A DNA stretch of 64,000 nt from Candidatus Thiodiazotropha sp. (ex Monitilora ramsayi) (GTDB lineage: Bacteria > Pseudomonadota > Gammaproteobacteria > Chromatiales > Chromatiaceae), in the NCBI GenBank assembly GCA_025655595.1, contig JAHXIO010000010.1:1-64000 (forward strand), in the 5' to 3' direction. The position numbers and the translations under genes were made by a program. The notes beneath the pieces are model-generated. The model saw nothing but the letters and a program-made list of their open reading frames with translations. It searched no databases and had not been told where the DNA came from. Shown in pieces: positions 1 to 64,000 of this stretch. The stretch's first letter is position 1. The number at the start of each line of letters is the position of its first letter.

Positions 1-1
1 A

Positions 2-157
2 TATGCAAACTATCGCCAGCACATCAAGACACTGCGTAGCGCCTTTGAGCTGGCTGAAGGGAATAGCGGTCGCTTCAATGCCCTGTGCAAAACGGGGCGC
101 GGTATCGTCACTTTCGGCGATGAACACGCCTACAGTTGGAAACCGGATAAAGCGTGA
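2..157 (+). CDS. C-terminal end of an unidentified protein (partial)
   Basis: An open frame runs from the window edge to a TGA at 155-157 and gives the last 51 residues of a protein that starts outside the window. The peptide ends in TFGDEHAYSWKPDKA. I do not recognise the family. Its stop overlaps the GTG start of the next gene (GTGA), so the two are very probably translationally coupled and functionally linked to the histidine kinase; an upstream signalling partner is possible but unproven. Confidence 0.55.
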   Translation, partial: YANYRQHIKTLRSAFELAEGNSGRFNALCKTGRGIVTFGDEHAYSWKPDKA

Positions 158-1743
158 AAACAAATACTATCTTATATCCCTATATTACTGCCTTGATGGC
201 GGTACTGGTGATCACCTATCTCTTTCTCCTAGGACACCCGAATATCGCCGACACATACAAAATACCGGTCGCGGTTTTTTCTCCGCATTGGAAATGGATA
301 TTGATTACCGCTTTTGCGCTCACTTTGATCTTGGAGTTTCGTATCTATCGGCGTCGGTGTAAGTCACAAGCCAAGGAGATAACCCACTTCAAGCATCAGG
401 TCGAAGAGCTATTGGAGAACAAGAAACAGATACAGGCAAGAGCCCATGTCTATGCCGGTCATGCGGATAAATTGAAGCTGTTTATCAGCGACAAGCTGAT
501 CGAATATATCGAATATGACGAGAAGTTTCTCCACTTCAAGAGTATCGCATCAGAGGTGCGTCATAACGGCGTGATCAGCTACGATAAGATCAAGACAGTC
601 CTGACCGAGCAAATGGAGCAACTTGATAACTTTGAAGAGATCGAGCCGCTGCAGTCGGCTCTTGAGAGCCTGATCTATCTGTGGGACCTGCTGGATCTCT
701 CAACCGCCGATAATATCGCACTACATATTGCCAACCAGATCTGTGAAAGCGAAGAGACCATCTTTCAGTCGGAGCTGAGTGGAGACGAGCGCGAACCCTA
801 CCCTTCCCAGAATGTGTTTACAGCCGAAAGCGCCCTGGATAAGTCACTGAAACGCTGCTTCGGCGTCACCTTAGGCGACACCGATTACAGACACATCAGT
901 GTCGACGGTCATTCGCAGGCACGCCTCTCCATCAAGCCCGTCGATCTGTTGCTCGGCAACGAAAATCATCTGGTATTGGCGCTTGAGAACCTGATCAGCA
1001 ATGCACAATTCTATGCCGGCCAGCGTCGCTACAGGCAAAAACACGCAGGTATTGCTATCTTTCTAGACCAGTTGGACAACTTCGCCCGATTTCGTGTCTT
1101 CAATCGCGGACCCCATATCGATAGTGAAAATGCGGAGTATATCTATCAACTGGGTTTTTCCACCCGACGTAGAAGGGAGCACCATGGCAAGGGATTGGGT
1201 CTCTACTTCGTGAACGAGATCGTCAAAGGTTATGACGGAAAGCTGGAATACCACAATATTGACAATCATAACGAGGTCGTATCACTGCGGATAGAGACAA
1301 CCGATGGTGAGATCATCACTGATGTCATTGAAATCCTGATCGATGAGGAGAAACCGTTGTGCCGTAAATCGGGCGCCGGCCAGGGCGAGAGCCAGCAGGA
1401 GTGGAAATTTTTCGGAACTGTGGACAACATCGAGATCACCCATCGCAGCGACCAAAGAACCCATCGTATTGACGGGGAGAAGCTGTCCCATCGCGATCTC
1501 ATCTACGACCCCAGTCAGCCATCCTACCCCCGTTGGCAGCTCGAACTAAGGCGGAAATATAAAAACACCTTGCTGAAATTCAGCCCGCTTGACATCAGCG
1601 GCGTGGAATTCGAGCTGCGGCTGCCGACCCTCAACGCCAGGTTGAACGGCGAATTGCTCAGCCCAGACGAAGAGACCATGGAGCACCAGGTTTCGCAGAT
1701 CAAGGCTCGTTTTATAGATCAAGAGAATCTCAAGATAAGCTAG
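154..1743 (+). CDS. Membrane-bound sensor histidine kinase-like ATPase protein
   Basis: This 529-residue protein has two N-terminal membrane segments (about residues 7-27 and 49-66), a charged probably coiled region, and a GHKL ATPase domain near residues 270-375. The N-box reads ENLISNAQFYAG and the glycine-rich box reads GKGLGLYFVNEIV. No convincing phospho-acceptor H-box is visible between the membrane part and the ATPase domain, so autophosphorylation on a usual histidine is uncertain. About 150 residues follow the ATPase domain without a receiver domain I recognise. It starts with GTG inside the stop of the preceding gene. The TAG stop lies in the terminal repeat of a MITE-like element, so the natural C-terminus may have been altered. 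Confidence 0.75.
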   Translation: MKTNTILYPYITALMAVLVITYLFLLGHPNIADTYKIPVAVFSPHWKWILITAFALTLILEFRIYRRRCKSQAKEITHFKHQVEELLENKKQIQARAHVYAGHADKLKLFISDKLIEYIEYDEKFLHFKSIASEVRHNGVISYDKIKTVLTEQMEQLDNFEEIEPLQSALESLIYLWDLLDLSTADNIALHIANQICESEETIFQSELSGDEREPYPSQNVFTAESALDKSLKRCFGVTLGDTDYRHISVDGHSQARLSIKPVDLLLGNENHLVLALENLISNAQFYAGQRRYRQKHAGIAIFLDQLDNFARFRVFNRGPHIDSENAEYIYQLGFSTRRRREHHGKGLGLYFVNEIVKGYDGKLEYHNIDNHNEVVSLRIETTDGEIITDVIEILIDEEKPLCRKSGAGQGESQQEWKFFGTVDNIEITHRSDQRTHRIDGEKLSHRDLIYDPSQPSYPRWQLELRRKYKNTLLKFSPLDISGVEFELRLPTLNARLNGELLSPDEETMEHQVSQIKARFIDQENLKIS

Positions 1744-1892
1744 GGCCTGTTAACACTAATCCAATGCACCCTGCTGGGGCTGTTTTTGCGCCCAGCAAGG
1801 CAGAATGAGCATGGTGTAGCCCGGCTACATGAGCGAATGATAACGCCGGCTGGGCGCAACAGGGCGCATTGGATTAGTGTTAACAGGCCCTA
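1741..1892. mobile_element. MITE-like element with 27-bp perfect terminal inverted repeats
   Basis: The 152-bp segment begins with TAGGGCCTGTTAACACTAAT and ends with its exact reverse complement; the perfect arms are 27 bp (1741-1767 and 1866-1892). The outermost TA on each side fits a TA target duplication, as made by IS630/Tc1-mariner-type transposases. The inner sequence continues as an imperfect inverted repeat (CTGGGCGC against GCGCCCAG). It contains no gene, so it would need a transposase in trans. Confidence 0.8.
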
Positions 1893-2256
1893 AGCACTGT
1901 AGCTGGACTTCAATATGGAGGGGTCTTGATCATTTTATGCACTCCTTCATAGGTTGCCCAGCCAACTCTGGCCGCAAGCCAAAAAAGTGAAAGGCAACAC
2001 ACATACCTTAAGCTTCTCTTAAAGAAATTATGCTTAGTTAGCGGTGAACTATCGGTATTCATCATGTTCACTGATGTGGTTGCCGGAAACCCGGACGAAA
2101 CCTCGAACCAGGTTGGTATTCCGCCTGGTTATCGATGCAGGGAGTCCTATGGTTAAGGTATCCTCTGGAGAAAGTGAGGCTAGGGCCTGCTATCCTCATC
2201 TTGTTGCAGAGCGGTCAGTAACGCATTTTGCGGATTCATGCATGGAGATATAAAGA
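1893..2256. other. Intergenic region upstream of the DsrL-like gene
   Basis: This 364-bp stretch has no convincing gene. It carries a short hairpin at 2106-2130 (AACCAGG and CCTGGTT arms around 11 bases) and a GGAG ribosome-binding site just before the ATG at 2257. Small open frames here lack start context and family features. Confidence 0.4.
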
Positions 2257-4188
2257 ATGAGTGATTTTGATCCGACCTATCGACGTTATGAAGATGGCGA
2301 GAACGAGCACTACGACTGGGACAGCGACGTAGTGAACCAGGGCGAGTCCTATATCTGCCCCACCTATATTCAGCGAACGCCGCCCTGCCAGAACGCCTGC
2401 CCATCAGGACATGATATCCGCGGCTGGTTGTCGATAGTGCGAGGTCAGGACAAGCCCCAGGACGACCAGCCCTGGCAGGCCCATGCATTTGAACGCTTGA
2501 CCCAGGCTAACCCCTTCCCTTCAATCATGGGTCGGGTATGTCCCGCTCCCTGCCAGGAGGGGTGTAACCGTAACAGCCTAGACGGCCATGTCGGCATCAA
2601 CTCCATTGAGCAGTATATCGGTGACTGGGCACGCGAGCACAAACTCACCCTCTCCGCTCCCGAAGTCGATTCCGGCAAGCGGGTGGCCATCATCGGCGGC
2701 GGACCGGCCGGCCTTGCCGCTGCCCTGTTTCTGCGCCGTCTCGGCCATCACTCCACCATCTTCGAAGCTCACAGCGCGCTGGGGGGCCAGATGGTGTTCG
2801 GCATCCCCGGCTACCGCATCCCCAGGGACGTGCTGGAGCATGAGATACAGCGCATCCTCGACGTGGGTGGCATAGAGGTCAAGCTGAACACCCGGGTGGG
2901 ACGGGATGTGAAGGTCGAAGCCCTGGAGCAGGAGTACGACGCCATCTTCTGGAGTGTGGGCACGGTGGTTGGAAAACCGCTACGGGTCGAAGGCGGCGAA
3001 GCCCCCAACTGCGTGGATGGCATGACTTTCCTTAAGGCCTTCAATAACGGCTCCCTGAAGTATCTCGATGGACGTATCCTGGTGATCGGCGGTGGCGACA
3101 CCGCCATGGACGTGGCCGCCGTGGCCAAACGCATCGGACAGGTGACCGACCTTGACGATAGCGAGCACCCTGATGCTGTGCTCAACGGCTCCGGCAACCA
3201 ATCCGACAAGCAGACTGAGAAACGCACCGACGCCGACTGCTGGCTGGTCTATCGACGCCCCATCGACAAGGCACCCTGCACCAAGCACGAACTGGAGGCC
3301 TGTATCACCGAGGGCGTGGAGATTCACGACAGCCTCGCCCCCCTCGAAGTCGTACTGGATGGACAGGGCCGAGCACGGGCTCTGAAAGTACAGCCAGTGG
3401 ATTGGTCCTCCGGCAAGATGGAGGCCAACGGTGAGCCTATCGAGATCGAGTGCAGCCTGATCGTGGCCGCCACCGGCCAGACAGGCGACTACGAAGGCAT
3501 CGATAGCATCGCCAACGACTGGAATCAGATCGACGCTGAGCGGAGCATGCAGGTCAAAGGCAAGACCGGCCACTTTGTGGGTGGAGATGCGGTGAATCCT
3601 CACCTGCTGACCACCGCCATCGGCCAGGCCTCTATCGCGGTAGAGGGTATCGACAAATACCTGCGTGGTGAGGCATACGACGATCGGCCCAAGGTAGAGG
3701 GTCACCACTTCGATCTGCTGCAGGAACTCGCCGACAAAAATCTCACCCCTGAAGAGTACAGTCATGGCCAGACCTGGGGCACCAACAGTGCCAAATGGTC
3801 GGTTCATAACTTCGAGGATCGGGCGGATGCGGATGTCATCAAGACCAACGCCCTCTTCACCGGACACTTTCCCTACGAGCCTGTACATGCCCGGAGTGAA
3901 ATGGATGTGAATGTCTCCAATGTATTGGGCAGCATGATCGAGCGCTTCACGGGTCTCACCGAGGAGAAAGCTGTCAGCGAGGCCAAGCGCTGCATGAGCT
4001 GCGGTTTCTGCTTCGAGTGTGACAACTGCGTCATCTACTGCCCACAGGATGCGGTTCAACGGGTTAATAAGGACGAGCGGACCATGGGGCGCTATGTGGA
4101 GACCGACTATAACCGCTGTGTCGGCTGCCACATCTGCAAGGAGGTTTGCCCCACCGGCTACATTGACATGGGACTGGGTCAGTACTGA
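2257..4188 (+). CDS. DsrL-like Fe-S flavoprotein NAD(P)H oxidoreductase
   Basis: The 643-residue protein has the layout of glutamate-synthase-small-subunit-like enzymes: an N-terminal Fe-S segment (CQNACPSG near residue 43, then CPAPCQEGCNRN), an FAD-binding GGGPAG near residue 146, an NAD(P)-binding GGGDTAMDVA near residue 278, and two C-terminal cysteine clusters (CMSCGFCFECDNC near 579, CVGCHICKEVCPTGYI near 619). The C-terminal ferredoxin part and the length match DsrL, the NAD(P)H:acceptor oxidoreductase that works with DsrAB in sulfur metabolism. It stands alone here, without dsrA, dsrB or other dsr genes, so it may be a second copy or a paralogue with another electron partner. A GGAG site precedes the ATG. 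Confidence 0.75.
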   Translation: MSDFDPTYRRYEDGENEHYDWDSDVVNQGESYICPTYIQRTPPCQNACPSGHDIRGWLSIVRGQDKPQDDQPWQAHAFERLTQANPFPSIMGRVCPAPCQEGCNRNSLDGHVGINSIEQYIGDWAREHKLTLSAPEVDSGKRVAIIGGGPAGLAAALFLRRLGHHSTIFEAHSALGGQMVFGIPGYRIPRDVLEHEIQRILDVGGIEVKLNTRVGRDVKVEALEQEYDAIFWSVGTVVGKPLRVEGGEAPNCVDGMTFLKAFNNGSLKYLDGRILVIGGGDTAMDVAAVAKRIGQVTDLDDSEHPDAVLNGSGNQSDKQTEKRTDADCWLVYRRPIDKAPCTKHELEACITEGVEIHDSLAPLEVVLDGQGRARALKVQPVDWSSGKMEANGEPIEIECSLIVAATGQTGDYEGIDSIANDWNQIDAERSMQVKGKTGHFVGGDAVNPHLLTTAIGQASIAVEGIDKYLRGEAYDDRPKVEGHHFDLLQELADKNLTPEEYSHGQTWGTNSAKWSVHNFEDRADADVIKTNALFTGHFPYEPVHARSEMDVNVSNVLGSMIERFTGLTEEKAVSEAKRCMSCGFCFECDNCVIYCPQDAVQRVNKDERTMGRYVETDYNRCVGCHICKEVCPTGYIDMGLGQY

Positions 4189-4206
4189 GCAGAGACAACA
4201 ATGTTT

Positions 4207-4437
4207 AGGGTCAGAGGGAAATGGGAAATGGGAAATGGGAAATGGCACCTAGTTCAGCGCCAAGACACCCATTCTACCTGGGTTAATCAACAGTTTTGGT
4301 GGGGCAAAGCCCCACCCTACTGTTCAATTCAGGGTGTAGGGTGGAGCCCCGCCCCACCAAAATGGCTTAAGTAAGTGCCATTCGGCTCAGAGGGCGAGAT
4401 CTTCAAGTCTTTGAAAATTTTGTTCTCTGACCCGGTT
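4207..4437. repeat. Repeat-rich intergenic stretch with outer inverted repeat
   Basis: The stretch is bounded by GGGTCAGAG at its left end and CTCTGACCC at its right end, the ends of a palindromic repeat type common in gammaproteobacteria. Inside are four copies of the heptamer GGGAAAT (4216-4243) and a pair of inverted GTGGGGC repeats (4296-4361). No gene is present. Confidence 0.6.
4296..4361. repeat. Paired GTGGGGC palindromic repeat (copy 1)
   Basis: TGGTGGGGCAAAGCCCCACC followed by CTAC is met 15 bp later by an inverted partner, GTAGGGTGGAGCCCCGCCCC followed by ACCA. The same unit occurs singly at 28052-28077 and 38445-38470, always between genes. It resembles REP/BIME elements. Confidence 0.75.
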
Positions 4438-4443
4438 TCTCCT

Positions 4444-4752
4444 ACGCGATGATCGCCTCCGCCTCATGACCGGCAGCCGCCATGATGTGTCGTCGTAATC
4501 GAGGAAGATCATCGACAGCACCACGTCTTTCGCAAGGGGATGGGCTGAGCGGATAAAGGACTCGCTGCATCAGGTGCACTCCAGACCGTGCAGCCAGAGT
4601 ACCGGTATACGCGGTTTGTTCTCCATCGCCTCGGCGATACGGGGCACCAGTGCCGGCCCCAGGCCGAGTGCTGAAGTGGTGAGACTGCAGAACTTCAAAA
4701 AGCTGCGTGTGATGCCCTGACGCCGCATGACGTCATAAAAGGTTTCGGTCAT
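4444..4752 (-). pseudogene. Broken NiFe hydrogenase small-subunit gene (5' fragment)
   Basis: Read from an ATG at 4752 preceded by a GAGGAG site, the fragment gives [12 protein letters not shown]-like signal sequence, then [14 protein letters not shown], the N-terminus of membrane-bound uptake hydrogenase small subunits (HupS/HyaA). A TGA then stands where the second cysteine of the ECTCCSESF motif should be. The same frame continues as [20 protein letters not shown] to DYDDT, after which a one-base deletion shifts the frame; [12 protein letters not shown] can still be read in the next frame before homology ends. The twin-arginine motif is also damaged (TRSFLK for the usual RRSFLK). The rest of the operon is gone. 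This is a decayed gene, not a functional subunit. Confidence 0.85.
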
Positions 4753-5045
4753 CACCGGACTCCTCTCTTGTTATGTCGAATCGCGAAATGCAGGGGATCG
4801 TCTATTTCGCTGATATCGATCACTGGGCAACAGCTATGCCATACCCCTATTTTTTCTCTATTTAACAATATGTTAGGATAAGGCTCAGGTAAACACCCAT
4901 ATCCGCAGGTTGCAGACAATGAGTCATCTTTCACGAATGATGGAAACGCTCTACCACCCTATCCCGTGAAATCCCTGTTACCTCTCCCCTGTCCCATTTG
5001 GTATAAGTGAATAACCTCCAACTCATCAGATCTGAGGTATCGATA

Positions 5046-5465
5046 ATGAAAAGTATAAGGTTGTCACTCATTCTGCTGCTGCTCTCAGTCAGCAGCCTGA
5101 TCAGTGCCGATGAAGAGGCGGCGATGGAGCATATTCAGTCCTTTCTCGATTTCGCCACCTACAATGAGGGGGCCGTTACCAAAGAGCAGCTGGCCTCGAC
5201 CGATATCAGCCAGATCCAATTCATCGATGCCCGGCCTGCCGAACAGTATGCGAAGTCGCACATACCCGACGCGATCAATATCGATTGGCGTGAAATCCTC
5301 AGCCGGAGGGATGAGGTGCCGCGGGACAAGCCGGTTGTACTCTACTGCAATACCGGGCTGGCCTCATCGAAAGCGCACCTGATCCTGCAACTTTCGGGAT
5401 ATGAGAATGTAAAGGTGTTGTCGGGGGGGTATCGGGAATGGCAGGCTCGCGAAGAAACTCAGTAA
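5046..5465 (+). CDS. Exported rhodanese-like sulfurtransferase
   Basis: The 139-residue product starts with a clear signal peptide (MKSIRLSLILLLLSVSSLIS, cleavage near ADE) followed by one rhodanese domain. The catalytic loop is CNTGLASSK with the nucleophilic cysteine, preceded by IDARPAEQYAKSHIPDAINI, the usual first CH2 motif. It should act in the periplasm on sulfane sulfur or thiols. I chose the ATG at 5046 rather than an in-frame start at 5007 because the signal peptide begins there and GAGG lies just upstream. The next gene follows after 29 bp. Confidence 0.8.
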   Translation: MKSIRLSLILLLLSVSSLISADEEAAMEHIQSFLDFATYNEGAVTKEQLASTDISQIQFIDARPAEQYAKSHIPDAINIDWREILSRRDEVPRDKPVVLYCNTGLASSKAHLILQLSGYENVKVLSGGYREWQAREETQ

Positions 5466-5494
5466 GACAACGGCTAACCCTCGCATAGAAGGAA

Positions 5495-5857
5495 ATGGGT
5501 GTGGACTGGAAAGCCAGGATTTGGAAATACGCCACCATGCTTGTGGTTATACTGATTGTTTTGAATCCGGAAATGGCGGAACTTGCGCTGTTTATCGATG
5601 CTGTCGGACTGGAAATCTTTTTAATGTTGGTAGAGATTCAAGTGATCGTATTTTTCAGCCTGCTCTATCACAACAGAATCAAGCTCTTCCTTATAGTTCT
5701 GCAACGCATCTGGAAAAACCATAATCCGGATTTGTCATGGAATAATCTGATGGCAGGGCCGGAACGGCTGATTATAGCGGGACAAAGCCAAGCCATCCTG
5801 ATGTATATGCTGGTATCTTCCGCCGCAATCGGCATCGCGCTCAATGTGGTGACCTAG
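5495..5857 (+). CDS. Small multi-pass membrane protein of unknown function
   Basis: The 120-residue protein has three probable membrane segments (about residues 12-34, 36-56 and 100-119). The sequence AGAAGGA lies immediately before the ATG; a GTG two codons later (5501) has better spacing and may be the true start. I recognise no family. Its place 29 bp behind the rhodanese gene suggests a shared transcript. Confidence 0.55.
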   Translation: MGVDWKARIWKYATMLVVILIVLNPEMAELALFIDAVGLEIFLMLVEIQVIVFFSLLYHNRIKLFLIVLQRIWKNHNPDLSWNNLMAGPERLIIAGQSQAILMYMLVSSAAIGIALNVVT

Positions 5858-5912
5858 CATGCTTTCAAAGCGGATTTCTGCTTTTGAAACGCTGAATATC
5901 TCGGTTTCCGTT

Positions 5913-5932
5913 ATCCCGGCGCAAGCCGGGAT
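5913..5932. repeat. VIPAQAGI-type palindrome between convergent genes
   Basis: ATCCCGGCGCAAGCCGGGAT is a perfect 8-bp stem with a GCAA loop. It is a member of the common gammaproteobacterial dispersed palindrome that reads VIPAQAGI when translated. Lying between two converging genes, it could also terminate transcription on both sides. Confidence 0.7.
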
Positions 5933-6008
5933 CAGAAGCGTCGGACAAATGGGTTCCGGCATTCGCCGCAATCACGATCGGCATGAAAGTGCGCCGACCC
6001 CGATGCAC

Positions 6009-7739
6009 TTATGCAGCCTTACCGAACAGTCTCTTGAGGCTGTCGATCCAGATACCGCTCAGCAACCAACTGTAGGCCCAGGTGGCCACCAGTATCAGCA
6101 CGAAGACGATAACGATGTCCCGCGTCGAGCCGTCCAGGGAAAACTCGGGCACATATCCGAACAGAAAGGGCCCGAGATAGAGAAACTTGGCGAACTTGAA
6201 CGAGGTGAACGCCGTCTTCCACATGTTGGCCTTGGCGATAGTGGCGCCGGCAAAGGCGGCGATACAGACCGGCGGTGTGATATTGGAGTCCTGAGAGAGC
6301 CAGTAGACGATCATGTGAGCCGCAATCTCGTTCACTCCCAGATGGGTCAGCGCCGGAACCGCAACCACCGCAGTGATCAGATAGGCTGCCGTCACGGGCA
6401 CGCCCATACCCAATACGAGTGAAGCCAATGCGATCAATAGAATGGTGAGGAAGAGCTTGCCGTCGGCCAATTCAATCACGATATCTGCAAAAGTCAGCAC
6501 CAATCCACTGTAGGTCAGCACGCCGATGATGATACCGATGACACCGACAGTCGCGCCGATTTTCAGGCTGTTCTCGGCCCCCGCCCTCGAGGCCTCCACA
6601 AAGCCTTTGAGATCGATACGAGTATCCTTGCGGAACCAACTGATGATGATACAGGTGACCATGCCGATGATCGCCGAGTAACCCGGTGAGTAGCCCATCA
6701 GCATGAGTACAGTGATCACCAGCAGTGGCAAGATGTAGAACCACTCCCGCTTGAGAATCTCGACAGCGCTGGTCTCGGACTTCTCCCCCACGATGTTGAA
6801 ACGCTTCGCCTCGTAGTGGACCATCACGAAAACGCTGAAGAAATACATGATTGCGGGGAAGATCGCCACCAGCATGATGTGCGAATAGGCTACACCGGTC
6901 AGCTCTGCCATGATAAAACCGCCGGCGCCCATGATCGGCGGCATGAACATCCCACCGATGGAAGCCGCCGGTTCGATACCGCCCGCCACATGCGGCCTGA
7001 AACCGGCCTTCTTCATCATCGGAATGGTAAATGCGCCGGTAGAAACCGTATTTGCGATAGCACTGCCTGAAATCGATCCGAACAGACCGCTGGCAATAAC
7101 CGAAACCTTGGCCGGGCCTCCGATCTTATGACCGACAGCGGCAAGGGGGAAATCGATGAAGAAACGCTGTGCCCCGCTCTTTTCCAGAAAGGCACCGAAG
7201 ATCACGAACAGCAGGATATAGGTGGCCAACACATTGGCCATGATGCCGAAGACACCGTCGCTCTTGTAGAAGATACTGGTACAGAGATCGGGGAAAGTAT
7301 CGCCCGCATGGGATATGAGTTCGGGTGCGTAATCACCATAGACGCCGTACAGCAGCATGATGCAACCGATTACAACAAAGATATTGCCCACTACACGCCG
7401 GGCAAGTTCGATACCCAGCAGTACGCCAACCATGGCGATCGCCTGATCGAGCTCGGTCTCAGCGCCGGCCCGGTAGTTGATCACCTGAAAATTGTAGATC
7501 CAGTACCCGATCGAAATCACGGAGGCTGCCATCAGTACATAGTCGACAACGCGCCCCAACGGCGTTTTCGATCGATAGATCAGGAACACCAGGACATAGG
7601 TGATGATGATGTAGATTCCGCGATGGTATTGTGTCGCAGCGGGTTCAACGACAGCGGAGTAAGAATAGAAAAGGACTAGTGAAAGCGCCAGAACATCGAA
7701 GAGTATCTTCTCCAGCTTATGGAGTTTTTCATAGAGCAT
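6009..7739 (-). CDS. TRAP-TAXI transporter fused membrane subunit
   Basis: This 576-residue, strongly hydrophobic protein is the fused small and large permease (DctQ-DctM type) found with TAXI-class solute receptors. Stretches such as GLFGSISGSAIANTVSTGAF, PPIMGAGGFIMAE and GMGVPVTAAYLI are typical of the large subunit. It drives sodium- or proton-coupled uptake of an organic acid across the inner membrane. The receptor gene lies upstream, separated by a gap with a strong hairpin at 7778-7805. The substrate cannot be deduced. Confidence 0.9.
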   Translation of the reverse strand: MLYEKLHKLEKILFDVLALSLVLFYSYSAVVEPAATQYHRGIYIIITYVLVFLIYRSKTPLGRVVDYVLMAASVISIGYWIYNFQVINYRAGAETELDQAIAMVGVLLGIELARRVVGNIFVVIGCIMLLYGVYGDYAPELISHAGDTFPDLCTSIFYKSDGVFGIMANVLATYILLFVIFGAFLEKSGAQRFFIDFPLAAVGHKIGGPAKVSVIASGLFGSISGSAIANTVSTGAFTIPMMKKAGFRPHVAGGIEPAASIGGMFMPPIMGAGGFIMAELTGVAYSHIMLVAIFPAIMYFFSVFVMVHYEAKRFNIVGEKSETSAVEILKREWFYILPLLVITVLMLMGYSPGYSAIIGMVTCIIISWFRKDTRIDLKGFVEASRAGAENSLKIGATVGVIGIIIGVLTYSGLVLTFADIVIELADGKLFLTILLIALASLVLGMGVPVTAAYLITAVVAVPALTHLGVNEIAAHMIVYWLSQDSNITPPVCIAAFAGATIAKANMWKTAFTSFKFAKFLYLGPFLFGYVPEFSLDGSTRDIVIVFVLILVATWAYSWLLSGIWIDSLKRLFGKAA

Positions 7740-7777
7740 CTAATAAAACTGCCTTTGGCTTGAGTATTATAATTTTC

Positions 7778-7805
7778 ACTGGAGAGCGCAGATGCGCTCT
7801 CCAGT
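7778..7805 (-). terminator. Intercistronic hairpin between TAXI receptor and permease
   Basis: ACTGGAGAGCGCA and its complement TGCGCTCTCCAGT form a 13-bp stem with a tiny loop. No T-run follows in the minus direction, so it is more likely a mRNA-stabilising or partial attenuation hairpin than a full terminator. It would allow more receptor than permease to be made. Confidence 0.6.
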
Positions 7806-7818
7806 CCGCCCAGTGGAC

Positions 7819-8790
7819 TTACATGATGCCCTTCTCTTTCCAGAACTTCTCGGCACCCGGATGTATTGGTGTCACGATACCCTTAACACCATCTTTGACC
7901 GCCATCTCCTTGAAGGTCTTCTTCTGCGCCAGCATATGAGCCAGACCCTCTTCGGTGTAGATCAAGGAAAGCATATCGTAGACCACATCATCGGGAACAT
8001 CCTTATTGGCAACCCATAATGTGGAATCCTGGAACGACGGGCTGTCATAGTCGACACCACGATAGGTCCCGGAAGGCACGCTCAGTTTGGAGAAGTAGGG
8101 ATACTTTTCGAAGAAGCCCCCCTCTTCCGCATCCTTGCCCACATTGACCAGTTCGATATCGTTGGACTGGGCGGCCATGATCACTGCGCCGCTGGGAAAC
8201 GCGGTAAAGAGCCAGAAGGCATCGAGCTGGTTATTGCCGAATGCCGCGGCAGCATCGTTATAGCCAAGGGCGTTCTGCTCGATCTTGTCCCAAACTCCCA
8301 TGTGGGAGAAGAAGAGCTCACAGTTCGCATACGCACCGGAACCGGCATTGCCGACGCCGACCTTCTTGCCGACCAGGTCCTTGACGCTCTTGATACCGGA
8401 ACCCTTGCGTGTGACCAGTTGCGCCGGCGCACCATAGAGATAGGACACCGCCATCACATCTTCATACTTATTGGTATCGTTCTTCAGCTGGCCGTTACGA
8501 CCCAGATAGACGTGTCCGGAGTAGACGACGCCGAAGTGGGCCTTGCCCTTGTTGACCTTACGCAGGTTCTCTACAGAGCCTGCCGACGACTGCGCCTTGA
8601 CCTTGAATTTTTTTGACGCTTTTACCGGGTCATAAACCTGCACTGCGTTGGCTACCACCTGAAAAGTGCCGCCGGCCGGACCGCCGCTGAACACGATTCG
8701 TTTAGCAGCAAGTGTCGAAGCTGGAAATGCCAGCGCCAAACTCAGTACAGCCGCTGCACCGATGATGAATGATCTCCGCCGAATATTCAT
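7819..8790 (-). CDS. TAXI family TRAP transporter solute receptor
   Basis: The 323-residue protein begins with a signal peptide (MNIRRRSFIIGAAAVLSLAL, cleavage after STLAA) and continues with IVFSGGPAGGTFQVVANAV, the signature start of TAXI receptors. It binds the ligand in the periplasm and delivers it to the fused permease downstream. The ATG at 8790 is preferred over one 33 bases upstream because AGGAGAGAG precedes it and the signal peptide starts there. Confidence 0.88.
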   Translation of the reverse strand: MNIRRRSFIIGAAAVLSLALAFPASTLAAKRIVFSGGPAGGTFQVVANAVQVYDPVKASKKFKVKAQSSAGSVENLRKVNKGKAHFGVVYSGHVYLGRNGQLKNDTNKYEDVMAVSYLYGAPAQLVTRKGSGIKSVKDLVGKKVGVGNAGSGAYANCELFFSHMGVWDKIEQNALGYNDAAAAFGNNQLDAFWLFTAFPSGAVIMAAQSNDIELVNVGKDAEEGGFFEKYPYFSKLSVPSGTYRGVDYDSPSFQDSTLWVANKDVPDDVVYDMLSLIYTEEGLAHMLAQKKTFKEMAVKDGVKGIVTPIHPGAEKFWKEKGIM

Positions 8791-9170
8791 ATTTTTCTCT
8801 CTCCTGTGACTTCTATTGACCAAATGACATCAGATGTTGATACACGACTCTCCTTTCGCACCTTCGAGCATAGCTCAAATTATTGATTGGCATCCTACTT
8901 AAGTCTGTAGACAGCTATCAGCCAACGTCTCCTCAGCAGATTTACATCAGTATTTGATGAAATTAAAGAATGGAATTGTCAATGGAAGAGTTTCAATGAT
9001 GTGAGTCAACGCACTAGGGGGATTTAGTGATCGCCATCAATTCAATCGATGGCGTTCCCGGGGATATCAACTGGCTGAAGGGCGGGGGTTAAACAAGGAT
9101 AGATACTACAGAGCAGCGCGTGATTTTTTAAGGGACGATCAATGAAATTCAGCTGAAGTATTCCATCAGC
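8791..9170. other. Intergenic region upstream of the TAXI receptor gene
   Basis: About 380 bp without a supported gene. It should contain the promoter for the TRAP operon. I see no repeat or RNA element beyond short AT-rich stretches. Confidence 0.4.
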
Positions 9171-9201
9171 AACCCCGGAGGGATCGACTCCCTCCGGGGT
9201 T
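9171..9201 (-). terminator. Hairpin downstream of acnB
   Basis: AACCCCGGAGGGA and TCCCTCCGGGGTT pair perfectly around five bases, 11 bp beyond the acnB stop. No long T-run follows, but strength and position fit transcription termination or 3'-end protection. Confidence 0.7.
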
Positions 9202-9212
9202 AATGATGCCAA

Positions 9213-11816
9213 TCAGGCAATCAGCTTGACCGCAATCTCCCTGCCGCGATCGGCCGACTCCACATACTCATCCATCTTGTCGAAGTTGAGGTACTTGTAG
9301 ATCTCCGGCGCCATGGAGTCGATCTTGGTGGCGTAAGCCATGTACTCCTCCACCGTCGGCAGCTTGCCCATGACGGCGGCCACCGCGGCCAGTTCCGCCG
9401 AGGAGAGGAAGACGTCGGCCCCCTGCCCCAGGCGGTTGGGGAAGTTACGGGTAGAGGTGGAGACCGCCGTGGAGCCCGCGGCAATGCGCGCCTGATTACC
9501 CATGCAGAGGGAGCAACCAGGCATCTCGGTACGCGCACCGGCACCGGCGTAGACGTTATAGATTCCCTCCTCCATCAGCTGCTGCTCGTCCATCTTGGTG
9601 GGCGGCGCCAGCCAGAGCCGGGTCGGGATGGTCGCGCCCGAGGCCTCCAGCAGCTTGGCAGTCGCGCGGAAGTGGCCGATGTTGGTCATGCAGGAACCGA
9701 TGAAGACCTCGTCGATCTTGGTGCCTGCGATCTCCGACAGGGGCTTCACGTCGTCCGGATCGTTGGGGCAGGCCAGCAGGGGCTCTTTGATGTCCGACAT
9801 GTTGATCTCGATCACCTCGGCGTACTCCGCATCGGCATCGCCACGCATCAGGGTCGGGTTCTCCAGCCACTCCTCCATGGCGCGGGCGCGACGCTCCAGG
9901 GTACGGGCGTCCTCGTAGCCGTTGTCGATCATCCAGCGCAGCATGGTGATGTTGGAGCGCAGGTACTCGGCCACCGAATCTTCGGAGAGCTCAATGGTAC
10001 AGCCGCCGGCGGAACGCTCGGCAGAGGCGTCGGAGAGCTCGAAGGCCTGCTCAACGGTCAGGTTGGGCAACCCCTGGATCTCCAGGATGCGGCCGTTGTA
10101 GATGTTCTTCTTGCCCTTCTTTTCCACCGTCAGCAGACCCCGCTGCAGCGCCGCATAGGGGATGGCGTTGACCAGATCGCGCAGGGTGATGCCGGGCTGC
10201 ATCTCGCCGGTGAACTTCACCAGCACCGACTCCGGCATATCCAGCGGGATCACACCCAGTGCCGCGCCGAAGGCAACCAGGCCGGAACCGGCCGGGAAGG
10301 AGATACCCAGCGGGAAGCGGGTGTGGGAGTCGCCACCGGTGCCCACCTGGTCGGGCAGCAGCATGCGGTTGAGCCAGGAGTGAATGATGCCGTCACCCGG
10401 GCGCAGTGAGACACCGCCCCGGTTCTGAATGAAATCGGGCAAGGTATGCTGTGTGTTGATATCCACCGGCTTGGGATAGGCAGCAGTGTGGCAAAAGGAC
10501 TGCATCACCAGGTCAGCACTGAAGCCGAGACAGGCCAGCTCTTTCAGCTCGTCCCGGGTCATGGGACCGGTGGTGTCCTGGGAGCCGACGGTGCTCATAC
10601 GCGGCTCGCAGTAGGTGCCGGGGCGGATGCCTTCGACACCGCAGGCCTTGCCGACCATCTTCTGCGCCAGGGTGAAACCCTTGCCGGAGTCTGCCGGATC
10701 GACCGGGCGACGGAAGGCGTCGGCCGGCTCCAGGCCCAGGGCCTCACGAGCCCTCTCGGTGAGGGATCGACCGATGATCAGGGGGATACGGCCACCGGCT
10801 TTCGCCTCGTCGAGCAGCACCTCGGTTTTGAGGCTGAAATCGGAGAGCAGCTCTCCGGATTCTGTCTCGATCTTGCCCTCATAGGGCTTGACCACAATGG
10901 TGTCGCCCATGGCGAGCTTCTCCACCGGGCACTCGATGGGCAGGGCGCCGGAGTCTTCCACCGTATTGAAGAAGATGGGGGCGATCTTGCCGCCCAGCAC
11001 CACACCGCCCTGACGTTTATTGGGCACGAAGGGGATGTCATCGCCCATGTGCCACAACACCGAGTTGGTGGCCGACTTACGCGAAGAACCGGTGCCAACC
11101 ACGTCACCCACATAGGCCAGAGGCAGGCCCTTCTCCTTGAGTGTCTCGAGGGCAGAGATCGGGCCGACCTTACCCTGCTCGTCCGGGATGATGCCTTCTC
11201 GCTCATTCTTCAGCATCGCCAGGGCGTGCAGAGGTATATCGGGGCGGGACCAGGCGTCCTGAGCCGGCGACAGATCGTCAGTGTTGGTTTCGCCGGTCAC
11301 CTTGAACACGGTCAGCTTGATCTCGGCAGGTACATCGGGCTTGCGCTTAAACCACTCGGCATCGGCCCAGGACTCGAGCACCGCCTTGGCGTTGGCGCTA
11401 CCGGCGTCGGCCTTCTCCTTCATATCGTGGAAGGCATCGAACATCAGCAGGGTGTACTTCAGCTGCTCGGCCGCCAGCTCGCCCAGTTCTGCGTCATCAA
11501 TCAACTCGATCAGCGGCTGAATATTGTAACCGCCAAGCATGGTGCCGAGCAGTTCCACCGCCTTGTTTCTATCGATCAGGGGGCTTTCCGCCTCCCCCTT
11601 GGCCACCGCAGCAAGAAAGCCCGCCTTCACATAGGCGGCATCGTCCACGCCCGGCGGCACACGGTTGGTGAGCAGATCCAGCAGGGTCTCCTCCTCACCG
11701 GCGGGAGGGCTCTTCAAAAGCTCAACCAAGTCAGCCACCTGCTGCGCATTCAGCGGCAGCGGGGGGATTCCCTGTTGGGCACGTTCTTCCACATGTTGGC
11801 GATAGGCTTCGAGCAT
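9213..11816 (-). CDS. acnB: Bifunctional aconitate hydratase 2 / 2-methylisocitrate dehydratase
   Basis: The 867-residue sequence is AcnB from end to end: [16 protein letters not shown] at the start, the HEAT-like N-domain, [48 protein letters not shown] and the cluster-binding regions [10 protein letters not shown] (near residue 705) and [10 protein letters not shown] (near residue 767). It interconverts citrate and isocitrate in the TCA cycle with a [4Fe-4S] cluster. The length equals that of the E. coli enzyme. It stands alone; the LysR-type gene diverges from it across 177 bp. Confidence 0.97.
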
Positions 11817-11950
11817 GTTCGACCTCTCTTCGTAGGTAACAGGTGGTTGTGAGCACTCATCGCCACAACCAATGGTTCAGTTAGCCGGTTTAACCGACCT
11901 TGTGACAGAAAAGATATCAGAGCTTTTTCTATACGTATAATGGATTGTTC

Positions 11951-11978
11951 GCATGTATAATATGCAAATATTGCATGT
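11951..11978. promoter_or_regulatory. Candidate LysR operator between acnB and the LysR gene
   Basis: Two overlapping AT-rich palindromes, GCATGTATAATATGC (11951-11965) and ATGCAAATATTGCAT (11962-11976), lie 18-43 bp before the LysR start. A further TATACGTATA is at 11930-11939. Overlapping dyads in a divergent promoter fit LysR binding and autoregulation; this is inference. Confidence 0.45.
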
Positions 11979-11993
11979 TAAAAGTTACTGATC

Positions 11994-12875
11994 ATGGACC
12001 TGCAACTCTTACGCTCCCTGCTTGCCGTGGCCGATACCGGATCGATCACGGAAGCGGCTGACCGAATCGGCGTGACGCAACCGGCGCTTTCACGCCGCCT
12101 TCAACAGTTAGAGGACCATTTCGGCGCTGAATTGCTCTCTCGTGGAAGAAAAGGGGCTGAATTGACAGAGATTGGCCGCCTGGTCGAAAGCGAAGCCCGG
12201 ATACTGGTCAACCGATACGACCATCTGCGGGAACAGGTGCGGGCGCATCAGGGGCTTGAGGGAGGGACCGTCCGCATTGGCGGCGGCGCCACCGCAGTCT
12301 CCTTTGTACTACCCAAGGCGATCGCCAGCTTCCAGCAGGACTACCCCGCAGTGAGATTTCAGCTCAAGGAGGCCGGTAGTATCGAGGTGGCGGAAGATGT
12401 CATCAGTGGGCGATTGGAGCTGGGGCTTGTCACCCTGCCGGTGCAAGATCGTGAACTCACACTCTGGCCACTGCTGACCGATCGCATTGTCCTGGTCGGT
12501 CCAAGCAACCATCCACTTGCCAAAGCAGGCAGCATCCGGGCGGAATCTCTGGAAGGACTCGCCTTTGTCGGTTTCGAGGCCGACACGGCGGTACGGCAGA
12601 TCATCGACGCAACCCTGCGTGATGCCGGCGTGGAGATGAACGTGGTGATGGAGTTGCGTTCAATCCCCGCCATTCTGCGTATGGTGGCCACAACCGGGAA
12701 CCTGGCTTTTGTCAGTCAACTCGGGGTGGACAGTCTGGAAGAGGTTCGCGAGATTGATGTCACTGGCCTTAACATCGAGAGGAAACTGGCGGTCATTGCC
12801 AAACGGGGTTCAACCCTCTCCCCTGCGACACACGCCTTTGCGACACTGCTTAGGGAAAATTATATACCTGAGTAA
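11994..12875 (+). CDS. LysR-family transcriptional regulator
   Basis: The 293-residue protein has the N-terminal winged helix of the family (LRSLLAVADTGSITEAADRI, then VTQPALSRRLQQLEDHFGAE) and a substrate-binding domain from about residue 90. It diverges from acnB, and LysR proteins often control the divergent gene, so acnB or another carbon gene is a plausible target; the inducer is unknown. Confidence 0.88.
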   Translation: MDLQLLRSLLAVADTGSITEAADRIGVTQPALSRRLQQLEDHFGAELLSRGRKGAELTEIGRLVESEARILVNRYDHLREQVRAHQGLEGGTVRIGGGATAVSFVLPKAIASFQQDYPAVRFQLKEAGSIEVAEDVISGRLELGLVTLPVQDRELTLWPLLTDRIVLVGPSNHPLAKAGSIRAESLEGLAFVGFEADTAVRQIIDATLRDAGVEMNVVMELRSIPAILRMVATTGNLAFVSQLGVDSLEEVREIDVTGLNIERKLAVIAKRGSTLSPATHAFATLLRENYIPE

Positions 12876-13076
12876 AATCCACGCTTAATGTCCAAATAGG
12901 ATGCCTGCCTAAAAAAGCAGAGCCGTTGAGTCTATGAGATTGTTAAATTTAGGGATTAACGCTTGACTCAGGCCGGTATTGGGATTATTTTCCCATCTTA
13001 AGAATTCAGGGGCAGCACCGCACTTCCCGCGTCCCAAGCATCTCCTCAAAAACGACAGATCTTAAGGATAGCAGAC

Positions 13077-16000
13077 ATGCGCAATCCTCACCGGACTGAA
13101 CCAGTCAAGGGCATTCATCGCCTATACCCCCTGTTCTCACTTATTCTAGTTTTCGCACTCACCGCATGCGGCGGAAGCAGCGGAGGAAGCACAAACAGCG
13201 CGCCGGTCGCCAACGCCAACGGCGACTACCCTGGAACGGTCGGGGTCGCAGTCAGTTTTGACAGTAGTGGCACCAGTGACTCAGACGGATCGATTGTCGG
13301 TTATTTATGGACTTTCGGTGACGGCGGAACAAGTACTGATGCCAATCCCACTCATACCTATGCGAATGCCGGCAGTTATACCGTCACCCTGACAGTCTCT
13401 GATAATGACGGTGCCACCAACAGCGACACGGCAACAGCAACCATTACAGATCCGGCAAATCTTGCCCCAACCGCCAATGCCAACGGCCCCTACAGCGCCC
13501 AGTCCGGTGAGGCGATCAATTTCAGCAGTACCGGCTCCTCAGACAGTGATGGCTCCATCACGACATATGCCTGGGACTTCGGCGATGGCGCTACCAGCAG
13601 CGATGCCAACCCTGCACATATCTATTCTGCCGCAGGAACATTTACCGTCTCACTGACCGTGACCGACAATGATGGCGCCAGTCATACGGACACAACCTCG
13701 GCCACCATCACTAACCCACCTGGCGGCAATCAGACGCCGACTGCGAATGCCAACGGCCCCTACACAGGTACGACCGGGATTGCCGTCGCATTTTCCAGCG
13801 CCGGTTCCAGTGACCCGGACGGCACCATTGCAACCTACGCCTGGAATTTCGGTGACGGCAATACCAGCAACGCGGCCAATCCCAGCCACACCTATGCGGC
13901 TGCAGGCACTTATAACGTTAGTCTGACAGTGACCGATGATGGCGGTGCTGTCGATAGCGATATCACCACCGCCACCATCTCCGATCCGGTCAATGCGGCA
14001 CCGACTGCCAATGCCAATGGCGACTATGCCGGGACCTCTGGGGTCGCCGTCAGCTTCAGCAGTGCCGGATCTGTCGACAGCGACGGCAGCATCACATCCT
14101 ATGCCTGGGATTTCGGCGACGGCGGCATCAGTAGCCAGGCCAACCCGAATCACAGCTATGCTGCGGCAGGCAGCTATACCGTCACTCTGACGGTCACGGA
14201 CAACGATGGTGCAACAGACAGTGACACGGCAACGGCCACCATCTCGGCTGCAGCGAACGTTGCGCCTACCGCCAATGCCAACGGCAGCTACACGGGAACC
14301 ACCGGCAACCCGGTGAGCTTTTTCAGCACCGGTTCCAGCGACAGTGACGGGGCCATTACCGGCTATCTGTGGGACTTCGGTGACGGCGCCAACAGCTCCG
14401 ATGCCAATCCGGTCCACACCTATGCCACCGCCGGCAACTATACGGTGACCCTGACCGTCACTGATGACGATGGCGCTACCGACAACGATACGGCTTCAGC
14501 CGCCATCACCGATACTCCGGCCGTGCCCAATGTTTCGATCAATTCCACCAGTCAGAATGGCGCATTGAGCATGACCCCGGTCACTGAGCAACCGCTGGAC
14601 GGACAGGCGGGTTATAGGATCTTTGCCGTCAACGATCTGGGCATGCATTGCGGCGATTTCGACACCCGCGTCTCGAGCATTCTGCCGCCCTTCAACGTCC
14701 TGCATGCCACGGTCATCCAGCGGGGGGCCACACCCATAGTGTTGACGCCTACCGATAACGTTGAGGTCTACTACTCTTCATCTTCCAATCCGAATGATCC
14801 GATCCTCACCGGCGTCAACTCGGCGGGCACCGGTCCTGTCTACTCCAGCCTGGCCGGCGGCAATGTCTTCAAGACCAACTTCTGGGATATCGCACGGGAT
14901 GCCTACGACCCCTTCTATCCGGCAGGTATACTCCCCCTGTTCTACCCAGCGGGTCCGGTGGAAGATATTCTGGATCTTGGTCTGCCGATGCCCAATGTGG
15001 AGCGGCTCTACCTGGGAGACGGCATGCTGACCGCGGATCAGCAGTCGATGCCCGGCAGGCACGGCCCATACGTGGACAATGCGGAAGAAAAGTTTGAAGC
15101 CTACGTGGCCGACCAGCCCTTCTTCACCAATCCAGCGTTCAAGTTCGGTTATGTCTCCGAGGCGGTCAACTGGTACGAAGCACCCGGCATTCCACTCGCC
15201 GCCTTTGACGACGCAGGCCGTGAAAACCCCTGGCCCCTGTTCCGCATTCAGGCAAAACAGACCGGCACCACCCTAGCCTCGGTTGACACCGTGGTTCCGA
15301 TCTCCGGCGAAGCGAACTGCGGCGCCTGCCACGGCTCGCCCCTGGATGGCGGTAACGGTTCCGCCACCGCCACCCTCGTAGACAACAGTATTGTGGTGGC
15401 CGATGTGCTCGATGATCCCGAGCACGGCAATGTGCCGTTGGAGGTCAGCAAGGAGTACGCTGCAGACCTGAACCTGCTCCGGCTGCACGATCATAAGCAC
15501 GGTACGACGCTGGAAGCCAACAAACCAGTGGTCTGCCAGCAGTGTCACTACACTCCCGCGCTGGACCTGGCCCAGCTCGGTCCATTGGACAGCACTTCAG
15601 GAGGTAACGGTCGCGAGCAGACCAGCGTGAAGAGTATGTCCAACGTGATGCACAGCCACCACGGTACGGTGAGGGATACCAACGGCGATCTGCTCTTTCC
15701 CGAAATGCCGGCGGCCATCAAGGACAGCTTCGGTTTCGTCTCCAATGACGCCGAGCGCCGGGCGGTACTCGAAGAAACCTGTTATCAGTGTCATCCGGGA
15801 CGCCGTACCGACTGTCTGCGTGGCGCCATGGCCAACGGCGGGATGCTCTGCCAGGACTGCCACGGCAACATGGAACAGGTGGGCGACGACTTTACCCGCA
15901 ATGTCTCCCCCACCAATGTCGGCGCCTTCGAACTGGGTGGCGACTTCTACACCAATCCGGCCCAGCCCCGTGTACCCTGGGCCAACGAGCCCGGTTGCGG

Positions 16001-16679
16001 TTCCTGTCATACCGGTGATGCCATGAGCAACATGGCCGGCGATGCCAATGTGGTGGTCAACCCGGCCGACACCGATGGGAACGAGGATAACATCCGACTC
16101 TTCCAGGCCTACAAGAGCAATGATTCGAAGGCCACTCCGATTGTGCCGACCAACAAACGCTTTGCTGAGAATGTCATCGAGGCGGACAATCCGGTCATCA
16201 CCGATCCCGGTGACGTCAGAATCGGCAATCCCATGCTCTACCGGGTCAGTAAAGGCCATGGCGGCATTTTCTGTGAGACCTGCCACGGCGCGACCCACGG
16301 TATCTGGCCGAACAAGAACGATCTGGCCAACGACAATGTGGCCGCCAATCAATTACAGGGTCACAAAGGCACAATCATCGAGTGCGATACCTGTCATACG
16401 GGTAGTCTCGGTAATACACTGGATGGTCCGCACGGCATGCACCCGGTGGGCGATACCTCATTCGCTGACGGAGGGCATGCCGGCCTGTCTGAAAGCAATC
16501 CAAACGCTTGTCGCGCATGCCATGGCAATAATGGCCAGGGCACAGTTCTCTCCCGCATGGCGATCGACCGGACACTGCAATGCGATAACTCCACCAGCTT
16601 CTGCCCCGGCGGGAACACCGCCCAGTTCCCGAAAGGCCATATGGTGGGTTGTACCGAATGCCATCCCAATGAGCTCTAG
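13077..16679 (+). CDS. PKD-domain lipoprotein with nine c-type haem motifs
   Basis: The 1200-residue product starts with a lipoprotein signal (LILVFALTACGGSSGGS). Five PKD domains follow at about residues 42-480, each with the core YxWDFGDG or WTFGDG and ending in TVTLTV. A central region holds NDLGMHCGDFDTRVSSILPP, a segment I associate with multihaem proteins. The last 450 residues carry nine CxxCH motifs: CGACH, CQQCH, CYQCH, CQDCH, CGSCH, CETCH, CDTCH, CRACH and CTECH. The protein is probably lipid-anchored to the outer membrane, with the PKD stalk holding the haem domain away from the membrane. A role in extracellular or periplasmic electron transfer is inference. AAGGA precedes the ATG. 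Confidence 0.88.
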   Translation: MRNPHRTEPVKGIHRLYPLFSLILVFALTACGGSSGGSTNSAPVANANGDYPGTVGVAVSFDSSGTSDSDGSIVGYLWTFGDGGTSTDANPTHTYANAGSYTVTLTVSDNDGATNSDTATATITDPANLAPTANANGPYSAQSGEAINFSSTGSSDSDGSITTYAWDFGDGATSSDANPAHIYSAAGTFTVSLTVTDNDGASHTDTTSATITNPPGGNQTPTANANGPYTGTTGIAVAFSSAGSSDPDGTIATYAWNFGDGNTSNAANPSHTYAAAGTYNVSLTVTDDGGAVDSDITTATISDPVNAAPTANANGDYAGTSGVAVSFSSAGSVDSDGSITSYAWDFGDGGISSQANPNHSYAAAGSYTVTLTVTDNDGATDSDTATATISAAANVAPTANANGSYTGTTGNPVSFFSTGSSDSDGAITGYLWDFGDGANSSDANPVHTYATAGNYTVTLTVTDDDGATDNDTASAAITDTPAVPNVSINSTSQNGALSMTPVTEQPLDGQAGYRIFAVNDLGMHCGDFDTRVSSILPPFNVLHATVIQRGATPIVLTPTDNVEVYYSSSSNPNDPILTGVNSAGTGPVYSSLAGGNVFKTNFWDIARDAYDPFYPAGILPLFYPAGPVEDILDLGLPMPNVERLYLGDGMLTADQQSMPGRHGPYVDNAEEKFEAYVADQPFFTNPAFKFGYVSEAVNWYEAPGIPLAAFDDAGRENPWPLFRIQAKQTGTTLASVDTVVPISGEANCGACHGSPLDGGNGSATATLVDNSIVVADVLDDPEHGNVPLEVSKEYAADLNLLRLHDHKHGTTLEANKPVVCQQCHYTPALDLAQLGPLDSTSGGNGREQTSVKSMSNVMHSHHGTVRDTNGDLLFPEMPAAIKDSFGFVSNDAERRAVLEETCYQCHPGRRTDCLRGAMANGGMLCQDCHGNMEQVGDDFTRNVSPTNVGAFELGGDFYTNPAQPRVPWANEPGCGSCHTGDAMSNMAGDANVVVNPADTDGNEDNIRLFQAYKSNDSKATPIVPTNKRFAENVIEADNPVITDPGDVRIGNPMLYRVSKGHGGIFCETCHGATHGIWPNKNDLANDNVAANQLQGHKGTIIECDTCHTGSLGNTLDGPHGMHPVGDTSFADGGHAGLSESNPNACRACHGNNGQGTVLSRMAIDRTLQCDNSTSFCPGGNTAQFPKGHMVGCTECHPNEL

Positions 16680-16713
16680 ATAACAATAATAACGACTATT
16701 TTCTTCCCTTGTA

Positions 16714-16741
16714 CCGCATGTCGTCTGGCATGCGGTTTTTT
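16714..16741 (+). terminator. Rho-independent terminator after the PKD cytochrome
   Basis: CCGCATG and CATGCGG form a stem around eight bases, followed directly by TTTTTT. It lies 35 bp past the stop codon of the cytochrome gene. Confidence 0.85.
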
Positions 16742-16986
16742 ATTTTCACGTCAGGAAGGGACGCACCATCCTTCACTACCAACCCCACCCAACTCATAGT
16801 TGCCAATCGGCACATGAACAGCTGGGTGAATTCAATGCAGGTTTTGTAGTCAAACCAGTCGATTCAGTCTATGGGCTACGGCCAATACCCTGCCACAAGC
16901 AAGCGATTATCAGCCCACCAAGAGAACCTGGTTCGACTGTACAAAGAATCAACCCAAACCATCCGGTAAGTAGCTGCAACGACCCT
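16742..16986. other. Intergenic stretch before the 51-residue membrane ORF
   Basis: About 245 bp (roughly 307 counted from the cytochrome stop) with no supported gene, repeat or RNA element. Confidence 0.35.
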
Positions 16987-17142
16987 ATGACCGTCTTCAA
17001 AGACAAGGTACTGTTACTGCTTCTTAGTCTTCTGGGACTCACGCTACTGGCTTTTTACTACGGCATTTTCCCCTACCCTTTCGGCCTGCTGATACTGTTG
17101 ATACTCATCATCGCCAGACTGCTCTCACGGCCATCACAATAA
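16987..17142 (+). CDS. Small membrane protein, 51 residues
   Basis: An ATG opens a frame with two hydrophobic segments (about residues 8-27 and 30-45) separated by FPYP and ending in ARLLSRPSQ. This two-pass hairpin layout is typical of small inner-membrane proteins. No strong ribosome-binding site is seen. I recognise no family. Confidence 0.45.
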   Translation: MTVFKDKVLLLLLSLLGLTLLAFYYGIFPYPFGLLILLILIIARLLSRPSQ

Positions 17143-17295
17143 AGAGATGTAGCATTGATGCCTGATACTCACCGTCTGCTTTCTTACATCAATCTATCTC
17201 AGTTAGTCACTCAATCACTTTCCATCTCGAATAGAATAGGCAGCATTCAACATAAAAAAGATACCGTCACGGACATTGATCCAAGGGCCACATAA

Positions 17296-18090
17296 ATGAA
17301 CAATATCGAACTGTTACTAAAGATTATGTCCCGCCTGCGGGATCCGGAGGGAGGCTGCCCCTGGGATCTTCGCCAGACCTACAGCACCATCGTCCCCTAT
17401 ACACTGGAAGAGGCCTACGAAGTGGCCGATGCCATCCAGCGCGGGGATATGGAAGAGCTGCGTAATGAACTGGGAGATCTGCTATTCCAGGTTGTCTTCT
17501 ACAGTCAGATAGCCCGCGAGGAGGGCCATTTCGATTTCGGGCAAGTGGTTGAGGGTATCTGCGAAAAGATGCTCCGCCGCCATCCCCATGTCTTTTCAGA
17601 CGCCAAGTTCGAGACCGAAGCCGAACTACGGGCGGCCTGGGAGCAGCAAAAGTCCGATGAACGCGCTGAAAAGACTGCCACAAAAGACATCAGCGAACTG
17701 GCCGGTGTGGCCAGAGCCTTGCCCGCTCTGATACGGGCGGAGAAGTTACAAAAACGCGCGGCACGGGTGGGTTTCGATTGGCCGGATGTTGATGGGGCAC
17801 TAAAGAAAGTCCATGAGGAGCTGGCGGAGATACAACAGGAGCTGGATCAGGAAGACCTCGACAAGGCGCAAGATGAACTGGGGGATCTCCTGTTCAGCGT
17901 GGTCAACGTGACACGACTGTTGGGTATGGATGCGGAGCAGGTTCTGAGTCAGGCAAACGAGAAATTTGAAAGACGTTTTCGCGGGATGGAAAAGCGGTTG
18001 TGGGATAGCGGTAAAGCGGATCTGCACACACTGACTTTGGAAGAGATGGACAGCGCTTGGGAAGAGATCAAGCGTCAAGAAAAAAGATAG
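17296..18090 (+). CDS. mazG: Nucleoside triphosphate pyrophosphohydrolase
   Basis: The 264-residue protein matches MazG along its whole length: LLKIMSRLRDPEGGCPWDLR at the start, the metal-binding YTLEEAYEVADAI with the EExxE motif, ELGDLLFQVVFYSQIA, RRHPHVFSD, and a second MazG domain with DELGDLLFSVVNVTRLLG. It hydrolyses NTPs to NMP and pyrophosphate, cleaning nucleotide pools and possibly lowering ppGpp. It is 264 residues against 263 in E. coli. Confidence 0.95.
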   Translation: MNNIELLLKIMSRLRDPEGGCPWDLRQTYSTIVPYTLEEAYEVADAIQRGDMEELRNELGDLLFQVVFYSQIAREEGHFDFGQVVEGICEKMLRRHPHVFSDAKFETEAELRAAWEQQKSDERAEKTATKDISELAGVARALPALIRAEKLQKRAARVGFDWPDVDGALKKVHEELAEIQQELDQEDLDKAQDELGDLLFSVVNVTRLLGMDAEQVLSQANEKFERRFRGMEKRLWDSGKADLHTLTLEEMDSAWEEIKRQEKR

Positions 18091-18158
18091 GATTTTGACC
18101 CAAAGGTGTCAGATATATTTTCCATTAATAATAAATCTAACACCTGGTATCACTAACC

Positions 18159-18632
18159 TCAGAGACGATTGATCAATACCGTCGCAATCTGCTGCGCCAA
18201 TCCCAACTGCCCATCCCCTCCAACGCTCCTTTCCTCAATCCGGACGAGCAGATAGAGATCGTTCCTGACCAGGACTGCCAGCATGCGCCGTGAAGGAATC
18301 CACATTGCTTCCTGACCAATTCCCGTTACCGCTGTGAAATCAGGCCACATCTGATTGGAGACATACCCGTCCCGGGCTGCAGCACCACGCGTCACCGCAT
18401 AACTGAGAACCGGCGGACGCACCACACCACCAAAAGTACACGACGCCAGCACGCGCAGATTGCCTTGAGGCAGTGTGTTCGCCACTGTGATGCCCGTCCA
18501 ATCCGCGACCTCGGCGAAACTCGCCAAGCTGCAAGGACTGTCGTTATCCTGAGCCACAACGGGCAAGGAGCCGGCTATCGTAAGAATGCTTATTGCCGAG
18601 AGCAAAAGGAATGTGTTGATCTTTGGCTTCAT
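18159..18632 (-). CDS. Secreted protein of unknown function
   Basis: The 157-residue product begins with a signal peptide (NTFLLLSAISILTIAGSLPV, cleavage after VVAQ). The mature part has two cysteines that could form a disulfide (SPCSLASFAEVADWTG and ASCTFGG). It resembles small exported DUF3558-like proteins in outline, but I do not claim membership. The start at 18632 was chosen because the signal peptide begins there and AGGATTG lies upstream. Confidence 0.6.
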   Translation of the reverse strand: MKPKINTFLLLSAISILTIAGSLPVVAQDNDSPCSLASFAEVADWTGITVANTLPQGNLRVLASCTFGGVVRPPVLSYAVTRGAAARDGYVSNQMWPDFTAVTGIGQEAMWIPSRRMLAVLVRNDLYLLVRIEERSVGGDGQLGLAQQIATVLINRL

Positions 18633-18711
18633 AATTTCAATCCTGTGATTATTATTTGAAGCATATGCGGCATCGATGGCTACGCGGGCTGCGGCATACC
18701 GCATACATAGC

Positions 18712-18787
18712 AATAATAGGGAACAGACTGCGGTTTACCACTTATAAACAGCATTGTTAAAGAAGATTGTGCTCTGCCCCCTTTTTA
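18712..18787. repeat. GGGACAGACCACGG-type palindromic repeat (copy 1)
   Basis: AATAATAGGGAACAGACTGC at the left is mirrored by GTGCTCTGCCCCCTTTTTAC at the right. It is one of five related imperfect palindromes in this window; see the findings. Confidence 0.6.
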
Positions 18788-18859
18788 CCAGAGACTGAAA
18801 ATCAAGAGCCTTCTGCCAACGCCAACAATCGGCCTCACTCTATGGTGGCTGGAGTAAAG

Positions 18860-19516
18860 CTAACCATTTGCCTCATTGTGCCTTCGATGATAGATAAACC
18901 AAGCAAGCCAGAGCAATGTCGAGATCCCAATGGCGGTAAAGATTGCCGGTTTCGGATTGTTGATAGAACTGACAGAACCAGCATAGCTCGCTATCAGAAC
19001 GTAAGGTACGGTGCTGACAGACCAGGCAGCAAGAAAACGATAAAATGGCATGCGTGTCATACCAGAAAGACAGGCGGCAGTCTCCGGCAGAATCGGCATA
19101 GCGCGCGAGAGAAGAATCATGGCGAAGCCGTGCCTCTGAAAGGTATGAATCGCTTCGTTTCGTTTCTCCTCATCCCGCAGCAGAAAACCCAGAATCGCCT
19201 CGCCATAAAAACGGCTCAAAAGATACCCGCAAATACCTGCCAACATAGTACCGCCCAGCGCGGCCACAGCGCCATAGGCGTGCCCAAGAAAGTACCCGGA
19301 CAAAATCGTAACCGTTAGCGTCGGTATTGCAATAAACAGATCGGCAAACAACAAAAGCGCGACAATCGAACCGACATAGATGGGTGACGCCTCCCTGGCC
19401 ATTTTTAACCAGGATTCTATCTGTTCAATGGTTAAAATCCCGCTCAGTTTAATAACCAGGAAAGTGACGGCAAAACAGGCGGCAATGATCAGAAAGAGTT
19501 TTATCAGGGGTTTCAT
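18860..19516 (-). CDS. VTT-domain (TVP38/TMEM64, DedA-like) membrane protein
   Basis: This 218-residue protein has five or six membrane segments and the family region GYFLGHAYGAVAALGGTMLA, followed by SRFYGE and later RAMPILPETAACLSGMTRMP. VTT proteins are membrane proteins with proposed lipid-scramblase or transport roles. It is the last gene of a three-gene minus-strand operon behind the SDR and DUF2141 genes, with a 13-bp gap. Confidence 0.85.
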   Translation of the reverse strand: MKPLIKLFLIIAACFAVTFLVIKLSGILTIEQIESWLKMAREASPIYVGSIVALLLFADLFIAIPTLTVTILSGYFLGHAYGAVAALGGTMLAGICGYLLSRFYGEAILGFLLRDEEKRNEAIHTFQRHGFAMILLSRAMPILPETAACLSGMTRMPFYRFLAAWSVSTVPYVLIASYAGSVSSINNPKPAIFTAIGISTLLWLAWFIYHRRHNEANG

Positions 19517-19529
19517 GGCTTTGTCTCGC

Positions 19530-19982
19530 TTATGGGTAAATCACCCGGATACCTAATCCGTTAGCAAACACCTCGCGGGAAACCTTAGCACTGTTATAGC
19601 CGGGCGGCCCAAACATGCCGAGCCGTTGATCGTTTGAAAACCCCAACCCCTCTTTTGGATAGACTCCGGTCCAGTTTTTACTCACTTTGCCGTCACCATT
19701 CTCATCATGCAGTACCTTCACAGCAAGCGCTTCTGTCTGTACGGTAACAGTGAACCGCATGGTTTCATCAAGAGCATTGCTTTTTTGCACCAGCAGCGCC
19801 TTTTCATGTTTCTTCGGGAACCCCTCTTCCGAAAAAACAAACACCATAACACTTCCACCCCGCGCCACATCGACGCCGGTGACCGTGACTGTAAATTCCG
19901 TCGCCTGTACTGCACCTGTTATTGCCAACATCACTACTCCCAACACACCATTCATGAAATGAACCATGTCGCCTCCGTTCAA
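19530..19982 (-). CDS. Exported DUF2141 protein
   Basis: The 150-residue product carries a signal peptide (residues 7-27) and a beta-rich DUF2141 domain: FTVTVTGVDVARGGSVMVFV, EGFPKK, LAVKVLHDENGDGKV and GLGFSND. The family is exported and its biochemical role is unknown to me. The start codon overlaps the SDR stop by four bases. A second ATG seven codons in is also possible. Confidence 0.8.
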   Translation of the reverse strand: MNGGDMVHFMNGVLGVVMLAITGAVQATEFTVTVTGVDVARGGSVMVFVFSEEGFPKKHEKALLVQKSNALDETMRFTVTVQTEALAVKVLHDENGDGKVSKNWTGVYPKEGLGFSNDQRLGMFGPPGYNSAKVSREVFANGLGIRVIYP

Positions 19983-20710
19983 TATTTTTTTAAAATCCGC
20001 CGAGCCAAGGTGGGAGAAAGCCGTAGCAGTAACCTGAGCAGGCCCACCTTACCGATGTTGTTGTTAGGGATATTGCGCTCCACTCCCCTTATGATTCGCT
20101 GCGCCGCTGCTGACGGCGGCATTTTGTGCTTACCCCGACCCTGGGTCATGGGGGTGTCCACCAGATCGAGAAATACCTGCAGCACCCGAATATTGGTATG
20201 CTCAAGTTGATAACGCAGCGACTGAGAGAAAATATTCAATCCGCCTTTGCTCGCACAATAGACCGCCGAGGTCGTCTTCGGCGCCAGGGCAAGTCCGGAA
20301 TTTACGTTAAGAATCGCGGCCTCTTCCCGATGCAGCAATGCGGGCAATAACAGATAGCTCAAACTGCAAACGGAGGTCAGGTTCAGGGCGATCTCACGAG
20401 CGATGGTCTCATAGCGAAACTCATCGTCCAGAAAGGTTGGGGTGTATTGAACCGCCGCATTGTTGATTAACAGATCAATCGAACCGAAGCGTTTGATAAT
20501 GGCATCCGCCACGGCCTCCACATCCGACGATACCGCAAGATCCGCCTGCAACACGGTGATTCCGGGTAATTCGCTGGTGAGACGCCCCAATTTCTCCTCA
20601 TTGCGGGCGACCACGATGAGCCTATTATCCCGATAGAGTTGAGCGACCAATTCACGACCGATACCTGAAGTGCCTCCGGAAATGACAATGCATTTACCCT
20701 TCAACCTCAT
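19979..20710 (-). CDS. Short-chain dehydrogenase/reductase
   Basis: The 243-residue protein shows the SDR cofactor motif GGTSGIG, the NNAA structural motif and the catalytic serine and YCASK (Tyr and Lys). It resembles the DltE-like branch of SDRs. The substrate is unknown. It heads the SDR-DUF2141-VTT operon and diverges from the Crp-like regulator with 91 bp between, so it is a likely target of that regulator. Confidence 0.88.
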   Translation of the reverse strand: MRLKGKCIVISGGTSGIGRELVAQLYRDNRLIVVARNEEKLGRLTSELPGITVLQADLAVSSDVEAVADAIIKRFGSIDLLINNAAVQYTPTFLDDEFRYETIAREIALNLTSVCSLSYLLLPALLHREEAAILNVNSGLALAPKTTSAVYCASKGGLNIFSQSLRYQLEHTNIRVLQVFLDLVDTPMTQGRGKHKMPPSAAAQRIIRGVERNIPNNNIGKVGLLRLLLRLSPTLARRILKKY

Positions 20711-20801
20711 TCCATCTCTCCAAATCGATTTGCCAGGTGAAACCGTTTAGACATATGCTGAACCTGTCCGCCGAGGCATGCATTAACCGAGGTTAAAAAC
20801 C

Positions 20802-21365
20802 ATGGACCTTTCGCACCTCTTCCAGCAGGAAGGAAAACAAATCGCCAGAAGCAAAGGTGAATACATTTTTCGTCAGGGGGATGTGGATAAATCGCTCTAC
20901 TTCATCCATTCCGGATTACTCAAGGCGTATTACATAGGGGAAGACGGCAAGGAATCGGTCAAGTCATTCCTTACGCCAATGAACATCATCGGCAATCTGA
21001 CTTCCGCCTATCTCGATGAACGTTGCTCATTCAGTTTGGTCTGCCTGGAGCCATCGGTGTTATATGAGATCCCGTTATCGACCGTTACCGATTACAGTAG
21101 ACACGACCTGGAAGTCGCCAATCAGCTAATCGAATTGCTGTTACGTCTCGCGGTAAAAAAAGAGATTCGTGAATATGAGTTTCTCTGCCTGAGTGCGGAG
21201 AACCGCTTTCGCACACTGATGGAGAAGTCGCCAAACCTGCTGGAGCGGGTCAGCCAGAACGATATTGCGCGTTACCTGGGAATTACTCCGGTGGGCCTGA
21301 GTCGAATCAAAAAACGATTGCTGAAGAAGAAAACCCCGGAAACAGACCACGGCTTACCATTTTAG
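20802..21365 (+). CDS. Crp/Fnr-family transcriptional regulator
   Basis: The 187-residue protein has a cyclic-nucleotide-binding-like beta-roll (GEYIFRQGDVDKSLYFIHSG, ending near residue 100), a dimer helix, and a helix-turn-helix with QNDIARYLGITPVGLSRIKK. No cysteine set for an FNR-type cluster is visible, so it is not a canonical oxygen sensor. Its last ten residues (TPETDHGLPF) and its stop are encoded by a dispersed palindromic repeat. Confidence 0.85.
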   Translation: MDLSHLFQQEGKQIARSKGEYIFRQGDVDKSLYFIHSGLLKAYYIGEDGKESVKSFLTPMNIIGNLTSAYLDERCSFSLVCLEPSVLYEIPLSTVTDYSRHDLEVANQLIELLLRLAVKKEIREYEFLCLSAENRFRTLMEKSPNLLERVSQNDIARYLGITPVGLSRIKKRLLKKKTPETDHGLPF

Positions 21366-21409
21366 AATCAATAATGGTTAAAGATAATAGTGGTCTGTCC
21401 TCTGTTGTC
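21335..21409. repeat. GGGACAGACCACGG-type palindromic repeat (copy 2, inside gene end)
   Basis: The left half CGGAAACAGACCACGGCTTA lies in the coding end of the Crp-like gene; the right half ATAGTGGTCTGTCCTCTGTT lies beyond the stop. The two halves are imperfect inverted repeats. Confidence 0.65.
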
Positions 21410-21701
21410 AGGCTAGTTATCTGGCAAGAAACGTCCTAGAGAGTGGCTAGGAGCCGCTTAGAGACCCTGCTAGCGTGCCCCCATCAAGTATTTGCAGGCC
21501 AATACCCTCAGTGCCTGTAAATCAATTCGATTGGTCTTATACAGCTACTCGATACACAGGGCATTCACGGTTAGATCCATTCACACTCAAAATAAAGTAT
21601 CACTTATTGTAACGGTCCACACTGGGGTAACAACAGGTAGCTATGTATGAGTTCTCGCGTCGCGAGATTAACCATTAACATGTAATTTAGTCACGATTCT
21701 C
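21410..21701. other. Intergenic region before the beta-propeller gene
   Basis: No gene is supported. The stretch starts with a module (TAGAGAGTGGCTAGGAGC, CTTAGAGACCCTGCT) that also follows repeat copy 3 near 23411. It leads into a promoter region with a CRP-like dyad. Confidence 0.35.
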
Positions 21702-21702
21702 T

Positions 21703-21718
21703 GGTGACCCTGATCACA
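21703..21718. promoter_or_regulatory. Candidate CRP-type binding site
   Basis: GGTGA, six bases, TCACA is close to the CRP consensus TGTGA-N6-TCACA. It lies about 160 bp before the beta-propeller start and 340 bp after the Crp-like gene, which might bind it. Sequence resemblance only. Confidence 0.3.
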
Positions 21719-21878
21719 AATTGCTGACTCGATACATTTTTGAAACAACTCCACGCCTGCAGAAATATTTCAGAAACAGTTTTTCTCTAGCATGCAAACC
21801 GTCACAGCGCGCTTTGCAGGGAATACCGTAGCTGGGACGAATCCACTCAATGATGCAGTCGAGAACTGCAGGAGAAGC

Positions 21879-23237
21879 ATGATGAAGTGTTTATTCAATC
21901 AATCCTCCCATACCCTGTCGAAATCTTGTAGAAAACTCTCTTGCATTTCAACATTATGCCTGATCCTTGTTGTTGGAAGTAGTGGAATACATGCTGCAAA
22001 CGGCCCTTCAAGTCAGAGTCAGAGAAATACAAATTCACCACAATCAATCGACAATGCCTCGGAACCTGGCAATATCTATAGTGTGGATAATCTGGCCTAT
22101 TATGGGGATTGGGATTCAAACCGTATCTATATCATCGATGTCGACAACATGGCACTGCTGATTACAGTTGAAGGCACAGGTGATGGTCCTTACGGTATAG
22201 ATCAGCAAGGTGCTGACAAGGCCTATGCACTCACCCGTAAAACCGAATCATTGACAGTTGTCGATAACCATACCCTGGAGAACAATGGATTAATTTCCCT
22301 TCAGCACAAACCAAGGTCAACAAACTATAGAGACGAAACCGGGCTGACCCTTGCCTCGGGTGGTGATAAGGCCATGTCCAGTATCATCAAGGTCGATGTC
22401 GATAAAGTCATCAAGGTAGTGGGTGAGGATATTGCGACAAAACCTATCGATTTTGGGGGCTCTTTATCCACTGGTCATCCTTTATGGCTTAATAATCATC
22501 ACTTCTTCATGCTTGATCGTGCAGCCAGGGAAATTCAGTTATGGAATCGTACCGGCGAACTCCTATCTGTTCTTGAGACGCCAACCTCAATTCACCACCT
22601 TTTTCAGGTACCGGCTGATCTGATGACGGATGAAGATAAAGATATCTATTATGCCGTGGTCGAAGGCAATCAGAATGAAGGGATCTCTCCAGCCATCCTG
22701 CGATTCAGGGTCAAAGGTACTCACCTGATACAGACAGGACTGGTATTTCTGAATTCCTATGACCCCGACAACCTGGACCCGGCTGTGATGGGAGCACATC
22801 ATGCAGATTTTCACCCGAATGGAAAACTGATCTATGTCGGTTCAGCTGAAGGCCACACCTTTGTGGTGAATAAAGATACTCTGGTAGTCGAGAACATGAT
22901 TGAGACGGGTACCGGGGCTGGCCATACCACCTTTCTGCCCATGCGCAATCAGGCTATTGTCACCAATCACAATGCCACATTCGTGACAGTGATTGACACA
23001 AATACTCATGAACGAATCAGGGATATCGAGGTGGCATCAAGCGCCTCACATGAATACAAGTCACAGGCGCATACCTCCGGAGTCAGCCCTGATATGAAGT
23101 ATTTCTATAGCACCGCCAGCCATGATGGGATGTTCTTCCGTATCGACCTGGACACCTGGGATGTATCAAAAGTGTATATCGGTGGTAACCTGCTGATGGG
23201 TAGCTTTATCTGGAACGGCGAAGGGACCAATATGTGA
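21879..23237 (+). CDS. Secreted beta-propeller (YVTN-like) protein
   Basis: The 452-residue product has a signal peptide (CLILVVGSSGIHAANG region) and repeats of the form DWDSNRIYIIDVDNM, GKLIYVGSAEGHTFVVNKDT and ATFVTVIDTNTHERIRDI, typical blades of a YVTN/WD-like propeller. It should be periplasmic or extracellular; no catalytic motif is recognised. AGGAGA precedes tandem ATG codons at 21879 and 21882; an earlier in-frame ATG at 21792 lacks a site. Confidence 0.65.
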   Translation: MMKCLFNQSSHTLSKSCRKLSCISTLCLILVVGSSGIHAANGPSSQSQRNTNSPQSIDNASEPGNIYSVDNLAYYGDWDSNRIYIIDVDNMALLITVEGTGDGPYGIDQQGADKAYALTRKTESLTVVDNHTLENNGLISLQHKPRSTNYRDETGLTLASGGDKAMSSIIKVDVDKVIKVVGEDIATKPIDFGGSLSTGHPLWLNNHHFFMLDRAAREIQLWNRTGELLSVLETPTSIHHLFQVPADLMTDEDKDIYYAVVEGNQNEGISPAILRFRVKGTHLIQTGLVFLNSYDPDNLDPAVMGAHHADFHPNGKLIYVGSAEGHTFVVNKDTLVVENMIETGTGAGHTTFLPMRNQAIVTNHNATFVTVIDTNTHERIRDIEVASSASHEYKSQAHTSGVSPDMKYFYSTASHDGMFFRIDLDTWDVSKVYIGGNLLMGSFIWNGEGTNM

Positions 23238-23327
23238 GATTGGAAAGCCGGTTATCTTAAAACTCAAGAACCTCTGATTAAATCCGGATCGAGATGGTGA
23301 GATGAACTGGTTCGGATCAAGGCGAAC

Positions 23328-23385
23328 AATAATCGGGGACAGAGCACGTTATCCCACTTGAAAATCGTGGTCTGTTCCTATTATT
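23328..23385. repeat. GGGACAGACCACGG-type palindromic repeat (copy 3)
   Basis: AATAATCGGGGACAGAGCAC is mirrored by ATCGTGGTCTGTTCCTATTA. The following module TAGAGAGGGGCTTAGAGACC resembles the one after copy 2. Confidence 0.65.
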
Positions 23386-23452
23386 CAATATAGCCTGCAG
23401 AATAAGGCCCTAGAGAGGGGCTTAGAGACCCCGCTCCGGCAGGATTATTCCA

Positions 23453-23620
23453 TTACCGGTTATCGCTCAAGCGATAATAGATTGGTTCCATTAATTGCTG
23501 GTAAAACTGAATCATTCTCTTGTTGTGTTCTGTAGTTGCAGGAGAGTGCTCAGCAATCTTTTGTTTGTAAAATTCTTGCCGTTCTTCTGCACTGGCAGCC
23601 AGTAGTTCATCTCGGTCCAT
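23453..23620 (-). CDS. Small soluble protein, 55 residues
   Basis: An ATG at 23620 opens a frame encoding a polar, probably helical protein: DRDELLAASAEERQEFYKQ, then KRMIQFYQQLMEPIYYRLSD. Composition is protein-like and the frame is closed by TAA. The upstream AGTAGG is a weak ribosome-binding site. No family recognised. Confidence 0.4.
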   Translation of the reverse strand: MDRDELLAASAEERQEFYKQKIAEHSPATTEHNKRMIQFYQQLMEPIYYRLSDNR

Positions 23621-23910
23621 AATTAATGCCTACTTTATATTTAATTTGTAAATTACATCTTTTCCCACTTAAACAATAGAGCTTATATAAGTTTTCTTAA
23701 AAAACACTTAAATTATTTATCTAAACAGTATTTAGTACTTGGAAATACGATTGATACCTTGTTTTATTATATTTTTTTTTGCTTTTTGAATCCTTTTGCC
23801 TAACCTTGCATTCTATGTTGTCTTGTAGTATTGACAACTTGCTGTAGTAATACAGCGCTTTAATAAAAACATAATATTTACACACCACTAACGAGGGCAG
23901 GAGTAGAATA

Positions 23911-24024
23911 ATGACTACATTGATGAATCGATTTGGTAATGTCTGTGTCTTGTGTATTGGCGGCGTATTGGCGGCTATTACTCTCGTAACCACATTAGTA
24001 ATGATCTGGTTATCCTTTATTTAA
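23911..24024 (+). CDS. Small single-pass membrane protein, 37 residues
   Basis: AGGAG stands six bases before the ATG. The peptide is a short basic head (TTLMNRFGN) and one long hydrophobic helix ending in MIWLSFI. The strong ribosome-binding site and clean membrane helix favour a real small protein. The surrounding sequence is AT-rich. Confidence 0.5.
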   Translation: MTTLMNRFGNVCVLCIGGVLAAITLVTTLVMIWLSFI

Positions 24025-24125
24025 CCGAGACTATCTATATGAAGGGAGATATGATTGACATCTTAATCCCTACAGTACCGTAATCTAGCAGGCAATCTAA
24101 AACAATAAACTGAATTCTGAATCTT

Positions 24126-24151
24126 AACCTCCCGCAATATTGCGGGAGGTT
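24126..24151. terminator. Perfect 26-bp palindrome
   Basis: AACCTCCCGCAAT and ATTGCGGGAGGTT form an uninterrupted palindrome about 100 bp after the 37-residue gene. It lacks a long T-run, so terminator function is plausible but not certain. Confidence 0.55.
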
Positions 24152-24459
24152 CCAGAACTGCGTGTCTGCTTGATTGAATATTGGTAATCTTCGCCGCCGC
24201 CATACCACAGCGGCTTTTGACTTTACGTCTTTTTGATAAATTGCGAAATCAGATTGATACGGGCTGAATAAGGTCTGCTCCATCACTCTTTGGGCTGTTC
24301 ACTCGTCTACTTACCGGATAGCACTCGATTCCACCCTCATGCCAGGGCCTGAGCAGCGGTTTGATCATGGGAGCATCGTGAGTATCAGGATCTAACCCGA
24401 TATCGTATTTAGCCAGATCGATGATATTCGGCATTCGGTTATATATGGGTGAAACATAA
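24152..24459. other. Non-coding stretch between the palindrome and repeat copy 4
   Basis: About 300 bp with no supported gene. Open frames on the minus strand here have no family features or ribosome-binding site. Confidence 0.35.
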
Positions 24460-24537
24460 GTAATAGGGGACAGACCACGGTTTACCATTTGAGTAATGAC
24501 GATTGCTAGAGAAAATCATCGTCTGTCCTCTGTTGTC
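24460..24537. repeat. GGGACAGACCACGG-type palindromic repeat (copy 4)
   Basis: GTAATAGGGGACAGACCACG at the left is mirrored by ATCATCGTCTGTCCTCTGTT at the right with a 30-40 bp centre. This is the best-preserved left arm of the five copies. Confidence 0.65.
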
Positions 24538-24717
24538 CAATACTCGTAATTACGTAAGCAATACCTACCCACCTTTAGAGTAGTCCTCCCAATATCCTGA
24601 CTTCCACATAGACATGTGGGGTAAAGGGCTTCTATGCTACCCGTACAACTGCACCCTCTTATAGAGGCTTACAGAGCGAACTGGCTCGCTCAATCGTCTG
24701 CTGGTACGAAGCCGTAA

Positions 24718-25830
24718 ATGATATCTCAGCTCGACACATTCTTTCGAATTGGCAACACGGTGCTACTGGTGCTTCTGGCAGTGGTCCTGATCAAGGATCA
24801 CCATTACCGGCCCAGTGCAGTCTTAGGAGCAATTGTCGCCCTCGGCGCCGCCGCAATTGGCACGTTTGCGTACACATTGGATTTGGCATGGCTGGCGCTG
24901 GAAATTCCACTCAACCTACTTTGTGCAGCAGCCGGGGTTGCGTTTTGGTTACTTTCGAAATCGCTTTTTGAAGATGGGTTTGAGTGGAAATGGTCCTACA
25001 TGCTGGTGTATGTGCTGTATGCCGTGATTGGGGGAGTCGGCAACTACATCACCTTCGGAGATCTCCGTGGTATGGCTCACTGGGTCATGCGTACAGAAGT
25101 CGCGCACAACGGAATAGCACTCATACCACTCGTTTTGATGAGTGTTGTACTGGTCGCACTGGCCCTGTATCAAGCACTGAAAGACTGGCAGGTCGACCTT
25201 GTCGAAAGTCGCCGCCGTGCCCGAATGGTCAGCGTGTTGCTTGGGGGAGTCGTGATGCTTGTCATCACTTCTGTTGAGTTTTTCAGCCTTGGCAAACCGC
25301 GGTCGATTCTGGTAGACACGATGGTTTCCGGTTTCTTTTTTCTACTTATCCTGGGTATCTCTTCGCGTTTTCTAGGATTTCGCCGGAAACAACCCGATCA
25401 GTCGGTTCCTCTCGAGTTTCCCTCGCCGACGCCTATCGAAGTGGATGTCGAAGCGGGAGACACACCGGGCGCCACGATCATCGATGAACTCGACCGCCTG
25501 ATGGTCGAAAAACGGCTGTTTTGCGAAGAGGGACTCACCATTGGGCGCCTGGCAGAACGACTTGAAATTAAAGAGTACCTGTTGCGGCGACTGATCAATG
25601 GCCACCTGGGCTATCGGAACTATAACCAATTTCTCAATCGGTACCGGATCGAGGAGGCAGCCAAATTACTGCTGGCACCACAGACCCGGCATCTACCGGT
25701 ATTGAGCATCGCGCTCGACGTCGGGTATCGATCATTGACCGTATTCAATAAATCCTTCAAGGAGATCATGGGCCTGACCCCCACAGAGTATCGCAGTCGA
25801 CATCCGGCCGAGAGTCCCTTAGTGGATTAG
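24718..25830 (+). CDS. Membrane AraC-family transcriptional regulator
   Basis: The 370-residue protein has about seven membrane segments in its first 220 residues and a C-terminal AraC-type DNA-binding domain (LTIGRLAERLEIKEYLLRRL, IALDVGYRSLTVFNKSFKEI, GLTPTEYRSRHP). Such proteins sense a signal in the membrane and regulate from there. The DUF5666 lipoprotein gene follows 271 bp downstream and could be a target. Confidence 0.85.
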   Translation: MISQLDTFFRIGNTVLLVLLAVVLIKDHHYRPSAVLGAIVALGAAAIGTFAYTLDLAWLALEIPLNLLCAAAGVAFWLLSKSLFEDGFEWKWSYMLVYVLYAVIGGVGNYITFGDLRGMAHWVMRTEVAHNGIALIPLVLMSVVLVALALYQALKDWQVDLVESRRRARMVSVLLGGVVMLVITSVEFFSLGKPRSILVDTMVSGFFFLLILGISSRFLGFRRKQPDQSVPLEFPSPTPIEVDVEAGDTPGATIIDELDRLMVEKRLFCEEGLTIGRLAERLEIKEYLLRRLINGHLGYRNYNQFLNRYRIEEAAKLLLAPQTRHLPVLSIALDVGYRSLTVFNKSFKEIMGLTPTEYRSRHPAESPLVD

Positions 25831-26101
25831 CCGGGAATCATCAACTTACCCGCCTCATCTGCTCCCATCATCCCCTCCGCTCTCACCATTAGGCCCGGCA
25901 AATGAGTTGAGCGATGACAAAACCCTGGCGGATTTCAGAATCCACCATATTTTTTCAAAATCCGTAGGAAGTTGTCCCTGAAAATCGCTTCAATCTCCAT
26001 AGGAAGCGCGAATTTCACCCACAGAGTATAGCGCTCGTGATCGGTGTCGATTTGCGCATTCGGGAATACAGGCTTAAAGCGGAATTATTGAGGCGACGAA
26101 C

Positions 26102-27100
26102 ATGTGTAGACGGGTTTTTTTTAAGCTTTTGGTAATAGTGCTGGTAGTTCCACTCATCTCTTGCGGCGGTGGCGGAATTGAATTCAACTATGAAGGACCT
26201 ACGTTTATCGGGCCGGATCCACCCTCCTCCACATCTCAGTTACCGACTGAAGTGGTATCAATCGGTCCGATTTCCAGACTAGCGAGTTTCGCAGTCAACG
26301 GCGTTACGTACGATACCAGTGCCGCAGGAATCACCGTAAATGGAGAAACCGGTGTACTGAGTGATCTGAACACTGGCTATGTCGTCATCGTTAAAGGCTC
26401 GCTCGACACAGCCTGGACAATCGGTACCGCAGATCATATATCGTTCGATGCCAATGTAATCGGCCCAGTCGAGAGCGTCGACCCAGTACGCCGTCAGCTT
26501 TTGGTTATGGGTCAGCGTGTGCGGATCGACGCAAACACCCGCTTTGCGCCCCCTTTTGATTTTGATGCTTTATTCAGCGTGGATACCGGCACACCACTCC
26601 AGGTAAGCGGTCTATCTGACGCCAACGGTGACATCGTAGCCACCCATGTCCGAACTGCAACCAATCGACAGAATTATCAGGTGATCGGTGCGGTATCCGG
26701 GATCGATTACGGCAAGCTGACATTCAGGATCAATGATTTAACTGTCGATTACAGCAGCGCATTAGTCATTAATCTGCCCGGTGGCGCGCCGAGTAACGCA
26801 ATGGCGTTGATTGCCAGAGGGACGCTGGGGACCGACGGCATATTTTACGTGTCGGAGTTAGTAAATCGTGTGGACACCGCAGAATTTGTCGACGATTCAC
26901 ACATAGCACTCACGGGCTATATTACGCACTACAACTCAGACACTGATTTCTCTGTTGACGGCCTCCCTGTGACCACAGAATTACGCACCATTTTTCTCAA
27001 TGGCTTACGCAGAGACCTGACGCTTGGCGCCGAGGTTGAAATCGATGGCCGATGGAGTGGCAGCGGGAAGGTTATTGCGGAAACAATCTGGTTTAAATAA
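26102..27100 (+). CDS. DUF5666-type lipoprotein
   Basis: The 332-residue product starts with a lipoprotein signal (KLLVIVLVVPLISCGGGG). The mature part holds repeated small beta domains of DUF5666 type: ITVNGETGVLSDLNTGYVVI, VIGPVESVDPVRRQLLVMGQ and FSVDGLPVTTELRTIFLNG. Function of the family is unknown to me. GAGG precedes the ATG. Confidence 0.75.
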   Translation: MCRRVFFKLLVIVLVVPLISCGGGGIEFNYEGPTFIGPDPPSSTSQLPTEVVSIGPISRLASFAVNGVTYDTSAAGITVNGETGVLSDLNTGYVVIVKGSLDTAWTIGTADHISFDANVIGPVESVDPVRRQLLVMGQRVRIDANTRFAPPFDFDALFSVDTGTPLQVSGLSDANGDIVATHVRTATNRQNYQVIGAVSGIDYGKLTFRINDLTVDYSSALVINLPGGAPSNAMALIARGTLGTDGIFYVSELVNRVDTAEFVDDSHIALTGYITHYNSDTDFSVDGLPVTTELRTIFLNGLRRDLTLGAEVEIDGRWSGSGKVIAETIWFK

Positions 27101-27157
27101 TCAGCATCCTCCGTTGATGCCAGGATCGGTGATCATGTAAAAGGAGCTAAGCAGGCC

Positions 27158-27230
27158 AACAGTGGAACAGACCACGGTTCACTCCGATAGTGAAGACAAA
27201 GCTAAACAAAAACGTGATCTGTCCATGTCC
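27158..27230. repeat. GGGACAGACCACGG-type palindromic repeat (copy 5)
   Basis: AACAGTGGAACAGACCACGG is mirrored by AACGTGATCTGTCCATGTCC. It is more degenerate than the others. A short open frame reading through it is not considered a gene. Confidence 0.55.
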
Positions 27231-27333
27231 ACTTGCCTGAAGTGCCTAATCTGCGCTGACAATGATTTGCATCTTCTAGCCTTAGCACAGTGTTCCCTTC
27301 TCGCTCAGCTCCGGCTCGCGCATGGCCTTGGGA

Positions 27334-27603
27334 TTAGGCAACTTTTAGTTTTACATCACTGCCAATGGCAGCCAGCATGTTTACAAGCGCATCAAGGCTA
27401 AATTTTGACAATTTCCCGCGGAACAAATCAGAAACACGCGGTTGAGTAATCCCAAGACGCTCAGCCGCTTCCTTCTGAGTCCACCCTTTAGCCTCTACTT
27501 TGCGTCTGATTTCATGAATCAGGTCAGCACGCAGACGCATATTCAGTGCTTCTGCTGGGGTATCAGCAATTGCATCAAATGCACTTTCATATTTCTTAGC
27601 CAT
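27334..27603 (-). CDS. XRE-family antitoxin (HigA-like)
   Basis: The 89-residue protein contains a helix-turn-helix (WTQKEAAERLGITQPRVSDL) followed by SKFSLDALVNMLAAIG, the usual shape of HigA-type antitoxins with the Xre fold. It should bind and neutralise the upstream toxin and repress the operon. Its start overlaps the toxin stop by eight bases; the toxin-first order is that of higBA-type systems. Confidence 0.88.
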   Translation of the reverse strand: MAKKYESAFDAIADTPAEALNMRLRADLIHEIRRKVEAKGWTQKEAAERLGITQPRVSDLFRGKLSKFSLDALVNMLAAIGSDVKLKVA

Positions 27604-27928
27604 GATTATCTTTAAGATTCTTTAATCGCTTTTTTGCGAGTTCAATATCTGCTTTTCGAGTCTTTTGCGTTTTTTTCTGGAAAGCATGTAGCACGTAAAT
27701 CGCGTCTACCAGTTTGGTAATATAAATAACTCGATAAGCACCCGTAGTATCTTTTACTCGAATCTCCTTAACGCCTTTGCCAATGGAAACCATTGGCTTA
27801 CAATCATCCGGATCTTCACCACGCTGCACTTTATCCAGCTGAAATCCAACATCATCCTTGACGTTATCTGGAAAATCCCTAATTTGCTCTAAAGAATCGC
27901 CTTCAAAGGCTATTGGCTTCCTATCCAT
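27596..27928 (-). CDS. RelE/HigB (Gp49-like) toxin
   Basis: The 110-residue protein has the RelE-superfamily pattern of Gp49-like toxins: IRDFPDNVKDDVGFQLDKVQ, GVKEIRVKDTTGAYRVIYI, and YVLHAFQKKTQKTRKADIEL. These toxins are ribosome-dependent mRNA interferases. It is encoded before its antitoxin in a compact two-gene operon at the edge of the accessory region. Confidence 0.88.
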   Translation of the reverse strand: MDRKPIAFEGDSLEQIRDFPDNVKDDVGFQLDKVQRGEDPDDCKPMVSIGKGVKEIRVKDTTGAYRVIYITKLVDAIYVLHAFQKKTQKTRKADIELAKKRLKNLKDNHG

Positions 27929-28330
27929 GACCTATAGTATATCAGTCCTTATATATTATACAAATTTTTATATATTCAATTTATCACCCTACCAGGGGTT
28001 CTTAAAAATTCGTTGCTCCCCCTTACCCATCTTCACCCTACCCTGGATAGAGCGTAGGGTGGGGCCCTGCCCCACCATTAAGTCGCTTACGCAAGTCCCA
28101 CCCAACTCACACTCAGTCTGCTTAATAAACAGCAAATAGCGCCCCTCGGTTGAGCCAACAAGCAAGACCCAACACCCCATTTTCCTATCAACCACAATTC
28201 CTATAGTATCTATATAGCGTTGGGCCTCCTCCGTCGCCCCAACCTACTCGCCAAACTGCTAATGGGAAACTGCAATCAGGAATGACGACCGAATAATTGA
28301 TTTTCCGGTCAATTCGATAAAGGAGTAGCG
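27929..28330. repeat. Intergenic region with GTGGGGC repeat (copy 2)
   Basis: No gene is supported. GCGTAGGGTGGGGCCCTGCC followed by CCACCA (28052-28077) is a member of the family seen at 4296 and 38445. A related palindrome with GTTGGGC and GCCCCAAC lies near 28217-28243. AAGGAG near the right end serves the next gene. Confidence 0.6.
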
Positions 28331-29278
28331 ATGGTCCCTCACGAGAAAGAGCACCCACCTTTCACCTACGATCTGGCAACGGAACGACAAGCGCTACTGG
28401 CGACAAAAGCTCATCGCGGAGTCCCCGACAAGGCAAGCAACAGGCTACTGGCAGCCACCTGGAACCTGACCAACTTCGGTGTTCAGCAGCGCACCGACGA
28501 TGACCTTGCCCTCATGGCGGAGATCATCAGTTGGTTCGACCTGATCGCCATCCAGGAAATTGCCGACTCCCTGACCGATCTGCGTACCCTGATGAGCCAT
28601 CTACCAGCAGGTTACAAGGTCATCCTCTCCGATATCGGCGGTAACGATGAGCGGTCGGGTTTTCTCTATGACAGCAACAAACTCACACGGCTGGAATTAG
28701 CAGCCGAAGTGGCAGTGCCACCCAGCGACCACCGTTACATCCGTATGAAGGGTGTCTCCGGCGCATACAAGGGATTCGACCGCAATCCCTATGCAGTAGC
28801 ATTCAGAGCGGGCGGCCTGGAGTTCACCGCAGTTTCCGCCCACCTCTACTTCGGCAGCCACACCTACTATGACGAAGACCGCCGGGCTCTGGAAGCCTAT
28901 GCCTTGGCCCGTTGGGCCGACCAGCGCAACAAAGCGACCGGGGCCTACTCACAGAACATCCTGGTCATGGGCGATCTAAACCTACCCATTCGTGACGAGT
29001 CTAGCAATGTCTACAAGGCATTGAAGGCCAAGCGCCTGATCCTGCCCGAGCACTCAACCTCGATGGGCAGCAATCTCGCCGGGGATAAAGACTACGACCA
29101 ACTAGCCTTCCATGCGGGTACCATGAAAGATGCCTACCTGGGCAACTCTGGGGTTTTCGACTTCGATCGTGCGCCATTCTTCGGCGCCGCGTGGAATGCC
29201 AGTCCTGACTATTTCAATACAACGGTTAAGTATCATATTGCTGATCACAGGCCGTTGTGGGCGGAGTTTGGAATATGA
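28331..29278 (+). CDS. Endonuclease/exonuclease/phosphatase family protein
   Basis: The 315-residue protein shows the family motifs in order: ATWNLTNFG, FDLIAIQEIAD with the catalytic glutamate, RSGFLYDS, VSAHLYFG, ILVMGDLNLP and the closing DHRPLWAEF. The substrate could be nucleic acid or a phosphorylated small molecule; no signal peptide is seen, so it should be cytoplasmic. AAAGGAG precedes the ATG. Confidence 0.88.
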   Translation: MVPHEKEHPPFTYDLATERQALLATKAHRGVPDKASNRLLAATWNLTNFGVQQRTDDDLALMAEIISWFDLIAIQEIADSLTDLRTLMSHLPAGYKVILSDIGGNDERSGFLYDSNKLTRLELAAEVAVPPSDHRYIRMKGVSGAYKGFDRNPYAVAFRAGGLEFTAVSAHLYFGSHTYYDEDRRALEAYALARWADQRNKATGAYSQNILVMGDLNLPIRDESSNVYKALKAKRLILPEHSTSMGSNLAGDKDYDQLAFHAGTMKDAYLGNSGVFDFDRAPFFGAAWNASPDYFNTTVKYHIADHRPLWAEFGI

Positions 29279-29536
29279 TGAGTGGTGGGTTATTACTTGT
29301 CCATAATCCAGGAAACTTGCGGAAATCGTTTACAATGAAGACTTTTCGTAAGATAACAAAGAATTCAGCGCTGAATAAAAAGGGGTCAGTAACAATTAGA
29401 AATAAAAAAGATAATCATTTGCCACCAATCCATTTATTCGGCCTTTTATTCTCTAAGATGAGAACTTTTTTCCACATATTACAATATTCAAGACGTCCAT
29501 ATAACACAATATTTGTGACGTCCACATCATCACCCG

Positions 29537-29543
29537 TTGGGCG
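29537..29543 (+). other. Integron-like core site upstream of first cassette
   Basis: GTTGGGC fits the GTTRRRY core at the recombination point of integron attachment sites. It lies 17 bp before the first cassette gene. A complete attC to its left is not clear. Confidence 0.4.
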
Positions 29544-29559
29544 CTAGGAAGAAAGGCAT

Positions 29560-29952
29560 ATGAGTACTGACACTTGGCTAGAACTTATGAGATCTAAACC
29601 GCATGAACTTAGTAATGCTAAGTTGGATGAGTTCATGCAATTAGCTTGGCAACAAACAGCTGGAAACATGCAGGCTGGAAATGTGTATGAAGCTCTCTTG
29701 TCAGAAAAGGAAGCCAGACAAAACAAGACCACAATTCGCTGGAGCCTTTTTCTTTCAATTCTTGCAGTGTCATTCGCACTATTTTCACTATTTTTTTCTG
29801 TATTAGATTGGCGCGGTGATAAAACTTGGCAGTCCGCGCAAATGAAGGAATTGCAGATTCAAAGTAGCTACCTAATGAAAATTGCAAATAGCCAACATAA
29901 AGCGCCCAACAAGGCTCTCAAGTCAGGGACGCCGCAAAGCGGTGCCCCTTAG
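29560..29952 (+). CDS. Cassette-borne single-pass membrane protein
   Basis: The 130-residue protein has a soluble N-terminal half (LDEFMQLAWQQTAGNMQAGN) and one membrane helix near residues 62-84. The C-terminus APNKALKSGTPQSGAP is translated from the following attC-like site, as often happens with integron cassette genes. I do not recognise the family. The sequence is AT-rich compared with neighbours at either end of the accessory region. Confidence 0.65.
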   Translation: MSTDTWLELMRSKPHELSNAKLDEFMQLAWQQTAGNMQAGNVYEALLSEKEARQNKTTIRWSLFLSILAVSFALFSLFFSVLDWRGDKTWQSAQMKELQIQSSYLMKIANSQHKAPNKALKSGTPQSGAP

Positions 29953-29966
29953 CTTAATCGTTATAC
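29904..29966 (+). repeat. attC-like recombination site
   Basis: The 63-bp site starts with GCCCAAC, which fits the RYYYAAC inverse core, and ends with GTTATAC, close to GTTRRRY. Between them GGGACGCCGC and GCGGTGCCCC pair with unpaired bases, the folded shape expected of attC. It joins the first and second cassettes. Confidence 0.7.
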
Positions 29967-29989
29967 CTCGATACGAGTAAGAGGAACAA

Positions 29990-30364
29990 ATGAAACATAA
30001 TTGGCAGCATTTTATTTTCTCTTTTATCGTCCAATTATTGCTGCCGCTTATGCCGATAATTGTTGAGAAGAGTATCACGGGCAACGTATCGGATCAGACA
30101 TATGCGATATCAGCAGCGATGTACTCGATATCAATTGGGGTAACAACCAAAAACCTTGCCTTGCTCGGCGCAAGTATTTTTGTAGCCATGGCCTTTTCTT
30201 CTATATTTGGGTTTATTGTTTCCGGAAACTCGCCCCACATATCTGTAGCAAACTATTCAATAGCAACAATTATCATTTTTATGGGGATCCATACAATTGA
30301 AAGATATAAGCGACACGTAAATAAAGGGGAGCTATTTATAGACTTTGGAGGGAAAGATGTCTGA
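29990..30364 (+). CDS. Small multi-pass membrane protein, second cassette
   Basis: The 124-residue protein has four likely membrane segments and a basic tail (IERYKRHVNKGELFIDFGGK). GAGGAAC precedes the ATG. Its stop overlaps the start of the next gene by eight bases, so the two products are made together and probably work together. No family recognised. Confidence 0.65.
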   Translation: MKHNWQHFIFSFIVQLLLPLMPIIVEKSITGNVSDQTYAISAAMYSISIGVTTKNLALLGASIFVAMAFSSIFGFIVSGNSPHISVANYSIATIIIFMGIHTIERYKRHVNKGELFIDFGGKDV

Positions 30365-31088
30365 CATTGCATCAATAACAGCCCTCAGCGCAACCTTGGT
30401 TAGTGCCATTGCAGCAGCGTATAGCTTTTACACGACTAAGATGCGTCATAAGCAAGTAAAGAGCTTATATGAAAGCCTTGAAAATACGTATCAGAAACTC
30501 CTGGCAGATGAAATAAAAAGGAAAATTGAGCTCTCTGATATTTCCGATTTTAAATCGGAAATATTCCCTGTTATAAACCAAGCAACTAAAGCGCTTCATG
30601 AAATAACAGGAAAAGAAATAAGTACCGCGATTAAACTTTTACGAGAATCCGAAGGCGGTGAGTATGATGAACTTGTCACTTTTCTTAGGGATTCCAGTAG
30701 CGCTAACAAAAGAGAGGTTCTGGATTACATTTACCCAATTAGCACAAATACGGCCTACAAAGATATTTTTAATTCTTACAAGAGCTACGTATTAGACAAT
30801 GATATTTCAACCCCATCGGAAGGGGGTTATGTCAATAACAAGAGAGACGTTATTGAATCGCTATATAAAAGCACTCTCCTTTTGCCATTGATTGTAGGTA
30901 ACAGAGAAAATCATAAGCATATCCTAGGCGTTTTAGCCTTCGATTCTAAAGACAAAAACGCATTTGATTCGAAAACGCTTGATTATGCCGAGAAGGTGTC
31001 GGAACTGATTAGTGTTTATTTAAGTAAAACACTGTATGAAGATGAGTTAAATAAGAAAGGTATAACAAGTGGATCAACAGGACGCTGA
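30357..31088 (+). CDS. Membrane-anchored GAF-like domain protein, second cassette
   Basis: The 243-residue protein has one N-terminal membrane helix (about residues 4-24), a helical linker (VKSLYESLENTYQKLLADEI) and a C-terminal part that looks like the end of a GAF sensor domain (HILGVLAFDSKDKNAFDSKT, then AEKVSELISVYLSKTL). GGAGGG precedes the ATG. The IS3 element has inserted into its last codons and supplies the present TGA stop; before insertion the frame would have ended with one more serine and TAA, so the protein is almost intact. Confidence 0.6.
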   Translation: MSDIASITALSATLVSAIAAAYSFYTTKMRHKQVKSLYESLENTYQKLLADEIKRKIELSDISDFKSEIFPVINQATKALHEITGKEISTAIKLLRESEGGEYDELVTFLRDSSSANKREVLDYIYPISTNTAYKDIFNSYKSYVLDNDISTPSEGGYVNNKRDVIESLYKSTLLLPLIVGNRENHKHILGVLAFDSKDKNAFDSKTLDYAEKVSELISVYLSKTLYEDELNKKGITSGSTGR

Positions 31089-31135
31089 ACATCCCCCGAT
31101 AAAACGGACACCAAATCCAAACAAGAGGGTGTTCG

Positions 31136-31501
31136 ATGGCAAGATACAATCAAGCAAGAAGGACGTGGAGATACACGGAGGAATTTAAGGCGAAAGCGGT
31201 ACAACTCAGTCAATTGGATGGGGTGGAGGTCAAGGAGGTTGCAGAAACACTCGACATTCACCCGTTCATGCTGTCACGATGGCGCAAAGAGTACCGGGAA
31301 GGCAAGATCGTGGCGGATAAACGAAAACGTGTCACCAGCATCAAGCAAGAGAAAGCAGAACTTGATGAACTGAAGAGACTAAGAAAAGAAGTCGCTCGAC
31401 TCAAGCAGGAGAACGATCTTCTAAAAAAGTGGCAACGGTTTCTCGCGGAAGAACATCAGAACGATATCGATTCATCCAGAGAAACCGACAACTCGGAGTA
31501 A
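31136..31501 (+). CDS. IS3-family transposase OrfA
   Basis: This 121-residue protein carries a helix-turn-helix (FKAKAVQLSQLDGVEVKEVA, then HPFMLSRWRKEYREG) and a leucine-zipper-like tail (LKRLRKEVARLKQENDLLKK). It binds the IS ends. The slippery A AAA AAG at 31423-31429 lies in frame near its end and should allow a -1 shift into OrfB. Confidence 0.92.
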   Translation: MARYNQARRTWRYTEEFKAKAVQLSQLDGVEVKEVAETLDIHPFMLSRWRKEYREGKIVADKRKRVTSIKQEKAELDELKRLRKEVARLKQENDLLKKWQRFLAEEHQNDIDSSRETDNSE

Positions 31502-32313
31502 AGTATCTTTGTGAATGGCTGAAGGTCTCACGCAGCGGCTATTATGATTGGCTCAAGCGATCAGCATCGGCACGCTCCAGGGAAGACGCTGTTTTGACGC
31601 AGGAGATCTCGGAGATTCACAAGCAGAGCCGAGGTACCTATGGGAGCCCTCGGGTGCACAGAACCTTAAAAGATAAGGGCTATAGTATCGGCAAGAAGCG
31701 GGTTGAGCGATTGATGCGGGATAAGGGCCTTGTGGGACGTGTAGTGCGGGTAACACGCAGGCAGCCTGGATTGAGGCGGTTCAAGGCGGCAGGTGAGAAT
31801 CTATGGAGGTTGGAGCCGAGCCCGACCCAGCTGAACCAAGTATGGGTGGCGGATATCACCTACCTGAAACTGGGTAAAAAGTGGCGCTATCTGGCAACAG
31901 TAATGGATGCGTACAGCCGTAGGATACTCGGGTGGTCGCTGAGTCGGGAACGATCGGTGGAATTAACGTTGAATGCCTTATCGCATGCACTAAGGGGCAG
32001 GAGTTTGAAAAGCGGGATGCTATTTCACACGGATAGGGGAATTGAGTACATGGCATATCGATTTAGGGATGAGCTGAAGAAGCACGGTATTTGTCACAGC
32101 GTCAATCGCCCGGGCATTTGTACAGATAATGCACACATGGAGTCCTTCTTTCATACGTTGAAGGTGGAACTGATACGAGGGAGAAGATTCAGAAATGAGG
32201 CCGAGTTGCGATGCGCGTTAAACAGTTACATTAATCAATTCTATAATCACCGAAGGATGCATTCTGGGATTGGTTATTTACCACCGGCAGTATTTGAGAG
32301 CATGGCGGCATGA
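31429..32313 (+). CDS. IS3-family transposase OrfB (DDE integrase domain)
   Basis: The frame lies at -1 relative to OrfA and is probably made as an OrfAB fusion. It has the HTH_21 region (GTYGSPRVHRTLKDKGY) and the catalytic triad: VADITYL (Asp), FHTDRGIEY (Asp) and NAHMESFFHTLK (Glu). All three acidic residues are present, so the enzyme may be active. Confidence 0.93.
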   Translation: MATVSRGRTSERYRFIQRNRQLGVKYLCEWLKVSRSGYYDWLKRSASARSREDAVLTQEISEIHKQSRGTYGSPRVHRTLKDKGYSIGKKRVERLMRDKGLVGRVVRVTRRQPGLRRFKAAGENLWRLEPSPTQLNQVWVADITYLKLGKKWRYLATVMDAYSRRILGWSLSRERSVELTLNALSHALRGRSLKSGMLFHTDRGIEYMAYRFRDELKKHGICHSVNRPGICTDNAHMESFFHTLKVELIRGRRFRNEAELRCALNSYINQFYNHRRMHSGIGYLPPAVFESMAA

Positions 32314-32348
32314 AAAATCATGTGTCCATTTTAGCGGGGGAAGATCAC

Positions 32349-32390
32349 GCTCCTAACGTGTCGCCTGTTACCTAAATCGTTATGAGTCCA
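32349..32390 (+). repeat. Short attC-like remnant after the IS
   Basis: TCCTAAC and, 22 bp later, CGTTATGA resemble the two outer boxes of an attC, and the right box matches the one ending the previous site (ATCGTTAT). The inner stem is missing or very short, so this is a weak call. Confidence 0.35.
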
Positions 32391-32398
32391 AGTTACCC

Positions 32399-32758
32399 AT
32401 GAAAAGAGATATGGAACTTATTAAGCAACTTCTTCTGTCTTACGAAGAAGAAACCACGTTCATAGCATCAGCGCATGATGAAGACAAAGTCTATCACCAT
32501 GTAAAAATACTAAGAGATGCAGGATTTATAATTACTGATTCCTATCCACCAAAAAATGGCGGTGCCTATACATATAAGGATAGACTCACATGGGATGGTC
32601 ATGAATTTATTTCACTCATCAAGCAAAATGAAATATGGGAGGTAATAAAATCAGAATTCAAGGAAGCGACTGTAGAAACAATGCTTACAGTTGGCAAGCA
32701 AATAGCTACTGAGTGGGCAAAAAATAAGGTGCAGCACTTATTAGGAAAAAACTCATAA
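32399..32758 (+). CDS. DUF2513-type protein, third cassette
   Basis: The 119-residue protein begins MKRDMELIKQLLLSYEEE and contains HHVKILRDAGFIITDSY and LTWDGHEFISLIKQNEIWEV, the pattern of DUF2513 proteins, which are common on phages and other mobile DNA and may be winged-helix proteins. The stop lies in the following attC-like site. AT-rich. Confidence 0.75.
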   Translation: MKRDMELIKQLLLSYEEETTFIASAHDEDKVYHHVKILRDAGFIITDSYPPKNGGAYTYKDRLTWDGHEFISLIKQNEIWEVIKSEFKEATVETMLTVGKQIATEWAKNKVQHLLGKNS

Positions 32759-32817
32759 CAAATTACTCGTGTGGGACGCTGCGCCGCAGCTTACACCCCA
32801 CAGCTTCGACATTAGAA
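32752..32817 (+). repeat. attC-like recombination site
   Basis: CATAACAAATTACTCG at the left and CGACATTAGAAGG at the right flank a stem made from GTGGGACGCTGCG and CGCAGCTTACACCCCAC. The outline is that of an attC, with the right box (ATTAGAA) one base off GTTRRRY. Confidence 0.55.
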
Positions 32818-32833
32818 GGCCAATGGCATAGTT

Positions 32834-34201
32834 ATGGCATCACATTTATCTAAATTAGAACCACCTGGTCGAAATGCCTGTTTGTGTGGTTCTGGTGCGA
32901 GATTTAAAAATTGCTGTAAAAATGAATATTCAAAGAAACACTTTGATGGGTGGAAGCTCTTTAATAAAGGAGAATATAGGAAGGCCTTAAAAGCCATCCG
33001 GCTACATATTACTTGGTATAGATTGTGCCACATGGCTCATACAGTGCCATTTCTAACGTCAAATTCTGACGAATCCAGAAAACTGCTTAAAACTGATATA
33101 GAAGCAATGTCTGACATGCTTGATTTATTATTGTCATGTTATGCGAAATGCGACATGGTGGATGATTACCCTTTTGCTCTTGAGTATCTATCTAGTGCTA
33201 TAGATGATGACCGTTGGGAAGTAAAGATCGATTACCATAAATGTATCTATTTGTATGTTTATAGGGATAAAAGGGAGGCTGCGAAAGAAATTCTAGAAGC
33301 TTATGATTGGAAGCAAGTAAGTGATGTTGATTTGCTTACAGTTCTAATAGACGTTTATTCAGATGATCTAAATCCAGTAGAAAAGACAAATATTGCTGAG
33401 AGAATATGTGAAATTTCTAGCTCTCCTGAAATTAATCTTCAATATCGAAGTTTGATAGGAACAGAATATTGTCTATTAAATGATTCAAACAAGGGGATTC
33501 CCATTCTTAAAAGTGCTATACATGAATACGAAAAAACTCTACAAGAATACAGAACACCCTTAGGCAGACATCATTTAGCAATATCTTACAAACATTTAGG
33601 TGAACTAAGTGGGAAAGAAGAATATTTTACTAGCGCAATAGCCAATCTAAAGAATGAAATTGCAACCGGAGAATATTCGTCAATAGGTGAAGGCCAATTG
33701 TGGCTAGATTTGGGTTGGTGCTACCATCATCTGTCTGAGTTTGATAAGGCAATAGACGCTTATGATAAATCCTTAAATCATGTACATTCGGGGCTTACAT
33801 TAGTCTTCAAGTCCAGGGCTTTTATTGAATTGGATAAATTAGATGAAGCTAGAGATATGCTAAATAGTGTAATTCTTGAAGACCTAACAGAACCCAATAT
33901 CTTTGATTATTCGATTTCAAAATGTTATTTGGCTTTTGCCAGCAAAGAATCCGGCGATATTCAGGATGGACTTGATTTGATTAAAGGTATAAAAACAAAC
34001 GATCCAATGTTTATGGATCTTATTCAGGATCTAATATCTCAATTATATGAGTTAAAGAGCACGAAGACAGAAGACTGTAAGGTTGAGACTGCACTACAAC
34101 GGTTTAATCGCTATGTTTCACTAAAGCCAAACTTTTTTGGTTTTGGGATAGATATAAACGCAATAATTGATGATATGGGGAATAGGCCTTCTAACAATTA
34201 G
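32834..34201 (+). CDS. SEC-C motif and TPR protein, fourth cassette
   Basis: The 455-residue protein has an N-terminal zinc-binding SEC-C motif (PGRNACLCGSGARFKNCCKN) followed by tetratricopeptide-like helical repeats, for example LWLDLGWCYHHLSEFDKAID and AYDKSLNHVHSGLTLVFKSR. SEC-C motifs are found at the end of SecA and in many mobile-element proteins. A binding or scaffold role is likely. Strongly AT-rich. Confidence 0.75.
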   Translation: MASHLSKLEPPGRNACLCGSGARFKNCCKNEYSKKHFDGWKLFNKGEYRKALKAIRLHITWYRLCHMAHTVPFLTSNSDESRKLLKTDIEAMSDMLDLLLSCYAKCDMVDDYPFALEYLSSAIDDDRWEVKIDYHKCIYLYVYRDKREAAKEILEAYDWKQVSDVDLLTVLIDVYSDDLNPVEKTNIAERICEISSSPEINLQYRSLIGTEYCLLNDSNKGIPILKSAIHEYEKTLQEYRTPLGRHHLAISYKHLGELSGKEEYFTSAIANLKNEIATGEYSSIGEGQLWLDLGWCYHHLSEFDKAIDAYDKSLNHVHSGLTLVFKSRAFIELDKLDEARDMLNSVILEDLTEPNIFDYSISKCYLAFASKESGDIQDGLDLIKGIKTNDPMFMDLIQDLISQLYELKSTKTEDCKVETALQRFNRYVSLKPNFFGFGIDINAIIDDMGNRPSNN

Positions 34202-34405
34202 CTGCACTGGAAATACCTACGCTAACGCCCAGGCTATCAAGTAAGCTAGGTCGTTGTTTTTAAATGAAACTATACCCAGCAATGACTCTGAAGGACGCGA
34301 CTTAGAGGTAGGTGATTGGGTTCGTGTTATCGCTGTACTAATATCAATCAGAGGCATGCCTCAGGAGTGATTGAATGCGTTTTCCATAGCTGCATAAAAG
34401 GATCG
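34202..34405. other. AT-rich intergenic stretch after the cassettes
   Basis: CTTCTAACAATTAG at its left edge and GCTAACGCCC near 34222 hint at degenerate attC boxes, but no full site can be drawn. No gene is supported. Confidence 0.3.
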
Positions 34406-34645
34406 ATGACCAATGATAATATTTTGAATTCTCAATCGACACCACTCCCACATACACTACCCTGTCTCCGCCTACTTAACTTTCACCTAAAAGATTATAT
34501 CGAGACAGGTTTTCAAGATCAGTTGTGCCAGATTATTGACTTCGAGTTGAAAAATCCCAGACTACTCGACCCTATATCGGGAACTGGCCGTCTGAATAAT
34601 CTAACCTACTGGATATTTTCGGGACCTGCCGGGATGAATAGTTGA
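34406..34645 (+). CDS. Possible small protein, 79 residues
   Basis: An ATG after AAGGATCG opens a frame encoding LPHTLPCLRLLNFHLKDYIE and QDQLCQIIDFELKNPRLLDP. The composition is plausible for a soluble protein, but its end runs into the iteron-like repeats and no family is recognised. A doubtful gene. Confidence 0.3.
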   Translation: MTNDNILNSQSTPLPHTLPCLRLLNFHLKDYIETGFQDQLCQIIDFELKNPRLLDPISGTGRLNNLTYWIFSGPAGMNS

Positions 34646-34965
34646 CTTTGAGTGAGATTTTTTGAACATCACGACTCCTTTTTGGGAACTGACGTCAAAA
34701 ATATTGAAACTCTTTGCAGTTTTTCGGGACTTCACGAAAAAAATAGTCGAACTCAAGACAATATTTTTCGAACTGTTGTAATTATTTCACTCGTTCACGA
34801 GAAAAAAAGCTCCATGATTGACTCAATTTCAGTCTATCGCGAGTGAAATCGCTTCGTGTGTTGAACTATTTTTTCCGTGAAGTTCCGAATTAATCCCATG
34901 AAGTCAAAAAAAGACTCCGTGACTTCGATGATTTCTTCCGGTAGTTCAATTCTGTGTGCCGGGCA
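34616..34965. repeat. Degenerate iteron-like repeats with a long imperfect inverted repeat
   Basis: A roughly 36-base unit of the form TTTTTCGGGACTTCACGAAA followed by AAATAGTCGAACTC occurs in direct orientation near 34616, 34679 and 34720. It recurs inverted at 34860-34889 (GTTGAACTATTTTTTCCGTG, AAGTTCCGAA). Arms 34723-34753 and 34860-34889 could form one long hairpin. No gene is supported here. Confidence 0.5.
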
Positions 34966-35040
34966 GTCTATTATTCGAGAGGTTGGGTGCTCTATGAGGA
35001 CCACTGGCCGGGTTTATAACCTAGCCAGTGGCGATTTCTA

Positions 35041-35523
35041 TCAGGCTTCAGCCTGCTCCGCATCCATTTCGGTGGCCTTACGGCTGCCATTATTTCTGAA
35101 ACGATCGCCCATCGCGTCACGCAGATCCTCAAGCCCGGTGACACCGTTTGCCATTTTTGCATAGGCATAGACATCAAGGGCGGCGGTGTATGCGTCACTG
35201 CCTACCGCGAGTAGTGTACCGTCTACCAATTCACTGAGTTTGCTCAATGCGGTATTGATCGGGTGAAGCGCATGGTAGAGCGCCACGTCCCGCTCAAACT
35301 CTTCCAGGTCTAACCGGCTAGGAAGTATGTCGGGATTCTGCCTGGCGAGATTGAGCGCCTGATCCACAAAGCCAAGACTTTTATTGCCCATCTTATTGAG
35401 CCTTTGTTTGTCTTTATTGCTGAGCCCGATCAGAAAAGGCAGAGACTGGATCTGTTGGATGGAAGCCAGAATGGCTTGCTGCTCTTCCGCTGTGAATTCT
35501 GCGGAGACTAGGTTTTGAGACAT
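35041..35523 (-). CDS. Conserved-looking soluble protein of unknown function
   Basis: The 160-residue helical protein starts MSQNLVSAEFTAEEQQAILA; later parts include LPFLIGLSNKDKQRLNKMGN and AALDVYAYAKMANGVTGLED. AAGGAG precedes the ATG at 35523, so this start was preferred to one 36 bases upstream. No family I can name. It shares its strand with the GbsR-like regulator 230 bp upstream. Confidence 0.65.
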   Translation of the reverse strand: MSQNLVSAEFTAEEQQAILASIQQIQSLPFLIGLSNKDKQRLNKMGNKSLGFVDQALNLARQNPDILPSRLDLEEFERDVALYHALHPINTALSKLSELVDGTLLAVGSDAYTAALDVYAYAKMANGVTGLEDLRDAMGDRFRNNGSRKATEMDAEQAEA

Positions 35524-35561
35524 TGTATTACTCCTTGTTTCTTTCCTTGAAGTTTCCATTA

Positions 35562-35605
35562 CCGCAGGCTATTGGGATATCCGTTGTCTTCATGACTGCC
35601 TGCGG
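35562..35605. repeat. Hairpin between the unknown protein and the regulator gene
   Basis: CCGCAGGC and GCCTGCGG form an 8-bp stem around 28 bases in the leader of the 160-residue protein gene. It may be a terminator for the upstream regulator or a leader structure. Confidence 0.4.
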
Positions 35606-35754
35606 AACGCCATAGCGTACCTGCTTCGTTTTGAATTGCAACCGGGGCGACTGGCTTTGCAGGCGGCTTGCCTGTGTCATCACCGCCACTTATTCATAAG
35701 CAGTAAAAGGGATCAACTGCTACCCTACCCTTTTTGTCTCACACAACAAAAAAG

Positions 35755-36279
35755 CTACTTACCAAGAAAAGTCTGCACCTTCGCACCCAGCCTGATGAGT
35801 TTTAACAGCGTGGATTTGGGCAGTACCTTGATCTGGCGATGCCAGCTATCCAAGGCCTCCATAAATTCCAGTAGATCCCTAATACGCCGCTTTACCTCTG
35901 TGGGTGTTTGCTTGTCTGCATTACCCTCAAGAACACACTCCCTAAGTAGCGTCATCGTCTGATCGAGGTCCCGCTGCTTGCGTCCCTCCATGATGGTATA
36001 GAACAGCTCCCACGGGTCTTTCATGGTTTCATAATAATCTCTGGGATCACCCAACAGATGTACTACCTTGACCAGTTTCCATCCCCGTAGCTCTTTGATA
36101 CTGGTATCGATATTGGAGCGGGCGACTTCCAAGGTCTCTGTGATCTCTTCGGCGGTCAGTGGTTTGGACGAAATAAAAAGCAACGCTTGGATCTGGGCAA
36201 CTGTCCGGCTCACTCCCCAACGGGTTCCCATCTCCCCCCAATGAAGGATGTACTTTTCCATGACAGGCGTCAGTTTCAT
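35755..36279 (-). CDS. GbsR/MarR-type transcriptional regulator
   Basis: The 174-residue protein has the GbsR pattern: WGEMGTRWGVSRTVAQIQAL, a winged helix with LTAEEITETLEVARSNIDTS, and GDPRDYYETMKDPWELFYTI. Such proteins control choline/betaine or membrane-stress genes in other bacteria. Its targets here are unknown. Confidence 0.82.
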   Translation of the reverse strand: MKLTPVMEKYILHWGEMGTRWGVSRTVAQIQALLFISSKPLTAEEITETLEVARSNIDTSIKELRGWKLVKVVHLLGDPRDYYETMKDPWELFYTIMEGRKQRDLDQTMTLLRECVLEGNADKQTPTEVKRRIRDLLEFMEALDSWHRQIKVLPKSTLLKLIRLGAKVQTFLGK

Positions 36280-36397
36280 TATTCGATTCCAGTAATTTCT
36301 GTTATTACTGATAATTTGTTTAGGATGCCGAAGTTGTCAAATAAGTATTTTGATATCGGCTGTTTCCGCGACGGAAGATATTCCGAGTATTTATTTG

Positions 36398-37103
36398 CGG
36401 CGTCATGCGGCGCTTCGCGCCTTACCGAACGAGGAGGTCGAATCGAATCCTGCCTAACTAAGCAATAAAAATGGGAATCTGAATCCTAAACCTGGAAGCC
36501 AACTGATGGGTAGGGATTACTCGGCTGAAGCCTCGTCCTTCGGGCCATCGTCGCTTCGCCCCGATGTTCCGCGCCGCCTGTGGCGGCTTGTGATTCGCCT
36601 TCGGCTCACCCCTTCGGGGCGCTTCCGCTATGCTGCGGCGTCCTGCGGCGCTTCGCTCCTGGTCGAACGAAGGGTTCGAATCAAATCCTGCCGCGCAGCC
36701 AAATAAAAAAGGGGGCCTGACTACTGAGCTTGGAAGCCAGCTGATGGGCAGGGATTACTCGGCTGAAGCCTCGCCCTTCGGGCCATCGTCGCTGCGCTCC
36801 GATGTTCTGCGCCGCCTGTGGCGGCTTGTGATTCGCCTTCGGCTCACCCCTTCGGGGCGCCTTCGCTACGCTACGGCGTCCTGCGGCGCTTCGCTCCTGG
36901 TCGAACGAAGGGTTCGAATCAAATCCTGCCGCGCAGCCAAATAAAAAAGGGGGCCTGACTACTGAGCTTGGAAGCCAGCTGATGGGCAGGGATTGATTCG
37001 CCTTCGGCTCACCCCTTCGGGGCGCCTTCGCTACGCTCCAGCGTCCTGCGGCGCTGCGCGCCTTGTCGAACGAAGGGTTCGAATCAAATCCTGCCGCGCA
37101 GCC
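36398..37103. repeat. 238-bp tandem array beside tRNA-Ser
   Basis: Two full units and one shortened unit have GGAAGCCA anchors at 36494, 36732 and 36970, exactly 238 bp apart; a decayed partial unit precedes them. Each unit ends with a T-arm-like GGTTCGAATC, then CGCGCAGCCA and AAATAAAAAAGGGG. Full units contain stems capped by TTCG: GCCCTTCGGGC, GCCTTCGGC and CCCCTTCGGGG. The last unit runs into the terminator before tRNA-Ser. Short open frames in the units are not regarded as genes. Confidence 0.8.
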
Positions 37104-37140
37104 AAATAAAAAAGGGGCCCGATTGGGCCCCTTTTTTATT
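37104..37140. terminator. Bidirectional terminator next to tRNA-Ser
   Basis: AATAAAAAAGGGGCCC and GGGCCCCTTTTTTATT form a symmetric stem-loop with A-run and T-run on either side. It directly follows the 3' end of the tRNA gene on the minus strand. Confidence 0.85.
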
Positions 37141-37231
37141 TGGCGGAGAGGCAGGGATTCGAACCCTGGAAGGGCTATTAACCCTTGCTGGTTTTCAAGA
37201 CCAGTGCATTCAACCGCTCTGCCACCTCTCC
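37141..37231 (-). tRNA. tRNA-Ser (anticodon UGA)
   Basis: On the minus strand GGAGAGG at the 5' end pairs with CCTCTCC before GCCA, with the CCA encoded. The anticodon loop reads CTTGAAA between ACTGG and CCAGC stems, giving UGA. A long variable arm (AAGGGTTAATAGCCCTT) and the T-loop GGTTCGAATC are present. Length 91 bases. Confidence 0.96.
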
Positions 37232-37401
37232 GAAGACGCGGTAGAATACAGAAATCCCCTTGAAATATCTACATTAAACACCACTATTCTGTTGTTGATC
37301 TTTTTTTGGGCCGAGGTATCCTGTGATGAACGTTTTGGGACCTCGATTGTCTCATCAATCAGATTGATTTAAGGCCAGAAAATCAAGGAGATTAAGCCAC
37401 A

Positions 37402-38076
37402 ATGAATCGAATCGATATCGCTACAGCCCGATCCTCGGAATCGGTACTGTCGACCAATAAACTTATTAAGAACACCTACATGCTGCTCTCAGGGACACTC
37501 GTCTGGAGTGCGCTGATGGCCATCGTTTCCATGGTGATCGCGCCCTCGCCGATGATCTCCCTCGGCACCTCTGTCGGCGCGCTAATCATGCTCTGGTTCG
37601 TGCTGCCGAGAACCGCTAACTCAGCCACCGGCTTGTGGGTAGTGTTCGGCATCACCGGCCTGCTCGGTTTCGGCCTCGGCCCGACCCTGAACTACTACAT
37701 CGCAGCCCTCTCCAACGGGCCGCAGATCATTGCCACTGCCTTTGGCGGCACGGGTATCATCTTCCTGGCGCTTTCCGGCTATGCGCTGAGCACCAAGCGT
37801 GACTTCAGTTTCATGGGTGGCTTCATCTTCGCCGGCATGATCGTTGTGCTGCTTGCCTCTCTGGCGGGGCTCTTCCTGGAAATTCCGGGACTGCACCTGG
37901 CGATCTCTGCGGCTGTGATCCTACTGATGTCGGGTTACATCCTTTTTGAGACCGGTCAGATGGTCAACGGCGGTCAGACCAACTACATCATGACGACCGT
38001 AGGCCTCTACCTGGCGATCCTGAATATCTTCACCAGCCTGCTCCACCTGTTGGGTGCGCTGGGTGGTGACGACTAA
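37402..38076 (+). CDS. Bax inhibitor-1/YccA family membrane protein
   Basis: The 224-residue protein has seven membrane segments and family motifs: NTYMLLSGTLVWSALMA, GPTLNYYIAA, FGGTGIIFLALSGYALSTKR and FETGQMVNGGQTNYI. Members are inner-membrane proteins; YccA interacts with FtsH in E. coli. AAGGAG lies upstream. Confidence 0.93.
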   Translation: MNRIDIATARSSESVLSTNKLIKNTYMLLSGTLVWSALMAIVSMVIAPSPMISLGTSVGALIMLWFVLPRTANSATGLWVVFGITGLLGFGLGPTLNYYIAALSNGPQIIATAFGGTGIIFLALSGYALSTKRDFSFMGGFIFAGMIVVLLASLAGLFLEIPGLHLAISAAVILLMSGYILFETGQMVNGGQTNYIMTTVGLYLAILNIFTSLLHLLGALGGDD

Positions 38077-38105
38077 GCTCGATCGACAACTTATATAGCA
38101 ACAGA

Positions 38106-38129
38106 CCCCGGCCGATGCCGGGGTTTTTT
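38106..38129 (+). terminator. Rho-independent terminator
   Basis: CCCCGGC, CGAT, GCCGGGG and TTTTTT follow the Bax-inhibitor-like gene by 29 bp. Confidence 0.92.
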
Positions 38130-38146
38130 ATCTCCGGACTAAGACG

Positions 38147-38326
38147 ATGGATTGGGTAAAAATCTTCTCTGCGATTCTGATCATCGGCTGGATCATCTTC
38201 ATCTGGCCGAGGGCGAAATATTGGATGAAAAACAGCCCCAAGGCGGAAAAGGGGGATTGGCAGGCGGCTATTCTTCCACTGGCCGCGGTGGTGGGGTTTG
38301 TTGTGTTGTTGATTATGTTGGTTTAG
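38147..38326 (+). CDS. Small two-pass membrane protein, 59 residues
   Basis: An ATG opens a frame with two hydrophobic helices (VKIFSAILIIGWIIFIW and PLAAVVGFVVLLIMLV) joined by a charged loop (RAKYWMKNSPKAEKGDW). The arrangement resembles small conserved inner-membrane proteins. It follows a terminator, so it should have its own promoter or rely on read-through. Confidence 0.6.
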   Translation: MDWVKIFSAILIIGWIIFIWPRAKYWMKNSPKAEKGDWQAAILPLAAVVGFVVLLIMLV

Positions 38327-38387
38327 TGAGTAGTTGGGTTTTGTTGGTGCAGAATCGCACCAAACTGTTCTGATCCGCTCACCCTAG

Positions 38388-38408
38388 CCCTCTCCCGGCG
38401 GGAGAGGG
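38388..38408. repeat. Short palindrome CCCTCTCCC/GGGAGAGGG
   Basis: CCCTCTCCCGGCGGGAGAGG plus G is a near-perfect stem with a tiny loop in the gap between convergent genes. A second small hairpin (TGGTGC and GCACCA) is at 38345-38362. Confidence 0.55.
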
Positions 38409-38444
38409 AACGCTCATTCGAGTTTCTCTAATGTCAGACCAGAT

Positions 38445-38470
38445 TGGTGGGGCATGGCCCCACCCTACGC
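38445..38470. repeat. GTGGGGC palindromic repeat (copy 3)
   Basis: TGGTGGGGCATGGCCCCACC followed by CTACGC lies six bases beyond the serS stop. It belongs with the copies at 4296-4361 and 28052-28077 and may end the serS transcript. Confidence 0.7.
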
Positions 38471-38475
38471 ACTGA

Positions 38476-39753
<1,278 letters not shown>

Positions 39754-40065
39754 TCATTCACCCATATTGACGTGTGCGGACCAGCTCACCACATGGCCCG
39801 GTTCTACCCATTGATTCAGGTCCTGCAGGACCTTTTCCACCCGTTCCGGCCGGTCGAAGAACTCCACCACCAGGGGCAGGTCCATGGAGATATCGAGTAA
39901 CGATGCCTCATGCGCCCTCCCCGATCGGCCGAATCCGGCGATACCGCGAAAGGCGGTGACACCGCGCACCTGCTCCTCCTGATGCAGGAAGTCGAGCAGC
40001 TTGCGTAACTGGTGATCCCCTTCCGTCAGGTAGATGCGCACCATGGTCACTTCGCTCTGCTTCAT
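39754..40065 (-). CDS. DUF190 protein
   Basis: The 103-residue protein has the DUF190 pattern (VRIYLTEGDHQLRKLLDFLH, VRGVTAFRGIAGFG, LPLVVEFFDRPERVEKVL). The fold is PII-like and the gene is often beside crcB, as here, where the start overlaps the crcB stop by four bases. A regulatory link to fluoride export is likely. Confidence 0.9.
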   Translation of the reverse strand: MKQSEVTMVRIYLTEGDHQLRKLLDFLHQEEQVRGVTAFRGIAGFGRSGRAHEASLLDISMDLPLVVEFFDRPERVEKVLQDLNQWVEPGHVVSWSAHVNMGE

Positions 40066-40508
40066 AGTTGCCTCCCTAGCACCAAACCAAACCAGCAGGC
40101 CACGATACAGGCGACCACACTCAAGAGCATGTTCATGCCCGCCTTGAAAAAGTCGGCTTGCTCGATCAGGTTGAGCGTCTCGATGGAGAAGGTCGAAAAA
40201 GTGGTGAAGGCACCGAGAAAACCGATCAGCAGCGCGCCCCGCAGCTCCGGCGAGGCGGTCATGCGCTCCAGCATCACGACGTAGAGAAAGCCCATCACCA
40301 GGGAGCCCAGCACGTTTACCGCCAAGGTCCCATAGGGAAACCCGCGGCCCAGTAACTGGTAGACGCCGCTGGAGACCCAGAAGCGAAACAGCGCCCCGAC
40401 GGCGCCACCCGCTGCGATGGCTATCAACTGTGTCAAACTCGGTACCTGTCTGTGGTCACCCCAAGCAGTGAGTGGCTTGCGGCTGTCCGGAGACCATCCC
40501 CGGAGCAA
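40062..40508 (-). CDS. crcB: Fluoride channel/exporter
   Basis: Four membrane helices and family motifs GGAVGALFRFW, GTLAVNVLGSLVMGFLY, GFLGAFTTFSTFSIETLNL identify CrcB/Fluc, a dimeric fluoride channel. The first in-frame ATG adds about 24 residues not usual in the family; a TTG at 40436 (LTQLIAIAAGG) matches the normal N-terminus and may be the true start. No fluoride riboswitch was recognised upstream. Confidence 0.92.
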   Translation of the reverse strand: MLRGWSPDSRKPLTAWGDHRQVPSLTQLIAIAAGGAVGALFRFWVSSGVYQLLGRGFPYGTLAVNVLGSLVMGFLYVVMLERMTASPELRGALLIGFLGAFTTFSTFSIETLNLIEQADFFKAGMNMLLSVVACIVACWFGLVLGRQL

Positions 40509-40559
40509 AGGCGGGATTATAACCGGCAGTGTTGAAGCAGTGCCATGCGGATTTTGCGA

Positions 40560-43043
40560 TCAGAAGTCCCAGCGGTAGCCGGCGATGAAAAAGTAGTCGG
40601 TGGTCTCGATGCTCTGCCCGGCTGTCTCCTCATCGTACCAGTTGATACCGCCATCGAACTCAAGGGTAAAACTCTTGCGCAAACGGTACTCCATTCGCAG
40701 ATAGGGGCTCAGCGTCAATCGAGTGTTGTCGGAATCGGTACTCTTACGATAGGAGACATCGAATCTGGGATTGACCCGGAAGAGATTGGTCACGGGATAT
40801 CGACTGCTCACCCCCAGCCTCCAGGTGTTGGATGTGCTGGCATCGGAGTATCTCAGGCTGAAGATACCGATATCCCCCTTTTTCAACAGATCATTTTTGA
40901 TCACCTGGAAATTGTAGAAATACTGGGTGCCCGTCTTTTCTACCGGGGAGATAAAAATCGGATCGCCCGGCAGCCCTACACCGGGGGTGTCACCAGTACT
41001 CGTGACGGTAACATCGCCACTGATCTGTAACGTTTCTGATAGCGGTCGGCTGGCACCGATCAGAAAAGTCGAGGTATCAGCCGTGATCGTCTCCGCCAGG
41101 TCGTAGATCTCATCTTCACTTAACAGGCCCTTCAGTTCATCAATCGTCTCGAGCGGCGAAGCGGCTCTGATCGCATTGCTGCTCAGGAGCAAGGGGCTTT
41201 TCCGGTAGTCGATGGTCGAGTAGAGACGGGTCTTATCCTCCAGGGTCCAGTTGCCCTGGATAGAAAAGATATTGAGCGCACCGTAGTGGATATCGTAATC
41301 GACAATACCGAACAGGGATTTAGTGGGATCGAAGTAGCGAAGCTCGCCGCCGATAGCACGACGATCAATAATGTCGTCCACCCGCTGATCGATCAGGAAC
41401 AGGCTGAGATCCCAGTTCTCAAAAATATTCGAGATATCGCCGCTGAAGCCGGCAAAGGTCTTGTGATCATTGAGAAAGACATCTCTGGAACTCTCGACAG
41501 GCAGTCCGGCGGAAGCCTTTAAGCGAACGTCCTCCGTCAGATCGTATCCAAGGGCCAGACCGTCAAAGCGGTTGAGGATACCACTGGAGCGCAGGCGCTG
41601 ACGCCCGAGACGCATGCTCGACCGGGTATCCCGGTGCTGCAGATCGACATAGGCCTCAGTCAGTGTCTCATCGTCGCCCGGCCCATCATCCAGCAGATCG
41701 TAGACATAGCTGCCGGTCAGTTTCATCTGCAGGTCGAGGTCTTCACCCCGACGGCGGGTGTTGATGTCGATGAAATTCTCAATCTCGGAGCGGGAGACAC
41801 TGTCCTCATCATCGATGAAATCACTGTCGATCTCGTCCCGTCGGTAGTTCTGTGAAAAGCTGCCGTAGGTCTCCCATTCGACCGGCAGCTCATCTTCTTC
41901 TTTGCGGAGGGGGTCTTTCAGCGGCTTGGGAGCGGTTATCAGACCCAAGAGGCGTTGTTCCACACGCTCCGCGTCTTCACCTTCCGGATATTTTTCCAGG
42001 AAGGCGCGGTATTCGGCTTTTGCATGGGCGACCTGACCGTTTCGTTCGCGTGCAAGGCCCATGAGTTCCATGGCCTCCTTGGTATAGTAATTATTCGGCT
42101 CCTCCAGCATCGCCTCAAGCATACGGACCGCCTTGCCGTACTCCCCTGCCGTCATGGTGCGTCGGATCGTCTCCATCATTTGGGTCAGTCGCTCATCGAC
42201 GGGCAATATCTCCTGAACGGGTGCGGGCGGCGGGGGCTCCTGCTCTTCCTGTCCGGCTGCAAACATGGCTCGACGCCGCTCCTGGATGTCGGCGCGGTCG
42301 ATCCAGGCATCGGGGTAGAAGCTCTTCATCTCCTTCAGTTTCGCCTTGGCTTCGTCCTGGGTGCGAAAAAACCCGAGCCGGAGGCGATGCCATTCGCGTC
42401 CGTCCACCTGTGCCTTGGTGGTGTAGAGCGTCTGGTCGCCTTCAACCTGGACCGGCGCGATCTTCGCCATATCGATGGGCTTGGTCTCCGATTTCAGATT
42501 GACCACATAGATCACCAGGGGGAGCGCCTTGAAGCTCATGGGTGATTTGGTTTCGGGAACATCGATATCCACAGGCGGCTGTTTGGGTACCGGTATTTCA
42601 GGTACCCCTGCCTTGCTCTTCAAGACAAAGTCCATCGAATAGAAATCACGGCTCTGGCGAATCCTGAAATCCTCCACTGGGGTGACAAAAGAGACCAGTA
42701 GAGATGAAGTACCCAAGACCTGACCCTGGTAGACTACCTTGTCCAGCGGGATCTCGGCTGAGGGATTCCAGGTCAATTGATCCGTAGAGGCCAGATCCTC
42801 CAAAGCCACTTCCCTGTTCTGAATGATCTGGATTTGCACTCCGACTTCGGTCTTCGTCTCGTTCATCACGTGCGAGACATATCGCACCGGCACATTGAAG
42901 ATGACCGAGATGACATTCTCGTCACCCTCGGATTTGATCTCAATCCGGTCGAGTACCTTGGATGCCGCGCCTGCCTGAAATGAGACCAGCAGCATCAGTA
43001 ACATCAGCCAGGAAAAAATCTTTGATAAGTTGATGTTCCGCAC
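40560..43043 (-). CDS. SPOR/TPR outer-membrane beta-barrel protein of the cytochrome locus
   Basis: The 827-residue protein has a signal peptide (residues 1-27, cleavage near AGAAS), a beta-rich N-terminal domain, a SPOR-like segment near residues 195-270 (WHRLRLGFFRTQDEAKAKLK), tetratricopeptide-like helices near 300-375, and a long C-terminal region of alternating strands ending in FIAGYRWDF. The final aromatic residue and Tyr-x-Trp-x-Phe pattern are those of outer-membrane barrels. It is the last gene of the minus-strand cytochrome operon. By analogy with porin-cytochrome conduits it could house or anchor the haem wire; it is not a recognisable MtrB homologue. Confidence 0.7.
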   Translation of the reverse strand: MRNINLSKIFSWLMLLMLLVSFQAGAASKVLDRIEIKSEGDENVISVIFNVPVRYVSHVMNETKTEVGVQIQIIQNREVALEDLASTDQLTWNPSAEIPLDKVVYQGQVLGTSSLLVSFVTPVEDFRIRQSRDFYSMDFVLKSKAGVPEIPVPKQPPVDIDVPETKSPMSFKALPLVIYVVNLKSETKPIDMAKIAPVQVEGDQTLYTTKAQVDGREWHRLRLGFFRTQDEAKAKLKEMKSFYPDAWIDRADIQERRRAMFAAGQEEQEPPPPAPVQEILPVDERLTQMMETIRRTMTAGEYGKAVRMLEAMLEEPNNYYTKEAMELMGLARERNGQVAHAKAEYRAFLEKYPEGEDAERVEQRLLGLITAPKPLKDPLRKEEDELPVEWETYGSFSQNYRRDEIDSDFIDDEDSVSRSEIENFIDINTRRRGEDLDLQMKLTGSYVYDLLDDGPGDDETLTEAYVDLQHRDTRSSMRLGRQRLRSSGILNRFDGLALGYDLTEDVRLKASAGLPVESSRDVFLNDHKTFAGFSGDISNIFENWDLSLFLIDQRVDDIIDRRAIGGELRYFDPTKSLFGIVDYDIHYGALNIFSIQGNWTLEDKTRLYSTIDYRKSPLLLSSNAIRAASPLETIDELKGLLSEDEIYDLAETITADTSTFLIGASRPLSETLQISGDVTVTSTGDTPGVGLPGDPIFISPVEKTGTQYFYNFQVIKNDLLKKGDIGIFSLRYSDASTSNTWRLGVSSRYPVTNLFRVNPRFDVSYRKSTDSDNTRLTLSPYLRMEYRLRKSFTLEFDGGINWYDEETAGQSIETTDYFFIAGYRWDF

Positions 43044-43230
43044 TCGTTAATTACCTGAACATTTAATTCGAAAATCTGATCTCACGCGATTAATCATCGT
43101 ATCCGGTTGCTGACAACACTCCACTACCTGGAATGAAGCGATCCCCCTTTCCATGGCAGACAACAATAAATAATTTCGGGAATTCACCCGGCAATCCACC
43201 TAAGTAGATTACCGGGTGAAATAAGACCTA
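43044..43230. other. Gap between barrel and giant cytochrome genes
   Basis: About 187 bp with no gene. ATTACCGGGTGAA near 43209 and TTCACCCGGCAAT near 43183 form an inverted repeat just past the cytochrome stop, a possible terminator or attenuator that would lower barrel expression. Confidence 0.4.
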
Positions 43231-46200
43231 TCACCATCCACGATCACTGACCCGATGACATCCACTGCCTGCGCAGTTTCTGTCATTGGAAAGTCCATTG
43301 TGATCATCTTCACCATTATCGTAGTCGTTCGCATGGCAAGCCGCACAATCGGGCGCATACGCCGGGAACGGCCACGGAATCGTCTCATTGTTGCTGGTAT
43401 GGCAATCCTGACAATCCAGATTCGCTCGATGGTCGCCCGGATAGTTGCCACCCACATGCCGGTATTCCGACGCCGGCAGCCAGCCATTGGTGGTATGGCA
43501 GCTGTCACACTGTTGAGTCGTAACAAAGTGGCCTCCCGGCATTCCCGTGGCAGTGGTGCCGTTGTGGCAACTGTTACAGGTACCGATGACGTCACCGTGA
43601 TCCACCCTTATCACCGGAATCCACGAGGTATTGCGGTGGCAATTCTCACAGATATTGGTGCTCTGGATATGGCCGGGGTTTTTCCCTGTCGCCGTGGTGC
43701 CGTTATGGCAACTGGAGCAGTTGTTGCTGATGGTCGAGTGGTCGAAGTTCGCCGGCACCCAGCCATTGGTGGTATGGCAGAGATCACAAGTGTTATCACT
43801 CGGCACATGATCCGGTGTCTTACCCGTCGCTATGGTGCCGTTGTGACAACTGAAGCAGGTCCCGATCACATCGGCATGATCGACTCTCAATACCGGCACC
43901 CAGGCCGTATTGCGGTGGCAATCCTCACACTGATTATTGGTCTGGATATGGGCCGGATGTTTTCCGGTTGCCGTCGTACCGTTGTGACAGGTCGAACAGT
44001 TGGTCGTGACACTGGCATGATCGAAATTCGCCGGTACCCAGCCATTGGTGGTATGGCAGAGATCACAGGTGTTGTCGCTCGCAATATGCGCAGCGTGTTT
44101 GCCCGTCGCTATGGTCCCGTTGTGACAGCTGAAGCAGGTGCCGATCACATCCTGATGATCCACCCTGAGTACAGGTATCCACGTCGTATTACGGTGGCAG
44201 TTCTCACAGACATTTGTCGTCTGAATATGCGACGCATGTTTACCCGTGGCCGTAGTGCCGTTGTGGCAGGTGGAACAATTGTTGGTAATTGTCGCGTGAT
44301 CGAAGTTCGCCGGCACCCAACCATTTGAGGTATGGCAGGTCTCGCAGTCATTGCCACTCTGGATGTGGGCTGCATGTTTACCGGTGGCTGTCGTACCGTT
44401 GTGACAACTGAAGCAAGTACCAATCACATTGGCATGATCCACCCGGATCACGGGTATCCATGAGGTATTACTGTGGCAGTCCTCGCAGACATTGGTCGTC
44501 TGTATATGGGTGCCGTTCTTACCCGTTGCGGTGGAACCGTTATGACAGGTAATACAGTTACCGGTCAGGCTGGCATGGTCGAAATTCGCCGGCACCCAAC
44601 CGTTAGTGGTATGGCAGGTCTCGCAGTCATTACCGCTCTGTACATGTAGCGCATGCTTACCGGTGGCAACAGTACCGTTATGGCAACTGAAACAGGTGCC
44701 GACCACCTCGGCATGATCGACACGGGTCGCCGGTATCCATGAACTATTGCGATGACAGCTCTCACAGGTGTTCGTCGTCTGGATGTGGGTCGGGCCCTTA
44801 CCTGTCGCCGTAGATCCATTGTGACAGCCGGAGCAGTTGCTGGTGATGCTGGCATGGTTGAAGTCGGCAGGTATCCAGGCATTGGTCGTATGACAAGCCA
44901 GACAGTCTTCTGTCGTCGGAACATGGGTTGCGTGCTTGCCAGGCGCTGTCGTCCCGTCGTGACAACTGCTGCAGGTACCGATGACATTGGCATGATCCAC
45001 CCTGAGCACAGGTATCCAGTCGGTATTACGGTGGCAGTCCTCGCAAACATTGGTCGTCTGAATGTGAGCGGCATGTTTGCCGGTGGCCGAAGTGCCGTTA
45101 TGGCAGCTGATACAATTGCCCGTGATAGTGGCGTGGTCGAAGTTTGCCGGTACCCAGCCGTTGGTGGTATGGCAGGACTCACAGTCATTACCGCTCTGAA
45201 TATGTGCAGCATGCTTGCCAATGGCGACACTGCCGTTGTGACAGCTGAAACAGGTGCCGATCACTTCGTTATGATCCACACGAATCGTCGGTATCCAGGA
45301 AGTGTTGCGGTGACAGCTCTCACAGATATTGGTGGTCTGGATATGGGCAGGATGCTTACCGGTCGCGGTGGAACCATTGTGACAACCGGAACAGTTGTCC
45401 ACCACGTTGGTGTGATCGAAATCAGCCGGAATCCACGCATTCGTCGTGTGACACACAAGGCAATCTTCTGTCGTTGCAACATGGTCGGGATCCTTACCCG
45501 GCGCAGTGGTGCCATCATGACAGCTGCTGCAGGTACCGATCACCTGGGCATGATCCACCCTGATAACCGGTATCCATGAGGTATTGCGATGACAGTCCTC
45601 ACACACGTTGGTGGTCTGGATATGGGCCGGGTTTTTACCCGTGGCCGTCGATCCGTTATGACAGCTTACGCAGTCACCTGTGATCGTTGCATGATCGAAT
45701 GATGCCGGTACCCAGGCATTCGTGGTATGACAGTCGGAGCAGACATTTCCACTGTTAATATGGTCCGGCGTCTTGCCGGTGGCGACCACGCCATTGTGGC
45801 AACTGGAACAGGGACCCTGTACCTGCGTATGGTCTACCCGGGTTGCGGGTACCCAAGAGGTATTTCGGTGACAGCTCTCACAGATGTTCGAAGTAAGAAT
45901 ATGGTTACTGTGCTTGCCAGTGGCTGAAGAACCGTTGTGACAGGTTGCACAATCGCTGGTCACCAAAGAGTGGTCGAAGTTGGCCGGCACCCAGCCGTTG
46001 GTGGTATGGCAATCGGTACAATCGTTGGTACTGGCGATGTGATCCGGCCCTTTGCCTGTCGCGATATTGCCGTTGTGGCAACTGAAACAACTGCCCTGCA
46101 CATTGGCATGATCCACCTGTGTTGCGGGACTCCAGGCGGTGATGCGGTGGCAGCTTTCACAGACCTGGGTCGATTGGATATGAGCCCCATGTTTACCCCT

Positions 46201-46884
46201 CGCCGTGGTGCCGTTATGGCAGCTGGAGCAGTTGCCGGTCACACCCGCATGATCGTAAGTGCCAGAAGCCCAGGAGATCGTATTATGGCAGCTCTCACAG
46301 CCCTGACCGTTAGTGGCAATGTGAGAGGGTGATGTACCGGTTGCGATCGTACCGTTATGGCAGCTGGCACAGGTACCCTGTACCGCCGAATGGTCAACAC
46401 GAATCACCGTGCTCCAACTAAAAGTTGAATGACAAAACTCACAGGTATTGGCCGAAAGAATATGACTGGGGTCTTTACCTGGCGCCGTGGCACCATTGTG
46501 ACATTTGGTGCAATCGCCAGAAACATTGCCGTGATCAAAGCGGGCATGCCGCCAGTCCGTGGTGGTATGGCAGTTGTCACACGTATCATCGGTCTGGATA
46601 TGATCGGACGACTTGCCATCCGCCCGTACATTGTTATGACAGCCTTCACAGCGTTCCGGGGTACCCACGAAGAGTCCACTGATATGGCAGCTTTCGCAAT
46701 CCACGTTGCGATGACCACCTGTCAGCGGAAACCCTGTTGTGAAATGGTCAAAATTCCCACTCGTCGCTGCCGGTAGACTCTGACTCGTCAAACCCAATGT
46801 CAGTAATGCCAATAGCAGCAGGATCGCTCTGGCGATACCCGCGCTTCGAAAGTCAAAATCCATATTTGCATTCATAAAAATCAT
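43231..46884 (-). CDS. Giant multihaem cytochrome c with about 50 haem-binding motifs
   Basis: From the ATG at 46884 the product is 1217 residues with a signal peptide (AILLLLALLTLGLTSQSLPA). I count 49 CxxCH motifs and one CX4CH (CAGSGCH) at the very end. The motifs alternate in a four-haem super-repeat of about 94 residues: ExCHRNTSWIPxxRVDH, CFSCHNGTxATGKHAAHIQS, CHTTNGWVPANFDH, CHNGTTATGKHxxHIQTT. The regular VDH, FDH and HI histidines are good candidates for distal haem ligands. It should be exported and form a long haem wire. The start was chosen 35 bp behind the preceding gene. Confidence 0.9.
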   Translation of the reverse strand: MIFMNANMDFDFRSAGIARAILLLLALLTLGLTSQSLPAATSGNFDHFTTGFPLTGGHRNVDCESCHISGLFVGTPERCEGCHNNVRADGKSSDHIQTDDTCDNCHTTTDWRHARFDHGNVSGDCTKCHNGATAPGKDPSHILSANTCEFCHSTFSWSTVIRVDHSAVQGTCASCHNGTIATGTSPSHIATNGQGCESCHNTISWASGTYDHAGVTGNCSSCHNGTTARGKHGAHIQSTQVCESCHRITAWSPATQVDHANVQGSCFSCHNGNIATGKGPDHIASTNDCTDCHTTNGWVPANFDHSLVTSDCATCHNGSSATGKHSNHILTSNICESCHRNTSWVPATRVDHTQVQGPCSSCHNGVVATGKTPDHINSGNVCSDCHTTNAWVPASFDHATITGDCVSCHNGSTATGKNPAHIQTTNVCEDCHRNTSWIPVIRVDHAQVIGTCSSCHDGTTAPGKDPDHVATTEDCLVCHTTNAWIPADFDHTNVVDNCSGCHNGSTATGKHPAHIQTTNICESCHRNTSWIPTIRVDHNEVIGTCFSCHNGSVAIGKHAAHIQSGNDCESCHTTNGWVPANFDHATITGNCISCHNGTSATGKHAAHIQTTNVCEDCHRNTDWIPVLRVDHANVIGTCSSCHDGTTAPGKHATHVPTTEDCLACHTTNAWIPADFNHASITSNCSGCHNGSTATGKGPTHIQTTNTCESCHRNSSWIPATRVDHAEVVGTCFSCHNGTVATGKHALHVQSGNDCETCHTTNGWVPANFDHASLTGNCITCHNGSTATGKNGTHIQTTNVCEDCHSNTSWIPVIRVDHANVIGTCFSCHNGTTATGKHAAHIQSGNDCETCHTSNGWVPANFDHATITNNCSTCHNGTTATGKHASHIQTTNVCENCHRNTTWIPVLRVDHQDVIGTCFSCHNGTIATGKHAAHIASDNTCDLCHTTNGWVPANFDHASVTTNCSTCHNGTTATGKHPAHIQTNNQCEDCHRNTAWVPVLRVDHADVIGTCFSCHNGTIATGKTPDHVPSDNTCDLCHTTNGWVPANFDHSTISNNCSSCHNGTTATGKNPGHIQSTNICENCHRNTSWIPVIRVDHGDVIGTCNSCHNGTTATGMPGGHFVTTQQCDSCHTTNGWLPASEYRHVGGNYPGDHRANLDCQDCHTSNNETIPWPFPAYAPDCAACHANDYDNGEDDHNGLSNDRNCAGSGCHRVSDRGW

Positions 46885-46919
46885 AGTCTTATCCCAGCCC
46901 GACGGATCGGGGTGCGGTA

Positions 46920-48494
46920 TTACTGAAATTTGGGCTCTTTGAAAGTTTCCGTGCTGTGGCATCGATCGCAATGACGACCGAATCCGCCGACGTGAATATC
47001 ATCGCCGCGGTGACATCCAAAGCACTGTTTCGAAATACTGTTGTGCTCTTCGAGCGGAAGCCGATGACAGTCGTCACAGACCGCCTCCCGGTGTTTCCCC
47101 TCAAGAGGATATTCAGTTTGCTCATCATGATCGAATGTCCACAACAACCAATTGTTCGGGTTGTGGCATTCACCACACTTCTTACCAAACCGGCCATCGT
47201 GGTTATCGTCCGCCTTGTGGCAGGAGAGACACTCGATATCGGCCTGCTGAAACTCCGCATTCAGATGGCAGGACTCGCAGGCGGTGACGCTGTGAATACC
47301 GATTAGCGGAAACTTCGTCAGATCGTGCTCGAAGAAAACCTTTTCGGTCCAGCCTTCCTCATTGTGGCAGTAAGCGCAATTCTCCCCCTGCTCTCCCTTA
47401 TGCACATCCACAGCGCGATGGCAGTCGAAGCAGGTCACATCGCTCAACGCATCCATTGCTGCGGTACGATGGCATGCGTTACAGACCAGATCCTTATGCT
47501 GGCCATTCAAGGGGAACTTGGTGTCCTTGCCATGATCGAATTCGACCTTTTTCCAGCTCTCTACGCTATGGCAATCCTGGCACTTCTCTCCATTGCGCCC
47601 CCTATGTTCGTCATCTTTCTCATGACATGCATAGCAGGCTTTAGAGGGCTTTTTCTCAAAGGGACCCTTGATATGGCAGGTTTCGCACTTGACGGACTCA
47701 TGTCTCCCCTCGAGAGGGAATTCGGTATCCGCATTGTGGTCGAAGGCCAGCTTTTTCCACTCATAGCTACTGTGGCACTTTTCACATTCGGTACCGTTAC
47801 GGCCGTTGTGTACATCGTTGATCAGATGACAGCTGTAACAGTCCTTTGGGGTGTTTTTGTAGGTACCGTCCGCATGACAGAGCCTGCAATCGATCTCCTT
47901 GTGACGCCCGATACGTTTAAACTCAGTATCCTTATCATGGTCGAAGGCCTGCTCGCGCCAGTTCTTTTCGCTATGACACTTTTCGCACTCTTCGCCGAGC
48001 TTACCTTTATGCGCGTCATCCTTTTCGTGACATGAGAAACAGACAGAAGGGGCATCACTGTATTTCTTCAGCTCCTTTGTGTGGCACAAATTGCAGGAGA
48101 CCCCTATGTGACCTTCCTTGAGCTCAAAATCAGTGAGCTTGTGATCGAACGATTCGGTATCCAGATTGATGATATCCATCTCCCGGCCTTTATGGTCGGT
48201 ATGGCAATGCTTGCAGTCATTCGCCAGGGACTCATCCAGCCGGCCATGGTATCCCTCACCCAGTTTGATATCTTTTGCCACATTCTCGTGATCGTGACAT
48301 GAGAGACAGCGACCGGCCTGCTCCGCTTTCTTGAGGGTCTCGTGACAACTTTCGCACTTCTCCTCGAACTCCGCGTGCCCTTCGATTACAGGTCCCGGCA
48401 TCAACAGAAGATCCAGCTTACCTGCCAGTGCGGAGGCCGAAGGGAGCATGAGCAACACAGTGAACAGTAATAGGGGACGAATAGATAAATGCAT
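46920..48494 (-). CDS. Multihaem cytochrome c with 21 CxxCH motifs
   Basis: The 524-residue product starts with a signal peptide (MHLSIRPLLLFTVLLMLPSA, cleavage near ALA). I count 21 CxxCH motifs. From about residue 120 a three-haem unit of about 53 residues repeats: CxxCHEKDDxHxGRxGExC, xxCHSxxxWKxxxFDHxxxT, FPLxGxHxxxxCxxCH. The periplasm is the likely location, passing electrons between the membrane cytochrome b and the giant cytochrome. The ATG at 48494 was preferred to an upstream TTG. It lies 27 bp behind the cytochrome b gene. Confidence 0.9.
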   Translation of the reverse strand: MHLSIRPLLLFTVLLMLPSASALAGKLDLLLMPGPVIEGHAEFEEKCESCHETLKKAEQAGRCLSCHDHENVAKDIKLGEGYHGRLDESLANDCKHCHTDHKGREMDIINLDTESFDHKLTDFELKEGHIGVSCNLCHTKELKKYSDAPSVCFSCHEKDDAHKGKLGEECEKCHSEKNWREQAFDHDKDTEFKRIGRHKEIDCRLCHADGTYKNTPKDCYSCHLINDVHNGRNGTECEKCHSSYEWKKLAFDHNADTEFPLEGRHESVKCETCHIKGPFEKKPSKACYACHEKDDEHRGRNGEKCQDCHSVESWKKVEFDHGKDTKFPLNGQHKDLVCNACHRTAAMDALSDVTCFDCHRAVDVHKGEQGENCAYCHNEEGWTEKVFFEHDLTKFPLIGIHSVTACESCHLNAEFQQADIECLSCHKADDNHDGRFGKKCGECHNPNNWLLWTFDHDEQTEYPLEGKHREAVCDDCHRLPLEEHNSISKQCFGCHRGDDIHVGGFGRHCDRCHSTETFKEPKFQ

Positions 48495-48521
48495 CTCTAA
48501 CAACAGTCGCAACAAGTGGAA

Positions 48522-49433
48522 TCAGTAAGCATGTACGGCATAGACATGCACGAATCCAGTCACGATCATCATGATAAAGAGAGGCATATGCATCAGATGC
48601 CAGATGGCAAACATCCGCTCGTAGAAGTGCAGCTCCAGAATCTGTCGCAGAACTTTTCGGTGTGCAATCAACATATCTCTCAAGCGGATCTGCTTACGAC
48701 GGACCTTCCCCTTGTCCCAACCCTTCAAGTGGGCTGCGGCGAGGAGTTTTCTGTTCAATGAGCGGATCACCGAGCGATAGAGCCTGGCCGCCAGGATACG
48801 CATGGAAAACCAGTGTATTGCACTGGCGATCATACCGCTGGGAGCAGACAGCACCCGTTTTTCATAATCCTGAATCAGCTTTTTGGCCTTCGGATTCAAA
48901 TTGAACAGAGGGCCGATTTTTCGATTCAGCTCCAGGGAGTCGGCCTTCAGTGAGGCGAAGGTGGCCTTCCTACCATAGAGGCCGTAGTGAATCCGCGTAT
49001 AAAAATAGCGTCCGAATATACCGCTGATGGCAACCGCCAGCATGCTGAACAGGGCGATACGCCCGTTGAGGGACCCGAGGTGGAAGCTTGAGTGCATCAT
49101 GACCAGCACCGGCCCCAGCACTCCGAAAATCATATGCAGCCGGAACCAGAACTTAACCGTCTGCCAGCGGGACATGAAATGGAGCCGCTTGCGCATGGGG
49201 TATAGGACCAGCAACAGCATCAGACTTCCCCCGACGATACCAAACCAGTATCCCCAGCCGTCTTCGGCGATCCAGACCGCCTGTTCACGGTTCAGCCAGC
49301 CCAAATAGAGCAAGAATAGGGAAAAAATCGAAAATCCAAGCGTGCTAAGATAGCCGGAAACTCGCTTCAACAGCCCTGTCGAGGCACTTATCGAGCCACT
49401 ATTTACACGGGTCGCAACCGCTGCAGTTTCCAT
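48522..49433 (-). CDS. Membrane b-type cytochrome candidate
   Basis: The 303-residue protein has five probable membrane helices. Histidines in RLHMIFGVLGPVLVMMHSSF (third helix) and in WHLMHMPLFIMMIVTGFVHV (last helix) are spaced as haem b ligands, and a basic cytoplasmic loop of about 100 residues lies between helices 4 and 5. The layout resembles cytochrome b561 or ferric-reductase-like proteins. As first gene of the multihaem operon, it probably exchanges electrons between quinones or the Fe-S flavoprotein and the periplasmic haems. Haem binding is inferred. Confidence 0.65.
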   Translation of the reverse strand: METAAVATRVNSGSISASTGLLKRVSGYLSTLGFSIFSLFLLYLGWLNREQAVWIAEDGWGYWFGIVGGSLMLLLVLYPMRKRLHFMSRWQTVKFWFRLHMIFGVLGPVLVMMHSSFHLGSLNGRIALFSMLAVAISGIFGRYFYTRIHYGLYGRKATFASLKADSLELNRKIGPLFNLNPKAKKLIQDYEKRVLSAPSGMIASAIHWFSMRILAARLYRSVIRSLNRKLLAAAHLKGWDKGKVRRKQIRLRDMLIAHRKVLRQILELHFYERMFAIWHLMHMPLFIMMIVTGFVHVYAVHAY

Positions 49434-49715
49434 CTCATCACCACTTTATTAGTATAAAATTTAGTCACTTATGTCGTTTTTTGTTAATCAGGAGCTTCAA
49501 TGGGAGATTCCCCTGTTCTCGACCCACATCTTATGTTGGGAGTATTTTCCCAGCCATGAAGGTCATCACAAAAACGAAAATGATTGTCGATTATCTTGTC
49601 GTCCGCATAGCTGAATCCTAAACAAGCCATGGCAAATTCTGGTATTTAATTCACAATAAAGTTTCTGGCGTTAATTGCCGTAAGAAACCCTAATTAGTAA
49701 GCGCTTTATATTTCG
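49434..49715. promoter_or_regulatory. Divergent promoter region of the cytochrome locus
   Basis: This 282-bp AT-rich region separates the minus-strand cytochrome operon from the plus-strand flavoprotein operon, so both promoters must lie here. I could not identify a specific operator. Confidence 0.5.
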
Positions 49716-51038
49716 ATGCAGTTATCAGCCGACCTCTATCTCATCTATCTGCTCCCCATCCTGTTGATCTGGGCGATTTATGTCGTCCAGAAAAAACTGA
49801 AGAGCAGGAAAAATCTCGCTGTCATGAACGAGGAGTTCGAGGCCGGTCTGACGGAGCCTGCCTCCCTCCACCCGCTCATTGATCTGAAGAAGTGCATGGG
49901 CTGCGGTACCTGTGTAAAGGCCTGCCCGGAGCAGCATAACCACCCGGTATTGGGTCTGATCGACGGAAAGGCCCAGCTGATTGCGCCCACCAACTGTATC
50001 GGTCACGGCGCCTGCAAAACCGCCTGCCCCTTCGATGCCATCACGCTGGTTTTTGGGACAGAGAAGCGTGGTGTGGACATTCCAGTGCTCAAACCCAATT
50101 TCGAGACCTCCATGCCTGGCATCTATATTGCGGGCGAATTGGGTGGAATGGGCCTGATTCGAAATGCCATCGAACAGGGCTACAAAGCACTTGACTACGT
50201 CAGCGAGGACCTCAAATCTAATACGTCCGAGGCACCACTGGATGTAGTTATCGTCGGTGCCGGTCCTTCGGGATTCAGTGCCTCTCTTCGCTCGATGGAG
50301 AAAAAACTGCGATACAAAACCGTGGAACAGGACTCTCTCGGTGGAACGGTATTCCAGTTCCCGCGCGGTAAACTCGTAATGACGGCTCCGGTAACACTCC
50401 CCCTGGTGGGCGAAATGAAGTTCACCGAAACCACCAAAGAGACCCTGCTTCAATTCTGGCAGGATGTAGAGAAAAAGACCGGCATTGAGATCAACTACCA
50501 TGAGCGTGTCGAGGCGATTACAAAAAATGACAAGGGTGGATATGACGTCAAGACGAATAAAACCAGCTACCATACCCGCGCTGTTCTACTCACTATCGGG
50601 CGACGCGGCACACCAAGGAAACTGGGTGCGGATGGCGAAGAGATGAGTAAGGTCACCTATCGCCTGATCGATCCAGAACAGTATCGAAATCAACATGTCC
50701 TGGTGGTCGGTGGCGGTGATAGCGCCCTGGAGGCCGCCACCAGTATTGCGGATGAACCAGGCACCACAGTCACCCTCTCCTATCGTAGCGGCGCATTCGG
50801 TAGGGCAAAACGAAAAAACCGGGAACGGGTGGATGCAGCGGTCGACGCTGGAAAAATCAACTTAATGTTTAATTCCAACGTCAAGTCCTTTACTGAAGAG
50901 ACTGTAACCATCGAGCAAGAGGGAAAGGCGATTGAGCTTCCCAACAATGCCGCCATTATCTGTGCAGGCGGTATTCTGCCTACAGGCTTTCTCAAAGAGA
51001 CTGGCATCAGCGTGGAGACCAAACATGGCACTGCCTAA
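49716..51038 (+). CDS. Membrane-anchored ferredoxin-thioredoxin-reductase-like flavoprotein
   Basis: The 440-residue protein has an N-terminal membrane helix (YLIYLLPILLIWAIYVV), two 4Fe-4S motifs (CMGCGTCVKACPEQ and CIGHGACKTACP near residues 58-105), then an FAD domain with VVIVGAGPSGFSA and an NAD(P)-binding VVGGGDSALEAATS. The fold is that of thioredoxin reductase/YpdA proteins, but no CxxC redox pair is present, so disulfide reduction is unlikely. A membrane NAD(P)H-to-Fe-S electron path fits better, probably feeding or draining the cytochromes. Confidence 0.82.
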   Translation: MQLSADLYLIYLLPILLIWAIYVVQKKLKSRKNLAVMNEEFEAGLTEPASLHPLIDLKKCMGCGTCVKACPEQHNHPVLGLIDGKAQLIAPTNCIGHGACKTACPFDAITLVFGTEKRGVDIPVLKPNFETSMPGIYIAGELGGMGLIRNAIEQGYKALDYVSEDLKSNTSEAPLDVVIVGAGPSGFSASLRSMEKKLRYKTVEQDSLGGTVFQFPRGKLVMTAPVTLPLVGEMKFTETTKETLLQFWQDVEKKTGIEINYHERVEAITKNDKGGYDVKTNKTSYHTRAVLLTIGRRGTPRKLGADGEEMSKVTYRLIDPEQYRNQHVLVVGGGDSALEAATSIADEPGTTVTLSYRSGAFGRAKRKNRERVDAAVDAGKINLMFNSNVKSFTEETVTIEQEGKAIELPNNAAIICAGGILPTGFLKETGISVETKHGTA

Positions 51039-53079
51039 CTTTAACGCCTTGCGTATGCTGCCTTCGCCGGTGCATTCCCTACTGCTTGCCATTATGCTCT
51101 GCTTTGAATTCCTCTCAGTCAGTGTATTCGCCGCCACACATGAAGAGGCTGAAGCGGCAGTACGAATCAGAAACTTCTCCAAAGCGGCCGAAATATATAC
51201 GGAACTGGCCAAAGCGGGTGATAGGGATGCCCAGTTCGCACTGGGCAACGTCTATCGTTCGGGAAGAGGTGTCAAGAAAGATCATAAACAAGCCTTCACC
51301 TGGTTTTCCAAAGCCGCGGCACAGGGTCACGTAAAAGCGCAATACACAACCGGCACAATGTACGAAAACGGCTGGGGAGTAAAAGCAGACCTGCTGCAGG
51401 CTGAAGAGTGGTACCGCCGTGCAGCTGCCGAGGGACATAAACTTGCTGAGAAGAAGCTTGAGGTTCTTGCAACCTCCTCACCGATCGACAACCTCACCCG
51501 ATCACAAAGGATTGAACTGCTGAATCGTGCCGCCGCCGGCGGCAAGTCGGAGACAATCAAACGCCTGCTGGCTGCAGGAGCCTCCATCAACGGCACAGAC
51601 AAATTCGGACGTACAGCTCTGCATGAGGCCGCGATCAATCAACAGGCAGAAGCTATCGATGTACTCCTGCAGGCAAAGGCTCAACCCAATACCAAGGACA
51701 GCCTCGGCGATACCCCCCTGCATAGTGCTGCAGCACTCGGAAACACCCGGATCGCAGATGCACTCTTAACGGCGGGCGCCCAACTGGAAGCACCCAATTC
51801 CACTGGGAACACAGCCCTGTTAATCGCCACCGGACGGAACCATAAAAAGACCGTCGATTTACTGATTAAACTGGGGGCGAATGTCAACACGAAGAACGAA
51901 AAGAAACAGACACCGCTCGATTTAGCACTATTACGAAAATTCGACGGCATTGCCGCCAAACTCAAGGCAGCGGGAGGCAAGGCTACGGTCAGGAAATCCA
52001 GTGACAGGGAGTTCCCCGATATCGCAAAGATCGAACAGCTTGTGGCGACCAAAGGCAAGGAGGATAAAAACAACCCCTTTGCAGGCTGGAGCCCGCTGCA
52101 TATTGCTGCTTGGCGTGGCCAATTACCGCTGATTGAGGCGATTCTCAAAAAAGGCGCCGATCTTAACGGCTTGGATGCAGAGGGTTATACACCGCTGGCC
52201 CGCGCGGTCTGGCAAGGACATGACGAGATAGCCAAATACCTTATGCAACAGGGTGCTGATACCAATTTGACCGGTAAGAATAATCCCACCCCCCTGCTGC
52301 TCGCCACCCGCGATAACAATTTAAAGCTGACCACTGAGTTGCTGGAACGTAATGCGAGGATCAATATCACCAATGAAAATGGTGTCTCTGCATTACACAA
52401 TGCGGTCGAAAACAAAAACAGGGAGATGGCGGCCCACCTCTTGTTTCAGAGCGCTAATCCGAACGCGTCAACCAAGGCCGGAATCACACCCCTGATTCTG
52501 GCCATCAACAATAGTCAGCCCATGATTGTCAGAACACTGCTTAATCGCGGTGCCTCTATCAACAAGCCAGACGCTAAAGGACAATCTCCCCTCTACCATG
52601 CCATCGATGCCGGTAACCGGGAATCGCTTGATCTGCTACTTGAGAAGGGCGCAAAGATCGGGATGGAGACAAAAGCCGGCATTACTCCCATGATGCATGC
52701 AGCATCTTTAGGACATTCGGATGTCGTGGAGCTACTGCTCAAAGATGTGCAGCAAGTCGACAGACAGAGTGACAACGGCAATACGGCACTCCTGTTGGCC
52801 GCGCGTCAGGGCTCAGTCGACACAGTCGATCTCCTGTTGAATCGTAGCGCCGACGTCAATCACCGCAATCGAGCTGGTAACAGCGCACTGATGCTTGCCG
52901 CTCAACAGGGACACCTGGACGTGGTCAAGCGACTATTGGCGAGTAAAGCCGATGCCCGCCTGCTGAACCAACGGCGTGAAAATGCAGAACATTTGGCAAA
53001 GCAAGCCGGTCACCACAAGGTGGCGGAATACATCGCTGAAAACAAAGGTAGTGGACGGTTGCTGGATCTGATGCGATAG
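51025..53079 (+). CDS. Exported Sel1 and ankyrin repeat protein
   Basis: The 684-residue product starts in the end of the flavoprotein gene (14-bp overlap, GTGGAG upstream) with a signal peptide (LLLAIMLCFEFLSVSVFAAT). Two or three Sel1 repeats follow (AQFALGNVYRSGRGVKKDHK, YTTGTMYENGWGVKADLLQA), then about 14 ankyrin repeats (for example GRTALHEAAINQQAEAIDVL). It is a periplasmic scaffold or protein-binding module, perhaps organising the cytochrome complex. No enzyme domain. Confidence 0.85.
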   Translation: MALPNFNALRMLPSPVHSLLLAIMLCFEFLSVSVFAATHEEAEAAVRIRNFSKAAEIYTELAKAGDRDAQFALGNVYRSGRGVKKDHKQAFTWFSKAAAQGHVKAQYTTGTMYENGWGVKADLLQAEEWYRRAAAEGHKLAEKKLEVLATSSPIDNLTRSQRIELLNRAAAGGKSETIKRLLAAGASINGTDKFGRTALHEAAINQQAEAIDVLLQAKAQPNTKDSLGDTPLHSAAALGNTRIADALLTAGAQLEAPNSTGNTALLIATGRNHKKTVDLLIKLGANVNTKNEKKQTPLDLALLRKFDGIAAKLKAAGGKATVRKSSDREFPDIAKIEQLVATKGKEDKNNPFAGWSPLHIAAWRGQLPLIEAILKKGADLNGLDAEGYTPLARAVWQGHDEIAKYLMQQGADTNLTGKNNPTPLLLATRDNNLKLTTELLERNARINITNENGVSALHNAVENKNREMAAHLLFQSANPNASTKAGITPLILAINNSQPMIVRTLLNRGASINKPDAKGQSPLYHAIDAGNRESLDLLLEKGAKIGMETKAGITPMMHAASLGHSDVVELLLKDVQQVDRQSDNGNTALLLAARQGSVDTVDLLLNRSADVNHRNRAGNSALMLAAQQGHLDVVKRLLASKADARLLNQRRENAEHLAKQAGHHKVAEYIAENKGSGRLLDLMR

Positions 53080-53419
53080 CACATGAAGCGACTTTAAAAT
53101 AACCGGTTTTAAAAATCCTGGTCCACCACTTCACCGGCAGTCCCTTTATCCAGGGACATCAATTGAGATCGGGGCTGACTGTTTGTCTACCCCGATACGC
53201 AGGATCAGAGCCTGATAAAAACCCTGATATATGTATCGTTACTTTTAAAGGGCATCATCCAGAATCATAAGACTTTCTTAATTTTTCCCCGCTATTTTGA
53301 ATTCTGGGCCCCGGCACCAGTTAAACAACAACATTCTCTGTCTCATGACCGTCAACACGGTCACTGTTGCTTGGATCGAAAAAAAACTTCACACCAAGAA
53401 AGATTGGAGAAAAAAAACC
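53080..53419. other. Leader region of the rhodanese gene
   Basis: About 340 bp without a supported gene. It should hold a separate promoter for the rhodanese gene. No clear repeat or terminator. Confidence 0.35.
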
Positions 53420-54328
53420 ATGAATCAGCCACGTGGAAATTTTCATTCAGCCATCCTTTCGACACTTATCGCAACAATGAGCATCGGCGCTGTCGGCCAG
53501 ATTTATGCGGCTGAGGGCGACTCTGACGGAAACCGTTACTATCTGCAACGCTATTACTCGGCAGATATCAGCGCCGCCAAGGCTTATTTAGGCATGTTAG
53601 GCAAATATCAGAAAAAAGAGGATGAAGAGAAAGAGAGCGACGATGGAGAAGATGACGAAAAATTTGAGAAACTGACCATCATCGATGTCAGAGATGCCAC
53701 CGAATACCTTCTGGGACATCCCAAAAAAGCCATACACATGCCCTACCCCCGCATCTACCGGGCCTGCGTGGATGACTTACGCACAGAGGACGGCGCTTGT
53801 TCGAATGGAACCGTCTATCAGGTCAGACAAGATCCGGAAGATCTTTTTTTACAAATAGAGAACAAAATCCCCAATAAGCAGACCCCCATAGCCACACTTT
53901 GCCGGACCGGATTTCGCAGCGTACTGGCAGCCAACATACTCTCAAAGCCCACCACAATCTGCGACCTCAAAGGGTATACGGGTATCGATCATGAACAGTG
54001 TGTAATCGCATATACCGATCGTGGCTACGCCAACGTATCCAACATATGGCAAGGTTTTGTCGGTCAACCCATGGCGGGCATCGTCAGCAGCGGTGGTGGT
54101 CGCTACGTGGTCGGTAATGATCAATTATTGACTGATGTAACGTTGAATGACGGCAGTACAGCCAAAGGGTTTATCGCCTACGACCTGGATCTCAACAATG
54201 ACGAAGCCATCACAGCCGACGATAAGGATGGCTGGCGTTATCACCAGGGACTGCCATACGACACGAAAATGAGCCGGAAACGCATCAATCAGGTTGTCGA
54301 TGAGGCGGGTTACTATGATCTACCTTAG
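53420..54328 (+). CDS. Exported rhodanese-like protein of the cytochrome locus
   Basis: The 302-residue product has a signal peptide (AILSTLIATMSIGAVGQIYA). A highly acidic stretch near residues 70-85 is followed by a rhodanese domain: LTIIDVRDATEYLLGHPKKA and the active-site loop TLCRTGFRSVLAA with its cysteine. An insertion with two cysteines (ACVDDLRTEDGAC) sits between these motifs. It should act in the periplasm or outside. Being part of the cytochrome locus suggests a link between sulfane sulfur and the electron path. The start was chosen at the signal peptide. Confidence 0.75.
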   Translation: MNQPRGNFHSAILSTLIATMSIGAVGQIYAAEGDSDGNRYYLQRYYSADISAAKAYLGMLGKYQKKEDEEKESDDGEDDEKFEKLTIIDVRDATEYLLGHPKKAIHMPYPRIYRACVDDLRTEDGACSNGTVYQVRQDPEDLFLQIENKIPNKQTPIATLCRTGFRSVLAANILSKPTTICDLKGYTGIDHEQCVIAYTDRGYANVSNIWQGFVGQPMAGIVSSGGGRYVVGNDQLLTDVTLNDGSTAKGFIAYDLDLNNDEAITADDKDGWRYHQGLPYDTKMSRKRINQVVDEAGYYDLP

Positions 54329-54474
54329 AGAGGTCGGTCAGAGAAGGTAGCTACCGATAGGTCGTGGTCGCCATCGAAGCATGACGGCCACGACCGCATT
54401 GTGAACCAATGGCATTTGATTGTTGGATATGTCGCCAACAGAGCCACAAATTCAGAAACGACAATCCGTCTTCA

Positions 54475-55008
54475 CTACATCTGCAGTTCCTGCGCACGTA
54501 CCAGATATTCCTGATAGGCCGGCACCGCGATAGCCGCGATGATGCCCCCCACCACCAGCATCACAAGGATCGTGACGACAACGGCTGCCGCACCGCGGTT
54601 AGGTGGCGGTGGCGGGCCGAAATTATTGGCCCCTTTGGTACCCGGGATAAACCAGAAAATGAGAGGAACAAGGGGAATCAACAGCACCAGACTCAACCAA
54701 CCGGTGACATTGAAGTCGTGACAGCGCTGGATCGTCAACAGCACACCGACAACAATCATGGCTGCGTAGCCAATAACGAAAACTCCCACAATCACCGGTC
54801 CAGTCAAGGTCTCCGGCATAGTGGCCGCGGTGGCCGCTGAGAGAATAGCCATCACCAGATAGCTCAACAGAGCGATACCCATGCCGTAGCCGATGTAGCG
54901 TAATCTTCCGATGCGTCCTTTCGCTGAGAGAACTTTGACCGGAGCCGTTTCCATCTGCTCATCGATCAGTTCTCCCTGAGGGGGTGAATAAGGGTTGTTG
55001 CTCTCCAT
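54475..55008 (-). CDS. DUF805 membrane protein with pilin-like C-terminus
   Basis: The 177-residue protein begins with SNNPYSPPQGEL, then a DUF805 domain with membrane helices (GRIGRLRYIGYGMGIALLSY, RCHDFNVTGWLSLVLLIPLV, FIPGTKGANNFGPPP). It ends in GGIIAAIAVPAYQEYLVRAQ, strongly like the N-terminal helix of type IV pilins. The role is unknown. Confidence 0.8.
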   Translation of the reverse strand: MESNNPYSPPQGELIDEQMETAPVKVLSAKGRIGRLRYIGYGMGIALLSYLVMAILSAATAATMPETLTGPVIVGVFVIGYAAMIVVGVLLTIQRCHDFNVTGWLSLVLLIPLVPLIFWFIPGTKGANNFGPPPPPNRGAAAVVVTILVMLVVGGIIAAIAVPAYQEYLVRAQELQM

Positions 55009-55209
55009 TTGGACTCTCCTGTCTCATTCCCGGGTCAGGGCGCGGAAGCCGACACATCCCTTTCCCTGTTCAATGTCGTAGCGTGGTAACTGTAAGTAGC
55101 CGATAGACCACTAGGTTACTATCCGCCAGTCACGCTGGGGTATCAGTTTCGATCTTATCCTTTAGGCTCCGGATGAAGATTGAGTAGTTGTTAGCGACGT
55201 TAACCTGAG

Positions 55210-56562
55210 CTACTTTAATTTTTCGGTATCAGGCTCATTCCCTTTCACCGCTCTGTCCAACTCACGCAATCTGTTCAACTTCTCTCCAATCTTGATCTCC
55301 ATACCCCGATCCACCGGATAGTAGTAGCGCCTACCCTGTAATGGCTCCGGCATATAGTCTTCACCCGCGGCATAGGCATTGGGTTCATCATGAGCGTAAC
55401 GATAGGCCTTACCATAGTCGAGCTCCTTCATCAGCTTGGTGGGCGCATTTCGCAGATGGAGCGGTACTTCCAGGGAACCGGATGATTTGGCCTCCGCCAT
55501 CGCCGTATTCCACGCCGTGTAAACCGCGTTGCTCTTTGGTGCACAGGCAAGGTAGATCACTGCCTGTGCAATAGCGAGTTCTCCTTCGGGGCTGCCCAAC
55601 CTTTCCTGAGTCTCCCATGCGTTGAGCGACAGCTCCAGGGCGCGGGGATCGGCATTACCGATATCTTCGGAAGCCATGCGCACCACACGACGAGCCACAT
55701 AGAGTGGATCGCAGCCACCGTCGATCATGCGTGCCAACCAATAAAGCGCCGCATCGGGTGCGGACCCCCGTACCGATTTATGCAGGGCGGAAATCTGATC
55801 ATAGAAAGCCTCCCCGCCCTTGTCGAACCTGCGCAAAGTGCCACTGGCCACCTCTGCCACCACAGATTCACTGACTTCACCCGCCTCTGTCAGGTCAGTG
55901 GCGATCTCCAACAGGTTCAGGGCGCGCCGGGCGTCCCCATCCGCCGCTTCCGCCAGCAGTTGGCAGGCACTGTCACTAATGCTCACCCCTGCCTTTCCCA
56001 GACCATGCTCCCGATCCTTGATGGCCTGATCGATGATTCGTTCGATCTCCTCCCGGGTCAGCGCCTTGAGCACATAGGTGCGCGCCCTGGACAGTAACGC
56101 ATTGTTAAGTTCGAAGGAGGGATTCTCCGTCGTGGCACCGATGAACACGACCGTGCCATCCTCCACGTGGGGCAGAAAGGCATCCTGCTGCGACTTGTTG
56201 AATCGATGGACCTCGTCGATGAAAAGCACGGTCGGAAGTTGAGACTGCTGCTTGAACAATTTTGCCTGCTCTACCGCGGCACGAATATCCTTCACACCGG
56301 AGAGAACCGCGGAGAGACTGAGAAACTGCGCGCCTGAGTGACGGGCGATGAGTCGCGCCAGCGTTGTCTTACCCGTTCCCGGCGGTCCCCAGAAGATCAT
56401 CGAATGGAGCCTGTCCTCCTCGATGGCCCGCCTGAGCGGTTTGCCGGAAGAGACGATCTGAGACTGACCGACAAACTCATCCAGGCTTCTTGGCCGCATA
56501 CGGTCCGCCAGTGGGCGGTACTCGCCACCGGGATCTTCGGAAAAAAGATCCCCCTCGCTCAT
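55210..56562 (-). CDS. rarA: Replication-associated recombination protein A
   Basis: The 450-residue AAA+ ATPase shows Walker A GPPGTGKTTLARLIA, Walker B VLFIDEVHRFNKSQQDAFLP, sensor GATTENPSFELNNALLSRAR, and the C-terminal MgsA region (YWLARMIDGGCDPLYVARRV, YKYAHDEPNAY-like). It acts at stalled replication forks. Start overlaps the lolA stop by four bases (ATGA). Confidence 0.96.
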   Translation of the reverse strand: MSEGDLFSEDPGGEYRPLADRMRPRSLDEFVGQSQIVSSGKPLRRAIEEDRLHSMIFWGPPGTGKTTLARLIARHSGAQFLSLSAVLSGVKDIRAAVEQAKLFKQQSQLPTVLFIDEVHRFNKSQQDAFLPHVEDGTVVFIGATTENPSFELNNALLSRARTYVLKALTREEIERIIDQAIKDREHGLGKAGVSISDSACQLLAEAADGDARRALNLLEIATDLTEAGEVSESVVAEVASGTLRRFDKGGEAFYDQISALHKSVRGSAPDAALYWLARMIDGGCDPLYVARRVVRMASEDIGNADPRALELSLNAWETQERLGSPEGELAIAQAVIYLACAPKSNAVYTAWNTAMAEAKSSGSLEVPLHLRNAPTKLMKELDYGKAYRYAHDEPNAYAAGEDYMPEPLQGRRYYYPVDRGMEIKIGEKLNRLRELDRAVKGNEPDTEKLK

Positions 56563-57185
56563 AGATCGCCGATCAGATCGATCTGAGGCGGGGGCACGAA
56601 GACGAACAGCTCGGAGGAGAGTGCCGGGTTTCGCACTATGTTGTAGAAAAAGAAACGGGTGATTTGGCCGAAGCTGTCAAACATCTCCATGCGTTGCAGC
56701 TCACGCCCGGTAAATCCCAGTCTGACTTTGGCGAACTGGGAATCTTTCTCTTTGGGCAGCAACTCCAGCCAGGTGATACCATCAGTTTCACCCTTGTCAT
56801 GCAACTCGAAGCTTTCATCGATAGGCCCGGTACCGCTGAGAAGTTGAGCCGGCGTCCCCTCCAGGGCCGCTTTCTGGCTGCGGTGGGATACTTGCTCCAA
56901 CTCGATATCATGCAACCAGATGCGCTTCCCATCGGCCACGATGACCTGGGTGGCGGGATCCTCATACTCCCATCGGAGTTGCCCTGGCCGCTTGAGATAG
57001 AAGATACCGTTGGTGGCGTAAACCACATCCTCGTCAGGACGCTGGATGGTCTGACGGAATTCAGCCTGTAACGTCTCCAGGCCGTTGAGGAAATTCTGGA
57101 ACTGCACAGTACCGTCAGCAGCCCGCAGGGGTTGATTGATTGCTGCTGCCAACAAAGCCAAAAGCATTATCACACGGATGTTCAT
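56559..57185 (-). CDS. lolA: Outer-membrane lipoprotein carrier protein
   Basis: The 208-residue product begins with a signal peptide (MNIRVIMLLALLAAAINQPL, cleavage near RAAD) and shows the LolA pattern: LNGLETLQAEFRQTI, GIFYLKRPGQLRWEYEDP, VADGKRIWLHDIELEQVSHR. It carries lipoproteins across the periplasm from LolCDE to LolB. AAGGAG precedes the ATG at 57185, which I prefer to a start 69 bases upstream. Confidence 0.95.
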   Translation of the reverse strand: MNIRVIMLLALLAAAINQPLRAADGTVQFQNFLNGLETLQAEFRQTIQRPDEDVVYATNGIFYLKRPGQLRWEYEDPATQVIVADGKRIWLHDIELEQVSHRSQKAALEGTPAQLLSGTGPIDESFELHDKGETDGITWLELLPKEKDSQFAKVRLGFTGRELQRMEMFDSFGQITRFFFYNIVRNPALSSELFVFVPPPQIDLIGDL

Positions 57186-57250
57186 ACCACTCCTTAAAGA
57201 CGTCAATCCCGCCAGGAACTGATCTTCAATGTACGGCGGGTACGTCAGAT

Positions 57251-59563
57251 TCAATCTTTCGGTGGCGGCGGTGCCAGGACGCTACGGCTGCCGTTACTCT
57301 CAGCTGCACCGACGATGCCGGTGCGCTCCATCTCCTCGATCATGCGGGCTGCCCGGTTATATCCGATTTTCAGACGCCGTTGCACACCCGAGATCGAGGC
57401 CCTGCGTGTCTCGGTCACGATCTTAACCGCCTCGTCGTAGAGCGGGTCGGCATCTTCCACGTCACCACCCTCGGCTGGAAATCCGGGTACAGACTCCGTT
57501 GCCTCCTGGAGGATCTCCTCCAGATAGTCCGGTTGCCCCATGGACTTCAGGTGCTTCACGACCCGATGAACCTCATTGTCATCCACGAAGGCGCCATGTA
57601 CGCGCTGGGTAATGTTACTGCCGGTACCCATGTAGAGCATGTCGCCATGACCCAGCAGATGCTCTGCTCCCATCTGGTCCAGTATGGTCCGGGAGTCGAC
57701 CCGGGATGAGACCTGGAATGCAATACGGGTCGGGATGTTCGCCTTGATCAGACCGGTAATCACATCCACCGAGGGCCGCTGGGTTGCAAGAACCAAATGG
57801 ATACCTGAAGCACGGGCCTTCTGCGCCAGGCGGGCGATCAGCTCCTCCACCTTCTTGCGGGCCACCATCATCATGTCGGCCAGCTCGTCGATAATGACCA
57901 CAATATAGGGCAAGGGTTCCAGGGTCGGATGCGCCATGGCTTCGATAATCTCATCTGCTTCGGGCTGAAACAGGGGGTCCTTGATCGGCTCGCCCTTGCT
58001 GATCGCATCCTTCACCTTGCGGTTGTAACCGATGATGTTTCTCACACCCAGGGATGCCATCAGCTTGTAGCGCCGCTCCATCTCGCCGACACACCAACGC
58101 AATGCGTTAGAAGCCTCCTGCATATCCGTAACCACCGGCGTCAGCAGATGGGGAATGCCCTCATAGACCGACAGCTCCAACATTTTCGGATCCACCATGA
58201 TCAGGCGTACCTCATCCGGCTTGGCCTTGTAGAGCAGACTCAGGATCATGGCATTGATCGCCACAGACTTACCTGAACCGGTGGTGCCGGCAATCAGGAC
58301 GTGTGGCATCTTGCCCAAGTCCGCGCACATGGGATGACCGGCGATATCCTTGCCAAGGGCCAGGGTCAGAGGCGACTTGGCCGCTTCGTAGGTCGCGGAT
58401 TGCAGGACTTCACTGAGAAATACTGTCTCGCGGTATTCGTTGGGGATCTCCAGACCGATGACCGATTTACCGGGAATCACCTCCACCACACGAACTGCAA
58501 TGGTGGAGAGCGCGCGGGCCAGATCCTTTGAGAGACTGGTGATCTTGCTGACTTTCGTGCCGGCTGCCAGTTGAAGTTCAAACAGGGTGACCACCGGTCC
58601 CGGGTGAACCGCAACCACTTGGACTTCGATATCAAAATCGGCGAACTTGAGCTCAACCTGACGCGACATCGCCTGCAGAGCCTCTTCAGAGTAAGCCTGT
58701 ACTGTCTGTTTGGCGGGATCAAGCAGTGCCAATGGAGGCAGTTCACTGTTGGGGTCCGCCTCGAACAGGGGTACCTGGCGCTCCTTCTCAACACGCTCGC
58801 TGACTTTAGCCTGCTTGATCACCGGTTCGATTCTTGGCTGCTTCCGTGTATCGGCTTTTTTCTGCTCCTTTTTCACCAGTGCAACCCGTTCCTGGCGAGC
58901 CTTCTTCGCTGCCATGCGTTCCCGCAGATGAACATAGAACAGATGGCTCTTCCTCATGAGGGCCAACACTGCACCGCCCAGAACATCCATCACCGTAAAC
59001 CATGAGATGCCGGAAAAGAGCGTGAAGCCGCTGAGAAAAAGCGCCAACATCAAAAGGGTGCTGCCGGACCGGCTGAAGGTCGCTTCGAAATAACCACCCA
59101 GGGAGCCGCCCAGAATACCGCCGGTACCGGTCGGTAGTGCTGCACCCAACTGGCTGGCATGCAGTGCCGCGAGCGCGCATCCCGATGCCAGGGTGACGAA
59201 AAAACCGAGCCATCGCACCATGACCAGATTGACATTGATAGTGTCGTCGGGATTGCGGCGGCGAAATACCAAGACCGCACTCCAACTCAACATAATGGGA
59301 AACAGGTAGGCAAAGAGGCCAAACAGGTAGAGAAAGACATCGGCAAACCAGGCACCGGCCGGACCGCCAGAGTTCAAGACATGAACGGAGGGTCCGGTGT
59401 AGGACCAACCGGGGTCTTGTGCTGAATAGGTAAACAGGGAGAGCAGCAGGTAGCCACTAAGGCAGAAGAGGCTCCACATCACCCCCTCGCGAATGGCGTG
59501 AGTAACATGGCGCTGGAAAGCGCTCTCCTCAACCATCTCCCGGCTTTTTGCCTGTGTTGCCAT
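57251..59563 (-). CDS. ftsK: DNA translocase FtsK
   Basis: The 770-residue protein has four N-terminal membrane helices, a short linker of about 80 residues, the motor with Walker [16 protein letters not shown] and Walker [16 protein letters not shown], and a C-terminal gamma winged helix ([20 protein letters not shown]). It pumps chromosome ends at the septum and activates XerCD at dif. The linker is much shorter than in E. coli, as in many other gammaproteobacteria. Confidence 0.97.
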
Positions 59564-59618
59564 ACGAAATGAGATTCCTTTTTAATTTAGAATGTTATAG
59601 ACAATTCTTATTCTAGTT

Positions 59619-60683
59619 TCACAGGTACTGCTCGCGCAAGGCCGGATAGATGATCTCACCCTCGGAAAGATTGATCGCAGCAGTGAGATCGGCATGCTCC
59701 CGCCAATCCGGGACCGTCAACCGAGTGAGATAGGGTATCAATGCGGCGGAGAGTGACTGTGACGCGCTTCTCGGTACGGCGCCCGGCATGTTCGTCACGG
59801 CAAAGTGGGTCACCCCATCCACCTGATAGGTCGGATTCTCATAAGTGGTGGGTACTGTCGTCTCTATGCAGCCGCCCTGATCCACAGAAATATCGACGAC
59901 CACGCTTCCCCTGCTCATGCTTTCCACCTGCCGGCGAGAAACAACACTGGGTGCGCGGGTGCCGGGGATCAGCACTGCCCCGATCAATAGGTCGGCCTCA
60001 GACACCATATCATCCAGCTGAGCCTGATAGGGGTAGAGTGCTGTGACATTGTTTCCCAGATTCCGCATCGCCAACATCCTTTCACGCTGCCGTTCAAAAA
60101 CTGTCACTCTCGCTCCCATGGCAGCAGCGAGACGAGCCGCATTTCCACCGGCCTGACCACCCCCAAGAATCACCACATGCCCCCTTTCAGCACCCGGCAG
60201 GCCGCCCAGCAGCACACCCTTACCACCCTGAGAATGGTGCAACAGGGTCGTCCCGTACTGTACAGCCAGTCTACCTGCGATATCGCTCATAGGGGCAAGA
60301 ATTGGCAGGCCGCCGCCGACACGCAGGGTCTCAAAGGCAATGGCCGTCGAACCGGATGCCTGCAGACGCTTGGTCAATGCCTCGTCCGCCGCCAGATGGA
60401 GAAAGCAAAAGAGCAGTTGCCCTTTTCTCAACATCTCCGGTTCATCGCCGTAAGGCTCCTTCACTTTGACAACCAGATCTGACATCTCGTAGATATCCTG
60501 GGCGGATGGGACAATCGCCACACCCAAAGCCTGATAATCGGCATCGGCATATCCGCTCAGATTGCCCGCTCCCGTTTCGAGCAAGACTTGATGTCCGCTA
60601 TTGACCAACTCAGCACAGGCCTCTGGCACCAGGCCAACCCTGCCTTCAAGGGGTTTAATTTCTTTGGGTATGCCGATCTTCAT
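59619..60683 (-). CDS. ald: Alanine dehydrogenase
   Basis: The 354-residue protein matches NAD-dependent alanine dehydrogenase: MKIGIPKEIKPLEGRVGLVP, KVKEPYGDEPEMLRKGQLLF, VVILGGGQAGGNAARLAAAM for NAD binding, and FAVTNMPGAVPRSASQSLSA. It interconverts alanine and pyruvate plus ammonia. It stands between ftsK and the divergent trxB. Confidence 0.93.
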   Translation of the reverse strand: MKIGIPKEIKPLEGRVGLVPEACAELVNSGHQVLLETGAGNLSGYADADYQALGVAIVPSAQDIYEMSDLVVKVKEPYGDEPEMLRKGQLLFCFLHLAADEALTKRLQASGSTAIAFETLRVGGGLPILAPMSDIAGRLAVQYGTTLLHHSQGGKGVLLGGLPGAERGHVVILGGGQAGGNAARLAAAMGARVTVFERQRERMLAMRNLGNNVTALYPYQAQLDDMVSEADLLIGAVLIPGTRAPSVVSRRQVESMSRGSVVVDISVDQGGCIETTVPTTYENPTYQVDGVTHFAVTNMPGAVPRSASQSLSAALIPYLTRLTVPDWREHADLTAAINLSEGEIIYPALREQYL

Positions 60684-60814
60684 GGAATATCCGTCATTAA
60701 AAAGAAGTAAAAAGCGACCCTATATGCATCCGGCAAGATGATAATGAGAAAAATTCCAGCAGAATTCCCTTAATCCTGTGGAGGATTCTTTACCCCCGCC
60801 TGATGTTTCCGTAG

Positions 60815-61909
<1,095 letters not shown>

Positions 61910-61997
61910 TCAAACATTCTAATTGATCTGTGTGCCGGCATGGGGAACGCCGGTACACATTTTAAGTCTCTGCCGAATTTGAACCGGTCGCGACCGG

Positions 61998-62675
61998 TCA
62001 ACGTTCTCTGGCAATACTTCCCAGCACATAGGCGCACAACAGCAACTCCTGGAACCGCGTCAGTCCCCGGTACTCGATGCCGTGCACAAACAGGCTTGAA
62101 CCGTCATCCCGCGTCACCTCACGTATATTGCGGATAACACCCATGACCTTGAGCAGGTCCTGTCCACCGCAGACCATGAGTGGATGGGTCACCTGGATTG
62201 AGGTTCCCAGCTCCCCCAGTTTCTGTCTGTCCATCACGCGGGCGCCCGTGCTGCTGATGTCCGATATCAAAACAGGCCGCTGGTCTTCCGCCTCACCTTC
62301 GCCTGACGTTATGTTGACGATCGCTTGAATTTCAGTGGCGACTCGCGGTGCATTCCTCACCACAGCGCTCTCCACGTCAGCAGGATAGGCCAGATGAAGA
62401 TGGGGATAGGGTTTGGCTGAGGCGCTTAATACCCTGGCGACAAATCCGAACACATTGCTTCCGTGGAGCATGCGGACGGTAAAAGCCTGCCCCTCCCTCA
62501 CAATAATCGGGTTGCCCTGTTTGCGTGGCGTGGTAATGATCAGACTCTGCCCAGGCAGATACCCCACCAGAGTGGCAGCAAAGCGATCCTGGTTCTCGCT
62601 GGGCGGTGCAAATTGCAATTGCAGTAGATCACCAATCTGCAGCGTTTTGACAGTGTCTGTCAATGATATCTCCAA
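61998..62675 (-). CDS. YcgR-like PilZ-domain protein
   Basis: The 225-residue protein has an N-terminal YcgR-type domain (IGDLLQLQF, FVARVLSASAKPYPHLHLAY) and a PilZ domain from about residue 105 with the c-di-GMP-binding arginines in RNAPRVAT and DISSTGARV. It should be a c-di-GMP effector, perhaps a flagellar brake, although no flagellar genes are in view. Confidence 0.85.
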   Translation of the reverse strand: MEISLTDTVKTLQIGDLLQLQFAPPSENQDRFAATLVGYLPGQSLIITTPRKQGNPIIVREGQAFTVRMLHGSNVFGFVARVLSASAKPYPHLHLAYPADVESAVVRNAPRVATEIQAIVNITSGEGEAEDQRPVLISDISSTGARVMDRQKLGELGTSIQVTHPLMVCGGQDLLKVMGVIRNIREVTRDDGSSLFVHGIEYRGLTRFQELLLCAYVLGSIARER

Positions 62676-62851
62676 TCCTTATCTGTTCAGGTCTCAGCTG
62701 TGCGACTCTGTACAATTCTTATATGCTTAAGTTAATGGGATTCTATGTTTGAAACCGCATATCAACGGTGTGAATGATGCGAACTTTTTTCCGTTAAAAC
62801 AAGTGCCTGTTAGGATAATCTAATAATACAGACACCAGACTAAGAAAAAAG

Positions 62852-63571
62852 ATGATTTTCCTGTTAGACGATGAGCCTGCTGCCCCCTTTCCGGATGTCA
62901 CATTGGCCGAGCGAGAACCCAATGGTCTTCTCGCCGTCGGCGGTGATCTCTCGCCCCAGCGTCTAATCAACGCCTATATGCAGGGTATTTTTCCCTGGTT
63001 CAGCGAGGATGAACCGATTCTCTGGTGGTCTCCCGATCCCCGGACAATACTCTACCCAGAAAAGATAAGAATCAGTAGAAGCCTCCGCAAGACATTGAAA
63101 AAAAAGCAGTTTCAAGTCAGCTTTGACCAGGATTTCGCCGCTGTAATCGAAGGTTGTGCCGCCCCCCGGAACAACTCACCAGGTACCTGGCTGCTGCCGG
63201 AAATGATCGAGGCCTACCACCAGCAACATGCGCTGGGACTGGCCCACTCCGTGGAGGTCTGGCAGGATGGAAATCTCGTGGGCGGCCTCTATGGTATGGC
63301 TATAGGGGCGGTGTTTTTCGGTGAGTCGATGTTCAGCCTGGTACCAGACAGTTCCAAGATCGCCCTGGTGCATTTGAGCCGTTCACTCTCCGAGTGGGGA
63401 TTTAGAATGATCGATTGTCAGGTCTATACACAACACCTTGCCAGCCTGGGTGCCGAAGAGATTCCACGTCAGCGCTTTTGTCGCAATCTATCCGACTGGA
63501 CACGCCTGAAAGGTCGTGTGGGCAGCTGGTCCGAACGCCAAGCCGTCTACCCGGAGGCCGGTCCATGCTGA
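62852..63571 (+). CDS. aat: Leucyl/phenylalanyl-tRNA--protein transferase
   Basis: The 239-residue protein shows EPNGLLAVGGDLSPQRLINA, YMQGIFPWFSEDEPILWWSP, WLLPEMIEAYHQQHALGLAH and AVFFGESMF, the marks of Aat. It adds Leu or Phe to proteins with N-terminal Arg or Lys for ClpAP degradation. The stop overlaps the start of the next gene. Confidence 0.96.
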   Translation: MIFLLDDEPAAPFPDVTLAEREPNGLLAVGGDLSPQRLINAYMQGIFPWFSEDEPILWWSPDPRTILYPEKIRISRSLRKTLKKKQFQVSFDQDFAAVIEGCAAPRNNSPGTWLLPEMIEAYHQQHALGLAHSVEVWQDGNLVGGLYGMAIGAVFFGESMFSLVPDSSKIALVHLSRSLSEWGFRMIDCQVYTQHLASLGAEEIPRQRFCRNLSDWTRLKGRVGSWSERQAVYPEAGPC

Positions 63572-64000
63572 GTGGATCCGGATTCAGTCAGGACTCGGCC
63601 TATGCGCTCTATATCAGCCAGGCGCACGACTGTTCCTATCTCTCCGACAGGGAGGCCCGCAGCCTTTTCCTCGATCCATCCGCTAAAGTCACGGCAGAGA
63701 TCTACCAACAGTTGATAGACCGGGGATTTCGACGTAGCGGCTGCTATCTCTATCAACCGGCTTGTACAGCATGCAATGCCTGCGTATCACTTCGCATTCC
63801 AGTGGCTAAGTTCAGACCCTCTCGCAGCCAGCGTCGCAACTGGAAACACAATCTTCCCCTATATCAGGTCACGCCGGTAGCAGCCGAGTTTCAGGAAGCC
63901 CATTTTCAACTCTATAAACGCTATTTGATGCAACGCCATCCAGATGGCGCCATGAGCTGCAACAGCCCGGGACAGTACATCCAGTTTCTCACCTGTGACT
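63565..64000 (+). CDS. bpt: Aspartate/glutamate leucyltransferase (5' part)
   Basis: The frame starts at ATG 63565, overlapping the aat stop by seven bases, and runs off the window; 145 codons are visible. The motif CTACNACVSLRIPVAKFRPS with RSQRR and the later RHPDGAMS are typical of the Bpt/Ate family, which conjugates leucine to proteins with acidic N-termini. Pairing with aat in one operon supports an N-end-rule role. Confidence 0.92.
   Translation, partial: MLSGSGFSQDSAYALYISQAHDCSYLSDREARSLFLDPSAKVTAEIYQQLIDRGFRRSGCYLYQPACTACNACVSLRIPVAKFRPSRSQRRNWKHNLPLYQVTPVAAEFQEAHFQLYKRYLMQRHPDGAMSCNSPGQYIQFLTCD

Follow-up and report, generated by a model that had tools for sequence, protein, structure and literature searches.

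The name PCC3 dates from 2017, when it was given to a putative conduit for extracellular electron transfer in a paper whose text also places it in tubeworm symbionts and whose model stops at the quinone pool (He et al., PMC5566968). As described there, its inner-membrane protein has about 300 aa and five transmembrane (TM) helices, with the motif WX3HX13H on TM3 and TM5 and SGXXG on TM4. Its multihaem cytochromes (MHCs) are a long one with a residue:haem ratio of 22-39 and a periplasmic one with a median of 21 haem sites (PMC5566968/PMC10734462). Complete PCC3 sets have been reported for 26 Gallionellaceae genomes (PMC10734462). In S. lithotrophicus ES-1, Slit_0867-0870 stand in the same order as the genes described below and encode a 17- and then a 21-haem MHC (PMC8788666, PMC12016527); both PCC3 clusters of this strain are reported to be higher on thiosulfate than on Fe(II) (PMC8788666), and its long MHC Slit_1448 reads 0 throughout a proteome table (PMC12016527). 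In CL21, one gene for a PCC3 membrane protein increased along with the ability to oxidise iron, in a source that treats extracellular electron transfer by PCC3 as hypothetical (PMC12442390). The PCC3 literature covered here holds no demonstration of electron movement by a PCC3.

Here we describe a PCC3-bearing locus of a clam symbiont, Candidatus Thiodiazotropha sp. (ex Monitilora ramsayi), located in a window of 64,000 nucleotides, the whole stretch of DNA that was analysed. Our data suggest that PCC3 is an NAD(P)H-linked and probably outward wire rather than chiefly a quinone-linked iron oxidase.

Gene content and assignment of the locus

The initial annotation had described a divergent locus of seven genes with no named counterpart. 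An ORF check of the window bears out all seven genes with their coordinates and strands, and shows the second statement to be wrong for four of them, since the core of the locus (barrel protein, long MHC, 21-haem MHC and membrane protein of about 300 aa) is, judged by sequence, the named system PCC3. This identity is based on the order of the genes (barrel, 49-haem MHC, 21-haem MHC, membrane protein), which is that of PCC3, and on two WX3HX13H motifs and one SGXXG, all of which fit the account of He et al. 2017 (PMC5566968); the assignment was made from published descriptions of order, motifs and haem numbers. The Lamellibrachia and Escarpia symbiont loci that we recovered (L067-L070) belong to relatives of the tubeworm symbionts listed by He et al. 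The two arms of the locus are separated by 282 bp (49434..49715), in which promoter signals are at chance level (one found against 0.9 expected).

The inner-membrane protein (48522..49433, minus strand; 303 aa) is a candidate two-haem b-type cytochrome. Five TM helices are predicted by hydropathy and by an AF2 model (pLDDT 87.1), with a helical domain between TM4 and TM5. WX3HX13H lies on TM3 (W96/H100/H114) and TM5 (W278/H282/H296) and SG..G at 137-141, and the published features listed above are all present. Each of these motif residues is kept in 86 or 87 of 87 aligned rows (the best 80 of 284 loci plus 7), and His 149, 279 and 301 are likewise invariant. The protein has no Pfam domain, and a Foldseek search with its model returned no significant relative (best E 0.56).

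Two samples underlie the counts given here. Of 284 confirmed loci, the best 80 are the named ones; to these were added the 7 of L031-L050 that were judged to be absent from L051-L130, and the resulting 87 loci include 19 close Thiodiazotropha relatives. Co-occurrence by genome was scored in 369 genomes drawn from the class, with a threshold of 1e-60 for the flavoprotein, fixed before the search, and thresholds of about 4e-42 (membrane protein) and about 3e-60 (barrel) set after a gap had been seen in the match lists.

The porin and the two multihaem cytochromes

The porin gene (40560..43043, minus strand) encodes an N-terminal hydrophobic signal, a beta domain (residues 31-142), a SPOR domain (208-248), TPR helices (284-370) and a predicted outer-membrane barrel (390-826) with 22 strands in the AF2 model (pLDDT 75.5). 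In Pfam, SPOR scores above the cut-off and TPR weakly, and SPOR is found at E<=0.01 in 14 of 15 aligned relatives. Where the sequence extends at least 8.5 kb beyond the membrane protein on the downstream side, the porin is present in 48 of 49 loci (best 80 of 284, plus 7), and the two genes occur together in 40 of the 369 genomes (membrane protein 42, barrel 45; p 1.6e-45). The remark that the barrel is not obviously MtrB/PioB proved sound: the MtrB_PioB family PF11854 has no match in the whole genome, and MtrB is absent from the Foldseek matches listed for the barrel (best 50 of 1276), among which are general porins, ushers, AlgE and PelBC.

The long MHC (43231..46971, minus strand) contains 49 CXXCH motifs and one CX4CH, which makes 50 possible haems, and the first MHC (46920..48515, minus strand) contains 21 CXXCH; the earlier estimate of about 70 motifs in two adjacent genes, about 50 and 21, is therefore accurate. 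With the residues of each protein shuffled, the mean number of CXXCH was 0.67 and 0.32, respectively (1000 shuffles each). Both proteins match Cytochrome_C7/c3 in Pfam. Haem spacing follows a repeat of 23-23-23-24 residues in the long MHC and three-haem modules of about 17-18-33 in the 21-haem MHC. The residue:haem ratio of the long MHC, 25.4 (49 CXXCH, 1246-aa ORF), lies within the PCC3 range; by eye, its true start is probably near 46884. Haem motifs take up all cysteines (100 and 42), which leaves none for a lipobox in either MHC. From its N-terminal hydrophobic stretch and this lack of a lipobox we infer a periplasmic site for the 21-haem MHC; the long MHC, which shares both traits, is putatively extracellular.

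Among relatives (best 80 of 284 loci, plus 7), the first MHC has 21 haem motifs in 64 of 79 complete ORFs, whereas the long MHC ranges from 5 to 67 CXXCH per ORF (n=59). The largest, with 133 haem motifs in one ORF (L169), comes from repeat-rich DNA of a metagenome-assembled genome, in which assembly errors are possible. Counts are per ORF, so that frameshifted genes (L043/L067, L070, L079) enter as pieces, and they were repeated without the 19 close Thiodiazotropha loci. A fixed number of 21 argues for the first MHC as the periplasm-spanning part, with the long MHC free to vary.

A flavoprotein partner of PCC3

The plus-strand arm opens with a membrane-anchored Fe-S flavoprotein (49716..51038), which has an N-terminal TM segment, Fer4 motifs and a Pyr_redox domain (Pfam). 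It carries two [4Fe-4S]-type motifs, in the second of which His (H97) replaces the second Cys; each Fe-S ligand and H97 is kept in 78-84 of 85 aligned rows (best 80 of 284 loci, plus 7), and no row of the 85 has a CXXC in the flavin part. By sequence, the nearest known structures to its FAD/NAD(P) domain are YpdA and TrxR-type thioredoxin and ferredoxin-NADP reductases. The protein thus resembles a ferredoxin-NADP reductase of the TrxR type that bears two fused Fe-S motifs; the fusion is suggestive, but no more, of NAD(P)H oxidation with a ferredoxin or Fe-S partner.

This gene is present in every one of the 61 loci whose sequence reaches 5.5 kb or more upstream (best 80 of 284, plus 7), and in 41 of the 42 genomes with the membrane protein among the 369 (flavoprotein in 45; Fisher p 1e-48, for genomes that are not independent). 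It lies on the same contig in 41 of 47 membrane-protein loci, always within 12 kb. The exceptions are G384, which has the membrane protein and the barrel and no flavoprotein match, and G292 and G333, in which a flavoprotein match (a fragment and a longer, different frame, respectively) occurs with neither. On this conservation, the flavoprotein is a near-obligate, dedicated partner of PCC3, a relationship that is new: the main text of the PCC3 papers searched mentions neither a flavoprotein nor a thioredoxin reductase, and that of PMC5566968 is equally silent on FAD and ferredoxin.

A second association points the same way. Of 46 short matches to the membrane protein, 20 were inspected: all 20 of these short relatives lie beside an 8-haem MHC, and 19 also beside a reductase of NAD(P)H type. 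In one such sister module (L050) the reductase has NAD_binding_1 and Fer2 domains (Pfam); the others match it by phmmer, two as fragments.

Downstream lies a gene for an exported Sel1-ankyrin repeat protein (51025..53079, plus strand; Sel1 and ankyrin in Pfam). Its ORF opens at 50932; the likely ATG at 51025, chosen by eye, overlaps the end of the flavoprotein gene by 14 nt. In the same set of 61 loci, the gene was found in 54 and was missing from 7 (best 80 of 284, plus 7), in a search with one sequence (phmmer, 40 bits) that diverged copies could escape. Ankyrin and Sel1 go unmentioned in the main text of the PCC3 papers searched. The protein may serve as an assembly or docking scaffold.

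The last gene encodes a probably exported rhodanese (53297..54328, plus strand; Pfam rhodanese; likely start about 53420). Only the window and its two nearest relatives have it beside the locus; the other eight genomes of the genus with a match carry it on a different contig or at a distance of 128 kb. We therefore rejected it as a locus part of the kind seen in extHIJKL and regard it as a chance neighbour outside the conserved unit. The proposal that all seven genes belong together accordingly holds for six, which recur together in many Proteobacteria and Nitrospinaceae (in L048 all on one strand), and fails for the rhodanese.

Discussion

We consider it somewhat the likelier case that the locus is a PCC3 conduit running from NAD(P)H or ferredoxin through the flavoprotein, the membrane protein and the 21-haem MHC to the porin and long MHC, most likely outward. 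Cytoplasmic NAD(P)H, or reduced ferredoxin, would reduce the FAD of the membrane-anchored flavoprotein, whose Fe-S clusters would in turn reduce the b haem that lies towards the cytoplasm in the five-helix membrane protein. The second b haem would complete the passage across the inner membrane, as in an NADPH oxidase, except that the flavin part would be a chain of its own. The 21-haem MHC may then act as a wire of fixed length across the periplasm, and the SPOR/TPR porin with its 22 predicted strands would lead electrons through the outer membrane to, or together with, the long MHC, which would reach outwards. The net flow would most likely place surplus reductant onto an extracellular acceptor. 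Of this picture, the genes, their motifs, their co-occurrence and the contrast between a fixed and a variable number of haem motifs are observed; haem loading, topology, the use of NAD(P)H, the direction, the acceptor and the part played by the Sel1-ankyrin protein are inferred. The NAD(P)H link is drawn from the near-constant flavoprotein and from the reductase beside the sister module. The outward direction is favoured because both ES-1 clusters are lower on Fe(II) and because electron entry into NAD+ against the membrane potential is uphill. Against this reading stand the zero values of Slit_1448 in ES-1, the seven loci without the Sel1-ankyrin gene, the lack of a lipobox in the long MHC, putatively the outer one, and the three genomes (G384, G292 and G333) that break the pairing of flavoprotein and membrane protein. 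The trans-envelope chain of the initial annotation, which left NAD(P)H and quinone both possible, survives as the best reading of the locus, with its NAD(P)H end strengthened by the constancy of the flavoprotein and its seventh member, the rhodanese, removed.

The main alternative reverses the current: an extracellular donor, Fe(II) or another, would feed the long MHC, the 21-haem MHC, the membrane protein and finally quinone, in the manner of a cytochrome b, with the flavoprotein as an accessory. This is the direction of the published model (PMC5566968); it suits the frequency of PCC3 in iron oxidisers such as the 26 Gallionellaceae (PMC10734462) and the rise of the CL21 gene with iron oxidation, which fits electron uptake and counts against outward flow (PMC12442390), and the invariant His 149, 279 and 301 would allow for a quinone site or a further haem. 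It nevertheless leaves unexplained why an NAD(P)H-type flavoprotein should be so constant and why the sister module should have an NAD(P)H-type reductase, and it sits poorly with the lower levels of PCC3 on Fe(II) in ES-1. Moreover, most of the 80 named loci (best 80 of 284) bear labels that we take not to be those of iron oxidisers. We judge uptake rather unlikely.

Two further readings detach the barrel from the cytochromes. A store of charge, in which some 70 haems would form a periplasmic or surface capacitor buffering sulfidic-oxic swings beside a separate porin, would account for the very high haem number, the low residue:haem ratio and the lack of a lipobox, and a capacitor has been suggested before (PMC10734462). 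It is improbable, since a separate porin would not be needed in 48 of 49 loci with enough downstream DNA (best 80 of 284, plus 7), and a 21-haem MHC of fixed size argues for a spanning part. An exporter of the AlgE or BcsC kind with unrelated cytochrome neighbours seems very improbable indeed. A SPOR/TPR region joined to a barrel does resemble the layout of exporters, and AlgE, PelBC and ushers stand besides porins among the Foldseek matches; the co-occurrence of barrel and membrane protein in 40 of 369 genomes (p 1.6e-45) largely refutes it, and the recurring set, to which annotation was limited, has no polysaccharide gene.

Returning to the cytosol-driven conduit, we put forward, as a fair chance but short of our expectation, that PCC3, rather than being a quinone-linked iron oxidase, disposes of reductant and takes its electrons straight from the cytosol, as no other porin-cytochrome conduit is known to do. 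A split Fe-S NADPH-oxidase-like unit, made of the TrxR-type flavoprotein with its His-ligated [4Fe-4S] cluster and the two-haem membrane protein, would feed a fixed 21-haem periplasmic ruler and an outer wire of variable length (as many as 133 haem motifs); PCC3 would have a porin-less sister in the module of short membrane protein, reductase and octahaem MHC. If true, this would make PCC3 a widespread route of reductant disposal, animal symbionts included. The co-conserved NAD(P)H-type flavoprotein offers a concrete electron source or sink for PCC3, so that a simple enzyme assay could address the direction and coupling of electron flow. That one wire is fixed at 21 haems and the other varies freely (5-133 haems) provides a testable rule for the periplasm-spanning part. 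Symbionts of lucinid clams and of tubeworms may, in addition, trade electrons with something extracellular.

Comparison with known systems

The locus resembles MtrCAB, MtoAB and PioAB in combining a periplasmic MHC with an outer-membrane barrel (and a surface MHC). Those systems have 10 haems where this one has 21 and 49, and the SPOR/TPR barrel with 22 predicted strands is unlike MtrB/PioB and matches no MtrB_PioB family; an MtrAB-type conduit was rejected on these haem numbers and on the absence of PF11854 from the genome. The decahaem MtrA/DmsE model (TIGR03508) scores 207 on the 49-haem MHC against a cut-off of 192, spread over 10 repeated stretches, and was set aside as a repeat artefact. 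A Methylobacter locus (PMC13322032) was dismissed as a prior report, being MtrAB-type in the text of that source. Geobacter extHIJKL also has a rhodanese adjoining barrel and cytochrome genes; its cytochrome ExtK is pentahaem, and the text of the source mentions no PCC3-type membrane protein (PMC6148476). The Uet (undecahaem) complex is another class of porin-MHC conduit (PMC10734462), which differs from PCC3 in its MHCs (11 and 3 haems) and its NHL proteins. A Uet-like locus (L190) lies elsewhere in the same genome.

NADPH oxidases and ferric reductases (FRD, PF01794) share two HX13H TM pairs and a cytoplasmic-side flavin reductase with the proposed unit; here a TrxR-type protein with Fe-S motifs would supply the flavin part as a chain of its own. 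In the membrane protein itself, the HX13H pairs are the one such trait seen. PF01794 was rejected, having no match in the whole genome, and for this reason and the best Foldseek E of 0.56 the likeness is one of working principle. With PCC3 itself, the locus shares the porin, the long MHC, the MHC of about 21 haems, the five-helix membrane protein and the low residue:haem ratio. It departs from the published model, which ends at quinone, in the flavoprotein and the Sel1-ankyrin protein as its partners.

Identity of the locus

All seven ORFs of the initial annotation were found in place, and its count of about 70 haem motifs in two adjacent cytochromes was borne out. On the (-) strand, the long multihaem cytochrome (MHC; 43231..46971) carries 49 CXXCH motifs plus one CX4CH, repeating at 23-23-23-24 residues, and its neighbour (46920..48515) carries 21 CXXCH in three-haem modules spaced by about 17-18-33 residues; shuffles of the same residues gave means of 0.67 and 0.32 CXXCH, respectively. 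As the haem motifs consume every Cys (100 and 42), neither MHC has a lipobox.

The initial annotation knew of no named system with this gene set, but the core fits PCC3, a putative porin-cytochrome conduit described by He et al. (2017). In the available text of PMC5566968, PCC3 comprises a porin, an extracellular MHC (median 34 haems, maximum 85), a periplasmic MHC (median 21) and a membrane protein of ~300 aa whose five TM helices include WX3HX13H motifs in TM3 and TM5 and an SGXXG motif in TM4. The membrane protein of the window (48522..49433, (-) strand) has W96/H100/H114, S137-G138-x-x-G141 and W278/H282/H296, each present in 86 or 87 of 87 aligned rows (one W96 is replaced by M, and one row is gapped at the C-terminal residues), and its AF2 model is confident (pLDDT 87), with five TM helices. 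The order of Slit_0867-0870, as given in passages of PMC8788666, is that of the core. From published description, motifs and gene order we thus file the core as a probable PCC3. In one Thiodiazotropha genome (loci L042 and L066) the membrane-protein gene forms two ORFs, with the MHC and barrel ORFs intact.

The barrel protein (40560..43043, (-) strand) was first described as not obviously MtrB/PioB; a search of the whole genome found no MtrB/PioB family member, and Foldseek matched the barrel to general porins, ushers and AlgE. Its AF2 model (pLDDT 75.5, 15 sequences) runs from an N-terminal beta domain through a SPOR-like region and TPR helices to 22 beta strands; SPOR was detected in 14 of the 15 members (E<=0.01). 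Some PCC3 porins were predicted by He et al. (PMC5566968) to have as many as 42 strands, a number that this model does not reach.

Distribution and co-occurrence

Of 195 genomes of the order, 64 had a match to the membrane protein in a first search; in 29 the match spans most of the protein (one of these being split), all other matches being short. Twenty stretches around such matches were examined, 19 with a long match and one with a short one. The flavoprotein, Sel1-ankyrin protein, membrane protein, ~21-haem MHC, long MHC and barrel were all present in 17 of the 19; contig ends cut the other two (L042 and L046). In stretch L043 the six-gene set is present with its MHCs in pieces, and in L048 it forms a single run on one strand. 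Recurrence, which the initial annotation asked to be checked for all seven genes, holds for six, without the rhodanese (53297..54328, (+) strand). Rhodanese matches occur in 11 of 22 genomes of the genus, the window's included, but they adjoin the locus in just three, those of the window and of its close relatives G037 and G055; the remaining eight lie on a different contig or, in G071, 128 kb off. Given this scatter and restricted adjacency, we rejected the rhodanese as a part of the system.

A scan of the species collection confirmed 284 relatives, the best 80 of which were retained as named loci and, with seven others, formed a set of 87. Among these best 80, the nearest belong to Candidatus Thiodiazotropha, symbionts of lucinid clams, and record labels include Gamma- and Alphaproteobacteria, Nitrospinaceae, Deltaproteobacteria, Acidobacteriota and Opitutaceae, mostly MAGs, as well as strain LSUCC0057. 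The flavoprotein was found in 85 of the 87 loci and in all 61 whose sequence extends 5.5 kb or more upstream of the membrane protein, and the Sel1-ankyrin protein in 54 of those 61 (not in L106, L111, L114, L117, L118, L124 or L126). The barrel was found in 48 of 49 loci with at least 8.5 kb downstream, that of the exception, L109, sitting farther along. Of 73 loci, 59 have the flavoprotein and ankyrin genes on the opposite strand to the membrane-protein gene, and 14 have them on the same strand.

In a separate sample of 369 genomes drawn from the class, the membrane protein occurred in 42, the flavoprotein in 45 and the barrel in 45; the membrane protein was accompanied by the flavoprotein in 41 (Fisher p about 1e-48) and by the barrel in 40 (p about 1e-45), values that overstate the association because genomes are not independent. 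The flavoprotein is absent from G384 and the barrel from G287 and G518; in G371 and G494 the membrane protein is missing although flavoprotein and barrel occur, G352, G496 and G551 have the barrel as sole match, and G292 (a fragment) and G333 (a longer, different frame) have the flavoprotein as sole match. With so few exceptions, the flavoprotein almost never occurs away from PCC3 within this draw.

Fixed and variable haem number

Among 79 complete ORFs of the first MHC, 64 carry 21 haems, as do 45 of the 60 outside Thiodiazotropha, where the count is a multiple of three in 56 (one being a piece of a split gene). The second, long MHC has 5-67 haems (median 33, n = 59); in loci outside Thiodiazotropha whose first MHC has 18 haems or more, the range is 5-62 (median 28, n = 40, 38 of them odd). 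Of the 17 Thiodiazotropha loci counted, 15 have 67 and two have 61, against 49 in the window. A fixed 21-haem wire would suit a fixed periplasm, a limit from which the second MHC would be free.

At L169 (3022-15237), in the groundwater gammaproteobacterium that also holds L109, a 4071-aa ORF with 133 CXXCH (and 10 CX4CH) precedes a PCC3 barrel; this exceeds the largest published numbers found, 85 and 86, in available parts of PMC5566968 and PMC9012536.

Other cytochromes were seen in the window's genome. A second giant MHC (L189:6846-12485; contig C4, about 139845-145484) is 1879 aa long with 70 CXXCH; its N-terminus looks lipobox-like by eye, and PKD matches it weakly. Over residues 1-662 it matches the window's long MHC at 43-48%, and its gene adjoins rnfC/rnfD and further rnf-like ORFs. 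Its matches in other genus members lie on PCC3 contigs, except for pieces on G136:C171 and G114:C88, which may be truncated parts of the same gene. A candidate surface cytochrome of 1200 aa is encoded 24 kb from PCC3, at 13077-16679 (+); it has PKD repeats, nine CXXCH near its C-terminus and a start that by eye resembles a lipobox. At a contig end (C8), L190 holds a Uet-like locus with an 11-haem MHC and an NHL protein, a 672-aa protein without Pfam match, and two c7-type ORFs of three haems each, of which one runs into the contig end.

The flavoprotein and a sister module

The flavoprotein (49716..51038, (+) strand) combines Fer4 motifs with a TrxR-like FAD/NAD(P) domain, and by a simple hydropathy cut an N-terminal TM segment is present in 64 of 78 sufficiently long ORFs. 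The Sel1-ankyrin ORF (51025..53079, (+) strand) most likely starts at ATG 51025, judged by eye from the translation, which would give a 14-nt overlap with the flavoprotein stop. The nearest solved relatives of the flavoprotein are YpdA, TrxR-type thioredoxin reductases and TrxR-type ferredoxin-NADP reductases. The flavin part lacks CXXC in 85 of 85 flavoproteins, which makes disulfide reduction of the TrxR kind unlikely. His (H97) replaces the second Cys of the second cluster motif in all 84 rows with a residue there, a candidate Cys3His [4Fe-4S] site; in the first motif, C63 is Ser in six rows.

Short relatives of the membrane protein, with HMM scores of 22-58 bits, belong to a sister module, examined for 20 of 46 short matches from the order-wide search (L050 and L170-L188). 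An 8-haem MHC adjoins the short relative in all 20. A reductase adjoins it in 19, two of these reductases being fragmentary and L186 lacking one; the genes share a strand and follow the order reductase-membrane protein-MHC. The L050 reductase has NAD_binding_1, Fer2 and NAD_binding_6 above cut-offs and FAD_binding_6 just below; the others match it by phmmer alone. Passages of PMC5566968 had already noted short IMPs beside MHCs, mostly with "another redox protein". The pairing of two different NAD(P)H-type flavin/Fe-S reductases with two membrane-protein branches suggests that this kind of membrane protein exchanges electrons with the nicotinamide or ferredoxin pool.

Direction of electron flow

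By textbook energetics, electrons from NAD(P)H run downhill when passed outward to acceptors of higher potential; moved inward to NAD(P)+ through a transmembrane haem pair, they would have to work against the membrane potential. We lean slightly towards an NAD(P)H-linked, outward PCC3. Quinone-linked uptake, which we consider rather unlikely, would agree with the increase of a CL21 membrane-protein gene with iron-oxidising ability (PMC12442390) and the common carriage of PCC3 by iron oxidisers (PMC10734462), but in ES-1 growth on Fe(II) goes with lower levels of both PCC3 clusters (PMC8788666), each as given in passages of the source.

Comparison with known systems

In the main texts of open-access PCC3 papers other than PMC9634551, ankyrin, Sel1 and thioredoxin (reductase) are unmentioned, as is a flavoprotein in those where it was sought; FAD occurs once, as part of an author's name. 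Open-access searches for multiheme with ankyrin gave nothing on PCC3 by title, and for multihaem cytochromes with Thiodiazotropha no report; a wider search on lucinids and electron transfer listed a single paper, on magnetic fields. Among the matches listed for PCC3, multiheme, NADPH and flavoprotein, only PMC5566968 holds PCC3, and its single NADPH mention concerns something other than this flavoprotein. The flavoprotein and ankyrin partners were thus not found in the main texts of open-access papers. Judged against open-access main texts, the cytoplasmic end of PCC3, its flavoprotein partner, is new here.

In the available text of PMC5566968, the PCC3 model stops at the quinone, although He et al. 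remarked that the HX13H pairs resemble ferric reductase and NOX; our comparison of membrane-protein folds neither backed nor excluded this resemblance. Flavoprotein and membrane protein would together act like an NADPH oxidase split across two chains.
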